Assembly: GCF_000227685.2 (NCBI RefSeq)
Contig: NZ_CP007029.1
Span: 1,090,501 to 1,154,500, forward strand
Direction: 5' to 3'
Source: Thioalkalivibrio paradoxus ARh 1
GTDB lineage: Bacteria > Pseudomonadota > Gammaproteobacteria > Ectothiorhodospirales > Ectothiorhodospiraceae
DNA length: 64,000 nucleotides
Shown: piece after piece, positions 1-64,000 of the stretch
Layout of the letters: each line of letters starts with the position of its first letter
How positions within the stretch are numbered: the first letter of the stretch is position 1
Translations under genes and position numbers: made by a program
The notes under the pieces: model-generated
Told to the model about the DNA's origin: nothing
The model's input: only the letters and a program-made list of their open reading frames with translations
Databases searched by the model: none

Positions 1-477
1 GGCCTGAACGCCGCGCGGCAATGGGTACGCGCCTTTTTGCATGAAGCCAGGCGGCTGCGGGTGATCCTGCCCAAGGTGACATTGGTGGATCCCGGTGGTC
101 GCAGAAAGTCGCTGCCCTGGATGCTGTATGCCGCCACCGAAGAACTGGTTCGAGCGCCTGTCACTCATGCCGATGACGGCTCTTTGGAGGTTCATGTTGC
201 GCGCCCCATCGTGGAAGTAGAGCAGGCGCTGGGGGGTTCGCTTGCGCGACGTTTCGAGGAGGTGCTGTTTCCGCATTCTGGCCGCACACACACGCTGGAA
301 CTCAGGGGGATACGGGACGCCTGGATTCGCGTGGCCGAGAACGAGTTGCAGGACCCAGGGCTTGAAGGCACACAGGAACGGGCGCTGCAGGCGGGGATCA
401 GGCTGGTCCGCCTCACAGGCATCGTACCCATCGTGACCGAGGAGACAGCCGCCGATGATTCCAGCGTCATCGTCTGA
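1..477 (+). CDS. C-terminal part of unidentified CRISPR effector gene (partial)
   Basis: The reading frame is open from the first base and gives 158 residues before the stop; the true start lies outside the window. It overlaps cas4 by 23 bp, so it is the last effector-side gene of the cas operon. The visible part is not recognisable as Cas3, Cas5, Cas6 or Cas7: there is no helicase motif and no glycine-rich RAMP loop. The first residues read GLNAARQW, which resembles the last RuvC motif (D-x-N-A-A) of type V effectors. The length that follows (about 155 residues) and an 'LRV...KVTLV' stretch loosely recall the tail of Cas12b. If that alignment is right, the catalytic Asp position holds Gly. 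This is a weak inference; a type I-B subunit remains possible. Confidence 0.5.
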   Translation, partial: GLNAARQWVRAFLHEARRLRVILPKVTLVDPGGRRKSLPWMLYAATEELVRAPVTHADDGSLEVHVARPIVEVEQALGGSLARRFEEVLFPHSGRTHTLELRGIRDAWIRVAENELQDPGLEGTQERALQAGIRLVRLTGIVPIVTEETAADDSSVIV

Positions 478-1021
478 ACTCGGCGACTGGGCCGCTCCGC
501 TGGATCGTTTCCGCGATCTGTCCGAGCGGTTCCAGCTCCACGGGCTCTTGTTCCAGCATCTTGAACTGTGCGAGCGGCGTGCCTGGTTGCACATGAACCG
601 GATCGACTACTCACACCTCGACGAGCGCATGCGGCTCGGTTCGGTAAACCATGCGATTCATCGGCCGCGAGATCATTCCGTCGAGGGTCTGATCGGCGTT
701 TCACCTGACCGCATCGACTGGGATCGACGCGAAGTCATCGAAGCCAAGGGAAGCGCGGGTGCCCGCGAGGCCGTCTCCATGCAGACCCGTTTCTATGCCC
801 TCTTGCTGATGGCGGCAACCGAAAAACGCTGGACGGCCACCAATGAAATCATCGGTGGCCGCAAGCGGTTGACGGTCGCGATCGAACGCGAACACCTTGA
901 GACCATGCTCGCGATGGCCGAGCGGCTTGCCGAACTCAGCGGCCAGGAATGGCCCCCGCGGGTATCGCGCAAGTCCATCTGCGACGCCTGTTCCTACCGG
1001 TTTCTGTGTGGATTCGCGTGA
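455..1021 (+). CDS. cas4: CRISPR-associated exonuclease Cas4
   Basis: 188 residues, the usual length for a stand-alone Cas4 of the RecB/PD-(D/E)XK nuclease family, which trims and selects prespacers for Cas1-Cas2. An early cysteine region (LCERRAWLH) and a C-terminal cluster (CDACSYRFLCGF) supply the four cysteines of the family's iron-sulfur site. The nuclease core is visible as a GVSPDRID...EVIEAKGS pattern, where the Asp and the E-x-K are the expected metal-binding and catalytic residues. The ATG lies inside the end of the preceding gene and the stop overlaps the cas1 start by one base, so expression is translationally coupled. It is separate from cas1, unlike the Cas4-Cas1 fusions of type I-G and some V-B systems. 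Confidence 0.93.
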   Translation: MIPASSSELGDWAAPLDRFRDLSERFQLHGLLFQHLELCERRAWLHMNRIDYSHLDERMRLGSVNHAIHRPRDHSVEGLIGVSPDRIDWDRREVIEAKGSAGAREAVSMQTRFYALLLMAATEKRWTATNEIIGGRKRLTVAIEREHLETMLAMAERLAELSGQEWPPRVSRKSICDACSYRFLCGFA

Positions 1022-1995
1022 TGGAGACGCTCTACCTCACCAAGGATGTCAAGATCGCGCGGGAGCATTCCACGCTGGTGGTCATACCCGCGGCCGGTCC
1101 CCGAAAGCGCGTGCCCATCGAGGGGCTGCGGCACGTCATCGTGGCCGGGGAAGCACAGCTCACGACAGCCGTCCTGGGCCTCTGCGGTCGTAACGAGGTT
1201 CGGGTCACGATCCTGGACTGGTACGGCAACGTGACCGGTGCATTCGAGCCGAAAGGTTCCCCAGCGGCAGGGCGGGTCCGCGTCAAACAGGCAGCGGCAT
1301 TTCTGAACCCGGTCCGCAGAATGCAGTTGGCTCGCATCTTCGTGCTCGGGGCGGCACGAAACATCCGGGCCAACCTGAAGTACCGGGCCTACCGCGGTAA
1401 CCGTTCCCTGGACTCCAGTCTCCTGGCCATTGACGCATTGATGGCGCAGATTCCAGCCGCTGCGAACGTCGAGGCCCTGATGGGGATCGAGGGCCAGATC
1501 CGGGCCTATTATTACGATGCCTGGCCACTGATCGACGCTCGCCTGCATCTTGGCGCCCGCCGCCGGCGCCCACCGGACAGTCCTTTGAACTGCCTGATCT
1601 CGTGGTTCAACGGGCTGGCCTATTCCCTGGTGCGCAACGAGCTCGCCAAGACACATCTCGATGACTGCATATCCTTCCTGCATGCGTCACGGGAAGCCCG
1701 TTCTTCGCTGGCATTGGACCTTTCCGAGAATTTCAAGCCCCCGATCTGCGATACCCTGATCTTCGAGGCCGTCATGCGCGGACAAATCAAGCCGACCTGG
1801 TTTCATCAGGAAGAAGGCGTTTGCCGGCTGGCCGAGAAAGGCCGGGCCGAGACCCTTCAGCTATGGGTGCGCAAGACGGAAGAACGTGTGCAGGGAGAGC
1901 ACTCCTTCCGGGAAATCGTGCGCCAGGAGGCCATCGCACTGGAGCGCGATCTTCTCGGAATTGCCGAGTATCGGCCCTGGCGCAGGAAAATCTGA
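1021..1995 (+). CDS. cas1: CRISPR-associated endonuclease/integrase Cas1 (I-B-like family)
   Basis: 324 residues. Cas1 is the catalytic integrase of the Cas1-Cas2 spacer-acquisition complex. The N-terminal beta domain starts METLYLTKDVKI and contains PIEGLRHVIVAGEAQLTTAVL, typical of the Cas1 branch found in type I-B, V-A and II-B loci. The C-terminal helical domain has ALMGIEGQIRAYYYDAW, which carries the conserved metal-binding Glu, followed by PLNCLISWFNGLAYSLV and LALDLSENFKPPICD with further conserved positions. The start is the ATG at 1021 that overlaps the cas4 TGA; a longer upstream reading exists only inside cas4. The TGA overlaps the cas2 ATG by one base. The adaptation module looks intact. 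Confidence 0.95.
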   Translation: METLYLTKDVKIAREHSTLVVIPAAGPRKRVPIEGLRHVIVAGEAQLTTAVLGLCGRNEVRVTILDWYGNVTGAFEPKGSPAAGRVRVKQAAAFLNPVRRMQLARIFVLGAARNIRANLKYRAYRGNRSLDSSLLAIDALMAQIPAAANVEALMGIEGQIRAYYYDAWPLIDARLHLGARRRRPPDSPLNCLISWFNGLAYSLVRNELAKTHLDDCISFLHASREARSSLALDLSENFKPPICDTLIFEAVMRGQIKPTWFHQEEGVCRLAEKGRAETLQLWVRKTEERVQGEHSFREIVRQEAIALERDLLGIAEYRPWRRKI

Positions 1996-2294
1996 TGTTC
2001 ATCCTGATTGCCTACGACGTGCAAGCGGATCGCACCGAGGTTTACAAGAAATTTCTCCTTCGATTCCTCACCCACGAACAGAACTCTGTGTTTGCGGGAG
2101 ACCTTACGGAATCCGAATATCGTAAGCTTCGCGCCGGGTTGTCGCGAATCGCCATTCCGGAGGACCGGATCTTGCAGTTCAAGGCCAGGAACCGCCACAA
2201 CATCCAGGCGGCGACACTCGCGAAAAACGCTGGCAACGGCGCGCTTGAAGACCATGCTCTCCTTCACCATTCGATGAACTCCACCATCGTGTGA
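1995..2294 (+). CDS. cas2: CRISPR-associated protein Cas2
   Basis: 99 residues, the usual Cas2 length. Cas2 forms the central dimer of the Cas1-Cas2 integrase. The N-terminus MFILIAYDVQADR has the beta-strand followed by the conserved Asp of the ferredoxin-fold family, and THEQNSVFAGDLTESEYRKL is the signature of the branch paired with I-B-type Cas1. The start ATG at 1995 shares one base with the cas1 stop. It is the last gene before the leader and array, so the order is effector-cas4-cas1-cas2-leader-array, all on the plus strand. Confidence 0.94.
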   Translation: MFILIAYDVQADRTEVYKKFLLRFLTHEQNSVFAGDLTESEYRKLRAGLSRIAIPEDRILQFKARNRHNIQAATLAKNAGNGALEDHALLHHSMNSTIV

Positions 2295-2413
2295 GCTACG
2301 GTGCGGTATCGTGCACGGGGCAGGGGGGGTACGTAGTAGAAATGAGCCCGTTTTCCCAGGAATCCCGGGCACAGCGGCCGGATGGCTTCCCGAAAGCCGT
2401 TGACCAACCAAGG
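2295..2413 (+). promoter_or_regulatory. Putative CRISPR leader
   Basis: This 119-bp non-coding stretch joins cas2 to the first repeat and is the likely leader with array promoter and integration signal. The leader is placed here, not at the right end, because it adjoins cas2 and because degenerate repeats occur only near the far end (repeats starting 5904 and 5968). I see no clear -10/-35 pair. It is shorter and less AT-rich than many leaders. Confidence 0.6.
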
Positions 2414-3972
2414 GTCCTGTCACCCCATGAGGGGTTAGGAGACCGAGGGCACCACCCTGGCCGAGTTCCGGCGGGATGTCCTGTCACCCCATGAGGGGTT
2501 AGGAGTCCGAGCTGTACCCCGACCTCGGCCCGCCCGCACCGGTCCTGTCACCCCATGAGGGGTTAGGAGAGCAGCGGCACCGGCTCCGGTTTCTTCTTCC
2601 TCGGCGTCCTGTCACCCCATGAGGGGTTAGGAGTGCGCGCGACCGACCCGGACGCCTGCCCGCCGGAGCGTCCTGTCACCCCATGAGGGGTTAGGAGTCC
2701 GCCAGGGCGTCGGCGAATAGCTGCACCGCCCGGGTCCTGTCACCCCATGAGGGGTTAGGAGAGCGTAGGGTCCGTCCGATGCCAGGTTTGTGCATCGTCC
2801 TGTCACCCCATGAGGGGTTAGGAGGGCTGCACCGCAACGCCGTGCCGGCTCGACGGGCGCGTCCTGTCACCCCATGAGGGGTTAGGAGATGGCGTTCTAT
2901 CTGCGGGTGTTCGGTCCGGAACTCGTCCTGTCACCCCATGAGGGGTTAGGAGTCGGAGTGCGCATGAGCTTCCTGGGCCTCGAATCCCGTCCTGTCACCC
3001 CATGAGGGGTTAGGAGTCGATCTCGAGGTCGGTATCCACCCCACCGGTGTACGTCCTGTCACCCCATGAGGGGTTAGGAGCTGGTGCTCAACAACGCCCG
3101 ACCGATCGGCAGCTACGTCCTGTCACCCCATGAGGGGTTAGGAGACGCGCCCGGTGTCGTCGGCCTGCACGCTCAGGCCCGTCCTGTCACCCCATGAGGG
3201 GTTAGGAGATCCTCGCCATTCGGCGTGACGACACCGCCTGTCAGGTCCTGTCACCCCATGAGGGGTTAGGAGACTGGGTTGGTGGTTCGCTCCTGATCGG
3301 CGATAGCTGGTCCTGTCACCCCATGAGGGGTTAGGAGGCATCCATCAGCGGGCTTTCCGGCGCGAGACCAACCAGTCCTGTCACCCCATGAGGGGTTAGG
3401 AGACGAGCACCGTATCCTGGTGGTGGAGGTTGAGACGTGTCCTGTCACCCCATGAGGGGTTAGGAGTTGGCCCACGCACTCCTCACCCGTGCCGATAAAT
3501 TGGTCCTGTCACCCCATGAGGGGTTAGGAGGCCGCTGCGATAATGCCCAGCGCCTCCCCGATCCTGGTCCTGTCACCCCATGAGGGGTTAGGAGGAGCAG
3601 GAGGAAGCGGCGGCATACCGGCAGCAGCTTGTCCTGTCACCCCATGAGGGGTTAGGAGCGAATCCCGGATCCACGCCCTTGGGCACGGTGACCAGTCCTG
3701 TCACCCCATGAGGGGTTAGGAGGCGGCCCTGTGGCCGCGTCGCCAGTGGTCCGAGCACGTCCTGTCACCCCATGAGGGGTTAGGAGTGGTGCTCGTAGTC
3801 GATGGGGATCTCGGTGCTGCGCGTCCTGTCACCCCATGAGGGGTTAGGAGCCGGTCTGGTCCATGCAGCAGCGCAGCACGCGGTAGGTCCTGTCACCCCA
3901 TGAGGGGTTAGGAGTTGATTCGGCTCACGTTGCAGTTAATACCCTTCACGGTCCTGTCACCCCATGAGGGGT
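2414..3972 (+). CRISPR. CRISPR array, leader-proximal part (24 full repeats plus half of the 25th)
   Basis: Identical 28-bp repeats begin GTCCTGTCACCCC and end GGGGTTAGGAG. They start at 2414 and recur every 63-65 bp (2478, 2542, 2606 and so on to 3951), giving 24 spacers of 35-37 bp. The repeat core can fold as ACCCC-ATGA-GGGGT, with an outer TCCT/AGGA pairing. The repeat does not end in the ATTGAAA(C) tail typical of Cas6-processed I-B or III repeats. The repeat starting at 3951 is cut after 22 bases by the insertion sequence at 3973-5020. No mutated repeat is seen in this half, consistent with recent addition at this end. Spacer origins cannot be judged without a search. Confidence 0.97.
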
Positions 3973-5020
3973 CCTGATTAGCAACGAGAGTCCGCCAGGA
4001 TCACTCTGTGAGCCACCACCGGGCGTACGCTGAGGCTACACGTCGAGCGGAGGGTGGCACCATGGCACAGAATCGGATCCAGTTTCAGCCGGGGATGTCG
4101 ATGCCGGAGTTCCTTGCGCAGTACGGGACGGAGGCCCAGTGCGAAGCGGCGCTGGAGCGGGTCCGCTGGCCGGAGGGCTTTCGCTGTCCGCGCTGCGGCG
4201 GCCACGCGCACTGTGTCCTGCGCAGCAGCCCGCGCAAGGTGTTTCAGTGCAATGCCTGCCGGCATCAGGCCTCGCTGATCGCCGGCACCGTGATGCAGGG
4301 GACGAAGCTGCCGCTGACCACATGGTTTCTGGCCATCTACCTGGTCAGCCAGGCCAAGACCGGGATCGCGTCGTTGGCGCTGAAACGGCACTTGGGCGTC
4401 AGCTACCCCACCGCCTGGGCGCTGAAGCACAAGCTGATGCAGGCGATGACCGAGCGGGAAGAGCGCTACACGCTCAGCGGCACCGTGCAACTGGACGACG
4501 CCTACCTGGGAGGTGAGCGGACCGGTGGCAAGGCCGGGCGAGGCTCGGAGAACAAGGTTCCGTTCGTGGCGGCGGTGTCGCTGACCGACGCGGGCTGCCC
4601 CCTGCGGGTCAAGCTGACGCCGGTGGCGGGATTCAGCTTCCAGGCCATCACCGAGTGGGCCCGCGCGTATCTGACCCCGGGCAGCACGGTCCACTCCGAT
4701 GGTCTCGCGTGTTTCAACGCGGTCACGATGGCCGGTTGCCGGCACCAACCGACGGTCGTGGCCGGGCGCAAACCCAAGGACCTGCCCCAATTCCACTGGG
4801 TCAACACAGTGCTCGGCAACCTGAAGACCAGCCTGAGCGGGAGTTACCATGCCTTTGCGTTCTCCAAGTATGCCCCCCGCTACCTCGCGGCTTTCGCCTA
4901 CCGGTTCAACCGGCGCTTTGATCTAGCCGCATTGCCGGGACGCCTCCTGGTTGCCGCGGCGCACTGCAGGCCGCTGCCCGAGCAGTCCCTGAGGCTGGCT
5001 GACTCTCGTTGCTAATCAGG
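3973..5020 (+). mobile_element. IS1595-family insertion sequence inside a CRISPR repeat
   Basis: The element is 1,048 bp. Its ends are inverted repeats: the left end starts CCTGATTAGCAACGAGAGTC and the right end finishes with the exact reverse complement. The 8-bp sequence TGAGGGGT is present on both sides (3965-3972 and 5021-5028), a target duplication of the length typical for IS1595. Removing the element and one copy of the duplication restores a perfect 28-bp CRISPR repeat, which proves insertion into a pre-existing array. The single transposase gene looks intact, so the insertion may be recent. Confidence 0.96.
4062..5015 (+). CDS. IS1595-family transposase
   Basis: 317 residues from the ATG at 4062, preceded by GGAGG; an in-frame ATG at 4008 has no ribosome site and would add 18 residues without family resemblance. 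An N-terminal helix-turn-helix-like part (MSMPEFLAQYGTEAQC) is followed by a zinc ribbon (CPRCGG...CNACRH). The DDE-type catalytic core carries QLDDAYLGGER, HSDGL and HWVNTVLGNLKTSLSGSYH, the ISXO2-like signature. It would cut and join the element's ends. The stop codon lies inside the right inverted repeat. No frameshift or internal stop is visible, so the element is probably still capable of moving. Confidence 0.95.
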   Translation: MAQNRIQFQPGMSMPEFLAQYGTEAQCEAALERVRWPEGFRCPRCGGHAHCVLRSSPRKVFQCNACRHQASLIAGTVMQGTKLPLTTWFLAIYLVSQAKTGIASLALKRHLGVSYPTAWALKHKLMQAMTEREERYTLSGTVQLDDAYLGGERTGGKAGRGSENKVPFVAAVSLTDAGCPLRVKLTPVAGFSFQAITEWARAYLTPGSTVHSDGLACFNAVTMAGCRHQPTVVAGRKPKDLPQFHWVNTVLGNLKTSLSGSYHAFAFSKYAPRYLAAFAYRFNRRFDLAALPGRLLVAAAHCRPLPEQSLRLADSRC

Positions 5021-6252
5021 TGAGGGGTTAGGAGTTCGGGGCCTGCGGCCTGCCCTGCTCGGCGTCATCGGTCCTGTCACCCCATGAGGGGTTAGGAGAT
5101 TTTCTGTTCGACGATGACGGCCGGTACAGCCGCGAGGTCCTGTCACCCCATGAGGGGTTAGGAGACGGCGACGGTTCGGTGACTGCGGTTTGTGGGGCCG
5201 TCCTGTCACCCCATGAGGGGTTAGGAGGGCGACGCCTACGGGGTCGGGATGCTGACGCAGCTCGTCCTGTCACCCCATGAGGGGTTAGGAGTGGGCGAAG
5301 ACCTGGCCGGCCGGGACCGACGAGGGGGTCCTGTCACCCCATGAGGGGTTAGGAGGTTGCCCGGCAGTCGCGGCGCTGGGCCGCGTAACTCGTCCTGTCA
5401 CCCCATGAGGGGTTAGGAGAGCGCAACGGTATCCTCGAGATCGACGCCGAGCGCCGTCCTGTCACCCCATGAGGGGTTAGGAGGAAGCGGCGATGCGGGA
5501 GCCGGTGGCATGGGCAATCGTCCTGTCACCCCATGAGGGGTTAGGAGATCATGTGGCGGAGCCACTCGGGGTCCATCGTCTGCGTCCTGTCACCCCATGA
5601 GGGGTTAGGAGACCTCGGTCGGCCGCCAGATCATGCCGTTCTCGACGGTCCTGTCACCCCATGAGGGGTTAGGAGCTGTTCGAGCGGCACATCATGCGCC
5701 GGCGGTTGCTGGTCCTGTCACCCCATGAGGGGTTAGGAGTGCATGCCGGCGACGGCCGACGCGACGATTTCGGCGGTCCTGTCACCCCATGAGGGGTTAG
5801 GAGACATTCAACGGCCCCGCGTTGCAGCGCGTCGATGTGGTCCTGTCACCCCATGAGGGGTTAGGAGCGTGCCCGGGGTCCGCCCCGGAAATGACGCCTT
5901 CGCGTCCTGTCACCCCATGAGGAGTTAGGAGGGTTTCGATTCCACTCGGAGGCGGGCGCAATGGGAAGTCCTGTCATCCCATGAGGGGTTAGGAGGCCTT
6001 CTCCCGCTCCTTCACGACCCGCTCCACCTCGGTCCTGTCACCCCATGAGGGGTTAGGAGGAGTACCTGGAGGCCGCGCAGGCCAAGGGAGACCCCGTCCT
6101 GTCACCCCATGAGGGGTTAGGAGACCGCCGCGTTATTGTTATCCAGCGCCAATTTTGGCGTCCTGTCACCCCATGAGGGGTTAGGAGGAGACATCGAGCC
6201 CCTGAAAGCGGATGTGCTGCTTGCGTCCTGTCACCCCATGAGGGGTTAGGAG
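5021..6252 (+). CRISPR. CRISPR array, leader-distal part (half repeat plus 19 full repeats)
   Basis: This is the continuation of the same array beyond the insertion sequence. The rest of the split repeat (5021-5034) is followed by 19 full repeats from 5071 to 6225, with 19 spacers of 35-38 bp. Together with the left part the array holds 44 repeats and 43 spacers. Two repeats carry substitutions: the one at 5904 has GGAG for GGGG, and the one at 5968 has CATCCC for CACCCC. Degeneration here marks the old, trailer end. The last intact repeat ends at 6252. No further repeat remnant is found before the next gene at 6357. Confidence 0.97.
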
Positions 6253-6356
6253 AGCGCGCCGTCGACGTAGGAAATCTGCATGGTTCCAACGCGTGGTGAA
6301 TCTGAAGGGTGACCCCTTCCCAGCCGGCAGTCGTGAGTGTTACCCGCGGCAAGCCG

Positions 6357-8066
6357 TCAGCGCAGGGCGCTACGGTATAGATCTACGCCGTCCACGTTGG
6401 CTCGAAGTGCACGCCCATCCACGACATCGCGAAAATGGACGGTTTCTCCGCCTTGAGCCTCGGGAACGCGGAACCACCCGGTATGCTCGAGCGGTTCGAG
6501 TCGTTGTTCGCGGCCGCCGGGCTGAATCAGCAGCAACTGGCCGCGGCGGTGGATCACGCGGCGCTCGGGAATCCAGGGGCTCCAGGACTGATACCGCCCG
6601 GGATAGGCAAGCCAGTCTTCGGGCAGATCGAATTCCCATTGCCCCGGATACCGCGCGTTCGCAAACCACTGGGCCCCGTGGGTGGCATGGGTCACCGTTC
6701 CCGCGGAGCGTTCGAAGCCGAGCAGAAACTGCTCGAAGCGCGGAATAGGGGCCAGAAAGCGGTCCTCACCGCGACGCAGCAGTCGAACGCTCCGGTTCCC
6801 CTGAACCAGGTACAGTCGCCCGCCGCGGGCCATGAGGTCGAATCCGTCCCCGTCGGGGGAGCGATACCGACCCGCGTACTGCGCCGCGTGTGGTACTCGG
6901 GTTGGGTCGATCCGCGGCAGTCGTGGCAGGGGGGCGCGAGCCCGCGACGCCCGCAGCACCTCCAGCGCAAACGCGGCGACCGCGGTCGGGTCCCCCGGCC
7001 CGTTCAGCATGACGACGGCGCCGATGCCATTGGGCAGGTCACCGAGCATCTGCGCCGAATGTCCGATCATCGCACCGTAGTGACCGATGGTTCCCTGCGC
7101 GCCGATTTCGAGACCGAGGCCGTGACAGCTGGGTCCGCGGGGCGGGGTCGCGCAGGTTGTCATCTTGCGGAACGACTGTTCATCCACGATGCGCCCTCCG
7201 TCCGGAGTGATTCCGTGGTTCAGGAGCATTCGCAAGAAGACCGCAAGATCACCGGCGGTCGCGGCAACGCTGCCATCGGCATCGCCGTACTCGAACCAGG
7301 GCGCCGGAACCAGCGGATCAGTGGGCTGGGGAGGCCGGTCGGCGTACTTCGACACGTAGCCGACGGCAATCCGGGCCCGCGCCTGATGGGTGATCGCCGG
7401 TTCACTCGCGTGCATGCCCACCGGCTCGAACACGCGCTCGCGCAGCAGTTCTGCGAAGGGCCGGCCGCCGACTTCCTCGAGCAGGTAGCCGAGCAGCTGG
7501 TAGCCGACGTTCGAGTAATGGAAACGCTCGCCGGGCGGCGTTCTCATTGGCAGGTCACGGGCGGCGAGCACGCGGTAGGGAGAACTCGGGATGTCGTCGC
7601 GGTCGGTGGGCAGTCCTGATGTGTGGCTGAGCAGGTGCTGCACAGTGATGCCCGACAGCGACGAGGGCGGATCGAGCCAGGGAAGGTGGTCCCCGATGGT
7701 GCTGTCGATGTCGATGCGTTTTTCGCCAGAGAACTGCAGCGCGAGAAGTGCCGTGAAGGCCTTGGAGATCGACCCGATCGGGAAGAGCGTCTGCGCAGTG
7801 ACCGGCTCGCCGCTCTCCAGGTTCGAGTAGCCGTAATGGAACTCGTGAACCAGCCCTTCGGTGTCGGTCAGTGTCAGCGTCAGGGCCGGCGTCCCCAGCG
7901 CTTGCATGTAGCGGATGACGAACGCATTGATCAACGCGGCGGCCGGGGGCGGCAGTCCCGCCACGGGCCGGCTTCCGCTGTCGGCCGATGCCGGATGCGG
8001 AATCAGCAGGGTGATGGACAGCAAGGTCATCCCCAGTACGGCCGAGAGTCGGGCCAGGTGGCACAT
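6357..8066 (-). CDS. Secreted serine hydrolase of the class C beta-lactamase / penicillin-binding family
   Basis: 569 residues with an N-terminal signal peptide (hydrophobic residues about 8-22, then PHPASADS), so the enzyme is exported. The beta-lactamase-type domain spans about 40-370. The active-site SxxK is S99-I-S-K102, the YxN motif is Y184-S-N186, and a GHYGAMIGHS stretch supplies the third motif. The remaining 180 residues form a C-terminal beta-rich domain found in many such esterase/peptidase homologues. The ATG is preceded by GGAGGC at good spacing. The family includes D-aminopeptidases, esterases and beta-lactamases, so the substrate cannot be named. Its stop lies about 105 bp from the old end of the CRISPR array. 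No operon partner is evident. Confidence 0.85.
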   Translation of the reverse strand: MCHLARLSAVLGMTLLSITLLIPHPASADSGSRPVAGLPPPAAALINAFVIRYMQALGTPALTLTLTDTEGLVHEFHYGYSNLESGEPVTAQTLFPIGSISKAFTALLALQFSGEKRIDIDSTIGDHLPWLDPPSSLSGITVQHLLSHTSGLPTDRDDIPSSPYRVLAARDLPMRTPPGERFHYSNVGYQLLGYLLEEVGGRPFAELLRERVFEPVGMHASEPAITHQARARIAVGYVSKYADRPPQPTDPLVPAPWFEYGDADGSVAATAGDLAVFLRMLLNHGITPDGGRIVDEQSFRKMTTCATPPRGPSCHGLGLEIGAQGTIGHYGAMIGHSAQMLGDLPNGIGAVVMLNGPGDPTAVAAFALEVLRASRARAPLPRLPRIDPTRVPHAAQYAGRYRSPDGDGFDLMARGGRLYLVQGNRSVRLLRRGEDRFLAPIPRFEQFLLGFERSAGTVTHATHGAQWFANARYPGQWEFDLPEDWLAYPGRYQSWSPWIPERRVIHRRGQLLLIQPGGREQRLEPLEHTGWFRVPEAQGGETVHFRDVVDGRALRANVDGVDLYRSALR

Positions 8067-8564
8067 GGGCAGCCTCCGGTGCGCGTCCCCGCTCTTCGGG
8101 CAGGTTCGACGCCATTGTGCTGGAGCCTGCGAATTGCGTCACGGGCACACTATATGCGGCCCCCACGTTTTTGGCCGTCGCGGTGGTGGGGTCGTAGGCT
8201 TTCAGCGTCGGCGCCCGCATGGAATCGAACCGAAAAGGAGGCAGGGAGATGCCGCAACCGCGTTCCAGTCTGGTCAGTCGGAGCGATACCCCTTGGTACC
8301 ACGTGGTCTCGTGCTGTGTGCGGCGGGCGTATCTGTGCGGGGAGGATGTCCATTCCGGGCGGAGTTTCGAGCATCGACACGGGTGGATCGTGGAACGCCA
8401 GGAGCACCCAGTCCCAGCTTGCGCAGCATCCTGGGAGTCTGGCATCGAAAGCGGTTGGCATGTTCCGGGACGCGGCATCGTTCGGTCATTGTGGTGGGAA
8501 TGATTCCACGCATTCGGAAGGTCGGCGAATCTTTCGAATGTGTTGCCGTGCGAACCGTTTGAAA
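8067..8564. other. Non-coding stretch holding only the RAYT relic
   Basis: Outside the relic at 8249-8398 I find no convincing gene, repeat or terminator. The overlapping open frames lack ribosome sites or are shadows of one another. The region separates two minus-strand genes and therefore includes the promoter of the serine hydrolase gene ending at 8066. Confidence 0.5.
8249..8398 (+). pseudogene. RAYT (REP-associated, IS200-like Y1) transposase relic
   Basis: Fifty codons starting at an ATG with an AAGGAGG ribosome site read as the N-terminus of a RAYT-type transposase: DTPWYHVVSCCVRRAYLCG, then SGRSFEHRHGWIVER. After this the homology stops. The catalytic HUH motif (H-x-H) and Tyr, which should lie further on, are absent, and the frame continues as unrelated sequence. 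It is a truncated, non-functional copy. RAYT enzymes are linked to the spread of REP palindromes, and REP-like units are present elsewhere in this window (12821-13219, 60916-61174). Confidence 0.75.
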
Positions 8565-9557
8565 TCAATCGATGTTAAGGCTCCTGAGGTAGAACTGCGG
8601 GCGGTATTTGCCTTTAAAAGACGAGTGTGTTCTTGTTTCCGAAGTAGAGGTGTCCACCACCTGAAGGCTGCCGGAGAGCAGGTCCAGACAAACGCTCGGT
8701 TGGGTCGAATTGAAAGCGAATGTGAGCTGCAATTCCGAGCGGCTGTCCGCGGATTCGCTAGGTGTGATATCGACGATCGCACTTCTGGCCACGGGGAACG
8801 CGGTGGACGGTTCGACCCACTTCACCGGATACCCTTGCCGGAACGACGGGCGGGCATCCGGCGATCCCGCTTCGGGAATGGTTTCGGCGATGATCTCGCC
8901 GGAGAAGTCACAGCGTGTGGCCTGCGGAATGCCTGGATCGTGTGTGTTGAAATCGGTCCATTCTGCCAGATGCACGCGGCCGGTTTGCCGGGGTCCTAAT
9001 CCGAGGAAGCCAAGACTGACCTGCTGCACACGACCGCCGGGTATTGATGCTGGTGGCCATTCGACGCTTCCACCGGCCTGGAACACCGTCGCCTTGGTAT
9101 TTGCGTCCCAGCCGAATACGGTCACCCCGAGATTGCCGCAGGAGGCTGGCGGCCACCGCTCTGAGACTAGCCGAATCTCAAAGACTGCCTGGCTGATTTC
9201 GGAGTCTCTGTGCGGTTGATGGCTCCAGATGGGCTGAACCTCGGGGATCGCGATGGACTGTCCAGCGGCAAGGCTGAACGGTACCGGATCGCCCACCTGG
9301 GTCGGGTTTTCGGGGTGGGTGTGGTCGTAGAGCACCAGGTGGCCGGAGTACCGGCACGGGCTCTGCTGCCGAACGTGGGTCGTCTCGTGTCCGATCAATA
9401 TCACAAGCCCTTGCGTCATTGACAACCCCACCTGACGCGCCAGCAGAATGTGCTCGCGAACTTCGGCTTGGGCAGGTTGAGCGGTAAAAGCGAATGCAAG
9501 CAGACCGAGAACCCCGACCCAGACGAGGGTTGGCACTGCATGTCGATGTGCGGACAT
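8565..9557 (-). CDS. Secreted protein of unknown function
   Basis: 330 residues from the ATG at 9557, preceded by GAGGAGGG; a longer in-frame reading to 9653 lacks a ribosome site. A clear signal peptide (hydrophobic stretch VPTLVWVGVLGLLAFAF, then QPAQAEV) indicates export. The mature part is rich in beta-prone segments and short turns, with two cysteines near residues 66 and 141 and two more in the second half. The first mature segment includes ILIGHETTHVRQQSPCRYSGHLVLYD. I recognise no family. It ends just before the RAYT relic and has no obvious operon partner. Confidence 0.6.
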   Translation of the reverse strand: MSAHRHAVPTLVWVGVLGLLAFAFTAQPAQAEVREHILLARQVGLSMTQGLVILIGHETTHVRQQSPCRYSGHLVLYDHTHPENPTQVGDPVPFSLAAGQSIAIPEVQPIWSHQPHRDSEISQAVFEIRLVSERWPPASCGNLGVTVFGWDANTKATVFQAGGSVEWPPASIPGGRVQQVSLGFLGLGPRQTGRVHLAEWTDFNTHDPGIPQATRCDFSGEIIAETIPEAGSPDARPSFRQGYPVKWVEPSTAFPVARSAIVDITPSESADSRSELQLTFAFNSTQPSVCLDLLSGSLQVVDTSTSETRTHSSFKGKYRPQFYLRSLNID

Positions 9558-9975
9558 CGGCGATTCCCTCCTCGGTGGGCGGGCGCTGGAAAGCCCGGAA
9601 TCGCTGCCATCAGTCGCGGGATGTCGAGTGACCGGCCCCGCCTGGAATCTCAAATGAAGAATAGTCCCTGGAGGCTGAGGCTGCCGGTATCCGTCTGGGT
9701 ATGGTGGAAATGCCCTGTGATCAGATCCGAAGCCTGATTACGCCCCTGCACCTGCTAACGACCGCAACCCTGAAGTACCTTGGCGAACGTAATCCGCATG
9801 ACAACCGGGTACCCGCGGCGGTTTCGGCCGATCTTTCTAATCGAGACCGACGCGTCCTGCGACGGTCTGACTGAACAAGACTGGGTGGGGAGGCGCCTGG
9901 CGATGGGGGAGCCCGCGCCACCGAGTCTGGTGGCGCGGGGTTGACCAGACGCCCCTTGGAGACGGTGTGGCGATG
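9558..9975. other. Intergenic stretch with one strong hairpin
   Basis: Apart from the hairpin at 9912-9939 nothing recognisable is present. It contains the upstream region of the secreted-protein gene at 9557 and the 3' side of the Cys-rich protein gene at 9976. Confidence 0.5.
9912..9939 (-). terminator. Hairpin after the Cys-rich protein gene
   Basis: CCCGCGCCACC and GGTGGCGCGGG form a perfect 11-bp stem around a 6-base loop. It lies 36 bp beyond the stop of the minus-strand gene at 9976. There is no clear T-run, so it may act as an mRNA-stabilising hairpin or a weak terminator. Confidence 0.55.
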
Positions 9976-10404
9976 TCACTTCGAAGTGCAGTGACAACTC
10001 TTGCCAAGGGGTCCGCAGGTCAGCCCATCGGTGCAGTGAGCGGCGAAGTTGTCGCAACCTTTCCAGTGCGGGCCGTTCCAGCAATAGCACTTGGTCGAGA
10101 ATGGCGGGCACCAGAGGCCTTGCCCTCCACCCGGCGCGGCGAGCGTCATGGGGCCTGTACGCCCCGCTGCCGGAACGTCTCGTGCCGCGGATTGCCGACA
10201 CCAATTCTGCAAGGCCGCCATTTGTTCCCGCGGGATCCTTGCGACTGCGCGCCCTTCGCTGCGAGCGAAATTTTCGGCCGCGCAGATCCGCTCCGTTTCA
10301 GTCTGCGCGCGAAAGGTCGTTTGGGACTGCGCGGTTGGTACTGTGGCTAGCAAGAGTGCGAGGGCGAGGAATGCCGAGAAAGCGCGAAGTGTGTTGCGGA
10401 TCAT
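9976..10404 (-). CDS. Small secreted cysteine-rich protein, unknown function
   Basis: 142 residues. The N-terminus MIRNTLRAFSAFLALALLLATVPTAQSQ is a good signal peptide, and GGGAGGTGA precedes the ATG. The mature first half (about 30-75) is charged and probably helical. The last 45 residues hold eight cysteines (WCPPFSTKCYCW, KGCDNF, AHCTDGLTCG, SCHC), spaced like a small disulfide-stabilised or metal-binding module. No family is recognised. Composition and size would suit an exported disulfide-rich domain, but no function can be assigned. Confidence 0.65.
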   Translation of the reverse strand: MIRNTLRAFSAFLALALLLATVPTAQSQTTFRAQTETERICAAENFARSEGRAVARIPREQMAALQNWCRQSAARDVPAAGRTGPMTLAAPGGGQGLWCPPFSTKCYCWNGPHWKGCDNFAAHCTDGLTCGPLGKSCHCTSK

Positions 10405-10936
10405 AAGTCACCTCCCGGATGGGCTCGGACGGGGGGATGGACCTGGCGGGCGATCCCGCAGGATGTGCCGCCGCCCGAGTGCGCCCATGGACAGAGTATA
10501 GTAAGAAAGAATCAGAAGTGATCTGCGGACCATTCGTATCCGGAGATGACGCCGCCCGCCCTGCGGCGAGAGCGGCGGCGGTATGGTCGCTTATGTTCGC
10601 GTGGGTTGGTTCCACCGGACCGCGTTCCCGCAGCGCGAGGCCGGCAATGTCCAACACCTACCAACAACGAGGCCCTCACGCTGTTGGCCGCCGGTTCATC
10701 CGCACCGCCGGGCGCACATTGCACCGTTTCGGCCGAGCGATCGGTACACTTGAGCGCCTGACCGAACGCTGCGTTTCCCGCAATGTGGCCTGTTTGCGAG
10801 GGATCCGGGGGCGCTCCGAACGTCGCACGGCGGATGACGCTGCACTCTTCCGCCTTTGCCCCGAGAGAAGCCGTGTCGTTTGACGTTGAACAGAGTGGTG
10901 GCGCAGGAATTAGTGGACTTTTAGGGGGGGCATCGG
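10405..10936. other. Intergenic stretch with a half REP-like unit
   Basis: About 530 bp with no convincing gene: the open frames lack ribosome sites and have skewed Arg/Ala composition. At 10828-10857 GGCGGATGACGCTGCACTCTTCCGCC matches one arm of the REP-like units found at 12821 and 60916. Confidence 0.45.
10828..10857. repeat. Single arm of a REP-like palindromic unit
   Basis: This arm reads GGCGGATGACGCTGCA then CTCTTCCGCC. It is nearly identical to the reverse complement of the GGCGGAAGAGCGCAGC / GTCATCCGCC arm in the full units of this window. The partner arm is missing. Confidence 0.6.
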
Positions 10937-11776
10937 ATGTACATTCCACGGGCATGGGCACGCGAAACGCGCGAAGCGGCGCTGCGGGACGGGCGCACCG
11001 TTCCGGTATCGGCATGGGGCTGGGGAGACGATTCCGCGCGGGCGCGGGCCAAGGCGTTGGAACGGCTGGAGCGGGCACTCGAGCGCATTCGCAGCCGCAA
11101 GCCGTTTCCGCGTCGTTACGAGTACGAGGCCCGACCGCTGCGCGAGGAGTTGCTGCAGACGGTCTCGGGCACGGACTCGAATGAGACTGTTGGCATCGTG
11201 ACCCGGAACCGCTACGGCGCGCAGGTGCTGAACGCCGTGCAGCTCCTGTTTCTGGACGTCGACCTGCCGCCTCGTGGGTTGTTTGCGCGACTGCGGCAGT
11301 TGTTCGCCAGGACGACGCCCGAGGAGCGGGCATTGGCGCAGCTGCGCGGGGCGCTCGAACGCGATGGCCGGGCGACGTTCCGCATCTACCGGACCGCGTC
11401 GGGGTTTCGCGTGATGGCGGTGGACCGGCCGTTTGATCCGGCCGGCTCGGAAACCTGGGAGCTGATGCGCAGCACCCGCTCGGACCAGGCGTATGCCCGG
11501 CTCTGCCGCTCGCAGAAGTGCTTCCGCGCGCGCCTGACTCCCAAGCCGTGGCGCTGCGGCGTCGCGAGGCCGCCAGGGGAGTTTCCGCGCTCGGAGCGCG
11601 AGGCCGAGCAGGCGTTCGCCGACTGGCTGGCGGATTACGAACAGGCTTCGGCCCGGTTCGCCACCTGCCGCTACCTGGAGACGATCGGTCATGGCCGAGC
11701 CAGCGGTGATGCGCGGCGCTTGCAGGAGCTGCACGACCGGATGACCCGATGCGAAGAGCCGCTGCCGCTGGCCTGA
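10937..11776 (+). CDS. Conserved-looking protein of unknown function with an LDVD motif
   Basis: 279 residues from an ATG preceded by a GGGGGGG run. It is not membrane-bound and has no signal peptide. A helical Arg/Glu-rich N-terminal third (about 30-75) is followed by NAVQLLFLDVDLP, where two Asp sit at the end of a hydrophobic strand, then FRIYRTASGFRVMAVDRPFD and CRSQKCFRARLTPKPWRC. The order strand-D-x-D, then a strand with an R/G turn, recalls archaeo-eukaryotic primase-like folds, but the diagnostic histidine motif is not seen. I do not assign a function. It is followed 185 bp later by a membrane-protein gene on the same strand. Confidence 0.6.
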   Translation: MYIPRAWARETREAALRDGRTVPVSAWGWGDDSARARAKALERLERALERIRSRKPFPRRYEYEARPLREELLQTVSGTDSNETVGIVTRNRYGAQVLNAVQLLFLDVDLPPRGLFARLRQLFARTTPEERALAQLRGALERDGRATFRIYRTASGFRVMAVDRPFDPAGSETWELMRSTRSDQAYARLCRSQKCFRARLTPKPWRCGVARPPGEFPRSEREAEQAFADWLADYEQASARFATCRYLETIGHGRASGDARRLQELHDRMTRCEEPLPLA

Positions 11777-11960
11777 AAGTCCGACGCCGAAACGTCGTGA
11801 TCCGCCATTGCGGTGCCTGGCGGGGCACGGCCGCATGATCCCTTCACTGGTCGGCAACGAACTCCAGTAAGCGATCCGGCGCCTGCGCGATCGGCTGGTG
11901 CCGGGGGAAGGGCTTGCCGCCGTCGGTCTATGCTGTTGGGGGATTTCCGAGGGGGGCGCG

Positions 11961-12620
11961 ATGCCGGAGACGCATGTAGCGGAGAGCCATGGCGCGAGAA
12001 CGCAGGGGTGGTCCGCCATCCTGCTTGTGGCGGCTGCGCGACTGCTCCTGCTGGTCGGGGTCCTGGGCGCGATCGGGTACCTGTGGCTGGCCGTTGCCCT
12101 TGGTGCGGGAACGGGGCAGGCGTGGATCGAACGGTCGGTGCTGATGTCGGGTGTTGCGTTCGCGTTGTACTGGATACTCGGGTGGTGGCGCTACTACGCG
12201 GCATATCGGCGCGTGCTGCTGGCCATCACCGGATTGGCCGTTGCGCCCGCGCTGGTGCTGGTCCTCGTGATCGAGCCCTGGCAGCGCGCCGACATGCAGC
12301 GGCAGAACGCGATCCATGCCAATCGCACGCATGCCGAGAACGCGATCGAACGCTTCCCCTGCCCGGACGGCGCGCTCCTGGTGCTGACCCCCTGGATTTT
12401 CCTCGTCGACGGTGACGGGCTGCGCCGTCTGGTCGAACTGAGGCTGATTCCGGCGGACCGGCAGACACCCTCGCACCTGCTCCTGCGCCACACTGCCAGC
12501 GGCGGTCTCGCGCACCGCGAGGAACTCGCGGATCACCGGGACAGCGTTATCGCCTGTATCGGAAGCTCCGACGCACTCGACAGGCTGGTCCGGAAGATGG
12601 GCGAGGGGGGCTACCAGTGA
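11961..12620 (+). CDS. Membrane protein of unknown function
   Basis: 219 residues from the ATG at 11961, chosen because GAGGGGGGC lies just upstream; an earlier in-frame ATG at 11898 lacks a site. Three hydrophobic segments (about residues 21-44, 57-73 and 82-102) place the N-terminal half in the inner membrane. The C-terminal half (about 105-219) is hydrophilic and may form a cytoplasmic or periplasmic domain containing ERFPCPDGALLVLTPW. No family is recognised. Confidence 0.6.
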   Translation: MPETHVAESHGARTQGWSAILLVAAARLLLLVGVLGAIGYLWLAVALGAGTGQAWIERSVLMSGVAFALYWILGWWRYYAAYRRVLLAITGLAVAPALVLVLVIEPWQRADMQRQNAIHANRTHAENAIERFPCPDGALLVLTPWIFLVDGDGLRRLVELRLIPADRQTPSHLLLRHTASGGLAHREELADHRDSVIACIGSSDALDRLVRKMGEGGYQ

Positions 12621-12820
12621 TCCGGCGCCAGAGCGAGGCTCAGGCGCGGCCGGCGAATGAACACGGCAGTCTTCGGGTTCAGCGGATTCCGGATCCTCGC
12701 AGCAGCGATCTGGTGTGAATCCCCGCATGGCCGATTCGGCCCGCGTCTAGGAGCCTGTCGGACTTGGGCTGCTCCTGCTGCGCCGGTGGGAATGGCGGTG
12801 CATTTTTCCCTGATTTCTCG

Positions 12821-13012
12821 TTAGCGTGAAAGTCACGGCCTGTCTCGTGTCCCGGGCAACCCGTAGGGCGGAAGAGCGCAGCGTCATCCGCCGCTCGGCA
12901 TTCGCGCCTCCCCGGCGCCTGCGGCAATCCGGGCGCCGGATGGCGGATGACGGCCTTCGGCCTCTTCCGCCCTACGCGTCCATCATCGGGGGGTGGCCGC
13001 TGGTCATGACAG
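12821..13012. repeat. REP-like palindromic unit, copy A
   Basis: A 192-bp unit starts TTAGCGTGAAAGTCACGG. Its core is a long inverted repeat whose arms are GTAGGGCGGAAGAGCGCAGC / GTCATCCGCC and GGCGGATGACGGCC / CTCTTCCGCCCTAC. It ends with GGTCATGACAG. It is almost identical to copy C at 60916-61110, so the family has spread recently within this genome. Confidence 0.85.
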
Positions 13013-13219
13013 TTAGCGTGAAAGAACCCGCGGCGCGCGTCCGGGGTGACCTGTAGGGCGGAAAAGCGCAGCGTCATCCGCCACGTGGCGTTCGGATCAC
13101 CCCGCGCGGCCTGCGGCAACCCCGGCGTGGGAATGGCGGATGACGGCCCTTGGCCTCTTCCGCCCTACGCCTACGCCTCTTTCATCCTCAGGGGTGGCTG
13201 CCCGCGCCATGACAGTTAG
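13013..13219. repeat. REP-like palindromic unit, copy B (diverged)
   Basis: Directly follows copy A in the same orientation and has the same plan: a TTAGCGTGAAAG start, GTAGGGCGGAAAAGCGCAGC arms and a CATGACAGTTAG end. The spacer parts between the arms differ, so it is an older or separate copy and not a recent tandem duplication. Confidence 0.8.
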
Positions 13220-13320
13220 ATAGAACCACTATGCGCCTCGAAATCATGAAAAACTGCCCTCGCTCTCCCACGGGGCTCGCTATGGGCACCCAAGTCCGAC
13301 AGGCTCCTAGGGAGGCGCAA

Positions 13321-13656
13321 TCATCCGCTACGGCCGTAGCGCAGCACCCGGACCTTTTCCAGAGTCACCAGGCCGCTCGTCATCATCGGGTCGAGCAGGG
13401 GCAGGAAGGATTCGATCCTTTCCACGCTGTCGACGATCTCGATCACCAACGGCAGGTCCTCCGACAGCTGCAAGATCTTGGTCGTGTGCAGGCGGCTGGA
13501 ATGGCCGAAGCCCATCGGGCCGCGCAGCACCGTTGCGCCCGCGAGCCCCGACTCGCGAGCCTTCAACACGATCGCCTCGTACAGCGGCCGGCCGTCGAAG
13601 CGGTGGTCCTCGCCAATGAAGATGCGTGCGAGCAGGGCGTCTTCGGGAATTTGCAT
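13321..13656 (-). CDS. DUF190 family protein
   Basis: 111 residues, the usual length of DUF190 proteins, which have a PII-like ferredoxin fold and are thought to be trimeric regulators. Recognisable parts are LLARIFIGEDHRFDGRPLYEAIVLKARE, GLAGATVLRGPMGFG and LPLVIEIVDSVERIESFLPLLD. DUF190 genes are commonly next to crcB fluoride channel genes, as here: it lies 10 bp downstream of a crcB gene on the same strand, and the three form one operon. A role in modulating fluoride export is inferred from this linkage only. Confidence 0.85.
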   Translation of the reverse strand: MQIPEDALLARIFIGEDHRFDGRPLYEAIVLKARESGLAGATVLRGPMGFGHSSRLHTTKILQLSEDLPLVIEIVDSVERIESFLPLLDPMMTSGLVTLEKVRVLRYGRSG

Positions 13657-13666
13657 TTACGATCTC

Positions 13667-14062
13667 CTAACGGGGCAGGCGGTTGATGCGAACGGCGAGA
13701 ATGTGGCCGAGCCAGACGGCGACCAGCGACGCCGCGAGCGAGCCCAGTACATAAAGCGTAGCGGCCGTCGGGGTACCCGCCTCGACGAGTTCCAGCGTCT
13801 CGAGACTCAGCAGCGAAAAGGTGGTGTAGCCGCCGAGGAAGCCCGTCATCACTGCCTGGCGCGCGGTGCCGCCGACGAACAAGCGGCCGTCCGGGTCGGT
13901 GAGCGTCGCGAACAGGCCGATCAGGAACGACCCGGTCACGTTCACGAACGCGGTCGCCAGCGGGTGGGCGAGGCCGAGGCCCTGCACGAACGCGAGCGCG
14001 ACGAGGTAGCGGGTCGTGCCCCCCAGCGCGGTGCCGGCCGCGATCGCGAGATAAACCTTCAT
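13667..14062 (-). CDS. crcB: Fluoride channel CrcB/Fluc, second subunit
   Basis: 131 residues with four hydrophobic segments, the size and topology of a Fluc subunit, which exports F- across the inner membrane as a dual-topology dimer. Signature parts are GGTTRYLVAL, FVNVTGSFLIG and GFLGGYTTFSLLSLET, including the Asn and Phe-rich region that lines the pore. The ATG at 14062 overlaps the TGA of the upstream crcB (ATGA), so this start was preferred to an upstream in-frame ATG at 14089. Two adjacent, different crcB genes usually encode a heterodimer with opposite orientations. Confidence 0.92.
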   Translation of the reverse strand: MKVYLAIAAGTALGGTTRYLVALAFVQGLGLAHPLATAFVNVTGSFLIGLFATLTDPDGRLFVGGTARQAVMTGFLGGYTTFSLLSLETLELVEAGTPTAATLYVLGSLAASLVAVWLGHILAVRINRLPR

Positions 14063-14448
14063 CCGGTCACCAGCCGAAGGCCCAGCCATGCGGCGGCGAG
14101 ACAGAGCCCGGCCGACAGCACCACGTTACCCGCGGCCGGCAGCCACTGCCGGTTGCGCGCGAGCTGCAGGGTCTGCAGCGAGAACGACGACACCGTGGTG
14201 TAGCTTCCGAGAAAGCCGAGCAGGAGCAGCTGGAGCAGGAACACCGGCATCGCGCCGGCCATCGCGACGGTGATCCCGAGCAGCAGCCCTGCGGCCAGCG
14301 CACCGCTGACATTCACCACCAGCGTGCCCCAGGGAAACGTTTCGCCGACGTGCCGGGCCACCAGCCCGGAAAGCCAGTAGCGTGCCATCCCGCCCAGCGC
14401 ACTGCCGGCCAGCACCCAGGGCCAGGCGTCGGTTCCGAGTCCGGTCAT
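14059..14448 (-). CDS. crcB: Fluoride channel CrcB/Fluc, first subunit
   Basis: 129 residues, four hydrophobic segments. Family motifs are GGMARYWLSGL, LVVNVSGALAAGLL and GFLGSYTTVSSFSLQTLQ. It is the first gene of the crcB-crcB-DUF190 operon, with a 4-bp overlap to the second. I looked upstream (14449-14560) for a fluoride (crcB-type) riboswitch and did not recognise one. Sequence differs clearly from the second subunit, which favours a heterodimeric channel. Confidence 0.92.
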   Translation of the reverse strand: MTGLGTDAWPWVLAGSALGGMARYWLSGLVARHVGETFPWGTLVVNVSGALAAGLLLGITVAMAGAMPVFLLQLLLLGFLGSYTTVSSFSLQTLQLARNRQWLPAAGNVVLSAGLCLAAAWLGLRLVTG

Positions 14449-14562
14449 CGACGTATGCCCCGGAAGGGGTTCTGCTGCAAACTCTCCGAGGACGGGCTGC
14501 GCATCGTAGAGTCCCTCGTGGGCCAGCGGCTACGATAAGGGCCGGGCCCCGATCCGCCAAGG

Positions 14563-15972
14563 GTGGAGCTGACCATCTCGCAGATGAACGATCATGAACT
14601 GCTCGACCTGCTGGCCGAACTCGCCGGCGAGTTCGACGTGCCCGGCGTTGCCGCCGGTGTGTGGCACGCGGGAAAGGTGATTTTCGCCTGTCACGGGGTG
14701 ACGAGCATCGAGAACCCTTTGCCGGTCGATGCGCACACGCTGTTTCAGGCGGGCTCGGTCGGCAAGACGTTCACTGCCACTGCGTTGCTGATCCTCGCGG
14801 AGACGGGGCGCGTGGAACTGGACGCGCCGGTGCGCCGCTATGTGCCGGAACTGCACCTGGCGGATGCAACGGCAGCCGCGCAGGTCACGGTGCTCCAGCT
14901 GCTGAACCACACCGCGGGCTGGGAGGGCGATTTCTTTCCGGACACCGGCGAAGGCGATGATGCACTTGCCCGTTACGTGTCCCGTCTCGACGAAGTCGCG
15001 CAGTTGACACCGCCGGGTGCGGCTTTCTCGTACAACAACGCCGCGTTCTGTCTTGCAGGTCGCGTGATCGAAAACGTGACGGGGGACACCTACGAGCACG
15101 CGATTCGCCGGCTGATCCTTCTGCCACTGGGGCTGCGCGAGTCGTTTTTCTTTCGCGACGAAGTCATGACGCGCCGGTTCGTCGTCGGACACAAGCCCTC
15201 GGCGGACGCTGCGTTGCAGGTCGCGCGGCCCTGGGCGCTGCCGCGCAATGGCGCGCCGGCCGGCGGCATCGTCACCAGCATCGCCGATCTGCTCGCATGG
15301 GCCCGATTCCATTCTGGCGACGGTCATGCTGCGGACGGCAGGCGGGTGCTGAGCGAGTCCGGGCTGCATGCGATGCGCGAGCCCACCGTGCAGATGCCCG
15401 GCAGCGCGATCGGCGATGCGCTGGGCATCGGTTGGTTCCTGAGCGACATGGGCGGCGCGCAGCTGGTGGGCCATGACGGCAGCACGAATGGCCAGGAGGC
15501 CAGCCTGTCGTTCCTGCCAGAACAGGACTGGGCGCTGACGCTGATGACCAATGCAAGTCCGGGAGGGCTCGCGCTGAACCGAATCGCGCGGCAGCGCGTG
15601 CTCGCGGCGTGTACAGGCATCGTGGACGAGGATCCTGAACCCGTGTCGGCTGCGCTTGGCGCGCTCGCCGCGTATGCGGGCGAGTATCGCGCTGGCGGCA
15701 TGCGTTGCGTGGTGGCCGACGACCAGGCCGGAGGCCTGGCATTCACCCTGCACAACGATCCGGAGCTGCTCGCGTTGATGTTCGAGATCGACGAAGCGCC
15801 GCGATCCCAGCCGACGACTCTGCATGTCGGCCTTGTGGCCGGGCACGCCGATCGATACGTGTTCGCGAGCGGCCCCGCGCAGGGCGTCACCGGATATTTC
15901 ATTCGTGACGGCGATGGCCGCGTGCGGGCATTGCATCTGTTCGGGCGGTGGCTGCCGCGTCAGCCTTCGTAG
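14563..15972 (+). CDS. Cytosolic serine hydrolase of the class C beta-lactamase family
   Basis: 469 residues without a signal peptide. Active-site motifs are S65-V-G-K68 (SxxK), Y157-N-N159 (YxN) and H304-D-G306. The catalytic domain covers about 10-350; a C-terminal beta-domain follows (370-469, with LAAYAGEYRAGGM). The start is uncertain: GTG at 14563 gives the coordinates used, while the ATG at 14584 is only seven codons in and follows GGTGGAG at a rather long distance. It is divergent from the crcB operon, so the two share a promoter region. It differs from the exported homologue at 6357-8066 in location and sequence. The substrate is unknown. Confidence 0.82.
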   Translation: MELTISQMNDHELLDLLAELAGEFDVPGVAAGVWHAGKVIFACHGVTSIENPLPVDAHTLFQAGSVGKTFTATALLILAETGRVELDAPVRRYVPELHLADATAAAQVTVLQLLNHTAGWEGDFFPDTGEGDDALARYVSRLDEVAQLTPPGAAFSYNNAAFCLAGRVIENVTGDTYEHAIRRLILLPLGLRESFFFRDEVMTRRFVVGHKPSADAALQVARPWALPRNGAPAGGIVTSIADLLAWARFHSGDGHAADGRRVLSESGLHAMREPTVQMPGSAIGDALGIGWFLSDMGGAQLVGHDGSTNGQEASLSFLPEQDWALTLMTNASPGGLALNRIARQRVLAACTGIVDEDPEPVSAALGALAAYAGEYRAGGMRCVVADDQAGGLAFTLHNDPELLALMFEIDEAPRSQPTTLHVGLVAGHADRYVFASGPAQGVTGYFIRDGDGRVRALHLFGRWLPRQPS

Positions 15973-16047
15973 CCGCCAGGAAGGCGGGACGACCCGCCGC
16001 GCGGCGACGACCGTGTGGGTCTGTGCCTTCGTGCGGCCCGGGTGCGG

Positions 16048-16812
16048 TCAGCCCCGCGCCAGGCGCCGGTTGAGGGCATAGACCGATAGCGGCGCGAACA
16101 CCAGCGCGATGCCGAGGGCCCAGAGCAGGGACCATAGTGCCGGGGCGGCGGCCGGGCCGCCGCTCAACAACGCGCGTGCGGCATCGGCCAGCAGGGATAC
16201 CGGGTTGGCGTACACGAAGCCCTGCAGCCACTCGGGCATCGTCTCCACCGGGACGAACGCGGAGCTGACGAAGGTCACCGGGAACAGTGCGGTGAAGCCG
16301 AACAACTGCACGTGTTCCGGATCGCGCGCCATCACCCCGACCAGCACCATCACCCAGGAGAAGGCGACGGCGAACACCAGCACCAGCAGGATCATGCCCA
16401 GCAGGTGCGTGACGGAAGTCGCCAGGCGGAATCCGAGCAGGTAGCCCACCGCCAGCAGCAGCCCGATGCAAAGCGCCTGCTTGACCACGTCCGCGAGGAT
16501 GCGGCCGGCCAGCGGCGCCCAGCGCGGGATCGGCAGGGCACGGAAGCGGTCGAACACGCCTCGGGTCAGATCGGTGTTCAGGCCGTGGCCGACATAGACC
16601 GTGACGAATAGCATGTTCATCACGATCACCCCCGGCAGCACGAACTCCAGGTAGTCGTCCGGCGAGCCGGCAATCGCGCCGCCGAATACGTACAGAAAGA
16701 GCACCAGGAACAGGATCGGCTGGATGCTGTAGTCGCCCAGCTCCCAGGGGTTGCGCCGCACCTGCACCAGGCTGCGCCAGGCCAGCGTGAATGTCTGCTG
16801 CAGGCCGTTCAT
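16048..16812 (-). CDS. ABC-2 type exporter permease (DrrB-like)
   Basis: 254 residues with six hydrophobic segments typical of ABC-2 permeases. It starts MNGLQQTFTLAWRSLVQVRRNPW, and the family's charged loop is GVFDRFRALPIPRWAPLAGR. It pairs with the ATPase encoded just upstream, whose TGA overlaps this ATG by 4 bp. Together they form a small drug or lipid exporter of the daunorubicin-resistance type in the inner membrane. The substrate cannot be read from the sequence. Confidence 0.9.
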   Translation of the reverse strand: MNGLQQTFTLAWRSLVQVRRNPWELGDYSIQPILFLVLFLYVFGGAIAGSPDDYLEFVLPGVIVMNMLFVTVYVGHGLNTDLTRGVFDRFRALPIPRWAPLAGRILADVVKQALCIGLLLAVGYLLGFRLATSVTHLLGMILLVLVFAVAFSWVMVLVGVMARDPEHVQLFGFTALFPVTFVSSAFVPVETMPEWLQGFVYANPVSLLADAARALLSGGPAAAPALWSLLWALGIALVFAPLSVYALNRRLARG

Positions 16813-17771
16813 GCGGCGTCCTCTGGTTCACTGCGCTCGGACTGTCTGCCATGGCCGGTCAGGGCCAGGAATACGTCGTCCAGGCTCGCCCCGCGCAGCC
16901 CCAATTCCCCGACCTCGATGCCGGCGTCGTCCAGTGCCCGCAACACCGCCGGCACCAGCGCCGGGTTCTGCACCGGGGCGCTGATCTGGTCGCCGTCCAC
17001 CTGCACCTGCACCCCCGCGATCGCGGTGATGTGTTCCGCAGCGCGTGCGGCCAGCGCTGGGTCGGACACGGTCACCGACAGCGTGCGCGCGCCCACCCGC
17101 GCCTTCAACTGCGCTGCGGTGCCCTCGGCGATCACTCGGCCCTGATCGAGCACCACGATCGAGTCGGCCAGCGCATCCGCCTCCTCCAGGTACTGGGTGG
17201 TCAACAGGACGGTCGTGCCGTCTTCCTGCAGCTGGCGGACGCGCTGCCACAGGTCGCGCCGTGCGCGCGGGTCCAATCCGGTGGAGGGCTCGTCCAGGAA
17301 CAGGATGCGCGGACGCCCGACCAGGCTGGCGGCCAAGTCCAGCCGCCGGCGCATGCCGCCGGAGTAGGTCTGGGCTGGCCGGCGCCCGGCGTCGGTCAGG
17401 GAAAATTCCGCCAGCAGGCTGTCCGCACGCGCTTTTGCTTCCGCGCGCTTCAGCCCCAGCAGGCGGCCGATCAGGATCAGATTCTCGCGCCCGGTCAGCT
17501 TCTCGTCGACCGACGCGTACTGGCCGGTCAGGCCGATGATCTCACGGACCCTTGCGGCTTCCCGAACGACGTCGAAGCCGCCCACCCACGCCTGCCCCGC
17601 GGTGGGAGTCAGCAGCGTGGCCAGGGTGCGGACCATCGTTGTCTTGCCAGCGCCGTTCGGTCCCAGCAGGCCCAGCACCTGGCCGGTGGACACATGGAGG
17701 TTCACGCCGTCCAGGGCGCGGGTGCCGGCGAAGTCCCGCACCAGCCGTTCCACTTCGATCGCGCTGCTCAT
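16809..17771 (-). CDS. ABC exporter ATPase (DrrA-like)
   Basis: 320 residues from the ATG at 17771, which follows a GGGGGG run; an earlier in-frame ATG at 17801 is less likely. Walker A is GPNGAGKTT, the ABC signature is YSGGMRRRLDLA, and Walker B is ILFLDEPSTGLD. The length beyond 230 residues, with an LDDVFLALTG end, is that of DrrA-type ATPases, whose C-terminal domain controls assembly with DrrB. It drives the permease encoded immediately downstream. The subfamily exports drugs or glycolipids. Confidence 0.93.
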   Translation of the reverse strand: MSSAIEVERLVRDFAGTRALDGVNLHVSTGQVLGLLGPNGAGKTTMVRTLATLLTPTAGQAWVGGFDVVREAARVREIIGLTGQYASVDEKLTGRENLILIGRLLGLKRAEAKARADSLLAEFSLTDAGRRPAQTYSGGMRRRLDLAASLVGRPRILFLDEPSTGLDPRARRDLWQRVRQLQEDGTTVLLTTQYLEEADALADSIVVLDQGRVIAEGTAAQLKARVGARTLSVTVSDPALAARAAEHITAIAGVQVQVDGDQISAPVQNPALVPAVLRALDDAGIEVGELGLRGASLDDVFLALTGHGRQSERSEPEDAA

Positions 17772-17876
17772 CGACCCCCCGTCCCCGGTACCCACGCCCA
17801 TTCAATCGACGCAGCCGCCCGAAGGCAAGCGGCGGGGCAGGGCCGGGATCGGCGCCGCAAGAAGTGGTGCGCGAGG

Positions 17877-18551
17877 CTACTCGTGGTTTTCCGCCGCCCC
17901 CAACAGCATCCCCGAGAGATCCGGCAGGCCGAGATCGGGCATCCAGCCGCCGGCCTCGGCCCAGGTCCACAAGCCGATCAGCAAGAACAGTCCGGAGGCC
18001 ACGTAGCGCATCGGGGCGGCCGGGATGCTGGCGGCGAAGCGCTTGCCGAGAATCAGCGCCGGCGTGGTGATCAGCAGGATCCCCACCGTAGCCCCCAGCA
18101 CCACCGGCAGCAGGGCCCCGGAAGCGCCGGCCAGCGTGATCACCGCCAGCTGGGTCTTGTCGAACATTTCGAACAGGAAGAAGGCGATTGCGGCCGCGAA
18201 AAAGGCGCTGCGGGCGCGGGTGTCCTTTTCCACCTCCTCGTCCTCCGGGATCAGTACCCAGACGGCCATTGCCAGGAAGGCGGCCCCGACCACCCAGAAA
18301 TGCCAGTCGGTGGCGATCACTGCGAACAGCCAGATGCCGGCCACCGCAGACAGCAGCTGGTTCAGGAACAGGCCGGCGGCCATGCCCCAGAAGACGGCCC
18401 AGGCGCTGCGGCAGCGCATCCCGAACAGCGCGGCCAGAAACATCGAACGATCGCCGATCTCAGCGACGGCGACGGCCAGGATCGAAAGCAGGAAGAGTTC
18501 CACAGAGGTCATTCCGGGCGAGCGGCGCGACGCAACCGGTGACACCGCCAT
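17877..18551 (-). CDS. Mn2+ exporter of the GDT1/TMEM165 (UPF0016) family
   Basis: 224 residues with six membrane segments in two repeats. Each repeat carries the family's ion-binding motif: VAEIGDRSMF near residue 32 and FEMFDKTQLA near residue 128 (E-x-x-D-[K/R]-[T/S]). Bacterial members export Mn2+. The assignment is strongly supported by the yybP-ykoY riboswitch upstream, a class that senses Mn2+ and commonly controls Mn exporters. The start at 18551 is used; MTSVELFLLS at 18512 is an alternative that would begin at the first membrane segment. Confidence 0.9.
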   Translation of the reverse strand: MAVSPVASRRSPGMTSVELFLLSILAVAVAEIGDRSMFLAALFGMRCRSAWAVFWGMAAGLFLNQLLSAVAGIWLFAVIATDWHFWVVGAAFLAMAVWVLIPEDEEVEKDTRARSAFFAAAIAFFLFEMFDKTQLAVITLAGASGALLPVVLGATVGILLITTPALILGKRFAASIPAAPMRYVASGLFLLIGLWTWAEAGGWMPDLGLPDLSGMLLGAAENHE

Positions 18552-18571
18552 CGCCGCCCGCCCATGGGCCA

Positions 18572-18745
18572 GGCTCGCGCGAACGCGAGCCGGATGTCGG
18601 TGCCACAGGTCTCGTCAGGCCGTTCGGCGAAGACGCGCTCAGGCGCCTTCAAACGGCTGCACACGCCACGGCCAGGCGGCCAAGTCTGTTGACGTGCGCC
18701 CCCGGCCCGCGAGGCCGAGGCGACTACTCCCCTGAGGGTGCGCGA
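18572..18745 (-). promoter_or_regulatory. yybP-ykoY (Mn2+-sensing) riboswitch
   Basis: Read on the minus strand, the leader of the exporter gene contains AGGGGAGTAGTCGCC (starting near 18734), then GCACGTCAACAGAC (near 18695), and ends with GACGAGACCTGTGG (near 18604). These are the conserved blocks of the yybP-ykoY aptamer: the GGGGAGUAG start, the CGUCA-ACA loop and the GAGACC close. A perfect hairpin (GGCTCGCG, loop, CGCGAGCC; 18572-18591) stands between the aptamer and the start codon and is the likely expression platform, whether as terminator or as a block to the ribosome site. High Mn2+ should raise expression of the exporter. Confidence 0.85.
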
Positions 18746-18882
18746 ACTATAGCCAGGGCACGAAGGGCCTGTCCAGCGGTCAATGCGCGCCTGTGATGGC
18801 GTGAGGGATGGTGCAGCGTGCCCCAGCGATCCATGATAAGCCCGAGACCGACGGGATCGGGTTCGCGGCTGCCGTGATCCAG

Positions 18883-18914
18883 AGGGCCGCGGGTGAACGA
18901 GCGCCCGCGGCCCT
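18883..18914 (-). terminator. Hairpin after the rhodanese gene
   Basis: AGGGCCGCGGG and CCCGCGGCCCT form a perfect 11-bp stem with a 10-base loop, 33 bp past the stop of the minus-strand rhodanese gene. There is no strong T-run. It probably separates that transcript from the riboswitch leader that starts just beyond, near 18745. Confidence 0.6.
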
Positions 18915-18946
18915 GTCTTGAGGGGACTACGACGTCCCGGCGAAGA

Positions 18947-19684
18947 TCAGTCCCACGCGTAGAGGTGCGCCATGTCCTGGTAGATCAACCGAGGGAGCAG
19001 GCGTGTCTCGTAGGGCAGGCCGTAGTGGTAGCGCCAGCCATTCTTGTCACGGTCGTCGATCTGCCCGTCGTGATTCAGGTCCACGATGAGATTCTCGCGG
19101 ATCGGGTTGCCATCCTCATCGAAGTCCACGATCTTCGGCGCAGTCAAATGGATGCCCACGAAACCCTCCCAGATGTTGCGCACCTCGGTGTAGCCTGCGT
19201 CGGTCAGCAGGTTGGAGGCACCGACGCTGCGCACGCCGGTCCGGCACAACACGTAAACGGGTCTGTTCTTGTCGGGGATGGTACGCTGCACGTACTCCAC
19301 GAAGGCAGCGTCGTCCTGGGCGATACGCTCGCCGCGGCTTACGCAGGCGCCATCTGGGTGGCGCGCGGGATTCTCCGCGTTGCAAGCGTCGTATATGAAG
19401 GGATAGGGCGCATTGTACGCGCCTTCCGGGTGGCCTGCCTTGTACTCGGAAATGCTGCGCACGTCGAGGATCACAGGCCTTTCCGAGGGGCGTGACCAGT
19501 TGCCGCGTTTCACCACTGCGTTCAGGAATGCTTCGGCTGGGCTGATCTGCGAATGGTAGTGCCCGCAGAGGCCGGAACGGCTTTCGTCAAAAGGGCAGGG
19601 CGGCTCTTCCGCCTGGGTGATGGTGGCAAATCCTGCGGTGATCGCGGCCACGATCACTGCTGCCTGCTTTGGCAAAATCGACAT
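18947..19684 (-). CDS. Periplasmic rhodanese-like protein with a Ca-binding-like loop
   Basis: About 245 residues from the ATG at 19684, preceded by GAGGAGGT. A signal peptide (AAVIVAAITAGFATITQAE) sends it to the periplasm. The rhodanese domain spans about 45-200: substrate-loop VILDVRSISEYKAGHPEGAYNAPYP and the active-site loop YVLCRTGVRS with its catalytic Cys. The tail contains DLNHDGQIDDRDKNGW, which has the D-x-N-x-D-G spacing of dockerin or EF-hand calcium loops. Rhodaneses move sulfur to thiophilic acceptors; the true substrate is unknown. The calcium loop is an uncommon addition. Confidence 0.85.
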   Translation of the reverse strand: MSILPKQAAVIVAAITAGFATITQAEEPPCPFDESRSGLCGHYHSQISPAEAFLNAVVKRGNWSRPSERPVILDVRSISEYKAGHPEGAYNAPYPFIYDACNAENPARHPDGACVSRGERIAQDDAAFVEYVQRTIPDKNRPVYVLCRTGVRSVGASNLLTDAGYTEVRNIWEGFVGIHLTAPKIVDFDEDGNPIRENLIVDLNHDGQIDDRDKNGWRYHYGLPYETRLLPRLIYQDMAHLYAWD

Positions 19685-20521
19685 CAATACCTCCTCTGGA
19701 GCGGTTACAGCCGTTCGGCTGCTCGACCGCTAATAAATATCGATAATCGGATCGGATGACGGTGCAGCCTTTCCGCGTGTTGCCGGATCAGTACGCTTCG
19801 CCAATGAGCGGCTTTGAAGCTGACCTTCCAAGCGGAATGACTGGTCGCCAACAGGATCGTCAGGGGCTTCCCCATAAAGCCCATCAATGAGACGTTCACC
19901 TGGTCCGAGGTATTCCAGTAGAGGTATTCCAGTATGCGTAGGCGTTCTATCCTGGGCGGTCATGAACTCTGCCAGCCCTTGTCTGTTTCCGGCTGTGTTG
20001 GAGAGGTGCGGGGTGGCGGCAAGAGGCAGGATCTGCCCCCGGAACCACGGGCAGGGAACGACCAAGGGAAGGGTTTCATTCGTGGAGCGCAGCCCCTATA
20101 ATCGCCCGCGTTTTCAGCCCGAGCTGGGGACATACTCGAGGCAACAGAGGCCATTCTTGAATGGACAGTGACAGTAGTCGACCTACACATGTGAAGGCCG
20201 GTAGCGGCCTGAAACGGGTGTGTCGCCTGTCGCATCGGGAAGCACCGGGGGTCCGGGCCATCTAGCCCGCCCTGAATTGCCCCGGCGCGCCGCGACAGCA
20301 CCGACGGCACGCAGGGGAGCGCATCCTGCCGTTTCCGATCCCGGGTTCCTCCGGGCCGGGAAAATCCCCGCGTCTGCGCAAAGGCTGATGCCCATTCGGG
20401 TGTTGCCAGCGCCGCCCGTTTCATCCCTGCCACCGCTCTTCGCATCCCGTTCCGCATCCCCGATGTGGTCACGAGATTGTGCGCCGTTTTCGGCGGCAGC
20501 GTTCCGGCTAGGAGAAACGAG
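19685..20521. other. Long intergenic stretch with a possible promoter and structured leader
   Basis: About 840 bp with no gene I can support. The right part may be a long untranslated leader for the gene at 20522: a TATAAT box lies at 20096-20101 with TTCATT about 16 bp upstream, which would give a transcript with a leader of roughly 415 nt. The leader contains an AGGCCG-GTAG-CGGCCT hairpin near 20195-20210 and other GC-rich palindromes. I tested it by eye against the M-box Mg2+ riboswitch and did not find its conserved blocks. A short direct repeat GAGGTATTCCAGTA occurs at about 19907-19935. Confidence 0.4.
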
Positions 20522-20896
20522 ATGAACCAGCTCTATGCAGGGACCGGAACCCCGGCCCACTATTCCGCTCACGAAGCCGTCACCGCGGCCCCGATCCTTT
20601 GGCGCGACGAACGTCCGGATGCCGCGTTCGAGGTCGTGCGTCGGGCATTGCGCAGCGGCGAGGCTGGCACCGGACGGCTGCGCCTGATGCAGCTTACCGG
20701 AAGTGTTCAGGCCGACGTGATGCGGCAGCTGCCATTGGAGGACGCTGCCCACCTGGCTCGTGGTCTGAGCAACTATGCGCTGGCGACGATCTGCGAACGG
20801 CTGCCGGCTTCGACCGCGCGACCGATTCTGCGGTCGCTACCCGATTTCAAACGCCAAGGCGTGGAGATGATCCTCGCGCACCGGCGCAATCTTTGA
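20522..20896 (+). CDS. Stand-alone MgtE N-domain-like protein
   Basis: 124 residues from the ATG at 20522, with AGGAG just upstream. It has no membrane segments. The last 60 residues (LPLEDAAHLARGLSNYALATICERLPASTARPILRSLPDFKRQGVEMIL) have the repeated short-helix pattern of the MgtE intracellular N domain (right-handed superhelix), which in the channel senses cytoplasmic Mg2+. It lies upstream of a full mgtE on the same strand and may be in the same transcript. A regulatory role on the channel is inferred from the domain and the neighbourhood. Confidence 0.65.
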   Translation: MNQLYAGTGTPAHYSAHEAVTAAPILWRDERPDAAFEVVRRALRSGEAGTGRLRLMQLTGSVQADVMRQLPLEDAAHLARGLSNYALATICERLPASTARPILRSLPDFKRQGVEMILAHRRNL

Positions 20897-21164
20897 CCCC
20901 GACGACACGAATCCCAAGACCGCCGGCTGCCGGCCGCGGACCACGGAGGTGACCCGAATGCCCGACGACCCTGGGCCTGAAAAACCCCCATCGACCAACG
21001 CCCTCCTCGCGGGGGGCGTAAAGCCAGTGCCCGCCTTCCGGTGCCCGGAGGGCGGCTGACGTCTCCCGTACCCGTTTCCTCGTGAAATGCATGGGAGGTG
21101 CAGCCTCCCCGTGCGCGATGAAGGTGGGCGATCAGCCTTGCCTTTGGATAACGAGGAAACCGAA
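20897..21164. promoter_or_regulatory. Structured mgtE leader region
   Basis: Between the MgtE-N-like gene and mgtE lie a small proline-rich ORF (20958-21059) and several strong hairpins, including CGCCTTCCGG paired with CCGGAGGGCG (about 21032-21053) and GGGAGG-TGCA-GCCTCCC (about 21090-21106). This arrangement resembles leaders that couple ribosome movement to RNA folding. No classical Mg2+ riboswitch was recognised. Confidence 0.4.
20958..21059 (+). CDS. Proline-rich 33-residue leader-peptide candidate upstream of mgtE
   Basis: The ORF has a strong ribosome site (GGAGGTGA, 5-6 bases before the ATG). Its product begins MPDDPGPEKPPSTNALLAGG and continues VKPVPAFRCPEGG, with 8 prolines in 33 residues including a Pro-Pro pair. 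Proline-rich leader peptides (MgtL, MgtP) control Mg2+ transporter genes in enteric bacteria because ribosomes slow at Pro codons when Mg2+ or proline is low. The position directly before a Mg2+ channel gene and a hairpin-rich region suggests the same principle. High GC content raises the chance of Pro codons, so chance remains possible. Confidence 0.4.
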   Translation: MPDDPGPEKPPSTNALLAGGVKPVPAFRCPEGG

Positions 21165-22550
21165 ATGAACCCGGAAACCTACACTCACCTGCACGCCGGT
21201 GATTGGCACCGCGCACACGCCCTGCTCGCACGCGGGGTACCTGCCGAAACCGCAAGAAATCTCGCGGAGCTCGATCTGGACGACCGCTGGGAAATCTTCC
21301 AGTTGATCGAGAGCAAGGAAGCCCTGGCCGTATTCCTGCACATGGATGACGAAGAGCAGGCCAACCTGCTCGAGACCATGGGCCTGGACGAGGCGCGCAA
21401 ACTCGCGAACCACCTCCCGGTCTATACCTTGGCCCGGACCTACGAAATCCTGCCTCGCCAATACGGCGACGCGATCCTGGATAACCTGTCGCATGCCCGC
21501 CGCGACGCGGTCCTGGCGATCCTGCGCCACCCCGTCGATAGCGTGGCGCGAGTAATGCGCACCGATTTCGAAGTGGTCGATGGCGGCACGTCAGTCGCAG
21601 ACGCATTGCAGCGGCTGCGTGCGAGCACCGCGCTCAGCGACGACGTGGTATCGCTGCTGTTCGTCACTGATGCCGAGGGGCACTACCTCGGCTACGTGCG
21701 CCTGTCCTCACTGATGCGTGCGGAACCCGGCACAGTCGTGGGCAGCATCGTCGAATCCCGCAACAACCGGATCGCGCCGACGGACAACAAGGTGGATGCA
21801 GCCCGCATGCTGCAACGCACGAACCTGCCGGTGCTACCGGTGGTGGATACGGCCAACCGCCTGGTCGGAGTGATCCGTTTCGACGATGCGATGGACGTGC
21901 TGGAGGAAGATACCTCCGAGGACGTGTACAAAAAGGCGGGGATCGGCGACCTGATCCACAACAAAGACGTTGTGCGTTCCGAAAAGCTCACCTCCGGTGG
22001 CATTGGTTATCCGGTCAAGGTGCGCCTGGCGTTTCTGATGGTGACCCTCGCGGGTGGCCTGATGGTGGGCGGCGTGATCGATTTCTTCGAGGATACGCTC
22101 GCTGCGATCGTGGCCTTGGCCATCTTCATCCCCCTGGTGATGGACATGGGCGGCAATGTCGGTACCCAGTCCACCACCATCTTTGCCCGAGGCCTGGCGC
22201 TGGGGCACATCGACCTGGGCCGCTTTTTCCGCACCCACATGGTACGTGAGGCCATGGTGGGTTTGGCGATGGGCGCGGTGATTGCCGTTCTCGCGGGTAC
22301 GATCGCGTACTTCTGGCAGGGAGCTCCCAACGATATCCCCCAACTGGGCATCGTCGTGGGCGTGGCGTTGTTCTTCTCCGTCTTCACCGCTGCCCTGCTG
22401 GGCTTCCTGCTGCCCTGGCTGTTGGTGAAGATCGGTGTCGACCACGCTCCGGGCGCCGACCCCTTCATCACCACCATCAAGGACTTCACCGGCCTCGCGG
22501 TGTATTTCGGCATGGCGGCCTGGCTGCTGTCGGCGCATATGCCCGTCTGA
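21165..22550 (+). CDS. mgtE: Mg2+ channel MgtE, copy 1
   Basis: 461 residues from the ATG at 21165, which follows GAGGA; an ATG at 21087 adds an unrelated tail. The N domain covers about 20-125, a CBS pair about 130-255 (LPVLPVVDTANRLVGVIRFDDAMDVL) and five membrane helices about 285-455. The channel domain carries PLVMDMGGNVGTQSTT and DFTGLAVYFGMA, the latter with the conserved Asp of the pore. MgtE is a dimeric, Mg2+-gated Mg2+ channel of the inner membrane. This copy has its own leader region and is on the opposite strand from the tandem copies at 25130-27868. Confidence 0.95.
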   Translation: MNPETYTHLHAGDWHRAHALLARGVPAETARNLAELDLDDRWEIFQLIESKEALAVFLHMDDEEQANLLETMGLDEARKLANHLPVYTLARTYEILPRQYGDAILDNLSHARRDAVLAILRHPVDSVARVMRTDFEVVDGGTSVADALQRLRASTALSDDVVSLLFVTDAEGHYLGYVRLSSLMRAEPGTVVGSIVESRNNRIAPTDNKVDAARMLQRTNLPVLPVVDTANRLVGVIRFDDAMDVLEEDTSEDVYKKAGIGDLIHNKDVVRSEKLTSGGIGYPVKVRLAFLMVTLAGGLMVGGVIDFFEDTLAAIVALAIFIPLVMDMGGNVGTQSTTIFARGLALGHIDLGRFFRTHMVREAMVGLAMGAVIAVLAGTIAYFWQGAPNDIPQLGIVVGVALFFSVFTAALLGFLLPWLLVKIGVDHAPGADPFITTIKDFTGLAVYFGMAAWLLSAHMPV

Positions 22551-22563
22551 AACCCGATGCAAA

Positions 22564-22598
22564 CGGTGCGCCCACACTCTTCGGAGGTGTGCGCACCG
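22564..22598 (+). terminator. Hairpin after mgtE copy 1
   Basis: CGGTGCG and CGCACCG, with an inner CACAC/GTGTG pairing, form a strong hairpin 14 bp after the mgtE stop. There is no T-run. The next gene starts at 22637 on the same strand, so it may only attenuate read-through. Confidence 0.5.
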
Positions 22599-22636
22599 AA
22601 TCGAGATATCGAACGAAAATTGCAGAGACCATAGAG

Positions 22637-23305
22637 ATGACGACCAAAACGCACAGCAAGAAAACGATCCGCTTCCTGAGTCTGTCGATGACGACCCTGG
22701 CGCTGGGCCTGGCCGCTCCCGTCGCCGTTCAGGCGGATCTGGAGTTCCACGTCGGCGTGTTCAGCGATTACATCGACAATGGGGAATCCAAGTCGGACAA
22801 CAACGCCGTCGTCCAGGGCGGACTGGAGTACAGCCACGAATCCGGCCTGTTCGCGGGGGTGGCGATGTCCACCCTGGGATCGGGCGAGGGGCAGGAAGTG
22901 GTTCCCTTCATTGGCTACGGCTTCGGTCTGGGCGAACTGGGCTTCGAGCTGGGCTACGAATATTTCTACTACACGGAGGGAGACGACCGCTACGAAGGCG
23001 AGATCTTCGCCGGGGTGGAATACGGGCCCTTCTACGCTGAGACCAGCCATATCGTCCGTGCCCACGACCGGGACACGGAAGGCGACACCGTGTACCTGGT
23101 GGGCGCCAGTGATGAATTCATGACCGACACCTTCTTCGACGTGGCGCTCGGTTACGATAGGCCGCGTAACGACGACAACGCCACCTTCTGGAGCCTGGGT
23201 GTCGGGCGCAGCCTGGGAGTGGGCGAGATCTCGCTTACCTATGCCTCGCGCAATGAAAGCGATGCCCAGAATCTCTTCGTGGCTGGTTACACAGTGAGCT
23301 TCTGA
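22637..23305 (+). CDS. TorF-like putative outer-membrane porin
   Basis: 222 residues from the ATG at 22637; an earlier in-frame ATG at 22589 would precede the signal peptide by 16 residues. The signal peptide (FLSLSMTTLALGLAAPVAVQA) is followed by alternating amphipathic strands rich in Tyr, Phe and Gly, for example LEFHVGVFSDYIDNGES and FGLGELGFELGYEYFYY. The protein ends in VAGYTVSF, with the C-terminal Phe typical of outer-membrane barrels. The pattern fits the TorF (Gcw_chp) family of putative porins. It may share the Mg2+/phosphate uptake theme of its neighbours, but its substrate is unknown. Confidence 0.8.
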   Translation: MTTKTHSKKTIRFLSLSMTTLALGLAAPVAVQADLEFHVGVFSDYIDNGESKSDNNAVVQGGLEYSHESGLFAGVAMSTLGSGEGQEVVPFIGYGFGLGELGFELGYEYFYYTEGDDRYEGEIFAGVEYGPFYAETSHIVRAHDRDTEGDTVYLVGASDEFMTDTFFDVALGYDRPRNDDNATFWSLGVGRSLGVGEISLTYASRNESDAQNLFVAGYTVSF

Positions 23306-23330
23306 CGCGCCCAGCCAAGGCATTCAGCTG

Positions 23331-23374
23331 CGGGCCGTCTTCCGGGCCTCAGAGCCGGAACGCGGCCCGTTTTT
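23331..23374 (+). terminator. Rho-independent terminator after the porin gene
   Basis: CGGGCCG...TTCCGG pairs with CCGGAA...CGGCCCG, followed by five T (23370-23374). It lies 25 bp past the stop. Confidence 0.8.
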
Positions 23375-23440
23375 GGTCCAGCCTCCCCAGCGGTGGGAGA
23401 AAGGAAACGCGCGTGGCGCGAACCGCCCCGGAGGCCCGTG

Positions 23441-25036
23441 ATGGAAACGATCAATCTGGTGGCAGGTGTCCTGCTGATCCTGTTCGGGCTGCGCTTCCTG
23501 CGCAAGGGCTTCGCGCGGGTGATGGGCGGCGACCTGATCGACTGGCTGCAGGATTTCACCCGCACCCGCCCGCGCGCGTGGATCGGCGGCGTCGCGGGCG
23601 GCGTGGTGATGCCCTCGTCGACGGCCGCGGCACTGTTGTCGGTGCAGATGACCCGGCGCGGGAACGTCGCCTGGGAGAACGTGCTGGCGGTATTGCTCGG
23701 GGCGCAACTGGGCACGACGGCGTTGATCCAGGTGCTGTCCTTCGATCTCCAGGCGTTCGCCGGCGCGTTCATCGCGGCCGGTGCGGCGCTGTTCCTGTAC
23801 GTCGAGGCGCCGCGGCCGCGCGGCATCGGTCAGGCATTGCTGGCGTTCGGTTTCATGCTGCTGGGGATGGGCCTGCTCGGAGACGCCGCGCGCGCGCTCG
23901 GCAACGATCCCGCGGTGATCAACCTGTTCGCCGCGCTGGGGCAGCTCCCGGTGTTGTTTCTGATCGGCGCCGCGCTGCTGACGCTGCTGATGCAGAGCGC
24001 GACGGCGTCGATCGCGCTTGCTCTCGCCTTGGTCGCGAGCGGCCAGGTGAACCTGACGATGCTGCTCCTGTGGGTGCTGGGCGCAAACATCGGGCTGGTG
24101 CTGACCGTGTTGCTCGCCGGCTGGGGCGACCCGCAGGGACGGCGGCTCGGTTTGGCCAACCTGCTGGTCAAGGGGCCTCTCGTGATCGCTCTGGCGGCGC
24201 TGCTGCTGAGTCTCCCGCTGGCATCGCTGGAGATGCTGCCCGGCACGCTCCCGCAGCAGGCGGCCTGGGGCCATACCTTGTTCAATCTCGTCGCCTGCGG
24301 CGCGATCCTGTTTGCTGCCGTGCTCGGACGCTGGATGCGCATCCTGGTACCCGAACCGGCGGCCGCCGAGCCTTCCGGGGCGACGAGTCTCGATCCGCTT
24401 CTGTTGCAGAATCCAACGCTGGCGCTCAACGCCGTGCTGCGCGAAACGCTGCAGGTATTCGACCACCTGCATCTGATGCGCGAAAAGACGATGCTCGCGC
24501 TGTCCGACGGTGCGCTTCCAGCCGAGTTGAAGGCCGAGATGGAGCGCAGGCGGCGGCACATCCTCGATGCCTGCGACGAGCTGGTCGAATTCCTCGACTG
24601 GATTCCCGACGACGCGCTCGATGACGAGGACGAGATCCTGAAGGAGACGCTGGACGACTTCATGCGCGAACTGCCGATCATCGTGCGCACGTTGGGGCCG
24701 GACCTCTACGGCGAGGCCGAGCGCCTGCTGCGCGATTACCCCGACAAGGTCGCTTCTGCGCGTCCGCTGCTGGTCGAGGCCGCGGCCCGGCTGTCGCAGC
24801 AGATGAACACCGTGGCGCGGATGCTGATGCGCGAACGCCCCGAATTCGGGCGCAAGATCCTCGAGCGCAAGCACGAGAACAGCCGCTGGCTGATCCAGGC
24901 CAAGCGCAACCACAGCGGTCTGCCGTATCCCGCCTGGGAGATCCTCGACGACTTCCAGCAGCTCAACCGCCGCCTGAGCGGCGTCGCGTATGTCTACTGC
25001 CGCAACGAGCCGGAGGTCGAGGCCTTGCAGGGGTAG
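23441..25036 (+). CDS. Na+/phosphate cotransporter family protein with PhoU-like C-terminus
   Basis: 531 residues from the ATG at 23441, with GGAGGC upstream. Two inverted membrane repeats carry the family's signature stretches: PSSTAAALLSVQM near residue 60 and MQSATASIALALAL near residue 185. About ten membrane segments end near residue 310. The rest (about 330-531) is a cytoplasmic helical domain of the PhoU type. The family (NptA/PNaS) moves phosphate with sodium. It is between a porin and MgtE genes, so the region may serve Mg2+ and phosphate balance together. It is convergent with the mgtE pair on the minus strand. Confidence 0.9.
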   Translation: METINLVAGVLLILFGLRFLRKGFARVMGGDLIDWLQDFTRTRPRAWIGGVAGGVVMPSSTAAALLSVQMTRRGNVAWENVLAVLLGAQLGTTALIQVLSFDLQAFAGAFIAAGAALFLYVEAPRPRGIGQALLAFGFMLLGMGLLGDAARALGNDPAVINLFAALGQLPVLFLIGAALLTLLMQSATASIALALALVASGQVNLTMLLLWVLGANIGLVLTVLLAGWGDPQGRRLGLANLLVKGPLVIALAALLLSLPLASLEMLPGTLPQQAAWGHTLFNLVACGAILFAAVLGRWMRILVPEPAAAEPSGATSLDPLLLQNPTLALNAVLRETLQVFDHLHLMREKTMLALSDGALPAELKAEMERRRRHILDACDELVEFLDWIPDDALDDEDEILKETLDDFMRELPIIVRTLGPDLYGEAERLLRDYPDKVASARPLLVEAAARLSQQMNTVARMLMRERPEFGRKILERKHENSRWLIQAKRNHSGLPYPAWEILDDFQQLNRRLSGVAYVYCRNEPEVEALQG

Positions 25037-25099
25037 GGTCGCGAAGTGGCGCCGGGGTGGTTGGATGCGTTGCGTGAGGCTTCGCGCCCCGGTCTGGTC

Positions 25100-25119
25100 T
25101 TCCCCCCGATCGGGGGAAA
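25100..25119. terminator. Bidirectional hairpin between convergent genes
   Basis: CCCCCGATCGGGGG is a perfect palindrome flanked by TT/TC and AA, between the Na/Pi cotransporter gene and mgtE copy 2, which converge. Confidence 0.6.
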
Positions 25120-25129
25120 GAGCTGGCCG

Positions 25130-26491
25130 TCAGTTGAGCTGCAGGATTGCGGTGGCGACGCCGAAATAGATGATGATACCGAGCACGTCCACGACGGAAG
25201 TGATCAGGGGTGCGCTCGCCGTGGCTGGATCGAGTCTTAGACGCGTGAGCACGAAGGGCAGCGTCATGCCGAACAGGGAGCCGAATACCACGACCAGGAA
25301 CATCGCGATCGCGACCGCGTTCGCGACCTCGAGGTTGCCGAGCCAGTTGCCCCCGAGCCATATCGAGGCCGCCATCGCGAGGCCAAGTCCGGTGGCGACC
25401 GACACCTCTTTCGCGCCGAGCCGGAGCCAGTCCCGGGTCTGGACATCGCCCGTTGCCAGCGCGCGCACGATCAGCGTCGACGCCTGGGCGCCGGCGTTGC
25501 CGCCGGTGGCGATGACCATCGGCAGAAAGAAGACCAATGCCACCACCGCCTCGATCGATGCCTCGAAGAATGCGATTGCGGTTCCGGACAGGATGTTGAC
25601 GAGTACCAGGATCAGCAGCCAGCCGACCCGTTTCCGATACAGTAGACGCATGCTCGCATCGCGGAGCGAGAGGGTCAGGTCCCCGACCGCCGCCATGCGG
25701 TGGAAATCCTCGGTCGTTTCCTCCCGGATCACGTCGAGTACGTCGTCGACGGTGATGATGCCGAGGATCACGCCGCGTTCGTCGACGACCGGGAGCACGT
25801 CCAGGTCGTAGTGGCTGATGCGCCGCGCCGCCTCTTCCTGGTCCTCGTGCGCCTCGACGCTCACGATGTCGGTGTGGATGCGCGAGCCCACGGTCAGGCT
25901 TGGCCGGCTGAGCAGCAACTCCTTCAGCCGTACCCAGCCGAGCAGCTGACCCTCGGGCGAGACCGCGAAGATGGTGTTCACCGTTTCCGCGATCTCGCTG
26001 TGTTCGCGCAGATGATCGAGCGCCTCGGCGACGGTCCACTCGGGGCGTACGGTCGCGAACTCGGGCGTCATGATCCGCCCGGCGCTCTCTTCCGGGTAGG
26101 CGAGCAGCGACGTCAGGACCTGCTGGTCGTCATCCGGCAGGGCCTCGAGGATGGCTTCGACGTGGTCGTCTTCGAGTTCTTCGAGTACCGCGGCCGCGTC
26201 GTCGTAGGACAGCTCGCCGATCAGCCGCGTCGCCTCGGCGGGGTCGAGCTGCTCGAGAAGAACGGTCTGGTGTTCGGTGGGGAGGTGCGCATAGATCTCG
26301 GCGGTGCGCTCGTGGTTCAGGCGCTCGAACAGCGCGTGCCAGTGCTGGCGCGGCAGCTCGCCGAGCGCTTGCGCGATATCCTGAGCGGGATGCGCGTCGA
26401 TCAACTCGGAGAGCTGGTCGATCTCCCCATGTTCCAGCGCGGTGCGCAGGTGATCGGCGAGCGTCGGGCCTTCTTCGATAATGGCATTCAT
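25130..26491 (-). CDS. mgtE: Mg2+ channel MgtE, copy 2
   Basis: 453 residues. The N domain runs about 15-125 (helical repeats such as HLPTEHQTVLLEQLDPAEATRLIGEL), CBS domains about 130-250 (LDVLPVVDERGVILGIITVDDVLDV) and five membrane helices about 280-453. Channel-domain motifs are PMVIATGGNAGAQAST and DVLGIIIYFGVATAIL with the pore Asp. It starts 12 bp after the stop of copy 3, so the two form a tandem operon. The sequences differ throughout, so they are old paralogues and not a recent duplication. Confidence 0.95.
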   Translation of the reverse strand: MNAIIEEGPTLADHLRTALEHGEIDQLSELIDAHPAQDIAQALGELPRQHWHALFERLNHERTAEIYAHLPTEHQTVLLEQLDPAEATRLIGELSYDDAAAVLEELEDDHVEAILEALPDDDQQVLTSLLAYPEESAGRIMTPEFATVRPEWTVAEALDHLREHSEIAETVNTIFAVSPEGQLLGWVRLKELLLSRPSLTVGSRIHTDIVSVEAHEDQEEAARRISHYDLDVLPVVDERGVILGIITVDDVLDVIREETTEDFHRMAAVGDLTLSLRDASMRLLYRKRVGWLLILVLVNILSGTAIAFFEASIEAVVALVFFLPMVIATGGNAGAQASTLIVRALATGDVQTRDWLRLGAKEVSVATGLGLAMAASIWLGGNWLGNLEVANAVAIAMFLVVVFGSLFGMTLPFVLTRLRLDPATASAPLITSVVDVLGIIIYFGVATAILQLN

Positions 26492-26503
26492 GGTGGCACC
26501 CGA

Positions 26504-27868
26504 TCAGGTCCCGGCGATGGTGATGTTGAAGATCGCAACGGCCAGCGCGAAGTAGATCATGATGCCGGAGATATCCGCGAGAGCCGTCACCAGCGGCACG
26601 CTGGCCGTTGCGGGATCCATTTTCAGCCGGCTCAGAATGATCGGGAGAAGCATCCCGATGATGCTGGCGGCAGCCACGATCAGCATCATCGCGATCGCGA
26701 CCAGCAGCGCCAGTTCGAAGCCTCCGCGCCAGAACCCGAGCGCCGCCACGGCGATCCCCATCGTGACACCGAGCGATACCGATACGCCGATCTCCTTGCC
26801 CCAGAGCTTCAGCCAGTCCCGTGCGGTGACGTCTCCGGTCGCGATCGCGCGCACCATCAAGGTGGAACTCTGCGCGCCCGCGTTGCCGCCGGAGTCGATG
26901 ATCAGCGGCAGGAAGAATACCAGCACCACCAGCGCCTCGATCGCCTCCTCGTAGCGCGAGATCACATAGCCGCCGATCGTGTTGAAGGCCACCAGCACGA
27001 GCAGCCAACCCACGCGTTTTCGAATCAGCAGGCCCGCACTGGCATTCTGCACGCTCAGGCTCAGGCTGCCCACCGAGCCCATCTTGTGGAAATCCTCGGT
27101 GGACTCGGCTTCCAGCAAGTCCACCACGTCGTCGACCGTCACCACGCCGAGGAGCACGCCGTCGTCGCCGACCACCGGCAGGGTTTCGAGGTCGTAGTGC
27201 TGGATCCGGCGGGCCGCCTCGATCGGGTCGTCGAGTACCGACACCGTCACCGGCGGATTCGGCGGCAGCACGGTTGCGACGGGGTCGTCCGGGCGCCCGC
27301 GCAGAAAATGCCGGATCGGCACCGCCGCGAGAAGCCGGCGGTCGTCGTCGACGACGAAGATCACGTTGTTGGAATGCTCGTCGGCATTGCGGCGGATGAA
27401 GGCCAGCGCGCGCTTCATGCTCCATTCCGGTTCCACGGCCACCACATCCGAGGACATCACGCGGCCGACCGAGTTTTCGGGGTAGTCCAGCTGCTTCAGC
27501 GCGCGGCGGATTGCGCGAAAGGGCAGCAGTCGCAGGTAGTCGCGCAGTTGTTCGTTGTCCAGACCTTGCAGCAGTGCGGTCAGGTCGTCGGTATCCATCT
27601 CCGACAGCAGGAAGCGGGCGTCGGCGCGCGGGGTCTGGCCGAGCAGGCGGGTCTGGTATTCGGGGTCCAGGTAGCCGAACACGTCCGCCTTGCGCCCGGG
27701 TGGCAAGCGGTTGAACACGACCGCGAGGTCGTCGCCGCCGAGCTCCATCAATACCCAGGCGATGTCCTGCACGCGCATGAAGTCCAGCGTCTCGCGCAGG
27801 CCGTCGCGATCGTCCAGGCGGAGCAGTTCCCGTATCTCGACGACGAACTGTTCAAGATTGTGCTCCAT
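26504..27868 (-). CDS. mgtE: Mg2+ channel MgtE, copy 3
   Basis: 454 residues; the ATG follows GGAGGAG. N domain about 10-125, CBS pair about 135-255 (LETLPVVGDDGVLLGVVTVDDVVDLL) and five membrane helices about 285-454, with PLIIDSGGNAGAQSST and DISGIMIYFALAVAIF. It is the first gene of the mgtE-mgtE operon. A 15-bp-stem hairpin lies about 100 bp upstream. Related Mg2+/Co2+ channels can differ in ion preference, so one copy may handle another divalent ion; nothing in the sequence decides this. Confidence 0.95.
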   Translation of the reverse strand: MEHNLEQFVVEIRELLRLDDRDGLRETLDFMRVQDIAWVLMELGGDDLAVVFNRLPPGRKADVFGYLDPEYQTRLLGQTPRADARFLLSEMDTDDLTALLQGLDNEQLRDYLRLLPFRAIRRALKQLDYPENSVGRVMSSDVVAVEPEWSMKRALAFIRRNADEHSNNVIFVVDDDRRLLAAVPIRHFLRGRPDDPVATVLPPNPPVTVSVLDDPIEAARRIQHYDLETLPVVGDDGVLLGVVTVDDVVDLLEAESTEDFHKMGSVGSLSLSVQNASAGLLIRKRVGWLLVLVAFNTIGGYVISRYEEAIEALVVLVFFLPLIIDSGGNAGAQSSTLMVRAIATGDVTARDWLKLWGKEIGVSVSLGVTMGIAVAALGFWRGGFELALLVAIAMMLIVAAASIIGMLLPIILSRLKMDPATASVPLVTALADISGIMIYFALAVAIFNITIAGT

Positions 27869-28302
27869 ACCGCTCCTCCGGGTCGGCCCAGCGCTGGACC
27901 GGATGTGGGTGCGCTGCGGGCAGCGCGGGTTCGGTGTGGGCGCGGGCGCGGTTCGGTGTTCCCTCCCTTGCTCTGCGGCAGCGCCTGGGGCGCCTGCCGC
28001 AGAGCAAGAAAGGGATGACGAACTTCAGTTTTGGCCCGGCCGTTGGTTCCGTAAGCCCTGCGGAAGGCGACCGAACCGGGAGGGGCTGGGTCTGCTAACG
28101 CAAGGCGTGGCTAGATCGACTGCGTCGGTTGCGTTTCAAGGCAGATACCCATGCTGGGGAAGACGGCGGAATTGTACCGGAGGACCCGCCTTCGTGGAAC
28201 CGGATCGGGCCGAAGGCGGGTGGTTTGCCGTATCGTTCTCCGGCATGGTCCGAACCAACCCGGCTGCGTCGTGGTCGGTTCAGGCAGATGCACGGGGGGA
28301 AC
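27869..28302. other. Divergent intergenic stretch with one very strong hairpin
   Basis: No gene is supported in these 434 bp. The region is divergent between mgtE copy 3 and the ABC ATPase gene at 28303 and contains the hairpin at 27967-28008. In-frame extensions of the ATPase gene upstream of 28303 lack a ribosome site. Confidence 0.5.
27967..28008. terminator. Long perfect hairpin between divergent genes
   Basis: CTTGCTCTGCGGCAG pairs perfectly with CTGCCGCAGAGCAAG (15 bp), with a GC-rich loop. On the minus strand it would fall within the mgtE copy 3 leader, about 100 bp before the ATG. It could be an attenuator of that operon or a stray repeat. Confidence 0.45.
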
Positions 28303-29025
28303 ATGGCGAACGAACCCGATTCAGTCCTCGAATGCCGGTCTCTGGGGTTCTCCTATTCCGGGGGCGGCGGCAGCGTGCCGGTGCTGGATGCGCTCGATCT
28401 GCGGCTCGCGCGCGGCGAACGGGTCGCGATCGTCGGCGAAAGCGGCAGCGGCAAGTCGACCCTGCTGCATCTTGCCGCGGGTCTGGAACGGCCGACCTCG
28501 GGGGCAGTGCGGCTGAACGGCATCGACCTGGGCAGCCTCGACGAGCGCGAGCGCACGCTGCGCCGGCGCCGCGAGCTGGGGATCGTGTTCCAGGCGTTTC
28601 ACCTGATTCCCACCCTGACCGCGGCCGAGAACGTCGCGTTGCCGCTGGAGCTGTCGGGGCTGGCGCGCGGGCGCGAGGCGCGTGCGCGGGCGGAATCGGA
28701 ACTCGCGAACGTGGCACTCACCGACAAGACGGACCGTTATCCCGAGCAGCTCTCCGGCGGCGAGCAGCAGCGGGTCGCGATTGCCCGGGCGCTGGTGCAC
28801 CGCCCGCGCCTGATCCTGGCGGACGAGCCCACGGGAAACCTGGACTCGAACACCGGCGAGGCGGTGTTCCGCCTGCTGCTCGCGCGGGTGGAGGCCTCCG
28901 GAAGCGCGCTGCTGATGGTGACCCACAGCGACGCCCTTGCCGCGCGGTTGGACCGCAGGGTCCGGATGGTCGACGGGCATCTGCTGGACCACCCGTTCCG
29001 GGCTGCGGTCGGTACTGAACGATGA
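28303..29025 (+). CDS. ABC transporter ATPase (AttE/LolD-like)
   Basis: 240 residues from the ATG at 28303, preceded by a GGGGGG run. Walker A is GESGSGKST, the Q-loop is VFQAFHLIPTLTA, the signature is LSGGEQQRVAIA and Walker B is LILADEPTGNLD. The 'EPTGNLD' and 'LIPTLTAAENV' patterns mark the MacB/LolD/FtsE subclass, which works with FtsX-type permeases and not with ABC-2 ones. It is the first of three genes with the permease at 29063 and the CrtC-like lipoprotein at 31579. Confidence 0.93.
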   Translation: MANEPDSVLECRSLGFSYSGGGGSVPVLDALDLRLARGERVAIVGESGSGKSTLLHLAAGLERPTSGAVRLNGIDLGSLDERERTLRRRRELGIVFQAFHLIPTLTAAENVALPLELSGLARGREARARAESELANVALTDKTDRYPEQLSGGEQQRVAIARALVHRPRLILADEPTGNLDSNTGEAVFRLLLARVEASGSALLMVTHSDALAARLDRRVRMVDGHLLDHPFRAAVGTER

Positions 29026-29062
29026 CTGGCTGCCCGTCCGTCACCCGACGCCGGGAATCCGC

Positions 29063-31582
29063 GTGAACGGCAACGCGCTGCTGCTGAAAGCCTGGCTGCG
29101 CGACTGGCGCCGGCATCCGCTGCAGCGGATGCTGACCATCCTCGGTGTGGTGATTGCGGTGGCGGTGGTGCTTGCGGTCGACCTGGCCAACCAGTCCGCG
29201 CAGCGCGCCTTCGACCGCTCGATGCTCGAGGTCGCCGGGGCTGCGACGCACCAGATCCTGGGGCCAGCCGAAGGGTTCGACGAACGGCATTACCGGGATC
29301 TGCGTCTTGCCGGATGGCGTGACCTCGCCCCGGTCGTCGAGGGGGCGCTACGGCTCGAGTCCGGCGAGACGGTGTACCTGCTCGGCGTCGACCCGCTGGC
29401 CGAGGATCCGTTTCGCGAGGCCGCCTCCGGCTTCGGTTCGATCCCGGTGCAGCGTCTGATGACCGAGCCGGGCACAGTGCTGGTGCCGCCCGAATGGCTG
29501 CAGCGCCAGGGCATCGACGGCGAATCGACGCTGCGCGCGCGCGGCGCGGCGGGCCTGCACAGGCTGACGGCGCTGCCCGCCCCCGCGGGCGCGGCACAGG
29601 GCCAGATCTGGGTTGCCGACATCGCGACCGCTCAGATGCTGCTGGACCGGGCCGGGCGGCTCGACCGGATCGACGTGCGTCTCGACCGCGGCGGTCGCGC
29701 AGAAGACCTCAAGGCGCAACTGCCGCCGGGGCTGGAGTTGATCGCCGTGGGCGCGCGCGACGCCGCCGCCCGCGAGCTGGCGCAGGCGTTTCGAATCAAC
29801 CTGACCGCGATGAGCCTGCTCGCGCTATTGATCGCGGTGTTCCTCGTCTACAACACGCAGACCTTTTCCGTGCTGCGCCGGCTCCAGGTGCTGGGTTCGC
29901 TGCACCTGGTCGGCGTCGGGCGTGGGCAGGTGGTGGGCGTGGTGCTGTTCGAGGCCTTCCTGGTTGGGCTGATCGGCACCGTGCTCGGGACCCTGTTCGG
30001 GATCTGGCTCGCACAGGGGCTGGTGGGGCAGGTGGCGCGCACGGTGTCGGATCACTTTTTCACAGTCGCGGTGACCGCCGTCGAGCCGCGCCCGCTGGCG
30101 CTGGCGGCTGTGCTGGCACTGGGGCTGGGACTTACGGTGCTGGCGGCATTGGCGCCGGCGCTGGAGGCGGCCGGCAGCCGCGGGATGGGCGCGTCCGGGC
30201 GGGCGGCGGTGGAACGCCGCGCCCGCAACCTGACCGGCTACCTGTTCGCGACCGGATTGCTGGGACTGCTGGCCGGCGCGTGGATTGCGGCGCTGGGTCT
30301 CGGGGGGCTCGTCGGCGGTTTCGTCGCGCTGTTCCTGATGATCACCGGTTTCCTGCTATTGCTGCCGCGGCTGCTCGCGTTGGCGCTGCGCTGGCTCGGC
30401 GGCCCGGTCGCGGACCGCTTCGACAGCCCGCTGCCGCGGCTCGCCGGGCGCAGCCTCGAGCGCAGCCTGTCGCGCAGCGGCCCGGCGGTGGTCGCGCTGA
30501 CGCTGGCATTGGCGGCGGCGATCGGCGTCAGCGTGCTGGTCGGGAGTTTCCGCGTCAGCGTCGCCGACTGGCTAGGACAGACGCTGACCTCCGATGTCTA
30601 CTTGGTCTCGGCCGGGCCGGCTGCGGCGCGCAGCTCCTCCCGGCTGCCCGGCGACTGGGCGGACACTGTGCGTCAGTGGCCGGAGGTCGCGTCGGTCAGT
30701 ACCGCGACCACGCTGGAGACGCCTTCCGGGCTTGGCGTGATCGACCTGTTCCTGCTGTCCCCGCATGCCGACTGGCTTGACCACCTGCCGCTGGTCTCAG
30801 GCGCTGCCCCGGACCTGGACGCGCGCCTGCGCGAGAGCGACGCGGTGCTGATCACCGAGGGTTTCGCTGCACACCACGCGCTGGATCTCGGCGACCGGAT
30901 CGAGATCGCAACCCCGCAGGGCCGGCGCAGCTTCGACGTGGCCGGGATCTACCGCGACTACAGCAACCCCAGCGGGACCGTATTGATGCGCGCCGAACGC
31001 TACGACCCCGGGTCTGCCCGCGAGTTTGCCTCGATGGGGCTGCGTGCCGCCGAGGGTGTGACCGTTGAGGCTCTGGAGGCCAGGCTGGACGCCTGGGCGC
31101 GGGAGCAGGACCGGCCGGCGCTGGTGACCCTCCCCGAGACGATCGAGGCCGAATCCTTGGCGATCTTCGACCGAACGTTCGCGATCACCCACCTGCTGCG
31201 GCTGATCACGCTGTTCGTCGCGTTCGTCGCGATCCTCAGCGCGCTGGTCGCGCTGCAGATGGAGCGGGCCCGCGAGTATGCGGTGCTGCGCAGCACCGGC
31301 CTGCTTCCGGCCGGCGTGGGGCAGCTGGTGTTCCTGCAGGGCGGGCTGCTGGGCCTGTACGCGGCGCTTGCAGCGATTCCGCTGGGGCTCAGTATGGGCT
31401 GGGTCCTGATCGAGGTGATCAACCGCGAGGCCTTCGGCTGGCGCATGGACGTGCTGCTGCCGGGGATGCCCCTGGTCGAGAACGTCGCGCTCGGTATCGG
31501 CGCGGCGTTGTTGGCGTCGATCTACCCGGCCTGGCGGCTCGCCCGTATGCCGCTGGTGCCGGCGTTGCGGGTGCAGGCATGA
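29063..31582 (+). CDS. Large FtsX-type ABC permease (AttF/G-like)
   Basis: 839 residues from a GTG at 29063; earlier in-frame positions lie within the ATPase gene, and the first membrane segment (LGVVIAVAVVLAVDLA) begins about 30 residues after this start. Two FtsX domains are present: membrane segments around 245-365 plus a central pair around 390-440, and the second FtsX set around 690-830. The periplasmic parts are large. Such mechanotransmission permeases drive periplasmic substrates or extract lipids rather than transport across the membrane. The last codons overlap the next gene's ATG by 4 bp. Confidence 0.88.
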   Translation: MNGNALLLKAWLRDWRRHPLQRMLTILGVVIAVAVVLAVDLANQSAQRAFDRSMLEVAGAATHQILGPAEGFDERHYRDLRLAGWRDLAPVVEGALRLESGETVYLLGVDPLAEDPFREAASGFGSIPVQRLMTEPGTVLVPPEWLQRQGIDGESTLRARGAAGLHRLTALPAPAGAAQGQIWVADIATAQMLLDRAGRLDRIDVRLDRGGRAEDLKAQLPPGLELIAVGARDAAARELAQAFRINLTAMSLLALLIAVFLVYNTQTFSVLRRLQVLGSLHLVGVGRGQVVGVVLFEAFLVGLIGTVLGTLFGIWLAQGLVGQVARTVSDHFFTVAVTAVEPRPLALAAVLALGLGLTVLAALAPALEAAGSRGMGASGRAAVERRARNLTGYLFATGLLGLLAGAWIAALGLGGLVGGFVALFLMITGFLLLLPRLLALALRWLGGPVADRFDSPLPRLAGRSLERSLSRSGPAVVALTLALAAAIGVSVLVGSFRVSVADWLGQTLTSDVYLVSAGPAAARSSSRLPGDWADTVRQWPEVASVSTATTLETPSGLGVIDLFLLSPHADWLDHLPLVSGAAPDLDARLRESDAVLITEGFAAHHALDLGDRIEIATPQGRRSFDVAGIYRDYSNPSGTVLMRAERYDPGSAREFASMGLRAAEGVTVEALEARLDAWAREQDRPALVTLPETIEAESLAIFDRTFAITHLLRLITLFVAFVAILSALVALQMERAREYAVLRSTGLLPAGVGQLVFLQGGLLGLYAALAAIPLGLSMGWVLIEVINREAFGWRMDVLLPGMPLVENVALGIGAALLASIYPAWRLARMPLVPALRVQA

Positions 31583-32844
31583 GCGCGAACGGGATTATGC
31601 CCACGGTCGGTCGTCCCGCTCCGGTGGGGCGCCCGCGGCGAAGTGTGGCCGGGATCGTTCGGACACTGGCCGTGACGCTGGCCGTGATTCTGGGCGCGGT
31701 GTTGCTGGCCGCCTGCGGTTCCGCGCCGCCCCCGGACGCGGACGGAGAGGCCACCGTCACCCGGGTCAGCGAGGCCCTCGGCGGGACCGATACCGGTGGC
31801 TATAACCGTGCCGATACGCCGCGCGAGTTCGCCTTCCCGCGCGATCACGGTCCGCACGAGGGGTTTCGCAACGAATGGTGGTACCTCACCGGCAACCTCG
31901 ACGATGCCGAGGGTGGACGGTACGGCTTCCACATCACCTTTTTCCGGGTCGCGCTGGCGCCCGCCTTCTCGGGGGATCCGGCCGCGCTGCAGTCGCAGTG
32001 GGCGGCGCGCCATGTCTGGATGGGGCATACGGCGGTGACCGACGTCCGGCGGGGTCGGCACGTGTCGGACGAGCGCTTTGCCCGCGAGGCGGTGGGGCTG
32101 GCTGGTGCCACCGACCCTGCGGGCTCGGTCTGGCTGGAGGACTGGCGCCTCTCGGGGCTGGATGCGGAGCGGTGGCAGATCGATTTCGACTCCGGCCCGT
32201 ACCTTCTGGCACTGGAGCTGACCCCGCTGCGCGACCCGGTGCTGCAGGGGGACGCCGGATTGAGCCAGAAGGGCCGCGAGCAGGGCAACGCCTCGTACTA
32301 TTACTCGGTGCCGCGCATTGCGGTGCAGGGCGTCGTCGAGGACGAGCGCGGGCCGCGGGAAGTGACCGGGCAGGCCTGGCTCGACCGCGAGTGGAGCACC
32401 AGTGCGCTGGACGAAAACCAGGTCGGCTGGGACTGGTTCGCGCTGCAGCTCGACGACGGCACCGACATCATGTACTACCAGTTGCGCCAGCACGACGGCA
32501 CGCCGGATCCCCTGTCCAAGGGCCGCTGGATGCCCGCGGACGGCGAGGACCGCCTGCTGCGTCCCGACGCGGTGCGGCTGACGCCCACCCGGTTCGCCCG
32601 CGTCGCGACCGGGAACCGCTACCCGGTCGCCTGGCGGCTGGCGATTCCGGCGGAAGATGTGGAGCTGGCGGAAGATGTGGAGCTGGTCGTGGAAGCGGTG
32701 CTGGACGACCAGGAGATGCAGTCGTTCATACGGTACTGGGAAGGCGCGGTCGATGTTCGCACACCGGACGGCCGCAAGATCGGACGCGGCTTCGTCGAGC
32801 TGACCGGCTATGACGAGGAGCGTTCGCTCACCGCTGGCCGATGA
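31579..32844 (+). CDS. AttH/CrtC-like lipocalin-type lipoprotein
   Basis: 421 residues. The N-terminus has a hydrophobic stretch ending in the lipobox LLAAC (Cys46), so it is a lipoprotein. The mature protein is recognisable as the AttH/CrtC family by FPRDHGPHEGFRNEWWYLTGNL, GYHITFFR-like GFHITFFRVAL, and WLDREWSTSALDENQVGWDWFALQL. This fold is a double lipocalin; some members hydrate carotenoids, but lipoprotein members next to FtsX-type ABC genes have no known substrate. An 18-bp tandem duplication (32653-32688) repeats AEDVEL. The ATG overlaps the permease TGA. Confidence 0.88.
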   Translation: MSANGIMPTVGRPAPVGRPRRSVAGIVRTLAVTLAVILGAVLLAACGSAPPPDADGEATVTRVSEALGGTDTGGYNRADTPREFAFPRDHGPHEGFRNEWWYLTGNLDDAEGGRYGFHITFFRVALAPAFSGDPAALQSQWAARHVWMGHTAVTDVRRGRHVSDERFAREAVGLAGATDPAGSVWLEDWRLSGLDAERWQIDFDSGPYLLALELTPLRDPVLQGDAGLSQKGREQGNASYYYSVPRIAVQGVVEDERGPREVTGQAWLDREWSTSALDENQVGWDWFALQLDDGTDIMYYQLRQHDGTPDPLSKGRWMPADGEDRLLRPDAVRLTPTRFARVATGNRYPVAWRLAIPAEDVELAEDVELVVEAVLDDQEMQSFIRYWEGAVDVRTPDGRKIGRGFVELTGYDEERSLTAGR

Positions 32845-33103
32845 TCGCGAGCGGAATTCGAGCGTACCGGCCTACAAGGGGTGCGTACAAGGGCGGCCAG
32901 GCAGCGGTGGAGCTGGACACGACCGGCGGCTGTCTTCGCGCGTCAGGGTGCCGGGGTCGCTGTTCAGCGCCGGGAACCCACGACCGCGATCGGTGCCTGG
33001 GGCCGCGATCAACCGACGAGCGCCCGGCGGCGGGGCGTGGGCCGAAGACGCCGGACGCCATCATCGGCCATGCGGCGCCGGGTGGGCCGGCGCCGCGCGG
33101 GGG
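32845..33103. other. Short intergenic stretch with nothing recognisable
   Basis: About 260 bp between converging genes. I see no gene, repeat or clear terminator. Confidence 0.4.
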
Positions 33104-33298
33104 TCACCAGTCCAGGTCGTCCAGCGCAACGCCCTCGTCGAGGTCGTCGCGCAGGCGGCTGCGCAGCGCCCGCTGTTCGAGCAGGCGTTCCAGCGAACGC
33201 CGTGCCGCCAGCGGATTCGCCTGGGCGCGCTGCATCGCACCGATGTCCATCGTGTCGTCGTCGTAGTCCAGGCTCAGGTCGTCGCTCAGGGTCATCAT
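33104..33298 (-). CDS. Small acidic protein of the PA3496 type
   Basis: 64 residues from the ATG at 33298 (a second ATG follows immediately). An Asp-rich N-terminal half (SDDLSLDYDDDTMDIG) is followed by a basic-acidic helix RRSLERLLEQRALRSRLRDDLDE. This composition and the 'R..iE.llE.raLr..L.dd' pattern match the PA3496-type small proteins, named as putative envelope integrity factors; the role is poorly known. A GGAGGTGA lies 26 bases upstream of the ATG, too far for a standard site, so the start is somewhat uncertain. It is divergent from msrP. Confidence 0.65.
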   Translation of the reverse strand: MMTLSDDLSLDYDDDTMDIGAMQRAQANPLAARRSLERLLEQRALRSRLRDDLDEGVALDDLDW

Positions 33299-33453
33299 TC
33301 GATTCTCTCGTAAGGTTGGCTTCACCTCCTTTATAAGGATTCACTGATAAAGATCAACCAGAAAAAACTTATCCCGGATCAACCTGGTTTATTGTCCATT
33401 TGGCCTGTGTGGGCATGCGGCCTGCGCGGGCGAACTCCGGTATCCGGGCCCAT

Positions 33454-33483
33454 GTCACAGCTATGCCGGTCACAGCTATGCCG
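33454..33483. repeat. Two tandem copies of a 15-bp sequence
   Basis: GTCACAGCTATGCCG occurs twice in a row in the msrP promoter region, about 80 bp before the start codon. It could be a doubled regulator site or a slippage product. Confidence 0.6.
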
Positions 33484-33564
33484 GAACACTGGTCCAAACC
33501 AGCAGGGGCCGTCTCTCTGGTTCTGTACCGCTTACCATCGGTCGTGCACGCGAGGAACCCGCCC

Positions 33565-34500
33565 ATGCTGATCCGCACCCGTCGTCGATCCGAGCCGCAA
33601 CCCAGCGAGATCACGCCCCGCGAGGTCTATCGTCGCAGACGCGATTTCCTCCGGGGCGGACTGGCCCTTGGCGCAGGGCTGCTGCTGCCCGCGGCAGGCC
33701 AGGGGAATCCGGCGCTCGAGTACACCTCCGGAGCGTTCTCGACCGACGAGAACCTGACGCCGTACGAGGACATCACGACCTACAACAACTTCTTCGAACT
33801 GGGCACGGGCAAGTCGGACCCGGCGCGCAATGCGCATCGTCTCAAGACCGAGCCCTGGACGGTCGCGGTCGACGGCGCCTGTGCCAACCCCGGGCAGTAT
33901 GCGCTCGAGGACTTCTTGCGCCCCTGGGCGCTCGAGGAGCGGATCTATCGCTTGCGCTGCGTCGAAGGCTGGTCGATGGTGATCCCCTGGGTCGGTTTCG
34001 AACTCAACCGGGTGCTGAAGAAGGCCGAGCCCGATGGCTCGGCGCGCTACGTTGCGTTCGAAACCGTGTTGGATCCCGACAACCTGCCCGGGCAGCGGCG
34101 CCCGGTATTGGAGTGGCCGTATACCGAGGGGTTGCGGCTGGACGAGGCCATGCATCCGCTGACCCTGCTCGCGGTGGGCCTGTATGGCGAGGAACTGCCG
34201 AACCAGAACGGCGCGCCGCTGCGGCTGGTGGTGCCGTGGAAATACGGCTTCAAGAGCATCAAGTCGATCGTTCGCATCCACTTCACCGAGGACGAGCCGC
34301 CGACCGCCTGGAATCGGGCGCAGCCGAACGAGTACGGGTTCTACAGCAACGTGAATCCCGACGTCCCGCACCCGCGCTGGTCGCAGCGCACCGAGCGCCG
34401 GATCGGTGAATTGCGCCGGCGCCGGACGGAGATGTTCAACGGCTATGGCGACGAGGTTGCCCATCTCTACGAAGGGATGGACCTGAAACGGTACTTCTGA
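33565..34500 (+). CDS. msrP: Methionine sulfoxide reductase catalytic subunit MsrP
   Basis: 311 residues from the ATG at 33565; earlier in-frame starts precede it without homology. A twin-arginine signal ([20 protein letters not shown]) exports the folded molybdenum-cofactor enzyme. The Mo-ligating cysteine is C132 in [15 protein letters not shown]. Further family stretches are [23 protein letters not shown] and [20 protein letters not shown]. MsrP repairs oxidised methionine in periplasmic proteins using electrons from the quinone pool through MsrQ, encoded next with a one-base overlap. Length and motifs are normal. Confidence 0.96.
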
Positions 34501-35159
34501 TGCACGGCCGGGCGCGGTCCGGGCGGCGATCTGCCGCGCTGCCACCGTTGGCATGGTGGCTGGTGCTGTCGGTCGGGGTGCTGCCCGCTGCCTGGCTGGC
34601 CGCCCGGGTCGCCGGGGCTTTTGGCGGTCTGGGCGTCAATCCGATCGAACGGCTCCTCGCGGATACGGGCACCGTGGCGATGATCGCGCTGCTGGTGGCG
34701 CTGTCGGTGACGCCGTTGCGGCGGCTGACCGGGTGGGCTGCGATCGGCCGGCTGCGGCGTATGCTGGGGCTGCTGGCCTTCGCGTACGCCAGCACGCACT
34801 TCGTGGTCTGGTTCGGGGTCGACCTGTTCTTCGACCTGGTGCTGATCCTGGACGACCTGACCACGCGCCCGTATGCGATGGCGGGCTTCGGTGCCTGGCT
34901 GATTCTGCTGCTGCTTGCGCTGACCTCGACCCGGCGCGCGGTGGCGCTGCTGGGCCGCCACTGGGTGCGCCTGCACCGGGCGGTGTACCTGGCCGGGGTA
35001 CTTGCGGTCGTGCACGTCGTCTGGCTGACCCGGGCCGATTACCGGGACGCGATGCTGTACGCGCTGGTTCTGGGGCTTCTGCTCGGGCTTCGAGTCGTCT
35101 GGACGCTGAAGCAGCGCCGCAGAGCCCGCGGGGAGCCCGCGCGAAATGGGGTTCGCTGA
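34500..35159 (+). CDS. msrQ: Heme-binding membrane subunit MsrQ
   Basis: 219 residues with six hydrophobic segments. It belongs to the ferric-reductase-like family: GLLAFAYASTHFVVWF and HWVRLHRAVYLAGVLAVVHVVW hold the heme-binding histidines. It takes electrons from quinones and passes them to MsrP. The ATG shares a base with the msrP stop, which gives the usual msrPQ operon. Confidence 0.94.
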   Translation: MHGRARSGRRSAALPPLAWWLVLSVGVLPAAWLAARVAGAFGGLGVNPIERLLADTGTVAMIALLVALSVTPLRRLTGWAAIGRLRRMLGLLAFAYASTHFVVWFGVDLFFDLVLILDDLTTRPYAMAGFGAWLILLLLALTSTRRAVALLGRHWVRLHRAVYLAGVLAVVHVVWLTRADYRDAMLYALVLGLLLGLRVVWTLKQRRRARGEPARNGVR

Positions 35160-35542
35160 ACGCCGAGCCTATACTCACGGGCATGCGTCCTTTCGCCGGA
35201 GCCATCGTTGCCCAGCTTCATTCTGCAGCATTTGCCATCTGCGCCTTTGCGCCCCAACGCCAGCGGGCCGCGATCGGGACCGGAGACGAACGGGCCGATT
35301 CCCGTGCTGGTGTTCGGCGGATCCCCTGCCACAGTCCACGACGCCGCAGCCAGCGGCCGGACACATCGGAGGCGGTCGAGGCGGCACCGGGTTATGCGAT
35401 TCGAAAGGCGCTTGAGTGTTTGCAAAGTGCGGGCCATGCCCGTTGAGGAGCGAAAGGTGAACCAACCCCGTATTCGTCGCGAGAGCCGTGGCCGGCGCGT
35501 GTTGCCAGCAGGCGATTGCGCCGGCCGGAGCCGGGTGCCGTC
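35160..35542. other. Intergenic stretch without a supported gene
   Basis: About 380 bp. A TATACT box at 35169-35174 could be a promoter -10. The open frames here have no good ribosome site and low-complexity composition, so I do not call a gene. Confidence 0.4.
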
Positions 35543-35863
35543 ATGAAGACCGTCTACACGGCTGCGGACCCGATCATGGCCGGTTTCATCGAAGGCGTGC
35601 TGCAGAATGCCGGCATCCAGGCCCATGTATTGCAGGCGGGGCTCTACGGAGCGGCGGGCGAGATCCCCCCGAACGAGTGCTGGGCCCGGGTCGTGGTCGT
35701 GCACGAGAATCAGGCCGAGCAGGCGCGCAAGGTGATTCTGGAATACCTGGAAACCGAGGCCGATCCGGATGCATGCGACTGGAGCTGCCCGCGCTGCAAG
35801 GAGAAAATCGAGGCTCAGTTCACCCAATGCTGGAACTGCGGCTACGAGCGCGGGCCGCAGTGA
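35543..35863 (+). CDS. DUF2007 signal-transducing-like protein with zinc ribbon
   Basis: 106 residues from the ATG at 35543. The N-terminal part (MKTVYTAADPIMAGFIEGVLQNAGIQAHV) is the DUF2007 pattern, a small ferredoxin-like fold described as a putative prokaryotic signal transducer. The C-terminus is a zinc ribbon with CPRC and CWNC. A cytoplasmic regulatory role is possible but unproven. It stands alone upstream of a Nudix gene on the same strand. Confidence 0.8.
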   Translation: MKTVYTAADPIMAGFIEGVLQNAGIQAHVLQAGLYGAAGEIPPNECWARVVVVHENQAEQARKVILEYLETEADPDACDWSCPRCKEKIEAQFTQCWNCGYERGPQ

Positions 35864-36028
35864 GGGGCTCGACGGGCCTGGTCGTTTCCGGGAACGGAAC
35901 GGGATTCGTGCGCGTCATCCTCCCGTGCATTTGAGACGACGAAGCGGCTGAAACAGCGCGGAATTTCCGGATCGGATCGATCGATGCAGCGGCGTGGAGC
36001 GCCGTCCGCCGCCAGCGAGGGAAACGGC

Positions 36029-36583
36029 ATGTTCGACCCCAACCACGACCCATTGCACGAAGCGACGATCGGCTCCGAACTGCTGTTCGAGGGCAAGGCC
36101 GTCGCGCTGTATCGCGACCGCGTGCGCCTGCCCGACGGCAGCGAGGGGGTGCGCGAGTACATTCGCCACCCAGGCGCAGTGCTGATCGTCGCCCAACTCC
36201 CCGACACCCGCCTGCTGTTCGTTCGCCAGTACCGCTATGCACTGAGACGCGCGGTTCTCGAACTGCCCGCCGGCCGCATCGATCCGGGGGAACAGCCGGA
36301 GGCCTGCGCCCGTCGCGAGCTGCTGGAGGAGACCGGGTATCGCGCGGGGGTCTGGCAACCGCTCGGGTCGATGCACACCTGCGTCGGCTACTCCGACGAG
36401 CGGATCGACGTGTATCTGGCGCGCGACCTGATCGAGGTCGGCGCCGAGCCCGACGACGGCGAGTTTCTGGAGATTCTCAGCCTGACTCCGGACGCCGCCG
36501 AACAGGCGGCCCGGGACGGGCGCATCACCGATGCCAAGACGCTTTCCGCGCTGTTCCTGGCGCTGCCGCAACTGCGCGGCTGA
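36029..36583 (+). CDS. nudF: Nudix hydrolase, ADP-ribose pyrophosphatase type
   Basis: 184 residues from the ATG at 36029, with GAGGGA upstream. The Nudix box G-x5-E-x7-R-E-x2-E-E-x-G is complete: it begins GRIDPGEQPEA and ends RRELLEETGY. N-terminal strands (GSELLFEGKAVALYRDRVRLPDG) and FVRQYRYALRRAVLELPAG are typical of ADP-ribose pyrophosphatases, which split ADP-ribose to AMP and ribose 5-phosphate. Other nucleotide sugars could also be substrates. Confidence 0.9.
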   Translation: MFDPNHDPLHEATIGSELLFEGKAVALYRDRVRLPDGSEGVREYIRHPGAVLIVAQLPDTRLLFVRQYRYALRRAVLELPAGRIDPGEQPEACARRELLEETGYRAGVWQPLGSMHTCVGYSDERIDVYLARDLIEVGAEPDDGEFLEILSLTPDAAEQAARDGRITDAKTLSALFLALPQLRG

Positions 36584-36719
36584 CTCGCGGGTCCGGCGCG
36601 TTTCCGGACAACCCCGGCACGCTCCGGCGATCGGGCGACGCCTGTCATGCAAGATTCATCAAGCCGTCACGAGCGGCCGTCACACTCCGGGCGGGAGACC
36701 ATTGTTCGGATCGCAGGTG

Positions 36720-37067
36720 ATGGATATCCGCAGCTTCTGGTTTGATCTGGTGGAACGGGTACTGGCGCGGCAGCGGATGCACCGGGACCGAATCCGGGTG
36801 ATCCGCGGGGTGCTGAAGGAACTCCGGGTTCGGGAACGGGTGCTCCTGGATCTGCAACGCACCGTGACGGACGACGAGCAGCGCGAAGACCTTGCCGGCA
36901 AACTGATCGTGTTGCGCATGCAGCGAACGAAGGGTGTGCGTGAGTTGCGCGCATTGCGGGCCGAACGCCTGGCTGCAGCGCGACGCAAGGCGGTGCGGGT
37001 GCATGCATCCGGGGCACCGACGACACGTATTGGACCGGCGTCGACGGGAGATGACCCGCAGCGTTGA
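36720..37067 (+). CDS. Small helical protein of unknown function
   Basis: 115 residues from the ATG at 36720, with a GCAGGTG stretch just upstream; longer in-frame readings begin inside the Nudix gene. The product is highly basic and almost entirely helical (VERVLARQRMHRDRIRVIRGVLKELRVRERVLLDLQRTV), with heptad-like Leu/Val spacing that suggests a coiled coil. No family is recognised. It could be a nucleic-acid-binding or structural protein, but this is a guess. Confidence 0.5.
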   Translation: MDIRSFWFDLVERVLARQRMHRDRIRVIRGVLKELRVRERVLLDLQRTVTDDEQREDLAGKLIVLRMQRTKGVRELRALRAERLAAARRKAVRVHASGAPTTRIGPASTGDDPQR

Positions 37068-37274
37068 ACTCTGCTCGGATCGGTCAGCACGGGCATCAAG
37101 GGTTGTCGGGTTGATTGGCGAAGATGGCCGCCGCCCGGCGGACCGGCCAGCCACCGAGAGGATCGAAGTCGCGCAACGCGTGCTGCAGCCACTGGAATCG
37201 TGTCTCGACCGGATTCCGCGCCAATCCCGACCATGAGAGCGCACTCCTTGCTGAGGGTCGAGACGAGAAACGCT

Positions 37275-37304
37275 TTGTCAGGACGCCATCCGGACAACTA
37301 CAAT
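37275..37304 (+). promoter_or_regulatory. Promoter of the toxin-antitoxin operon
   Basis: TTGTCA (37275-37280) and TACAAT (37299-37304) are separated by 18 bp, close to the sigma-70 consensus, about 33 bp upstream of the antitoxin start. Antitoxins of this class usually repress their own promoter. Confidence 0.65.
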
Positions 37305-37336
37305 GGAAGGCATCCAAAGTCCGGATGGGGCAGCGC

Positions 37337-37615
37337 ATGAGTACCCGGAATCTCTCCAAGACCGAACGCATCGACGTGCGCGCCAGCGCGCCCGTCAAGC
37401 TACTGCTGCAGGAAGCAGCGCGCGTCAGCCACAAGAATGTCAGCGAGTTCCTGCTCGACGCGGGCGTGACGGCTGCCGCGCAGACCCTGGCGGATCGTCG
37501 CCAGTTCGTGCTGAGTGATGCGCAGTGGCAGGCGTTCCAAGAGGCACTCGATCGTCCGGTGCAAAGCAAGCCGCGCCTATCGAGGCTGCTACGTGAGCCT
37601 GGGATGCTGGGTTGA
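37337..37615 (+). CDS. DUF1778 (TacA-type) antitoxin
   Basis: 92 residues from the ATG at 37337; an in-frame ATG at 37325 is four codons earlier and equally possible. The N-terminal part (RIDVRASAPVKLLLQEAARVSHKNVSEFLLDAG) is a ribbon-helix-helix DNA-binding domain of the DUF1778 type, and the C-terminal tail (FVLSDAQWQAFQEALDRP) wraps the toxin's active site in known TacA structures. It is followed by a GNAT toxin gene with overlapping start, the standard TacAT arrangement. Expected role: neutralise the toxin and repress the operon. Confidence 0.9.
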   Translation: MSTRNLSKTERIDVRASAPVKLLLQEAARVSHKNVSEFLLDAGVTAAAQTLADRRQFVLSDAQWQAFQEALDRPVQSKPRLSRLLREPGMLG

Positions 37616-38130
37616 CCGGCGAGGCCATCGCGTCGTCCTACACACCCGTTCGCAAGCTTGCTGCCACGGATCACGTCGATGCATTCGACTGCGGCCAGTC
37701 AGCGCTGAACCAGTTCTTGCAGCGCTATGCACTCGTCAACCAGAAGGCCAACAGCGCGCAGACCTACGTCTGCTGCCAAGGTGACCTGGTGGTCGGCTTC
37801 TACAGCCTCGCGGTTGGAAGCGTCGATCCGGAAGCCGCGCCGTCGAGGGTGATGAAGGGGTTGGCGCGACACCCGGTGCCGGTCATGATCCTGGCCCGGC
37901 TCGCGGTGGACAGGGAACATCAGCGCCTGGGTCTGGGCCAGGCATTGCTCAAGGATGCGCTGCTGCGCACGACGCAGGCTGCCGACATCGCCGGCATTCG
38001 CTGCCTGCTGGTGCATGCCAAGGACGAAGCGGCGCGGCGCTGGTACGAGTCATGGGAATTCGAGCCCAGCCCGACCGATCCGTATCACCTGTTCCTGATG
38101 CTCAAGGACCTCAAGGGCATGTTGGGCTGA
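37612..38130 (+). CDS. GNAT-family acetyltransferase toxin (TacT-like)
   Basis: 172 residues from a TTG that overlaps the antitoxin stop. The GNAT fold is recognisable: FDCGQSALNQFLQRYALVNQKANSAQTYV at the N-terminus, ILARLAVDREHQRLGLGQALLKDAL with the acetyl-CoA-binding R-x-x-G-x-G/A loop, and a C-terminal YESWEFEPSPTDPYHLFL. TacT toxins acetylate the amino group of charged tRNAs and halt translation. The substrate tRNA cannot be read from the sequence. Length is normal and no disruption is seen. Confidence 0.9.
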   Translation: MTGEAIASSYTPVRKLAATDHVDAFDCGQSALNQFLQRYALVNQKANSAQTYVCCQGDLVVGFYSLAVGSVDPEAAPSRVMKGLARHPVPVMILARLAVDREHQRLGLGQALLKDALLRTTQAADIAGIRCLLVHAKDEAARRWYESWEFEPSPTDPYHLFLMLKDLKGMLG

Positions 38131-38420
38131 GACGGCACACGCCGATGGCGCTGGCGGCGAAGCCGTCTGCAGTGGGCTCCGGTGTCGAGACAGAGAACGC
38201 CGCCACTACCGGAGATCGTTCAGGGCGTGGCGGGTGGTACACCCACCGGCATCCGTCTTCCGCGGTACACCCCTTCCAAGGAGACCGTTGCCGTCGCGCA
38301 GCACTGTGTCCTGCGAGTCGCTGGCGATGGCTTGTTCGGTATGAATCGTGCATGGCCGGGTGGGGGCAAGGCTTCGATCGGGCACGGCACGATCCGTGCG
38401 GCTGGGGAGGAATACGCGGA
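38131..38420. other. Intergenic stretch upstream of nasR
   Basis: 290 bp with no gene or repeat recognised. It must contain the nasR promoter, but no confident -10/-35 or -24/-12 element is seen. Confidence 0.4.
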
Positions 38421-39737
38421 ATGGACACGGCGGAACGGAGCGTGCTGGATCTCTTGGTTGCCGCACGGCGCTGCGAGGTGGCGGCGCTGGAGCAACTCGC
38501 GCAGGCGGTGCATCTGGTGGCGGTGGTGCGTTCGCTGGCGCACGGCCTGCAGCGCGAGCGTGGGGCGTCGAACCTGTACCTGGGGTCGTCGGGCCGACGT
38601 TACGGCGAGCGGTTGCACCAATACCGCCAGGATGCGGAACACGCGCAGGCCGAGTTTCTCGAACATCTGGCCGCCTGGCTGAGCCCGGGATCCCGCGGCT
38701 TGCAGTGTAGCCGTCTGCTCGGCGGCATCGCGCTGGCGGTGGACGGGCTTTCCCGGCTTCCCGAGTTGCGTGCTGCGATCCTGCGGCAGGATGTCGACGC
38801 GCCCGAGGTGATCGAGCGGTTCACCGAACTGCTCGGCCACCTGCTGGGGGTGGTGTTCGAGGCGGCCGACACGGCCGTGGATCCGGAGGTGTCCCGAGCA
38901 CTGGTTGCGTTGTTCAACCTGATGCAGGGGAAAGAACTTTCGGGCCAGGAGCGCGCGATCGGCGTGGCAGGGTTCAGCCGCGGCTGGGGCGACGAGACGC
39001 TGCGCCAATCGCTGGTGCACCGCATCGATGCCCAGGAGCGCTGCTTCCGGATCTTCACCGAGTTCTGCGACGAGGATTCGCTGCGCCTCTGGCAGGAATG
39101 CCAGACCGTGCCCCATACGGCCGAACTGGAACGGCTGCGCCGGATCGCTTGTACCGGCCCCCGCGATGGACTGCTCGAAGGATCGCTGGACCTCGCCGAA
39201 CTCTGGTTCGCCCAGGCGACCCATCGCATCGACGCGTTGTGGGGGGTAGAGGAGCAACTGGAGGCCCATTTGCGCGGCCTCTGCGAGCGCCGGCTTTCGG
39301 AAGTGCGCGCGGTTCTGGCGGATGCGACCGCGTTGATGGGCGGTGGGGAAGCCGATTCCCGCGGGCGGGAACAGCCGTCGGCGGTGATCCTCGGCAGGCC
39401 GCTGCCGGTCGTAGGCGAGGCGGGTGCGGCACGGTTGATCGAGCTGGAACGCCAGCGGCTGGAGGGCAACGGTGGCCTGCTGCAGACCTCGTTGATGGAC
39501 CTGGTGCATGTCCAGTCACGGCAGTTGCACGCGATCGCGGACGAGCTGACGGCAGCGCGCGAGGCGCTGGCCGAGCGCAAGCTGATCGAGCGGGCGAAGT
39601 CTCTGCTGATGAAGCACCGCAACCTGTCCGAGGAGCAGGCCTACCATCTGCTGCGCCAGACGGCGATGAACCAGAACCGGCGGCTTGCCGAGGTCGCGGA
39701 AGCCACGGTGGCGATGGCGGATATGCTCGCATCCTGA
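38421..39737 (+). CDS. nasR: Nitrate/nitrite-responsive antiterminator NasR
   Basis: 438 residues from the ATG at 38421, with GGAGG about 10 bases upstream. Residues about 40-290 form the NIT domain, an all-helical nitrate sensor, starting VVRSLAHGLQRERGASNLYLGS. Residues about 365-438 form the ANTAR RNA-binding domain: ERKLIERAKSLLMKHRNLSEEQAYHLLRQTAMNQNRRLAEVAEATV. In Klebsiella NasR binds nitrate or nitrite and then prevents termination in the nas leader RNA. The matching RNA target lies immediately downstream (40075-40168), so the regulator and its site are adjacent. Confidence 0.95.
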   Translation: MDTAERSVLDLLVAARRCEVAALEQLAQAVHLVAVVRSLAHGLQRERGASNLYLGSSGRRYGERLHQYRQDAEHAQAEFLEHLAAWLSPGSRGLQCSRLLGGIALAVDGLSRLPELRAAILRQDVDAPEVIERFTELLGHLLGVVFEAADTAVDPEVSRALVALFNLMQGKELSGQERAIGVAGFSRGWGDETLRQSLVHRIDAQERCFRIFTEFCDEDSLRLWQECQTVPHTAELERLRRIACTGPRDGLLEGSLDLAELWFAQATHRIDALWGVEEQLEAHLRGLCERRLSEVRAVLADATALMGGGEADSRGREQPSAVILGRPLPVVGEAGAARLIELERQRLEGNGGLLQTSLMDLVHVQSRQLHAIADELTAAREALAERKLIERAKSLLMKHRNLSEEQAYHLLRQTAMNQNRRLAEVAEATVAMADMLAS

Positions 39738-39773
39738 GCGAACGAACCGCGGGGCGTGGTGGCACCAATGGCC

Positions 39774-39808
39774 AAAGCCCAAAGCCCAAAGCCCAAAGCC
39801 CAAAGCCC
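39774..39808. repeat. Five tandem copies of AAAGCCC
   Basis: A perfect 7-bp microsatellite of five units in the region upstream of the nas promoter. Such tracts change length by slippage. Whether it affects spacing of upstream elements is unknown. Confidence 0.9.
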
Positions 39809-39864
39809 ATTCGACCCGCACACTGGTTCTGCGCACCACCCGCAGGCAACGGATCCGCAGCAAG

Positions 39865-39879
39865 GCACTGATCTGGTGC
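39865..39879 (+). promoter_or_regulatory. NtrC-like binding site
   Basis: GCACTGATCTGGTGC has the GCAC-N7-GTGC form of the NtrC (NR-I) consensus. It lies about 190 bp upstream of the sigma-54 promoter, within the range of NtrC enhancers. Confidence 0.5.
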
Positions 39880-40046
39880 GATGGCTCCGGTGATACGGGC
39901 ACTCCCGACGGCCGAATCCCGAGGTCGAAGCGCAGCGCGGGCCGCAGGCGTTGCCGGAGCCAGATTCTAGATGGTTTTCGATATCAACGATTTCCGCGTG
40001 GTTCTGCAAGTCTGAACCAGTGTTGCCAGAAGGCCGGTGCGGTCGT

Positions 40047-40061
40047 TGGCACCACCCTTGC
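40047..40061 (+). promoter_or_regulatory. Sigma-54 (-24/-12) promoter of the nas operon
   Basis: TGGCAC-CACCC-TTGC matches the sigma-54 consensus TGGCAC-N5-TTGC exactly. Transcription would start near 40072-40073, placing the first RNA hairpin (40075) at the very 5' end of the transcript. Confidence 0.85.
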
Positions 40062-40074
40062 TTGATGCTCTTGC

Positions 40075-40121
40075 GAGAGGCCAACGGCGGTCTCTCTTGT
40101 TCACCCAGGACAACGGCGTCC
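40075..40121 (+). promoter_or_regulatory. ANTAR target RNA: two hairpins with AACGGC hexaloops
   Basis: Hairpin 1 (40075-40096) pairs GAGAGGCC with GGTCTCTC (one G-U pair) around the loop AACGGC. Hairpin 2 (40108-40121) pairs GGAC with GTCC around the same loop AACGGC. ANTAR proteins recognise two adjacent stem-loops whose hexaloops have A at position 1 and G at position 4; both loops fit. Hairpin 2 shares bases with the 5' arm of the following terminator, so both cannot form. NasR binding should therefore allow read-through into nrtA. Confidence 0.85.
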
Positions 40122-40168
40122 ACCGGCCCGTCCGCATCGCGGCGGCCCCGGTAGACGCCGTTTTTTTT
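40113..40168 (+). terminator. Regulated intrinsic terminator in the nas leader
   Basis: ACGGCGTC-ACCGG arms (40113-40126) pair with CCGGT-GACGCCGT (40148-40161), with one mismatch, and are followed by eight T (40161-40168). It sits 32 bp before nrtA in the leader and is the default off state. Confidence 0.9.
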
Positions 40169-40200
40169 GGGCATTCGAAACATCGATTGGGGAGAGCAGC

Positions 40201-41535
40201 ATGGGCAACAAGGGCAATTCGAATGGCGGCATCACAAGGCGCCGGTTCCTCGGTGGCATGGCTGCGGCAGCCGGTGCCGCGATGCTGGGACCGGCCACGG
40301 CCGGGCGGGTGCTGGCCAGCGCCGGCGGCAAGCCGGAGACCCGAGCGGCCAAGCTCGGCTTCATCGCATTGACCGACGCCGCGCCGCTGTTCGTCGCGGT
40401 CGAGAAGGGCTTTTTCAGGAAGCACGGGATGACCGATGTCGAGGTGCTGAAGCAGGCGTCCTGGGGCACGACCCGCGACAACCTCGTGCTCGGGTCGCGC
40501 CGCAACGGCATCGACGGCGCGCACATTCTGACCCCGATGCCCTATCTGATCAGCACCGGAGCGGTCACGCCCAACAATCAGCCGGTGCCGATGTACATCC
40601 TCGCGCGGCTGAACCTGTCGGGGCAGTGCATCTCGGTTGGAAGAGAGTATGCCGACCTCGAGGTTGGCACGGACGCGAGTGGCTTCAAGGAGGCACTGGC
40701 CGCAAAGGCTTCGGGAGGCAGCCCGGTGCGCGCCGCTATGACCTTCCCCGGCGGTACCCACGACCTGTGGATCCGATATTGGCTCGCAGCCGCCGGAATC
40801 GATCCGAATCGTGACATCGCCACGATCGTGGTGCCGCCACCGCAGATGGTCGCGAACATGCGGGTCGGCAGCATGGACACCTTCTGTGTCTGCGAGCCGT
40901 GGAACATGCAGCTGATCAACCAGGGCATTGGATACACCGCGAACATTACCGGGGAGCTCTGGCACAACCATCCGGAAAAAGCCTTCGCGCTGCGTGCCGA
41001 CTACGTCGATGCCAACCCCAATGCGGCGCTGGCGCTGACCATGGCGATCATGGAGGCACAGATGTACTGCGAAGAGCCGCAGAACCGGGAGGAGGTCGCG
41101 CGCATCTGCTCGCGCCGCCGCTGGATTCACGCGCCCTTCGACGACATCGTCGATCGGATGCAGGGAAACTTCGACTACGGCACCGGCCGCGTGGTCGAAA
41201 ACCACCCCGCACAGATGCGCTACTGGCGGGACCATGCGTCGTATCCGTTCCAGAGCCACGACCTCTGGTTCCTGACCGAGAACATCCGCTGGGGGTATCT
41301 GCCACCGGATCTCGACACCCGCACGCTGATCGCGCGCGTGAACCGCGAGGATCTCTGGCGGGAAGCCGCCGGGACGCTCGGCGTCGACACGGCCGACATC
41401 CCGGAATCCACGTCGCGCGGGATCGAGACCCTCTTCGACGGCAAGGTGTTCGATCCGGACAACCCGCAGGCCTACCTCGACAGCCTGGCGCTGAAGCGTC
41501 TCGCCGGCTCAAGTCCGGTGCCCGCCTACGTCTGA
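40201..41535 (+). CDS. nrtA: Nitrate ABC transporter substrate-binding protein NrtA
   Basis: 444 residues. The N-terminus has a twin-arginine signal (ITRRRFLGGMAAAAGAAMLG), so the folded protein goes to the periplasm. The mature protein is an NrtA/CmpA-type receptor: LGFIALTDAAPLFVAVEKGFFRKHGM, GAHILTPMPYLIS, TFPGGTHDLWIRYWLAAAGI and FCVCEPWN. It delivers nitrate (or nitrite) to the NrtB-NrtD transporter. It is the first gene of the operon controlled by the NasR leader. The family also includes bicarbonate receptors, but the nir/nas neighbours settle the role as nitrate. Confidence 0.94.
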   Translation: MGNKGNSNGGITRRRFLGGMAAAAGAAMLGPATAGRVLASAGGKPETRAAKLGFIALTDAAPLFVAVEKGFFRKHGMTDVEVLKQASWGTTRDNLVLGSRRNGIDGAHILTPMPYLISTGAVTPNNQPVPMYILARLNLSGQCISVGREYADLEVGTDASGFKEALAAKASGGSPVRAAMTFPGGTHDLWIRYWLAAAGIDPNRDIATIVVPPPQMVANMRVGSMDTFCVCEPWNMQLINQGIGYTANITGELWHNHPEKAFALRADYVDANPNAALALTMAIMEAQMYCEEPQNREEVARICSRRRWIHAPFDDIVDRMQGNFDYGTGRVVENHPAQMRYWRDHASYPFQSHDLWFLTENIRWGYLPPDLDTRTLIARVNREDLWREAAGTLGVDTADIPESTSRGIETLFDGKVFDPDNPQAYLDSLALKRLAGSSPVPAYV

Positions 41536-41550
41536 CCACAGGAGCCTGCA

Positions 41551-42480
41551 ATGAATGCCATTCTCGATCGTAACCGGGCCTGGTTCGCCTCGCCCTCTGT
41601 GGACCGGAGGCCGCGGGCCGAAGCATCTGCCGCGGCACCGCCGGAGAGTCCGGCCCAGCCGAAACTGCACCGTGCGGTCGTCGGCGTCATCGCCAGCCGT
41701 TTGCGCCGAATCGGAACCGTCCTGGTCCCGCCGCTGGTGGTCGCCGCGGTGTTCCTGGTGCTCTGGGAGATGGCCACCAGCAGCCCTGGCGCGTCGCTTC
41801 CCTCGCCATCGCAGGTCGTATCCGATACCTGGGATCTGATTGTGCAGCCCTTTTACGACCACGGCGGCAACGACGTCGGCCTCGGCTGGCAACTGCTTGC
41901 CAGCCTCGAACGGGTCGCCTACGGCTACCTGCTCGCGGTGATCGTTGGCGTCGCGCTCGGCGTGCTGGTCGGGCAGTCGACCTGGGCGATGCGGGGGCTG
42001 GACCCGCTGTTCCAGATCCTGCGCACCGTGCCGCCGCTGGCCTGGCTGCCGTTGTCGCTGGCGGCATTCCAGGACAGCAATCCGTCGGCCATCTTCGTGA
42101 TTTTCATCACCGCGATCTGGCCGATCATCATCAACACCTCGGTCGGCATCCGCAACATCTCGCAGGACTACGTGAACGTGGCCCGGGTGCTGCGCCTGAA
42201 CGGCTTCGAGTACTTCACGCGGATCATGCTGCCCGCGGCGGCTCCCTATGTGTTTTCCGGGCTGCGCATCGGCATCGGGCTCGCCTGGCTCGCGATCGTT
42301 GCGGCCGAGATGCTGATCGGCGGAGTCGGCATCGGCTTCTTCATCTGGGATGCCTGGAACTCGTCGATGATCAGCGACATCGTGCTCGCCCTCGTCTACG
42401 TCGGGCTGGTCGGCTTCGCACTGGACCGCATCGTCGCCATCACCGGCCGCTGGGTCACCCGCGGCACACAGGTCAGCTAG
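41551..42480 (+). CDS. nrtB: Nitrate ABC transporter permease NrtB
   Basis: 309 residues. After a variable N-terminal 60 residues there are six membrane segments. The family's cytoplasmic EAA loop is visible as VARVLRLNGFEYFTRIMLPAAAPYVFSGLRIGIGLAW. The segment order and the GVGIGFFIWDAWN stretch are those of NrtB/TauC-type permeases. It lies 15 bp after nrtA and 9 bp before nrtD. Confidence 0.94.
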   Translation: MNAILDRNRAWFASPSVDRRPRAEASAAAPPESPAQPKLHRAVVGVIASRLRRIGTVLVPPLVVAAVFLVLWEMATSSPGASLPSPSQVVSDTWDLIVQPFYDHGGNDVGLGWQLLASLERVAYGYLLAVIVGVALGVLVGQSTWAMRGLDPLFQILRTVPPLAWLPLSLAAFQDSNPSAIFVIFITAIWPIIINTSVGIRNISQDYVNVARVLRLNGFEYFTRIMLPAAAPYVFSGLRIGIGLAWLAIVAAEMLIGGVGIGFFIWDAWNSSMISDIVLALVYVGLVGFALDRIVAITGRWVTRGTQVS

Positions 42481-42489
42481 GAGGACAGC

Positions 42490-43290
42490 ATGAGTCACCA
42501 CTACCTTTCGCTCGAAGGTGTGCACAAGACCTTCGGCACCGGCGCCAGCGGCACCGAGGTGCTGCGCGGAATCGATCTCGGCGTCGACCGGGGCGAGTTC
42601 ATCGCAATCATCGGCCATTCCGGTTGCGGCAAGTCGACGGTATTGAACATCGTCGCCGGGCTGATCGACGCCAGCCTTGGCGCGGTGATCCTGGACGGCC
42701 GCGAGGTCAGCGCCCCCGGCCCGGACCGCAGCGTCGTGTTCCAGAACCACTCGCTGCTGCCCTGGCTGACCGTCTACGAGAACGTCGCCCTCGCTGTGGA
42801 CAAGACCTTCGGCCGCAGCAAGTCGCGGGCGCAGCGGCGTGAATGGACGCTGCGCCATCTCGAAATGGTTCACATGTCGCACGCGCTCGACAAGCGCCCG
42901 GACGAGATCTCGGGCGGCATGAAGCAGCGGGTCGGGATCGCCCGCGCGCTGGCGATGGAACCCAAGGTGCTGCTGCTCGACGAGCCCTTCGGCGCGCTCG
43001 ACGCGCTGACCCGGGCGCACCTGCAGGACGAGGCGATGCGCATTCAGATGGAGCTCGGCAACACCGTGCTGATGGTCACCCACGACGTCGACGAGGCGGT
43101 GCTGCTGTCGGACCGCATCGTGATGATGACCAACGGCCCCGCCGCGACCATCGGCGAGATCCTGAAGATCGACCTGCCGCGCCCGCGCCGGCGCCTGGAG
43201 ATGGCCGATTCCCCCGAATACAACCACTACCGGGCCGAAGTGCTGCGTTTCCTGTACGAACGCCACCGCCAGCCCCAGGAGGCCGCGTGA
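42490..43290 (+). CDS. nrtD: Nitrate ABC transporter ATPase NrtD
   Basis: 266 residues, with GGAGG close to the ATG. Walker A is GHSGCGKST, the signature is ISGGMKQRVGIARAL and Walker B is VLLLDEPFGALD. The size is that of NrtD/NasD; there is no fused receptor domain as in cyanobacterial NrtC. It powers nitrate uptake through NrtB. The TGA shares its last base with the nirB ATG. Confidence 0.94.
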   Translation: MSHHYLSLEGVHKTFGTGASGTEVLRGIDLGVDRGEFIAIIGHSGCGKSTVLNIVAGLIDASLGAVILDGREVSAPGPDRSVVFQNHSLLPWLTVYENVALAVDKTFGRSKSRAQRREWTLRHLEMVHMSHALDKRPDEISGGMKQRVGIARALAMEPKVLLLDEPFGALDALTRAHLQDEAMRIQMELGNTVLMVTHDVDEAVLLSDRIVMMTNGPAATIGEILKIDLPRPRRRLEMADSPEYNHYRAEVLRFLYERHRQPQEAA

Positions 43291-45770
43291 TGCTGACCCG
43301 AACCGGACAAAAACCACGGCTGGTGCTGGTCGGCAACGGCATGGCCGGCATGCGCACCGTCGAGGAACTGCTGAAGCTGAAACCGGACATGTACGAGATC
43401 ACCGTGTTCGGCGCCGAGCCGCATGGCAACTACAACCGCATCCTGCTCTCGCCGGTGCTCGCGGGCGAGAAGACCGTCGACGAGATCCTGCTGAATGACG
43501 ACGGCTGGTACGCCGAGCGCGGCATCCGGCTGCACAAGGGCCGTCGGGTCGCGCACATCCACCGCGGCCGCCGCGAGGTGGTCGCGGAAGACGGCACCCG
43601 CGAACCCTATGACCGCCTGCTGCTCGCGACCGGATCGACGCCGTTCGTGATCCCGGTGCCGGGGCACGATCTGCCGGGCGTGGTCAGCTTCCGCGACCTG
43701 CAGGACGTCGATGCGATGCTTGCCGCGAGCCGCTCGCACCGCCGCGCGGTGGTGATCGGCGGCGGACTGCTTGGGCTCGAGGCCGCGAACGGCCTGCTGC
43801 GCCAGGGCATGGAGGTCACCGTGGTGCATCTGATGGACACCTTGATGGAGCGCCAGCTCGATCCGCCGGCGGCGGCGCTGCTGCAGCGCTCGCTGGAGGC
43901 GAAGGGCCTGCAGTTCCGCCTCGCGGCGCAGACCGAGGCGATTCTGGGCGACGGGCGGGTCACCGGCGTGCGCTTCCGCGACGGCACCGAGGTCCCGGCC
44001 GACCTGGTGGTGATGGCGGTCGGCATCCGGCCCAACGTCGAGCTGGCGAAGGCCTCCGGGATCCACTGCGAGCGCGGCGTGGTGGTGAACGACACCCTGC
44101 AGACCTACGATCCGGTCGTGTACGCGGTCGGGGAGTGCGTGCAGCACCGTGGGCAGTGCTACGGGCTGGTGGCGCCATTGTGGGAGCAGGCGAAGGTCTG
44201 CGCGAACCACCTCGCCGAGTACGGCATCGCGCGCTACGAAGGCTCGGTGACCGCGACCCGGCTGAAGGTCACCGGCATCGACCTGTTCTCGGCCGGGGAC
44301 TTCCTCGGGGACGAGCACAGCGAGGATCTCGTGTTCCAGGACGCGGCACGCGGCGTGTACAAGAAGCTGGTGCTGCGCGACGGCGTGGTGCGCGGCGCGG
44401 TGCTTTACGGCGACACGATCGACGGCTCCTGGTATTTCCAGCTGCTGCGCGAGGGCACGCCGGTCAACGATCTGCGCGACGGCCTGCTGTTCGGGCAGGC
44501 GCACCTCGGCGATTCCGGGCACGGCGACGACAAGACCCGGGTCGCGGCATTGCCGGACGCCGCCGAGATCTGCGGCTGCAACGGCGTCTGCAAGGGCGCG
44601 ATCGTGCAGGCGATCACCGAAAAGAAGCTGTTCACGCTCGACGACGTGCGCGCGCATACCAAGGCGTCGAGTTCCTGCGGCTCCTGCACTGGCCTGGTCG
44701 AGTCGCTGCTCGCGACCACGCTCGGTGGCGACTATTCGCAGACACCGGCGAAGAAGCCCGTCTGCGCCTGCACCGAACACAGCCACGACGAGGTCCGGGC
44801 CGCGATCACCGCGCAGGGTCTGAAGACGATGGCAGCGGTGTTCGAGGCGCTCGACTGGAAAACCCCGGACGGCTGTCACGTCTGCCGCCCCGCGCTGAAC
44901 TACTACCTGCTCGCCGCGTGGCCAGGCGAGTACCGAGACGATGCCCAGTCGCGGTTCATCAACGAACGCGCGCACGGCAACATCCAGAAGGACGGGACCT
45001 ACTCGGTGGTGCCGCGCATCTGGGGCGGGGTGACCACGCCGACCGAGTTGCGCGCGATCGCTGCCGTCGCGGAGAAGTACCGGGTGCCGACGGTCAAGTT
45101 CACCGGCGGTCAGCGCATCGACCTGCTCGGCGTGAAGAAGGAGGATCTTCCGGCGATGTGGCGCGACCTCGGTGCGGCGGGTTTCGTGTCCGGGCATGCC
45201 TACGGCAAGGCCTTGCGCACGGTGAAGACCTGCGTCGGTTCCGAGTGGTGCCGCTTCGGCACCCAGGATTCGACCGGTCTCGGGATCCAGATGGAGAAAC
45301 TGACCTGGGGATCCTGGACCCCGCACAAGTTCAAGATGGGCGTCTCGGGCTGCCCGCGCAACTGCGCGGAAGCGACGATCAAGGATCTCGGCGTCGTCTG
45401 TGTCGACTCGGGCTACGAGATCCATGTCGGCGGCAATGGCGGTGTGAAGGTGCGGGTCACCGACTTCCTCTGCAAGGTCGCGACCGAGGCCGAGGTGCTC
45501 GAGATGACCGGCGCGTTCATGCAGCTCTACCGCGAGGAAGCGCGTTACCTGGAGCGCACCGCGCCGTGGATCGAGCGGGTGGGGCTGACCCACGTGCAGC
45601 AGGCGATCGTCGAGGACGCGGACAACCGCGCGCGGCTGCACCGGCGCTTTCTGGAGTCCCAGGGCCCGGCGCAGGTGGACCCCTGGGCCAAGCGGGCCGC
45701 GGGGCATGCGGCGCAGGAGTTCCAGCCGCTCACGCCGATCGCAGAACGCCACGAGGAGGTGTCGGCATGA
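43290..45770 (+). CDS. nirB: Assimilatory nitrite reductase large subunit NirB
   Basis: 826 residues from the ATG at 43290, overlapping the nrtD stop by one base. Residues about 8-400 are the FAD/NAD(P)H module (LVLVGNGMAGMRTVEELL; GGGLLGLEAANGL). Two [2Fe-2S] BFD-like segments follow (CGCNGVCKGAIVQAI with CGSC, and VCACTEHSHDEV with CHVC). The sulfite/nitrite reductase domain ends with the siroheme-[4Fe-4S] cluster cysteines in TCVGSEWCRFG and SGCPRNCAEA. The enzyme reduces nitrite to ammonium in the cytoplasm using NAD(P)H. It acts with NirD, encoded next with a 4-bp overlap. Confidence 0.96.
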   Translation: MLTRTGQKPRLVLVGNGMAGMRTVEELLKLKPDMYEITVFGAEPHGNYNRILLSPVLAGEKTVDEILLNDDGWYAERGIRLHKGRRVAHIHRGRREVVAEDGTREPYDRLLLATGSTPFVIPVPGHDLPGVVSFRDLQDVDAMLAASRSHRRAVVIGGGLLGLEAANGLLRQGMEVTVVHLMDTLMERQLDPPAAALLQRSLEAKGLQFRLAAQTEAILGDGRVTGVRFRDGTEVPADLVVMAVGIRPNVELAKASGIHCERGVVVNDTLQTYDPVVYAVGECVQHRGQCYGLVAPLWEQAKVCANHLAEYGIARYEGSVTATRLKVTGIDLFSAGDFLGDEHSEDLVFQDAARGVYKKLVLRDGVVRGAVLYGDTIDGSWYFQLLREGTPVNDLRDGLLFGQAHLGDSGHGDDKTRVAALPDAAEICGCNGVCKGAIVQAITEKKLFTLDDVRAHTKASSSCGSCTGLVESLLATTLGGDYSQTPAKKPVCACTEHSHDEVRAAITAQGLKTMAAVFEALDWKTPDGCHVCRPALNYYLLAAWPGEYRDDAQSRFINERAHGNIQKDGTYSVVPRIWGGVTTPTELRAIAAVAEKYRVPTVKFTGGQRIDLLGVKKEDLPAMWRDLGAAGFVSGHAYGKALRTVKTCVGSEWCRFGTQDSTGLGIQMEKLTWGSWTPHKFKMGVSGCPRNCAEATIKDLGVVCVDSGYEIHVGGNGGVKVRVTDFLCKVATEAEVLEMTGAFMQLYREEARYLERTAPWIERVGLTHVQQAIVEDADNRARLHRRFLESQGPAQVDPWAKRAAGHAAQEFQPLTPIAERHEEVSA

Positions 45771-46174
45771 ACTGGGTGAAACTGGGCGCTTTGGAGACGA
45801 TTCCGCGGCTCGGTGCGCGGGTGGTCGCAGGACCGAACGGCGACATCGCGGTGTTCCGCACCGCGGCCGACACGGTATTCGCGCTGGCCGACCGTTGCCC
45901 GCACAAGGGCGGGCCGCTGTCGCAGGGCATTGTGCACGGCGAGCGGGTGACCTGCCCGCTGCACAACTGGGTGATCGATCTGGCCTCGGGATCCGCGACC
46001 GGCCCCGACACCGGCTGCACCGGTGCCTACCGGGTGCGGGTCGACCAGGGGCAGGTCTGGCTGGATCTCGACCCGGTCGTCTCTGCCCCGGTCCACGCGG
46101 CCGCGGCGGATCCAGAGGAGGCAGCCGAGGCGGGGACGCAGGCCTCGACCGCGGCGCGGCGGGAGGCGGTATGA
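45767..46174 (+). CDS. nirD: Nitrite reductase small subunit NirD
   Basis: 135 residues. A Rieske-type domain carries CPHKGGPLS and CPLHNWVIDL, so the Cys-His pairs for a [2Fe-2S] centre are present, although many NirD proteins lack a cluster. The last 30 residues are Ala/Glu-rich and probably disordered. Starts and stops overlap nirB and nasA (ATGA), giving one translational unit nirB-nirD-nasA. Confidence 0.94.
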   Translation: MNWVKLGALETIPRLGARVVAGPNGDIAVFRTAADTVFALADRCPHKGGPLSQGIVHGERVTCPLHNWVIDLASGSATGPDTGCTGAYRVRVDQGQVWLDLDPVVSAPVHAAAADPEEAAEAGTQASTAARREAV

Positions 46175-48957
46175 GCCCGCGGCCGGAAAGCCCGATGACC
46201 CGCAGCACCTGCCCGTACTGCGGGGTGGGCTGCGGGGTCGTCGTGCAGCCCACACCCGGCACGACGGAAGCGGGCGACTGCGAGCCGTCCGCGCCACCGG
46301 TGCTCGTCTCGGGCGACCCCGAGCACCCGGCGAACCGCGGCCGGCTCTGCTCGAAGGGCGCGGCGCTGGCCGAGACCCTGGGCCGGGAAACCCGGCTGCT
46401 CGAGCCGCGCATCGGGGATCGGGCAGTGTCCTGGGACGAGGCGCTCGATCATGTCGCGCGCGGTTTTCTCGACGTGATCGACTCGGACGGTCCGGAGGCG
46501 GTCGCGTTCTATGTCTCCGGGCAGTTGCTGACCGAGGACTACTATGTCGCGAACAAGCTGATGAAGGGCTTCATCGGTGCCGCGAACATCGACACCAATT
46601 CCCGGCTGTGCATGTCGAGCGCGGTCGCCGCCCATCTGCGCGCGTTCGGCGCCGATGCCGTTCCGGGCAACTACGAGGATCTGGAACTCGCCGATCTGGT
46701 GGTTCTCGCGGGGTCGAACCTTGCCTGGACGCACCCGGTGCTGTTCCAGCGCCTGCAGGCCGCCCGCGAACGGCGCCCGCAGCTGCGCGTGGTGGTGATC
46801 GATCCCCGCCGCACTGCCACCGCCGAGGCCGCCGATCTGCACCTCGCGCTGGCGCCGGGTACCGACGGCTGGCTGTTCAACGGCCTGTTGCACCACCTCT
46901 ACCGCGAGGATCGGCTCGACCTGCAGTTCCTCGAGGACCATGTGGACGGCTTCGCCGCGACGCTGCGCGCGGCGCGGGACACCGCCGGCTCGGTGCCGCG
47001 CGTCGCCTCCGCCTGCGGGCTGCCCGAGGCCGACGTGGCGCAGTTCTTCCGCTGGTTCGCGCAGACCGAACGGACCGTCACACTGTTCTCACAGGGGATC
47101 AACCAGTCCGACAGCGGCACCGACAAGGCCAACGCGATCCTGAATGTGCACCTCGCGACGGGTCGCATCGGCCAACCCGCACAGGCGCCGTTCTCGGTGA
47201 CCGGACAGCCGAACGCGATGGGCGGGCGCGAGGTCGGCGGGCTCGCGAACCAGCTCGCCGCGCACATGGGCTTCGACGATCCGGGCGCGCACGATCGGCT
47301 GCGGCGTTTCTGGCGGGCGCCCCGACTGGCGGCACGACCGGGCCTGAAAGCCGTCGAGCTGTTCCAGGCAATCGAAAGCGGGCGGGTGAAGGCGGTCTGG
47401 ATCATGGGCACCAACCCGGCGTTCAGTCTGCCCGACGCCGAACGGGTCTCCGATGCGCTGCGCCGCTGCCCGCTGGTGGTCGTGTCCGACTGCGTGGCCG
47501 ACACCGAGACGACGCGGCTCGCCGACGTGCGGCTGCCCGCGTCGGCCTGGGGCGAGAAGGACGGCACGGTCACCAACTCGGAGCGGTGCATCTCGCGCCA
47601 GCGAGCGTTCCTGCCGCCGGCCGGGCAGGCGCGGCCGGACTGGTGGATCGTCTGCGAGGTCGCGCGTCGGATGGGCTTCGGCTCGGCTTTCCCCTACACC
47701 CGGCCGGTGGAAATCTTTCGCGAACACGCCCGCCTGTCGGCGTTCGAGAACCACGGGGAACGCGCATTCGACATCGGCGCGCTGGCAGGGCTGGGCGACG
47801 CCGGCTACGACTCACTGGCGCCGGTGCAATGGCCGGTGTTTGCGGCGCGTGCAGCCGCGGCCCCGGCAATCGGATCGGCGCCAAGCGAGCCGGACCGTGC
47901 CGGCCGGCCCGGTACCGGCCGGTTCTTTTCGGACGGTCGTTTCTTCCATGCCGGAGGCCGCGCGCGGCTGATACCGGTCGTGCCCCAGGGGCCGAGTCTG
48001 GCCATCGGCGCGGCTTTCCCGCTGCGCATGAACACCGGCCGCATTCGGGATCACTGGCACAGCATGACGCGCACCGCGCTGTCGGCACGGCTCAGCGCAC
48101 ACCGGCCGGAGCCCTTCGTCGAGATTCACCCGACGGATGCCGCGGCCCATGGGATCGGCGACGGGCAGCTCGCACGCCTGTCCGGAACCGGCGGGCAGGT
48201 CGCGCTGCTGCGGGCCCGGGTCACCGCGGCGCAGCCGCCCGGCTCCGTGTTCGTGCCGATGCATTGGAGCGCGCCCCAGGCGCCGGCTGCACGGGTCAAC
48301 GCGCTGGTGCCCGCGTCGACCGATCCGATCTCGGGGCAGCCGGCGTTCAAGGCGATACCAGTCGACCTGCGGCCGCTCGCCGCGGACTGGGTGGGATTCC
48401 TGCTGTCGCGCGAACGTCGGACCCTACCGGAACTGCCGTACCGAGCTGAATCACGCGGCTTCGGTTTTTTCCGCTACGAACTGGCCGGAACGACAGCGGT
48501 GCCGGACTGGGTCCTCTGGGCCGACCGGATCCTCGGTTCCGCGGGCGATCGTCTGGAATTCTCCGATCAAGGGGCCGGCGTGTTCCGCGCGGCACGGATC
48601 CAGAGCGGGCGTTTGATGGCCGTGCTGTTCATCGGACCGGACCCGGCGCGGCTGCCGCCGCGCGAGGCACTGGGTCAGCTCTTCGGCCAGGCGGTGCTCG
48701 ACGACCGGGCGCGAATCGGCCTGCTGTCGGGCCACCCGGAGACGGCCGCCCCGGCGCAGGGACGTCTGGTCTGTGCCTGCCATGGTGTGGGCGAAGAACG
48801 CATTCGCCAAGCGATCCGCGAGAGCGGGCTGTCCACGCAAGCGGAATTGGCCGACACCCTGGGTGCGGGAACCGGCTGCGGATCCTGCATCCCGGAACTG
48901 CGCGGTCTGCTCGGCGAGACGGTTTCAGCCGCTGGCGCGCGCGCCGGAATCCCGTGA
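46171..48957 (+). CDS. nasA: Assimilatory nitrate reductase catalytic subunit NasA
   Basis: 928 residues. The N-terminal [4Fe-4S] motif is TCPYCGVGCGVVV with the later GRLCSKG. The bis-MGD molybdopterin domain follows (about 60-540; VAFYVSGQLLTEDYYVANKL, STDKANAILNVH-like SGTDKANAIL). The cofactor-binding C-domain includes FPLRMNTGRIRDHWHSMTRT. A BFD-like [2Fe-2S] domain closes the protein (VCACHGVGEERI, GTGCGSCIPEL), as in Klebsiella NasA. It reduces nitrate to nitrite in the cytoplasm; the electron donor partner NasB/C is not encoded here. Confidence 0.95.
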   Translation: MSPRPESPMTRSTCPYCGVGCGVVVQPTPGTTEAGDCEPSAPPVLVSGDPEHPANRGRLCSKGAALAETLGRETRLLEPRIGDRAVSWDEALDHVARGFLDVIDSDGPEAVAFYVSGQLLTEDYYVANKLMKGFIGAANIDTNSRLCMSSAVAAHLRAFGADAVPGNYEDLELADLVVLAGSNLAWTHPVLFQRLQAARERRPQLRVVVIDPRRTATAEAADLHLALAPGTDGWLFNGLLHHLYREDRLDLQFLEDHVDGFAATLRAARDTAGSVPRVASACGLPEADVAQFFRWFAQTERTVTLFSQGINQSDSGTDKANAILNVHLATGRIGQPAQAPFSVTGQPNAMGGREVGGLANQLAAHMGFDDPGAHDRLRRFWRAPRLAARPGLKAVELFQAIESGRVKAVWIMGTNPAFSLPDAERVSDALRRCPLVVVSDCVADTETTRLADVRLPASAWGEKDGTVTNSERCISRQRAFLPPAGQARPDWWIVCEVARRMGFGSAFPYTRPVEIFREHARLSAFENHGERAFDIGALAGLGDAGYDSLAPVQWPVFAARAAAAPAIGSAPSEPDRAGRPGTGRFFSDGRFFHAGGRARLIPVVPQGPSLAIGAAFPLRMNTGRIRDHWHSMTRTALSARLSAHRPEPFVEIHPTDAAAHGIGDGQLARLSGTGGQVALLRARVTAAQPPGSVFVPMHWSAPQAPAARVNALVPASTDPISGQPAFKAIPVDLRPLAADWVGFLLSRERRTLPELPYRAESRGFGFFRYELAGTTAVPDWVLWADRILGSAGDRLEFSDQGAGVFRAARIQSGRLMAVLFIGPDPARLPPREALGQLFGQAVLDDRARIGLLSGHPETAAPAQGRLVCACHGVGEERIRQAIRESGLSTQAELADTLGAGTGCGSCIPELRGLLGETVSAAGARAGIP

Positions 48958-49130
48958 CCCGGTGCTCCAGTTTTTCGGCAGCTATTGGCCCCGTTTTCCA
49001 AGGCCAGTGCCGGGTTCCGCTGCGCCCTGCGCCTGGAACGCGGACCAGGGGCCGGAACCCATGGATCCCAGTGCCTGAGGGCGCCTACCCACTTGACGGA
49101 CCCTGAAATCCGCACGGATACTGTGAATAA

Positions 49131-49146
49131 TGTGACACAGTTCACA
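49131..49146 (+). promoter_or_regulatory. CRP-type binding site
   Basis: TGTGACACAGTTCACA matches the CRP consensus TGTGA-N6-TCACA exactly, and the flanks AA and TT extend the symmetry. Its centre is about 42 bp before the start of the HD-GYP gene. CRP, Vfr or Clp would be the expected reader. Confidence 0.75.
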
Positions 49147-49179
49147 TTGCGTTCGCGCGCGCTATGGTGGAGCGAAGTT

Positions 49180-50316
49180 ATGCGGTCCGATTCCCGGGCG
49201 ACTGTGCTGATCGTTGACGATGTCCCCGAGAATCTCGCGGTGCTCGGCGCGCTGCTGCGGCCCGAGTACCGGGTGCTGGCGGCGACTCGCGGCGAGGAGG
49301 CGCTGAAGCTCGTGCGGGGTCCGACCCGGCCCGACCTGATCCTGCTCGACGTGATGATGCCGGAGATGGACGGCTACAGCGTGCTTGCGTGCTTGCGCGG
49401 TGACTCGGCTACCAGCGATATCCCGGTGTTGTTCCTGACCGCTCTGGCCGACCCTGGCGAAGAGGAGCGTGGGCTCCGGGCCGGCGCCAGCGACTATCTG
49501 ACCAAGCCGATCAAGCCGGCGGTGGTTCTGGCGCGTGTGCGTACCCAGCTCGAGGCAAAGCGTGCCCGGGACGGGCTGCTGGACCAGAACGCCGTGCTCG
49601 AGGCCGAGGTTGCGCGCCGCATGCGCGAGAACGACACAACCCAGTTGGTCGCGATCCGGGCGCTTGCCCATCTGGCCGAAACCCGGGATCCGGAAACCGG
49701 AAACCATATCCTGCGCACGCAGAGCTACGTGCAGCATCTCGCGAGCCGTCTCCAGTTCCATCCGCGTTTCGCCGCGACCCTCACCGATCATTACATCGAT
49801 CTGCTGACCCGCTCTGCGCCTTTGCATGACATCGGCAAGGTCGGGATCCCCGATCACATCCTGTTGAAACCCGGCCCGCTGACGCCCAGCGAATGGGCGA
49901 TCATGCAGACCCATGCGGCGCTGGGAAGCGATGCCATCGAGCATGCACAGCGCGATGTCGGGTTGCCGATCGACTTCCTGTCGGCGGCGCAGCAGATCGC
50001 GCGCTGGCATCACGAAAAATGGGACGGCAGCGGCTACCCGGACGGACTGGCCGGTGATGCGATCCCGGTCTCGGCCCGAATCATGGCCGTCGCCGACGTG
50101 TTCGATGCACTGATCTCGCCGCGACCATACAAGCCCGCATTACCCTTTGACGAGGCGCGCAGGATCATTGCCGAGGGTTCCGGGACTCATTTCGACCCCG
50201 ATGTCGCTGCGGCCTTCCTCGACGGCTTCGATACCTTCTGCAACATCGCGCTGCGTTACCGGGATCCGGGAGAGGCCATCGCCAATCCATTGCTCGCGGT
50301 CGCTCCGCGCGTTTGA
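49180..50316 (+). CDS. HD-GYP response regulator (c-di-GMP phosphodiesterase, RpfG-like)
   Basis: 378 residues from the ATG at 49180, with GGAGCG upstream; the longer in-frame reading to 48985 has no site. Receiver domain 8-125 has the acidic pair D13/D14, phosphoacceptor D57 (LILLDVMMPEMDG) and the Lys in LTKPIKP. The HD-GYP domain about 160-360 shows HLAETRDPETGNHI, APLHDIGKVGIPD, WHHEKWDGSGYPDGL and MAVADVFDALISPRPYK, so all metal ligands and the GYP are present. It should hydrolyse cyclic di-GMP when phosphorylated by the kinase encoded 6 bp downstream. Confidence 0.93.
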   Translation: MRSDSRATVLIVDDVPENLAVLGALLRPEYRVLAATRGEEALKLVRGPTRPDLILLDVMMPEMDGYSVLACLRGDSATSDIPVLFLTALADPGEEERGLRAGASDYLTKPIKPAVVLARVRTQLEAKRARDGLLDQNAVLEAEVARRMRENDTTQLVAIRALAHLAETRDPETGNHILRTQSYVQHLASRLQFHPRFAATLTDHYIDLLTRSAPLHDIGKVGIPDHILLKPGPLTPSEWAIMQTHAALGSDAIEHAQRDVGLPIDFLSAAQQIARWHHEKWDGSGYPDGLAGDAIPVSARIMAVADVFDALISPRPYKPALPFDEARRIIAEGSGTHFDPDVAAAFLDGFDTFCNIALRYRDPGEAIANPLLAVAPRV

Positions 50317-50322
50317 TCCCCG

Positions 50323-54297
<3,975 letters not shown>

Positions 54298-54476
54298 GGC
54301 GGATTTCGGCGGGGGGCTGAGCCGCGTTCCCGGGTCGGGTCGGCCGATGATTGCGGCGCAATGTGCCGCAGGTCGCATTTCCGCGCGCCGGTATGCGTCT
54401 AGACTCGCTCCAGGGTGCTTGGCGTCCGACGCCCGGTACCCGGCCCGCATTCCGCTGCCCCGCTGGAAGGAGATCG

Positions 54477-55082
54477 TTGATCGTGCACCGAGTCGTCGCC
54501 GTTGTGCTGTTGGTCGCTGCGTCCTTTGCCTGTGCGAAGCCGATGCCGCCCGATCCGGGGCCGTCGCCGTTCGAATTCGAGCGGGTCAACGAGCTGGAGC
54601 GAGCGATGGTCGAGCGCATCTGGAGTCAGATCGACGACCCGGTGTCCCCGGAGAATGCGGTCGAGAACTATGCCCGCGCGCAGGCCTTTTTGCACACGCT
54701 GACGTCGCGACCCGCAACGCGCAGCGGTGCGGTGCATCCGGCGGTGCTGGGTCGGGGGCCGGTAACGTCGCCACTGATGGAGCAGCGGCTCGGGCCGGCC
54801 TATACGACCGAGCTGTATCAGCGGGCGCTGGCCTGGCGCGAGCGCAACAAGCCCGCGCTGATGGAACGCCTGCAGCTCAGCGAGCGCGAGGTCGACCGGG
54901 TGTTGAACGGGGCTTTCCGGGTCGGGGATCCCTGGGAGTACGCGGTGATCGCCTGGGGTAGCCCCAACCGCGTGAACCGCGACCCCGCCCGGTCCGGGGC
55001 GGGTCTGGAGCTGCTTTATGCCAACGGCAAACTGCGGCGGGTGCTCGTGGCCGACGGCGTGGTCGCCCGCGTCGTGGACTGA
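54477..55082 (+). CDS. Lipoprotein of unknown function
   Basis: 201 residues from a TTG at 54477 that follows AAGGAG at 5 bases; a GTG at 54483 is the alternative. The signal sequence HRVVAVVLLVAASFAC ends in a lipobox-like ASFAC, so the protein is probably lipid-anchored. The mature part is helical (FEFERVNELERAMVERIW; LMERLQLSEREVDRVLNG), then has a short strand-rich end (YAVIAWGSPNRV, LELLYANGKLRRVLVADGVV) that resembles SmpA/BamE-like small lipoprotein domains. No family is assigned with certainty. Confidence 0.65.
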   Translation: MIVHRVVAVVLLVAASFACAKPMPPDPGPSPFEFERVNELERAMVERIWSQIDDPVSPENAVENYARAQAFLHTLTSRPATRSGAVHPAVLGRGPVTSPLMEQRLGPAYTTELYQRALAWRERNKPALMERLQLSEREVDRVLNGAFRVGDPWEYAVIAWGSPNRVNRDPARSGAGLELLYANGKLRRVLVADGVVARVVD

Positions 55083-55208
55083 ACTCCCGAGCCGGACGCA
55101 CACCGGCTTCCGCGACTGGGCTGCGTCCTAGATCAGCGACAGCTGCCCGTTACGGTTGCTGAGCGCGCCGCGTCTCGGCAGTGGACCGGGAGGACGAACC
55201 ATGGTCGT

Positions 55209-57473
55209 TCAGAGCGCGATGCGCACCGGCTCGGCGACCGAGCCGCGCGCCTCGATGGCGCCGATCACCGCGGCGGCCGGGTAGCCCAGGCGGCGCAGTT
55301 CGTCGACACAGGCGGCAGCGCGCTCGGCCGGCACGCCGGCGAGCAGGCCGCCGGCGGTCTGCGGGTCGAACAGCAGCGGAAAATGCGGGTGCTTCGCCGC
55401 CCGTTCCAGGTCGGCGACGCCGCGCCGCAGGCGCAGGTTCTGCGGCTGCAGCGACGACACGATGCCGGCGGCCACGGTCTCGCCGGCCCCGTCCAGCAGC
55501 GGCACAGCGCCGACCTCCAGCACCGCGTCGACGTTGGAGGCGCGGGTCATCTCCAGCAGGTGACCGAGCAGCCCGAACCCGGTCACGTCGGTGCAGGCGG
55601 TGGCGCCGAAGCGCCGCAGGCAGTCTCCCGCCTGCTGGTTGCTGACGCACATCGACGCGATCGCATCGCTGATCCAGCGGCCCTTGGCCTTGCCGCGCAT
55701 GTCGGCCGCGAACAGCGTGCCGGTGCCCAGCGGTTTCGTCAGCACCAACGCGTCGCCGGCCTGCAGCCCGCCCTTGCGCCAGATCGCATCCGGGTCGACC
55801 AGTCCGTTCACCGTCAGGCCGAAGGCGAGTTCTGCGCCCTCGCTGGAATGCCCGCCGGCGAGGACCGCTCCGGCCGGTTCGAGCACCGCCAGTGCGCCGG
55901 CCAGCAGTTCGTACAGCGCCTCCTCGACCACGCGTTCGCGCCCGTAGGGCACGGTTGCGATCGCCAGCGCCGACTGCGCCTCGGCGCCCATCGCGAACAG
56001 GTCGCCGAGGGCGTGGTTGGCCGCAATCCGGCCGAAGGTGTAGCTGTCGTCGATGAACGCCCGGAAGTAGTCGACACTCTGCACCAGCAACCGACCCTCC
56101 GGCACCGAGAGTACGGTTGCGTCGTCCGGTGCGTCGATGCCGAGGACGACGTCGTCTCGACGGGTCACCGGCAGGCGCTGCATCACCCGGGTCAGCACGG
56201 TGCTGCCGACTTTCGCCCCACAGCCGCCGCAGCGCATCGCCAGCGTCGAGAGTTCCCGGATGGCCTGTTCGTCCGCGACACCCGAGGCCAGTTCAGGGCC
56301 TTTTGTTTCATCCATTTGTGGAAGGTTGTTATAGCGCTCCATGAAGCGACGGTCGATCCGGTCTTTCAGTCGCCAGAGCCATGCCCCTTCCATCGACCAG
56401 GCGCCGCGCGACGCTACCGCGTAACGGTCGCCGGTGCTGATCAGCCCGAGGAAACGACGCTGCGCGCGGTAGGGACGCAGCGGCCGTCCGGTGGCGGCAC
56501 GGCGCAGGTTGTCGGTCAGGACCGGCCCCTGACGGACCGCGAAGACGCCCGACTTCGGGCGGGGATCGGGCAGCGTGGCGACATCGCCGGCGGCGAACAC
56601 GCCGGGATGCGACAGCGACTGCAGCCGATCGTCGACCCGGATGAAGCCGGCCGCGTCGACCGCCAGCCCGGACTCGCGCGGCCAGGCCGGCGCAGAGGCC
56701 GAGGTCACCCACAGCACCGCGTCGGCGTTCACCTCCGGTCGACCGTCCGCCCGCACCGTTCCCTCGCGGACCTCGACCACGGTGTGCCCGGTGAGCACGC
56801 GGATGCCGCGCTCGCCGAGCACCCGCTGGAAACGGCGGCGCACACCCGGGCTGTGCGTCGGCAGGATCTCGGGGCCCTGGGTCAGCAGCAGGTATTCCAG
56901 GCGGTTCGGGTCGTCGCCGTGCTCGGCCAATAGGCGGCGCAGCCGGTACCGGGTCGCGAGGGCAAGCTCGACGCCGCCTGCGCCACCACCGACCACCGCA
57001 ACGCGGAACCGGCCCTGGCTCGCGGCGACACGATCGATCAGGCGCTCCCAGCCTTCGAGGAACCGATCGATCGGCTTCACCGGCAGCGTGTGTTCCGCGG
57101 CGCCGGGCACCTGCATCGTGCCCGGCCGGGAGCCCGTGTTGATCGACAGCAGGTCGAAGGCGACCGGAGGCCGACCGGCGACCCGGACGCTGCGCTGTTC
57201 CAGGTCCAGCGCTTCCACCTCGCCGTGGTAGAGCCGGGCGCCGGCGAAGCGGGCCAGCGGCCCGAGGTCGATGTGGCACTCGTCGAAGTCGTAGTGGCCG
57301 GCGACGTAGCCCGGGAGCATGCCGGAATAGGGCGTGTGGATGTCCCGAGTGATCAGCGTCAGGCGCAGGCCGGGCAGCGGCCGCATGCCGAAGCGGCGCA
57401 GCACCGCGACATGCGAGTGGCCACCGCCGACGAGCACCAGATCTTTCGCGACGGGGGCGGACGAAGTCTGCAT
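55209..57473 (-). CDS. selD: FAD-dependent oxidoreductase-SelD fusion (selenophosphate synthase)
   Basis: 754 residues. The first 385 form an FAD/NAD(P)-type oxidoreductase of the NDH-2/SQR kind (LVLVGGGHSHVAVLRRF; VAVVGGGAGGVELAL; VFAAGDVATL). From about 405 on it is SelD, which makes selenophosphate from selenide and ATP: MRCGGCGAKVGS carries the likely catalytic Cys418 and Lys421, followed by VLGIDAPDDATVL, QSVDYFRAFIDD, AGGHSSEGAELAFG and TDVTGFGLLGHL. The active site uses Cys, not selenocysteine. The ATG shares a base with the egtD stop, so the gene is the last of a senA-egtD-selD operon. The oxidoreductase part may supply reduced selenium; that is an inference. Confidence 0.92.
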   Translation of the reverse strand: MQTSSAPVAKDLVLVGGGHSHVAVLRRFGMRPLPGLRLTLITRDIHTPYSGMLPGYVAGHYDFDECHIDLGPLARFAGARLYHGEVEALDLEQRSVRVAGRPPVAFDLLSINTGSRPGTMQVPGAAEHTLPVKPIDRFLEGWERLIDRVAASQGRFRVAVVGGGAGGVELALATRYRLRRLLAEHGDDPNRLEYLLLTQGPEILPTHSPGVRRRFQRVLGERGIRVLTGHTVVEVREGTVRADGRPEVNADAVLWVTSASAPAWPRESGLAVDAAGFIRVDDRLQSLSHPGVFAAGDVATLPDPRPKSGVFAVRQGPVLTDNLRRAATGRPLRPYRAQRRFLGLISTGDRYAVASRGAWSMEGAWLWRLKDRIDRRFMERYNNLPQMDETKGPELASGVADEQAIRELSTLAMRCGGCGAKVGSTVLTRVMQRLPVTRRDDVVLGIDAPDDATVLSVPEGRLLVQSVDYFRAFIDDSYTFGRIAANHALGDLFAMGAEAQSALAIATVPYGRERVVEEALYELLAGALAVLEPAGAVLAGGHSSEGAELAFGLTVNGLVDPDAIWRKGGLQAGDALVLTKPLGTGTLFAADMRGKAKGRWISDAIASMCVSNQQAGDCLRRFGATACTDVTGFGLLGHLLEMTRASNVDAVLEVGAVPLLDGAGETVAAGIVSSLQPQNLRLRRGVADLERAAKHPHFPLLFDPQTAGGLLAGVPAERAAACVDELRRLGYPAAAVIGAIEARGSVAEPVRIAL

Positions 57474-58438
57474 CAGGAACCCTCCACCGCGAGGAGTTGC
57501 ACGCTGAACAGCGCGTCGGGATCGAGCCAGACCGCGTCGGGCCGGAACCCGGCTCGACAGGCCAGCGCCTGGAACTCGTCGACGCGGTATTTGTAGGAAT
57601 TCTCGGTGTGAATGGTCTCGCCGGCGTCGAACTCGAAGCGCTCCCCGGCCAGCTGCACGGCCTGCGGCCGGACGCTGGCCAGGTGCATCTCGACGCGTCC
57701 GTGTTCCGCGTTGTAACGAACCTGGTGTCGCCAGGCCTGCAGGTCGAAGTCTGCCCCGAGTTCCCGGTTGATCCGTCGCAGCAGGTTCAGGTTGAATGCC
57801 GCGGTCACGCCGTCGGCGTCGTCGTAGGCGGCCTCGAGCCGCTCCGGATCCTTCTTCAGGTCGACGCCGATCAGCAGGTATCCGCCCGGGCCCACCAGTT
57901 CAGCCACGGTGGTCAGAAACGCAACTGCGTCGTCGGGGGTGAAGTTGCCGATGCTCGAACCCGGGAAAAACGCGACCCGGACCCCGGTAGGGGTGTTCGG
58001 CGGCAGCTCGAGCAGGCGCGTGAAGTCGGTACACGCCGCGTGGACCTCGAGCCAGGGATACTCGGCCGCGACCTGTTCGGCCGCGACCCACAGATGATCC
58101 CGGGAGATGTCCATCGGCACGTAGGCGCAGGGCTGCAGCCCATCGAACAGCAGGCGGGCTTTCGCTGGAGTGGCCCCGCCAGGCTCGACCAGCAGTGCGC
58201 CGGTCCCGACGCGCGCGGCGATCTCGGGGGCATAGGTTTGCAGGATGCCCATCTCGGTCCGGGTCGGGTAATACTCGGGCAGCCGGGTGATTGCGTCGAA
58301 CAGGTGCGAACCCTCGGCGTCGTAGAAGAACTTCGGCGGAATGCAGCGCGGTTTCTGCCGCAGCCCGGCCAGCACCTCGGCGGCGAAATCGGCGGGCGTG
58401 GGATGGAGGTCGTGATACTGGATCCGTGGCGTCGGCAC
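57473..58438 (-). CDS. egtD: L-histidine N-alpha-methyltransferase EgtD
   Basis: 321 residues from a GTG at 58438, with GAGGAG nine bases upstream; the longer in-frame reading overlaps the preceding gene. EgtD trimethylates histidine to hercynine with SAM. Diagnostic parts are PPKFFYDAEGSHLFDAITRLPEYYPTRTE at the N-terminus, the SAM-binding region VEPGGATPAKARLL, and FFPGSSIGNFTPDDAVAFL; the C-terminus has ENSYKYRVDEFQAL. Hercynine is the shared precursor of ergothioneine and selenoneine. The gene is 49 bp after the senA-like gene and overlaps the selD fusion. Confidence 0.95.
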   Translation of the reverse strand: MPTPRIQYHDLHPTPADFAAEVLAGLRQKPRCIPPKFFYDAEGSHLFDAITRLPEYYPTRTEMGILQTYAPEIAARVGTGALLVEPGGATPAKARLLFDGLQPCAYVPMDISRDHLWVAAEQVAAEYPWLEVHAACTDFTRLLELPPNTPTGVRVAFFPGSSIGNFTPDDAVAFLTTVAELVGPGGYLLIGVDLKKDPERLEAAYDDADGVTAAFNLNLLRRINRELGADFDLQAWRHQVRYNAEHGRVEMHLASVRPQAVQLAGERFEFDAGETIHTENSYKYRVDEFQALACRAGFRPDAVWLDPDALFSVQLLAVEGS

Positions 58439-58487
58439 CTGGCGGTTCTCCTCGTTCGCGGCAGGACGGGACGGTTTTGCGGAACGG

Positions 58488-59792
58488 TCAGCGATCGGCC
58501 GCACAGGTCCGGAACCCGGCGAACACGTCGTTGCGCTCCGGACCATAGTAGTTGCGCCAGGTATTGCGGATCAGCCTCGATCGGGTCGCCCAGGCGCCTC
58601 CGCGCAGCACCCGGGTCTGGCCGAACAGCGGCTGCGAATAGTCCTGGTACATATCCGGGGTGAAGCCGGGGTAGGGCGCGAAGACGGTGTCGGTCCATTC
58701 CCAGGCGTTTCCGAGCATCTGGCGACAACCGAAGGCGCTGTCGCCAGCAGGCAGCGCGCCCACGTCGAGCGTATCCAGCGCGCCGCCGTCCAGGTTCGCT
58801 CTCGAAGGATCGGGTGCAGCCTCGCCCCAGGGGTACCGCCGCTTTACCGGAGCCAGCTGCGTGCCGTTTGCAGCCGGTTCGCCGGCAGCCGCGACCTCCC
58901 ACTCGAGTTCCGTCGGCAGCCGCCGGCCCGCCCAGCGGCACCAGGCCCTCGCTTCGTACCAGCTGACGTGGATCACCGCGGCATCGGGGGGCAGCGGCTC
59001 CCAGCGGTCGAAGCGTCGCCGTTCCCAACCGTCGCTGCCTGGCCGCCAGTAGACCGGATGCTCGAGGCCCGTCGCCTCGCGCCAGCGCCAGCCGTCCTCG
59101 TCCCAGTACTCGCGCCTGCGGTATCCGCCATCCTCGACGAAGGCGGCGAACTCGGCATTGCTGACCGCCGCGCGGGCAATGCGGAACGGCGCCACCTCCA
59201 TCGGGTGCGCCCATTTCTCGTTGTCGAACGCGAACGCGCCGTCCGGGGATGCGCCGAGCTGGAACAGCCCGCCCGGTATCTCGGCGTCGCCGGCGAGTCC
59301 CCCGGCGGTCCACGCGCGATCGCGCGGGCGTCCGATCTCCGGTGGCGGGTAGGCCAACGTCTGGCGGGTGTAGGTGAAAGCCTCGGTGTGCATGTCCTCG
59401 TGGAACACCGCGTACTGCACCAGGTAGTCGCGCCGGGGCTCGGTGCCGCCCTGCTCGAGGTGGGTACAGACCCTCCGCTGCACGTCGTCCATGTAGGCGA
59501 GGGTGTCATCGAGTGTGGGCAATGGCAGATCCCAGCGGCTGTCGTGCGCAATGCGGATCGAATCGAACAGCCGGTCGACGTCCGGCCGCGTGGGAGCCTC
59601 TCCGAAGTGGTGGCGCAGTACCCAATACTCGTGAAAATAGGCGGCATGGCCGATTTCCCACCGCAGGGGGTTCACGACCGGCAGTCGCGGGCCCATCAGC
59701 TGCCGGTCGTCCAGGCCGCGGATCAGCGTCAGCGTCCGGGCCCGGGCGTCTTTGATCTGCGCGATCAGTTGCTGTGGGTCGGGCAGGTCCAT
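58488..59792 (-). CDS. senA: SenA/EgtB-type enzyme, probable selenoneine synthase
   Basis: 434 residues from the ATG at 59792. The N-terminal DinB-like domain holds the iron ligands H49 (WEIGHAAYFHEYW) and H131/H135 (VFHEDMHTEAF). The C-terminal formylglycine-generating-enzyme-like domain carries HVSWYEARAWCRWAGRRLPTELEWE and GNAWEWTDTVFAPYPGF, then RVLRGGAWATRSRLIRNTWRNYY. EgtB and SenA share this plan; EgtB joins a thiol and SenA a selenosugar to hercynine. The call as SenA rests on the neighbours (SenB-type transferase, SelD fusion, EgtD). No EgtA or EgtC is present here, which argues against the ergothioneine route. Confidence 0.85.
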   Translation of the reverse strand: MDLPDPQQLIAQIKDARARTLTLIRGLDDRQLMGPRLPVVNPLRWEIGHAAYFHEYWVLRHHFGEAPTRPDVDRLFDSIRIAHDSRWDLPLPTLDDTLAYMDDVQRRVCTHLEQGGTEPRRDYLVQYAVFHEDMHTEAFTYTRQTLAYPPPEIGRPRDRAWTAGGLAGDAEIPGGLFQLGASPDGAFAFDNEKWAHPMEVAPFRIARAAVSNAEFAAFVEDGGYRRREYWDEDGWRWREATGLEHPVYWRPGSDGWERRRFDRWEPLPPDAAVIHVSWYEARAWCRWAGRRLPTELEWEVAAAGEPAANGTQLAPVKRRYPWGEAAPDPSRANLDGGALDTLDVGALPAGDSAFGCRQMLGNAWEWTDTVFAPYPGFTPDMYQDYSQPLFGQTRVLRGGAWATRSRLIRNTWRNYYGPERNDVFAGFRTCAADR

Positions 59793-59965
59793 CGCATATC
59801 TCGTGGGGTTCGGTCGAAGGGCGCGACGGTTGGGCACGGCCCGAGGGGTCGCTGTCGTGTTTCCTGCGTCGGCACAACCTACGGGGTATCGTTGCCGATG
59901 GCCAGCATTGTAGAGTCGGCGCGCACGTTCCGGTACGCCGAAATATCGCGCATCATGCGTCCCAG
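59793..59965. promoter_or_regulatory. Divergent promoter region of the selenoneine locus
   Basis: This 173-bp gap separates the minus-strand senA-egtD-selD operon from the plus-strand senB gene. Shared control of the two halves is likely, but I see no confident promoter or operator sequence. Confidence 0.45.
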
Positions 59966-60919
59966 ATGCGAATACACTTGATCACGCCGTCTCCGTCGCC
60001 GTCCCGGGGAGGGAACTGGACGACCGCGGCACGCTGGGCCCGGATCCTGCGAGGGCTTGGGCACCGCGTGCGGGTCGCGCGAACCTACCGGGGGGAGGCG
60101 GCGGACCTGATGGTGGCCCTGCACGCATGGCGCAGCGCGGATTGGATCGCGGGTTTCGCCGATCGGCATCCTTCTCGCCCGCTGGTGGTGGCTCTGACCG
60201 GGACCGACGCCTACCGCTTCATCCACAGCCACCCGGAGCCGACGCTGCGCTCGCTGGAGCTGGCCGACCGCCTGGTCGGGCTGCACGACCGGATCGGGGA
60301 CGTGCTGCCGCCCGAGCAGATCGGCAAGCTGCGGGTCATTTACCAGTCGGCTCCGCCGGGACTGCCGCGCGATCCGTACCGGCGTGGGTTTCGCGTCTGC
60401 GTGGCCGGGCACCTGCGCGAGGAGAAGGATCCGCTGCGCCCGGCCCTGGCGCTGCGCGGGCTGCCCACCGCCAGCCGCCTGCGCGTCGACCATTACGGCG
60501 GCGCACACAGCCCCGACTGGGCCGACGCGGCCCGTGCCGAGATGGCCGCCAACCCGCGCTACCGCTGGCACGGGGAGGTACCGCATTATCGCTTGCGGCG
60601 GGTGTTCGCCCGGTCCCAGCTGCTGGTGTTGCCCTCGCGCATGGAGGGCGGGGCGAACGTGATCTCGGAAGCGGTGATGGCAGGCCTGCCGGTGATCGCT
60701 TCGCGCATCGCCGGGTCTGTCGGGCTGCTGGGAGACGATCATCCCGGCTACTACCCGGTGGCCGACACCGGGGCGCTGCGCGCACTATTGCTGCGCGCGG
60801 AGTCGGACAAGCAGTTCCTCCAAATGCTGGAACGGGCCTGCGCCGCGTGCCGGCCGCGGTTCAAGCCCCGGCGTGAACACCGTGCCTGGGAGGCACTGCT
60901 GCGTGACATAGGCTGTTAG
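59966..60919 (+). CDS. senB: SenB-type glycosyltransferase, probable selenosugar synthase
   Basis: 317 residues from the ATG at 59966; the longer in-frame reading runs antisense through the senA start. It is a GT-B glycosyltransferase: ITPSPSPSRGGNWTTAARWARILRGLGHRV at the N-terminus, LVVALTGTDAYRFI, VCVAGHLREEKDPLRPALALRGLP and the donor-site segment LVLPSRMEGGANVISEAVMAGLPVIASRIAGSVGLLG. The GGNW-TA start and TGTD motif are those of the family that includes SenB, which joins selenophosphate to a UDP-sugar. Its stop codon is supplied by the first bases of a REP-like unit. Confidence 0.88.
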   Translation: MRIHLITPSPSPSRGGNWTTAARWARILRGLGHRVRVARTYRGEAADLMVALHAWRSADWIAGFADRHPSRPLVVALTGTDAYRFIHSHPEPTLRSLELADRLVGLHDRIGDVLPPEQIGKLRVIYQSAPPGLPRDPYRRGFRVCVAGHLREEKDPLRPALALRGLPTASRLRVDHYGGAHSPDWADAARAEMAANPRYRWHGEVPHYRLRRVFARSQLLVLPSRMEGGANVISEAVMAGLPVIASRIAGSVGLLGDDHPGYYPVADTGALRALLLRAESDKQFLQMLERACAACRPRFKPRREHRAWEALLRDIGC

Positions 60920-61110
60920 CGTGAAACTCACGGCCTGTCTCGTGTCCCGGGCAACCCGTAGGGCGGAAGAGCGCAGCGTCATCCGCCGCTCGGCATTCGG
61001 GCCTCCCCGGCGCCTGCGGCAATCCGGGCGCCGGATGGCGGATGACGGCCTTCGGCCTTTTCCGCCCTACGCGTCTTTCATCATCGGGGGGTGGCCGCTG
61101 GTCATGACAG
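60916..61110. repeat. REP-like palindromic unit, copy C
   Basis: A 195-bp unit nearly identical to copy A (12821-13012), with few substitutions and a short indel, 48 kb away. It begins at the stop codon of the senB gene (TTAG). Arms are GTAGGGCGGAAGAGCGCAGC / GTCATCCGCC and GGCGGATGACGGCC / CTTTTCCGCCCTAC-type. Confidence 0.85.
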
Positions 61111-61174
61111 TTAGCGTGAAAGTCACGGCCTGTCTCGTGTCCCGGGCGATCCGTAGGGCGGAAAAGCGCAGCGT
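61111..61174. repeat. REP-like palindromic unit, copy D (truncated)
   Basis: Directly follows copy C in the same orientation. The first 64 bp match (TTAGCGTGAAAGTCACGG up to GGAAAAGCGCAGCGTC), then the sequence diverges and the second arm is absent. A GGCTCG-AA-CGAGCC hairpin follows at 61182-61195. Confidence 0.8.
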
Positions 61175-61223
61175 CTTCGGGGGCTCGAACGAGCCAACAA
61201 AGAGCGCGTGCCGCGACGACCGC

Positions 61224-61925
61224 TCAGGGCTTGCGCAGCAGGTCGGCCCGATTCGGGTTGCGGAACTCGGCGACGCCATCCTCGCCCGCGTGCTGCATGA
61301 ACCGGTCGCGGATGGTCGCATACAGCACTTCGTCGATCGCGAATTCGGTGTGGGTCGCGCCGAGGACGCGGTCTTCGAACTCCTCGAACCCCTGGAACCG
61401 GCTGATGCTATCGAAGAAGATCTCGTCCTCCAGGATGAACAGGCCTTCGTCGACGGCGGTCTGCAATGCCTCGAAAGCCGCGATTCGAACATCACGTTCA
61501 TCATGAAAAAGTTTTAGAATATCATTGAATTCACCGGCATAAACAGGTTCCGAGAAATAGGCGATGCCGCCGGGTCTCAGCACGCGGTGGATCTCCGCGA
61601 GGCCCTGGCGCAGTCTTGGTTGCGGAACGTGATGCAACGACTTCAGCATGATCACCGCGTCGACCGAGTCATCGGCTTCGGCGATCGCCTCGATGCCGCC
61701 CAGCCGGAACGAGGCGCGGGGCAGGTCGCTGATCCGGAGGTTCTTCTCGTGCTGAGCCCGATCGACTTCGGTGGCGATGATCTCCGCTACCGGCAACTGC
61801 TCGGCGATGCGGCGCGTGGTCTCGGCCCTGCCGCAACCCAGTTCCAGCAGGCGCGCTCCGGCCACCGGGAGGCGTTCGGCGATCAGTTCCAGATCCGACA
61901 GGACCGGCAGCGGTCCGGATTTCAT
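61224..61925 (-). CDS. SAM-dependent methyltransferase (class I)
   Basis: 233 residues. The Rossmann-type SAM-binding motifs are ARLLELGCGRAETTRRIAEQ, then IIATEVDRAQHEKNL, VDAVIMLKSLHHVPQPRLRQGLAEIHRVLRPGG and AYFSEPVYAGEFND. This is the methyltransferase-11 type; the substrate is not evident. Part of the gene (about 61500-61545) is unusually AT-rich for the window, which hints at foreign origin or relaxed constraint there. A GGAG lies about 15 bases before the ATG. Nearness to the selenoneine locus is suggestive, but the genes are separated by REP units and are convergent. Confidence 0.85.
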   Translation of the reverse strand: MKSGPLPVLSDLELIAERLPVAGARLLELGCGRAETTRRIAEQLPVAEIIATEVDRAQHEKNLRISDLPRASFRLGGIEAIAEADDSVDAVIMLKSLHHVPQPRLRQGLAEIHRVLRPGGIAYFSEPVYAGEFNDILKLFHDERDVRIAAFEALQTAVDEGLFILEDEIFFDSISRFQGFEEFEDRVLGATHTEFAIDEVLYATIRDRFMQHAGEDGVAEFRNPNRADLLRKP

Positions 61926-62299
61926 CAGTTGCAGGGGAGTCTCCTTGCGTGGGCGGGTTCGCCGTCAGGGTAGCGATTTCCCGGTGATTGTCACGCCCAT
62001 CCCGGTCGGTGCACCGGGAGTGTTCCGCTAGGGCGCCCGCGTGGTCGAGGTGGGGCAGGTGCTCACCGGTTGCACGGGGTGCCACGGTCGGACCGTACAC
62101 CTGCTTGTTCGCGCGCGCTGCCGCAACATGGGACCCTGCGCCGAGAGGCTGGCGCGGGCATCGTCCCGCTGGAGCCAGCGACCGGTATTCCGGGCATGTG
62201 CCGGTGATCGATCGCCGGGCGCGGGTTTGAACCCGAAGTCGGTTCTGGTAGTCACCGCCGGTGCCGGGAACCGTGGACGCGGAGAACGGGAGCCGCTGC
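61926..62299. other. Intergenic stretch with nothing recognisable
   Basis: About 370 bp between the divergent methyltransferase gene and the small ORF at 62300. I see no gene, strong hairpin or repeat. Confidence 0.4.
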
Positions 62300-62419
62300 A
62301 TGAAGGTTGAATATATCGTGATGCCGGTTGGGGCCGGAGTCGATCGACCCGGTCGGGTTGCCGATTGCCGCCGGGCAACGGGGCCGCGTGCCTGTGGACT
62401 CGACCCGGTGATGTCGTGA
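62300..62419 (+). CDS. 39-codon ORF overlapping the ABC exporter start
   Basis: The ORF starts at an ATG preceded by GGGAG at 7 bases and ends with a TGA that overlaps the GTG start of the ABC exporter (GTGA). The product begins MKVEYIVMPVGAGVDRPG, has no membrane segment and matches no family I know. The overlap suggests translational coupling, so it may be a leader peptide, but a chance ORF cannot be excluded. Confidence 0.35.
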   Translation: MKVEYIVMPVGAGVDRPGRVADCRRATGPRACGLDPVMS

Positions 62420-64000
62420 CCAGCTGGGACGATCTGGCGGCGCCGCGCCCGGCGGGCCGCGACTTGCGCGTATTGGTGCCGCTTGCGCGCTTTCTGCGGC
62501 CCTACCTGCGCACGCTGGCGCTCGGGGTGTTGGCGCTGCTGGTCGGTGCCGGTGCCATCCTGGCCTTCGGCGCGGTGCTGCGGCTGTTGATCGACGCCGG
62601 CCTCACCCAGCAGGATCCGGCCGCGCTGAATCGGGCATTGCTGATCCTGCTGGGAGCGGTGGCGGTGATGGCGGCGGGTGCGGGCGCACGCATCTACCTG
62701 GTCGCCTGGCTGGGGGAGCGGGTGGTGGCCGACTTGCGCCGCGCGGTCTTCGCCAACGTGATCGAACTGGATCCCGGGTTCTTCGAGCGTACCCGCACCG
62801 GCGAGGTCATTTCCCGGCTCACGGCCGATACGACGCTGATCCAGTCGGTGGTCGGGCACACGCTGGCGATCGCCGCGCGCAACCTGCTGCTGATCGCGGG
62901 CGGCCTTTTCTTGATGCTGCATACCAGCCCCGTGCTCACGGCCTGGCTGCTGCTGGGCCTGCCAGTGGTGGCCCTGCCGGTGTGGTTCCTTGGCCGCAGG
63001 GTGCGCGCGCTGTCGCGCCGGGCCCAGGATCAGGTGGCGGCCGTCGGGGGACGGGTAGACGAGAGCCTGTACGCGATCCAGACCGTGCAGTCGCATGTCC
63101 AGGAGGCCGCCGAACGCGCACGCTACGGCCAGGCCGTGGAGCAGGCTTTCGGGGTGGCCGTCCGGCGTGCCGCGGTCGGAGCGCTGCTGGCCGCGTCGGT
63201 GATTCTGCTGATGTTCGTGCTGATCACGGCCGTGCTCTGGGTCGGGGGACACCGTGTGCTCGCCGGGTTGATCACACCGGGCGAATTGGCGGCGTTTCTG
63301 TTCTACGCGGTACTGGTGGCCGGATCGGTCGCGGCCCTCAGCGAGGTCGCGAGCGAACTGCTGCGCGCGGCGGGCGCGGCCGAGCGGCTGCTGGAACTCC
63401 TGCAGGTTCGTTCCGGTCCGCCGTCGCCGCGGCATCCGCAGTATTTCCCCGAATCTGCGCGCGGCACGATCCGGTTCGAGAACGTGTCCTTCCACTACCC
63501 GACACGCCCGCAACCGCCGGCGCTGCAGAATTTCGATCTGGAGATTCCCGCTGGCGCCACGATAGCGCTGGTCGGGCCCTCGGGAGCCGGCAAGTCAACG
63601 GTGTTCCAGTTGTTGCTGCGTTTCTATGATCCCGACGCGGGGTGCGTGCGCGTCGATGGCATCGACGTCCGCCGAGCGCATCTCGCGGCGCTGCGCGGCC
63701 GCATCGCGCTGGTTCCTCAGCAGCCGGTGCTGTTTGCCGCCAGCGTCCGGGACAACATCGCCTACGCGGCGCCGGAGGCGCCGGAATCGGCGATCCTGGA
63801 TGCCGCCGTGGCCGCCCATGCGATGGAATTCGTTTCCGCGCTTCCTGAGGGCCTGGACACGCCGCTGGGCGAGCGCGGGGTCCGGTTATCGGGAGGGCAG
63901 CGCGCCCGCATCGCGCTGGCGCGAGCGATTCTGCGCGATCCGGCCATCCTGCTGCTGGACGAGGCGACCAGCGCCCTGGATGCCGAGAGCGAGCGGCTGG
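62416..64000 (+). CDS. MsbA-like ABC exporter (partial, runs off the window)
   Basis: At least 528 residues from a GTG at 62416; a TTG at 62365 in the same frame is an alternative start. The six-helix exporter domain runs about 25-310 (FLRPYLRTLALGVLALLVGAG; ERTRTGEVISRLTADTTLIQSVVG; GGRVDESLYAIQTVQSHVQE). The ATPase domain follows: Walker A GPSGAGKST, Q-loop VPQQPVLF, signature LSGGQRARIALARA, Walker B ILLLDEATSALD. It is a half-transporter of the lipid/multidrug type that works as a dimer in the inner membrane. The C-terminus lies outside the window. Confidence 0.92.
   Translation, partial: MTSWDDLAAPRPAGRDLRVLVPLARFLRPYLRTLALGVLALLVGAGAILAFGAVLRLLIDAGLTQQDPAALNRALLILLGAVAVMAAGAGARIYLVAWLGERVVADLRRAVFANVIELDPGFFERTRTGEVISRLTADTTLIQSVVGHTLAIAARNLLLIAGGLFLMLHTSPVLTAWLLLGLPVVALPVWFLGRRVRALSRRAQDQVAAVGGRVDESLYAIQTVQSHVQEAAERARYGQAVEQAFGVAVRRAAVGALLAASVILLMFVLITAVLWVGGHRVLAGLITPGELAAFLFYAVLVAGSVAALSEVASELLRAAGAAERLLELLQVRSGPPSPRHPQYFPESARGTIRFENVSFHYPTRPQPPALQNFDLEIPAGATIALVGPSGAGKSTVFQLLLRFYDPDAGCVRVDGIDVRRAHLAALRGRIALVPQQPVLFAASVRDNIAYAAPEAPESAILDAAVAAHAMEFVSALPEGLDTPLGERGVRLSGGQRARIALARAILRDPAILLLDEATSALDAESERL

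Follow-up and report, generated by a model that had tools for sequence, protein, structure and literature searches.

The window analysed here, a stretch of 64 kb, holds on its forward strand the gene of a predicted nitrate-responsive regulator, a short untranslated leader and an operon for nitrate uptake and reduction, the features of which are as follows:

38421..39737, + strand, nasR, encoding NIT nitrate-sensor and ANTAR RNA-binding domains (Pfam, PDB 4akk; presumed start codon)
39865..39879, + strand, putative NtrC-type enhancer palindrome GCACTGATCTGGTGC (exact match, about 201 bp before the predicted start)
40046..40062, + strand, sigma-54 promoter TTGGCAC-N5-TTGCT (-24/-12; sequence match; the Rfam narK model spans the promoter)
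40075..40096, + strand, ANTAR hairpin 1, GAGAGGCC-AACGGC-GGTCTCTC, 8 bp (fold, covariation)
40108..40121, + strand, ANTAR hairpin 2, GGAC-AACGGC-GTCC, 4 bp (fold, conservation)
40112..40168, + strand, intrinsic terminator with its T8 end at 40161-40168 (sequence and fold)
40201..41535, + strand, nitrate ABC transporter substrate-binding protein (NrtA/NasF-like, NMT1_2), first gene of the operon (Pfam)
41551..42480, + strand, ABC transporter permease (NrtB/NasE-like; Pfam)
42490..43290, + strand, ABC transporter ATPase (NrtC/NasD-like; Pfam)
43290..45770, + strand, nirB, assimilatory nitrite reductase large subunit (Pfam)
45770..46150, + strand, nirD, Rieske-type small subunit (Pfam)
46156..48957, + strand, nasA-type assimilatory nitrate reductase (named from its translation, start not fixed)

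Regarding the regulator, the original prediction had placed a cognate nasR directly upstream of the leader, and the assignment holds along the length of the protein. Indeed, Pfam recognizes a NIT domain (E=1e-49) and an ANTAR domain (E=4e-19), and the protein aligns with the solved Klebsiella NasR (PDB 4akk) across both domains (E=6e-56). The alignment with 4akk places GQERAIG of the window protein opposite GQERALG, and by our own mapping this GQERA motif probably corresponds to the nitrate-pocket residues E175/R176 of NasR (numbering from PMC7496416). An ANTAR search of the whole genome (3.76 Mb) identified no ANTAR protein other than this NasR. At other leader loci the nasA-type reductase, used as query, recurs after nirB/nirD. 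A short tandem repeat of CCAAAGCC-like units, seen in the translations of open reading frames, lies right past the nasR stop codon (39740-39800).

The consensus -24/-12 promoter that had been proposed is confirmed, with the start of its -24 element corrected to 40046: it carries TGGCAC-N5-TTGC with the correct spacing and is the sole match to TGGCAY-N5-TTGC on both strands of the window. Because the GC of its -12 box (-13/-12) lies at 40060-40061, transcription is predicted to start near 40073 and hairpin 1 to begin at about +3, in agreement with the earlier view that the hairpins follow from the predicted start site. A scan for sigma-70 promoters found nothing, and the genome encodes both sigma-54 and a clear NtrC (720 bits for a cut-off of 559). 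The palindrome GCACTGATCTGGTGC is the only exact NtrC-type match in the window, where 0.64 would be expected by chance. Exact NtrC-type sites are enriched upstream of related leaders (9.5%, against 0.5% for control stretches), as are sites allowing one mismatch at most (42% against 9%).

Within the leader, both predicted hairpins were found with the identical hexaloop AACGGC, and both have the A at position 1 and the G at position 4 that define the hexaloop rule. It had also been proposed that hairpin 2 overlaps the 5' arm of a T8 terminator, so that binding and termination would exclude each other. The base of the terminator pairs 40112-40120 with 40154-40162 below an imperfect upper stem, and the loop and 3' arm of hairpin 2 make up the terminator's 5' arm (40112-40120), a correction to the arm first described. 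RNA folding, which had been suggested as a check, agrees with this exclusion: both hairpins form when the leader is folded to 40122 (-19.3 kcal/mol), while in the fold of the full 96-nt leader hairpin 1 is retained and hairpin 2 is displaced by the terminator. Folded alone, the terminator reaches -35.5 kcal/mol (z -5.8) and none of 200 shuffles is equally stable; a simple terminator scan did not detect it because its stem has mismatches. Hairpin 2 and the terminator are mutually exclusive, and in these folds termination is the default state. In the whole genome (3.76 Mb) the two-loop pattern is found once and a control pattern read backwards seven times, so that a chance occurrence of the loops by themselves is not improbable; the promoter combined with both loops occurs once, with no control match.

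The original prediction required that both loops be kept in related genomes, and this is what we observed. With the Rfam narK model, matches were obtained in 21 of 58 genomes of relatives, and those of the genus and of neighbouring genera possess both loops, the -24 box, the -12 element and the terminator. A NIT-ANTAR gene lies upstream of these leaders wherever the available sequence extends far enough, an NrtA-like gene follows, and gene order and leader are common to the checkable relatives in the family. A wider scan of named genomes for the promoter and two loops returned at least 120 stretches, mostly from Pseudomonadota; among the matches listed are Pseudomonas, Stutzerimonas, Halomonas, Comamonas, Delftia, Ramlibacter, Caballeronia, Azospirillum, Kosakonia, Buttiauxella and other genera, and most of these leaders adjoin NIT-ANTAR/NasT genes or precede nitrate transport/nirB genes. 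A few matches with poor stems and without nitrate genes are probably due to chance. Judged from these sequence matches, the arrangement is common outside enteric bacteria, including Burkholderiales and Halomonas. The distance from the -24 box to loop 1 is 36-42 bp in most leaders (mode 37; 36 in the window leader) and 50-56 bp in a second group, which includes the Pseudomonas nirB leaders.

As the leader collection was picked by its loops, loop conservation within it is partly circular, and the counts, drawn from related species, are not independent events. Hairpin 1 is informative at pairs 2-8, which the search pattern does not fix: among 127 distinct leaders they are paired in 79-120, compared with 47-66 for shuffled sequences, and each shows six pair types, a strong sign of compensatory change in hairpin 1. 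Pair 1 of hairpin 1 and pairs 1-3 of hairpin 2 are fixed by the pattern, the latter being hence uninformative on covariation. A terminator overlapping loop 2 is kept in 127 of 150 collected leaders versus 53 with shuffled middles. This retention bears on the possibility that NasR acts otherwise, for instance on translation or RNA stability, the terminator being a plain end-of-leader signal that NasR does not exclude. Such a route would suit the ANTAR targets known to be devoid of terminators (PMC3369931) as well as the 23 of 150 leaders (about 15%) in which the rule used finds no overlapping terminator; it sits poorly with the high retention of the overlap and with a window leader in which the terminator's 5' arm coincides exactly with loop 2 and its 3' arm, and we regard it as very improbable.

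The best explanation, to which we assign a probability of roughly 0.93, is a two-input nitrate-assimilation switch combining NtrC/sigma-54 initiation with NasR antitermination. For the leader itself, anatomy, conservation and linkage are established; as read from its sequence, NasR antitermination appears well supported. The Klebsiella and Pseudomonas systems are the basis on which we infer that NasR binds the RNA, where transcription starts and how NtrC takes part. Under nitrogen shortage, NtrC-P bound to the upstream enhancer would activate sigma-54 RNA polymerase at 40046-40062, with transcription starting near 40073. When nitrate is lacking, hairpin 1 and then the terminator would form in the emerging transcript, and polymerase would stop at the run of eight T. 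When nitrate or nitrite is present, the NIT sensor domain of NasR would release the ANTAR domain, which would bind the two AACGGC loops on their emergence; hairpin 2, held by ANTAR, would sequester the 5' arm of the terminator and polymerase would therefore continue into the genes for the nitrate transporter, nirBD and nasA. The locus would then operate as an AND gate in which NtrC-P and sigma-54 initiate while NasR and nitrate allow passage through the terminator, the enzymes of nitrate use being very probably made only when nitrogen is short and nitrate is present. Published precedents are the dual-hexaloop mechanism of ANTAR antitermination (PMC3369931), the binding of NasR to P1P2 RNA with nitrate (PMC7496416) and the control of Klebsiella nasF by both Ntr and NasR (PMC5424462).

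Among the closest known systems is NasR/nasF of Klebsiella oxytoca, which likewise has a NIT-ANTAR NasR, two hairpins with A1/G4 hexaloops, the second overlapping a terminator, and an operon for a nitrate ABC transporter and reductase, and which is under Ntr control, as predicted for the window leader, whereas the organism of the window is a non-enteric gammaproteobacterium. Among enteric bacteria, Kosakonia (L110) has the two AACGGC loops and the gene order of the window; however, in L109 and L110, both of them enteric loci, the -24 box and the loop of hairpin 1 are 54 bp apart, compared with 36 bp here. The NalA leader of Pseudomonas nirBD also shares the sigma-54 promoter, two hexaloop hairpins and overlapping terminator, and has the NtrC control that is predicted for the window leader (a sigma-54 promoter, an NtrC site in PAO1 and a terminator are described in PMC3973561). 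It differs from the window by its two-protein NasS-NasT sensor instead of a one-component NasR (NasT antitermination at NalA: PMC12830290), by a loop 1 at 50-53 bp from the -24 box and by the presence of several leaders per genome. More distantly, EutV and AmiR leaders have a dual hexaloop antiterminator with terminator overlap (PMC3369931) but respond to other signals through other sensor domains. The leader is a further example of a known switch type, useful and, given its Klebsiella and Pseudomonas precedents, unsurprising. Its description as a compact and readable example outside the enteric bacteria stands, since the organism is non-enteric and all parts can be read, but the interest first attached to it was overstated: the arrangement is common, and as it has been published for Pseudomonas NalA its non-enteric occurrence is no surprise. 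Since the genome has a single ANTAR protein and a single leader, it would nonetheless be a convenient test case for how nitrogen-shortage and nitrate inputs are combined.

In Rfam, the window matches the narK RNA (RF03032) with 42.7 bits (E=6.6e-06), just under the gathering cut-off of 43.2, and for this marginal shortfall the leader is not filed as a member, though built alike. The RF03032 model, like the window, comprises a -24/-12 promoter, hairpin 1 and a hairpin 2 that is left unmarked; it marks hairpin 1 only and treats promoter DNA as RNA, and the strong members found here are from Pseudomonas, many of them directly after nasST. P11 (RF00625) also includes promoter DNA, and neither family is placed in any Rfam clan. 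At gathering threshold in Pseudomonas, P11 falls on nirB leaders (for example the sigma-54/ANTAR leaders L070:3696-3833, L073:6866-7002 and L146:3403-3543, among others) and narK on neighbouring leaders; nearly all these matches coincide with promoter and two-loop matches, except one unrelated rmf match. Weak matches of weev_FSE and mir-1909 at the locus were rejected as chance fits to the terminator stem.

These matches are relevant to whether the short terminated RNA could be a trans-acting small RNA, as in the annotation of Pseudomonas P11. Rfam files P11 as a gene-type sRNA, papers treat it as a regulator (PMC12080996), and the window has a weak match to it (22.5 bits for a gathering cut-off of 70). 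The P11 and narK models coincide exactly with the sigma-54/ANTAR leaders that precede nirB and the neighbouring gene; a cis attenuator accounts for this fully, and we judge a trans-acting role here unlikely, indeed more so than a different mode of NasR action. Returning to antitermination, we consider it probable that the window leader, the narK RNA and the P11 sRNA form a single class of promoter-coupled NtrC/sigma-54/ANTAR nitrate module: the transcript would usually open with hairpin 1 at its very 5' end (most often with loop 1 37 bp past the -24 box), and NasR or NasS-NasT would be interchangeable readers. If this is true, P11, reportedly the RNA used by C. elegans for inherited avoidance of P. 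aeruginosa (PMC10977744; PMC12080996), would be an aborted nitrate leader (NalA) and would be abundant under nitrogen shortage in the absence of nitrate. A literature term search gave no paper with both 'NalA' and 'P11' among the matches listed. Uniting P11 and narK as one attenuator class with promoter-containing models would bear on both their annotation and the interpretation of P11.

Across the class, the promoter and two-loop pattern is present in 10 of 370 genomes, with no match for the backward control, and an ANTAR protein is encoded in all 10 compared with 126 of 370 overall (34% background). The least likely reading, a riboswitch in which nitrate binds the RNA directly, could account for a conserved and covarying hairpin 1, but the loops fit the ANTAR rule, every pattern-bearing genome has an ANTAR gene, often an adjacent one, and no extended aptamer fold is seen.

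Several variants were encountered among the leaders. In Pseudomonas (L048, L050, L071 and L123), several leaders follow one another in the same genome, one of which immediately precedes nasS-nasT, and this layout suggests that the regulator may control its own operon by antitermination. Candidates L025, L027, L040 and L043, together with low-scoring narK matches elsewhere in the genome, were dropped, as they have no convincing hairpin pair. At L024:1501-1577, a weak match (E=0.014) that is perhaps due to chance lacks a terminator; there, a possible sigma-54 promoter precedes an imperfect hairpin 1 and a GAC-AATGAG-GTC loop, the latter immediately ahead of a start codon. L018, L035 and L038 have three hairpins with A1/G4 hexaloops instead of two, with no evident sigma-54 promoter near L018 and L038. 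Finally, most congeners (L010-L017, L019-L021, L023 and L026) have a longer linker of 43 nt between hairpins 1 and 2; absent from the window leader, L008 and L009, a stable hairpin of about -15 to -22 kcal/mol is held in this linker, with a compensatory change in L010.

Follow-up and report, generated by a model that had tools for sequence, protein, structure and literature searches.

A very probable selenoneine gene cluster with egtD and a fused Ndh-SelD gene in Thioalkalivibrio paradoxus ARh 1

Four genes lie between positions 55209 and 60919 of the window, which is the whole 64,000-nucleotide stretch of Thioalkalivibrio paradoxus ARh 1 DNA that was analyzed. Those for SenA, EgtD and an Ndh-SelD fusion are on the minus strand, and senB, on the plus strand, is divergent from them. 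Each of the four scores above its NCBIfam cut-off, and the G+C content at third codon positions is 0.84–0.88 in all of them, like that of coding sequence in a G+C-rich genome. SenA, the predicted selenoneine synthase of the EgtB superfamily, occupies 58488–59792 with a likely ATG start at 59792, and SenB, the predicted selenosugar synthase, occupies 59966–60919 with a likely ATG start at 59966. For EgtD, the histidine-specific methyltransferase that would yield hercynine (57473–58438), the likely start is the GTG at 58438. It is preceded by GAGGAG and is preferred over the ATG at 58546 from which the reading frame is open. The 754-residue Ndh-SelD protein (55209–57473) likely begins at the ATG at 57473, which overlaps the EgtD stop codon by one base. 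Only Ndh and SelD are joined in one polypeptide; senA and egtD are separate genes. The divergent genes senA and senB are separated by 173 bp (59793–59965), and this region presumably holds both promoters. A scan for the sigma-70 consensus found no site in it, and its promoter role is therefore a presumption; a promoter and terminator scan of 55000–61300 gave nothing beyond shuffled controls. Convergent to senB lies a class I methyltransferase gene (61224–61925) that falls below every NCBIfam cut-off.

The window SenA reaches 523.5 bits on the SenA model NF041186 (cut-off 420) and 346 bits on the EgtB model TIGR03440, short of its cut-off of 360. At EgtB positions 51, 134 and 138 it carries three His, followed by His at 87, Met at 137, Tyr at 377 and NYY at 414–416. 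The Variovorax-type SenA 8k5i has NFF at 414–416 and is identical at the remaining compared positions. In contrast, EgtB 4x8b, EgtB 6qki and the genome's own EgtB have Arg at 87 and Gln at 137. In an earlier tree of the 80 nearest relatives, 8k5i and 4x8b sat on long branches; in a second one, 28 of these 80 SenA proteins were taken to limit its size, and nearer relatives of 8k5i and OvsA were added. The window protein does not group with sulfur EgtB in either tree, and in the second, wider-ranging one SenA joins OvsA in a single group that excludes EgtB, with a support of 99* (a quick tree, SH-aLRT only). The four gene identities and the selenoneine assignment proposed in the first-pass annotation are thus supported by the NCBIfam scores, the SenA tree and the active-site residues.

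SenB scores 448.8 bits on TIGR04348 (cut-off 300). The donor-site residues, on which the first-pass annotation had made the SenB assignment depend, are in place, since the reported catalytic residues N20, T23, H58, R61, T83, T85, R155, K158, E231 and E239 are all retained. Position V157 is Glu, as in 70 of 84 relatives, and H235 is Asn, as in 77 of the 84. Mutants of H235 retain partial activity, and a change of V157 to Glu is absent from the SenB changes assayed in the mutagenesis sections of PMC10891094.

The pathway is a known one, and this way of arranging its genes recurs. Of 80 SenA loci, 75 have SenB no more than 6 kb from SenA; among those where 6 kb is present on both sides, all 38 do. 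EgtD is found within the same distance in 29 of the 80, contig-cut loci being counted among them, and in 7 of the 10 true-SenA genomes from a sample of 397 Pseudomonadota genomes. The exact layout of the window recurs in 10 of the 80 loci. The presence of egtD in the operon, taken at first as special to this genome, is therefore shared with other sen loci. Among the matches listed in a literature search, titles and abstract openings gave no description of egtD in sen clusters; the selenoneine paper 10.1038/s41586-022-05174-2 and the ovoselenol paper PMC12068934 lay outside that search. Counts made with the SenA model itself run high, since the 17 matches over cut-off in the 397 genomes include 4 OvsA and 3 SenA paralogues with altered active sites.

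In the fusion protein, the Ndh domain scores 511.6 bits on TIGR03169 (cut-off 310) and the SelD domain 303.7 bits on TIGR00476 (cut-off 125), both within the one open frame. The SelD half has CGGC; its Cys and Lys align with GCGCK in the solved SelD 3u0o, and we take these two to be the catalytic residues. On TIGR04369, named 'fusion_not_SelD', the protein scores 474.3 bits, under the 700-bit threshold. The frame between Ndh and SelD is open in 41 of 41 related loci that have both domains adjoining on the plus strand. This fusion was also first regarded as special, yet proteins of this kind had been published by 2008 and are described in PMC2432076, PMC2398784 and PMC4561486. A second, stand-alone SelD is encoded near selA, selB and tRNA-Sec elsewhere in the genome, and the fused SelD therefore looks pathway-dedicated. 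The two may divide the labour, one for selenoneine and the other for selenoproteins.

The fusion was also considered as a marker of selenoneine synthesis and rejected. TIGR03169 is over cut-off in 55 of the 397 genomes. The proxy, a TIGR03169 match in an open frame of at least 700 residues, counted by Ndh match and frame length alone, is found in 38 of 397. One family (f64) holds 26 of these 38 and has no SenA-model match at 1e-90. The proxy is found in 5 of the 10 true-SenA genomes (G000, G358, G375, G406, G440) and in all three OvsA-only genomes. A looser count, with frames of at least 550 residues and OvsA genomes included, gave 9 of 13 against 31 of 384; its Fisher test is not relied on.

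The analysis established which genes these are, in what order and how many copies they occur, how far they are conserved and which residues their active sites carry. The locus is very probably a sen (selenoneine) gene cluster. The steps of this pathway are described in PMC9814287, PMC10702425 and PMC10903977. In the proposed scheme, EgtD would trimethylate histidine to hercynine, and the Ndh-SelD fusion would form selenophosphate, its Ndh domain presumably supplying reduced selenium. SenB would combine the selenium of selenophosphate with the sugar of a UDP-sugar to give a selenosugar. SenA would then join selenosugar and hercynine into a selenoxide, which would break down and be reduced to selenoneine. 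The same hercynine would probably also be used by an EgtB encoded at a distance, and the separate SelD near selA, selB and tRNA-Sec would serve selenoprotein supply.

Alternatively, the enzyme could be an OvsA making an ovothiol-like histidine selenol in an ovoselenol-type locus. OvsA acts on histidine. It is the top solved-structure match of the window SenA, with raw sequence scores of 337.6 bits (8ux5) and 329.1 bits (8u41), compared with 290.9 for EgtB 4x8b and 242.1 for SenA 8k5i. In the tree the OvsA branch arises at an unresolved fork inside the group to which the window SenA belongs, and specificity has therefore probably changed there at least once. OvsA also scores 428.1 on NF041186, above the cut-off of 420, so that the SenA model alone is no proof of the product. 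Nevertheless, the five OvsA rows form a branch of their own (support 100*) with the window SenA outside it. OvsA 8u41 and four orthologues (L171, L173, L174, L175) have Gln 414 and Ala 415, whereas the window SenA has Asn and Tyr. The C-terminal signature TIGR04373 (cut-off 71) is reached by the window SenA (93.4) and 8k5i (93.6) but not by OvsA (44.6). No SenB stretch of 200 residues occurs in the 16-kb stretches around those four orthologues, while the window has both SenB and EgtD. The class I methyltransferase gene at 61224–61925 could be taken for the OvsA partner; it was rejected as such, since besides its convergent orientation and its low NCBIfam scores it has a relative in 1 of the 80 SenA loci (L029). 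The active-site residues, the C-terminal signature and the presence of SenB and EgtD next door thus make an ovoselenol locus quite unlikely.

For the selenoneine pathway, hercynine would come from the predicted EgtD gene inside the operon. This EgtD scores 399.1 bits on TIGR03438 (cut-off 290.9), and aligns with the solved EgtD; the genome contains no other full EgtD. An EgtB of the 6qki/6o6l type (552 bits) is encoded 120 kb away, at genome positions 1272858–1274063, without a neighbouring egtD. One hercynine source therefore probably feeds both arms, and a single EgtD, to judge by these gene copies, probably serves SenA in the selenium arm and the distant EgtB in the sulfur arm. The phylum sample shows a similar picture: all 10 true-SenA genomes contain a single EgtD that scores above cut-off, and in 8 of them it is accompanied by an EgtB-like gene. 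The search for egtC suggested in the first-pass annotation did return one EgtC match over cut-off, at 2140185 (238.2 against 218.65), though with no EgtB, EgtD or SenA match near it, and the best EgtE score in the genome was 97.4 against a cut-off of 400. The sulfur arm is therefore incomplete by model, which weakens the argument for sharing.

All four steps are contained in 5.7 kb, and the locus had accordingly been read as an unusual, self-contained one, to which egtD was added so that selenoneine needs no ergothioneine pathway elsewhere. This is very improbable. EgtD stands within 6 kb of SenA in the 29 loci counted above, and the genome does have an EgtB elsewhere without an adjoining egtD, so that any dependence would run from the sulfur arm to the sen locus. 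In the EgtD tree, the window EgtD groups (support 96*) with G013, G014/L011, the EgtD of a Lamprocystis sen locus (L015) and eight non-sen EgtDs of other Thioalkalivibrio; with the root not fixed, this fits a history in which EgtD moved out of the sen locus of those relatives and was not recruited here. Counting against the selenoneine reading itself, three close Thioalkalivibrio relatives (L007, L008, L010) show no EgtD in the interval from SenA to Ndh-SelD or in the rest of the 4.5–10 kb covered. An ergothioneine locus, with a sulfur EgtB-like enzyme beside unrelated SelD-like and transferase genes, would account for EgtD as an ergothioneine enzyme and for a TIGR03440 score slightly below cut-off, but is hardly credible against the stronger EgtB elsewhere in the genome, the His87 and Met137 of the window protein and the constant company of SenB wherever loci have room for it.

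A broader reading of the selenoneine cluster is possible, and is offered tentatively. The sen locus may be a hercynine hub for SenA and the distant EgtB, with a pathway-dedicated Ndh-SelD that reduces a selenium compound and converts it to selenophosphate, keeping selenoneine supply apart from selenoprotein supply in a sulfur-oxidising cell. If so, selenium status would steer the total ergothioneine capacity. Our analysis describes one more sen cluster, from a closed genome and within the SenA group where OvsA seems to have arisen, presumably for the synthesis of a selenium antioxidant. The distant EgtB of the same genome offers a comparison for SenA. The genome is also a testable case in two respects: a selenium and a sulfur pathway would share one EgtD, and each of two uses of selenium would have its own SelD gene.

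Compared with the senA, senB and senC cluster of Variovorax paradoxus, the window likewise has SenA, SenB and a SelD-type selenophosphate synthase, here in the SenC role. The metal ligands and most substrate-site residues of SenA are the same, and the SenB catalytic residues are kept. In contrast, the window SelD is fused to Ndh, egtD is inside the operon, SenB has Glu and Asn at V157 and H235, and the window SenA lies outside the 8k5i branch (support 92, unstarred). With the OvsA selenoxide synthase (8u41, 8u42, 8ux5), SenA shares common ancestry and the selenium-type residues at 87 and 137, but differs at 414–415 and in the TIGR04373 signature. With EgtB of the 6qki/6o6l type it shares the superfamily and the iron site, while the genome's own such EgtB is a separate gene. 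The fusion follows the order of known Ndh-SelD proteins, with an N-terminal Ndh and a C-terminal SelD with Cys in CxxC, yet it stands in a sen operon, in a genome that also has a stand-alone SelD.

The four genes at 55209–60919 constitute a real selenoneine cluster by predicted product, well placed in a known family and recurring in its layout. SenA (58488–59792), EgtD (57473–58438) and the Ndh-SelD fusion (55209–57473) are transcribed in this order from the minus strand, and SenB (59966–60919) diverges from SenA across a 173-bp gap. Each passes its NCBIfam cut-off, and the locus thus holds all four predicted selenoneine steps, as the first-pass annotation had proposed. EgtD starts at a GTG preceded by GAGGAG, and its stop shares one base with the start of Ndh-SelD.

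Of 244 confirmed SenA places, the 80 best were compared; contig ends truncate many of these 80. Within 6 kb of SenA, 75 carry SenB, 29 EgtD, 45 Ndh and 45 SelD; where 6 kb is present on both sides (38 loci), the counts are 38 for SenB, 25 for Ndh with SelD, 16 for EgtD and 12 for all four. The egtD within the operon and the fused SelD were initially regarded as distinctive, a view not sustained, since the exact gene order and strands occur in 10 of the 80 and such fusions are already published. Passages of PMC2432076 describe them and propose reduction of a selenium compound by the Ndh portion, for use by SelD; passages of PMC2398784 treat their frequency in the sea and a CxxC motif, and a passage of PMC4561486 ranks Ndh-SelD well ahead of every other SelD fusion in frequency. 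A methyltransferase gene (61224–61925) adjoins senB; one other SenA locus has a relative (L029, nt 3749–4405, 52% identical, 2.5 kb from senB) and the other 79 have none; its place is chance or a rare partnership.

The residues reported as important for SenB in a passage of PMC10891094 (N20, T23, H58, R61, T83, T85, R155, K158, E231 and E239) are all kept at 59966–60919 in an alignment with relatives, and the donor site agrees with the initial assignment. Glu replaces V157 and Asn replaces H235, both being the commonest letters among 84 aligned SenB relatives. A 200-residue SenB stretch is absent from 12 of 96 loci examined (L023, L042, L047, L050 and L076 of the 80; L161, L167, L169, L171, L173, L174 and L175 of the other 16). 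SenB and SenA share a strand in 13 of the 80 (L034, L038, L048, L058, L068, L069 and L084 among them), including loci of Acidobacteriota, Armatimonadota and Methylomirabilota; EgtD is next on that strand in 7 of the 13.

The locus was also held to be self-contained and independent of ergothioneine synthesis elsewhere. All selenoneine steps are indeed present in it, but the independence does not stand, because the genome (one contig, 3,756,729 bases) has an EgtB without its own EgtD. This second EgtB-family gene (1272858–1274063) scores 552.4 bits on TIGR03440, the EgtB model, and is nearest to 8qf6, 6qki and 6o6l (about 490 bits). No egtD occurs among the open frames of a 4.2-kb stretch around it, and a genome-wide search gave no full EgtD outside the sen locus, the other match having 22.6 bits over 65 positions. 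The single full copy, taken one codon short of its preferred start, scores 245.7 bits against solved EgtD. Since the genome has no other full EgtD, hercynine for EgtB can come only from the sen-locus enzyme, barring import or an unknown route, and this EgtD is probably shared with the distant EgtB. Of the proposed checks, that for egtC gave one place, at 2140185, that passes the EgtC model; no place in the genome reaches the cut-off of the EgtE model. Directly 3′ of EgtB, on the same strand, lies a methyltransferase-like gene (nt 769–1470 of the fetched locus L003) with no NCBIfam match at 1e-20.

Among 397 evenly drawn Pseudomonadota genomes, of which the window's genome is one, 13 have SenA-model matches above 420 bits. 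The sole such match in three (G205, G116 and G179) is an OvsA-type protein, leaving true SenA in 10. Exactly one EgtD over cut-off is found in each of the 10, within 6 kb of SenA in seven (G000, the window's genome, and G375, G250, G358, G440, G406 and G065), and at 9.3 kb in G286; in G180 and G330 it has another location, the G330 contig stopping 0.3 kb past SenA. An EgtB-like match of 334–393 bits, judged on the SenA model, is present in eight of the 10, with TIGR03440 run on G000 only; G375 and G406 gave none at 1e-90, a limit too strict to show weaker EgtB kinds. EgtD adjoins the EgtB-like gene in G286, G180, G330 and G440. By these counts, genomes of the sample that have true SenA usually combine it with an EgtB-like gene and a single EgtD, whose site varies. 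Two of the three OvsA-only genomes have EgtD and G179 has none.

Of 47 genomes searched in the family of the window, 10 have SenA over cut-off and 12 have SenB over it; G027 and G042 combine such a SenB with partial SenA matches. Among the 12, EgtD lies inside the sen locus in three (G000, G013 and G014), less than 1 kb from an EgtB-like gene in two (G042 and G045) and on a contig without SenA or SenB in six, all fragmented assemblies; it was not found in G031 (58% complete). SenA is followed directly by Ndh in three of the six (G035, G037 and G038). Away from the sen locus, G000, G013 and G014 each carry an EgtB grouping with 6qki. The family and locus surveys overlap, as locus L011 is probably the G014 contig itself, each having 32,796 bases. 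In a quick EgtD tree of uncertain root, the EgtDs of the window, G013, G014/L011 and Lamprocystis (L015, also a sen-locus EgtD) group with eight non-sen Thioalkalivibrio EgtDs (starred support, 96), the eight forming one subgroup (starred, 99); two of the eight genomes (G029 and G034, 79–80% complete) lack SenA over cut-off. This pattern fits an old sen–egtD link, later lost in some relatives.

The SelD half of the fusion, aligned with solved SelD 3u0o, retains the Cys and Lys of the GCGCK stretch. A stand-alone SelD at 2536839 shares 36% identity with it over 328 positions, and the surrounding 20 kb hold selA (583.7 bits), selB (465.5 bits) and tRNA-Sec. The two SelD genes seem to be divided by use. 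ABC transporter genes lie between tRNA-Sec and the stand-alone selD (nt 10779–14736 of this region, L178). Their binding protein scores 195.4 bits on the putative selenate-transporter model TIGR04553, below the cut-off of 250, and passes a phosphate/phosphite/phosphonate model (148.5 vs 112.05); judged by sequence, the transporter may import selenium.

The best-scoring solved relatives of the window SenA are OvsA (337.6 bits), EgtB 4x8b (290.9) and SenA 8k5i (242.1); raw similarity does not decide its identity, because OvsA and 4x8b outscore 8k5i. In a quick 60-row tree (SH-aLRT support only, midpoint root), every SenA and OvsA falls into a single group (starred, 99) separate from the 13 EgtB rows, so that the EgtB-like protein at 58488–59792, whose placement had been left to phylogeny, falls outside the sulfur EgtBs. 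The 8k5i kind is one branch (92, unstarred). The OvsA branch (5 rows; starred, 100) leaves an unresolved fork within the window SenA's group (starred, 97), from which OvsA appears to have descended.

The SenA model NF041186 over-collects. Its cut-off of 420 is passed by OvsA (428.1 bits) and by four orthologues (L171, L173, L174 and L175; 427–441 bits, 53–62% identical to OvsA), and annotation by it can therefore call an ovoselenol enzyme SenA. Second SenA-like copies L161 (G330), L167 (G250) and L169 (G358) also pass (423–478 bits); they form their own branch (starred, 99) with no SenB nearby, two have Arg for the iron-binding His138, and all three are altered at 414–416. These are possibly paralogues with another role. 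The C-terminal signature TIGR04373 rejects the OvsA chain and accepts L167 (76.9 vs 71).

The sen pathway (SenC, SenB and SenA) is described in PMC9814287 and in passages of PMC10702425 and PMC10903977; a passage of PMC13188914 names selenoneine and ovoselenol together as two selenometabolites. In the collection of papers searched, none contains both words selenoneine and Thioalkalivibrio. The modest new points are the probable sharing of EgtD, the apparent SelD split, the apparent descent of OvsA from this SenA group and the over-collection by the SenA model.

Residues 51/134/138, 87, 90, 137, 377 and 414–416, mapped on 4x8b as chain number minus one, are what we take to be the EgtB site positions. 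The aligned window SenA has His51/134/138, His87, Arg90, Met137, Tyr377 and Asn-Tyr-Tyr at 414–416. Among the 80 related loci, position 87 is His in 75 and Gln in 5, Met137 is present in all, and position 414, in the substrate site, has Asn in 63 loci and Thr in the other 17 (most of L018–L029 included); Thr414 has no clear effect on hercynine use, as egtD is present in many of the Thr414 loci. Four EgtB-like proteins of another kind (L127–L130) all have Lys87 and two have Met137, so that Met137 alone is not diagnostic. Arg87 and Gln137 stand in EgtB 4x8b, in 6qki and in the EgtB of this genome, against His87 and Met137 in the window SenA. That the gene encodes OvsA, in an ovoselenol-type locus, is very improbable: TIGR04373 (cut-off 71) is passed by the window SenA (93.4 bits) and 8k5i (93.6) and failed by OvsA (44.6). 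Gln-Ala occupies 414–415 in OvsA 8u41 and its four orthologues, in contrast to the Asn-Tyr of the window SenA; from these orthologues we infer that Gln-Ala is the native OvsA state and 8ux5 an altered form.
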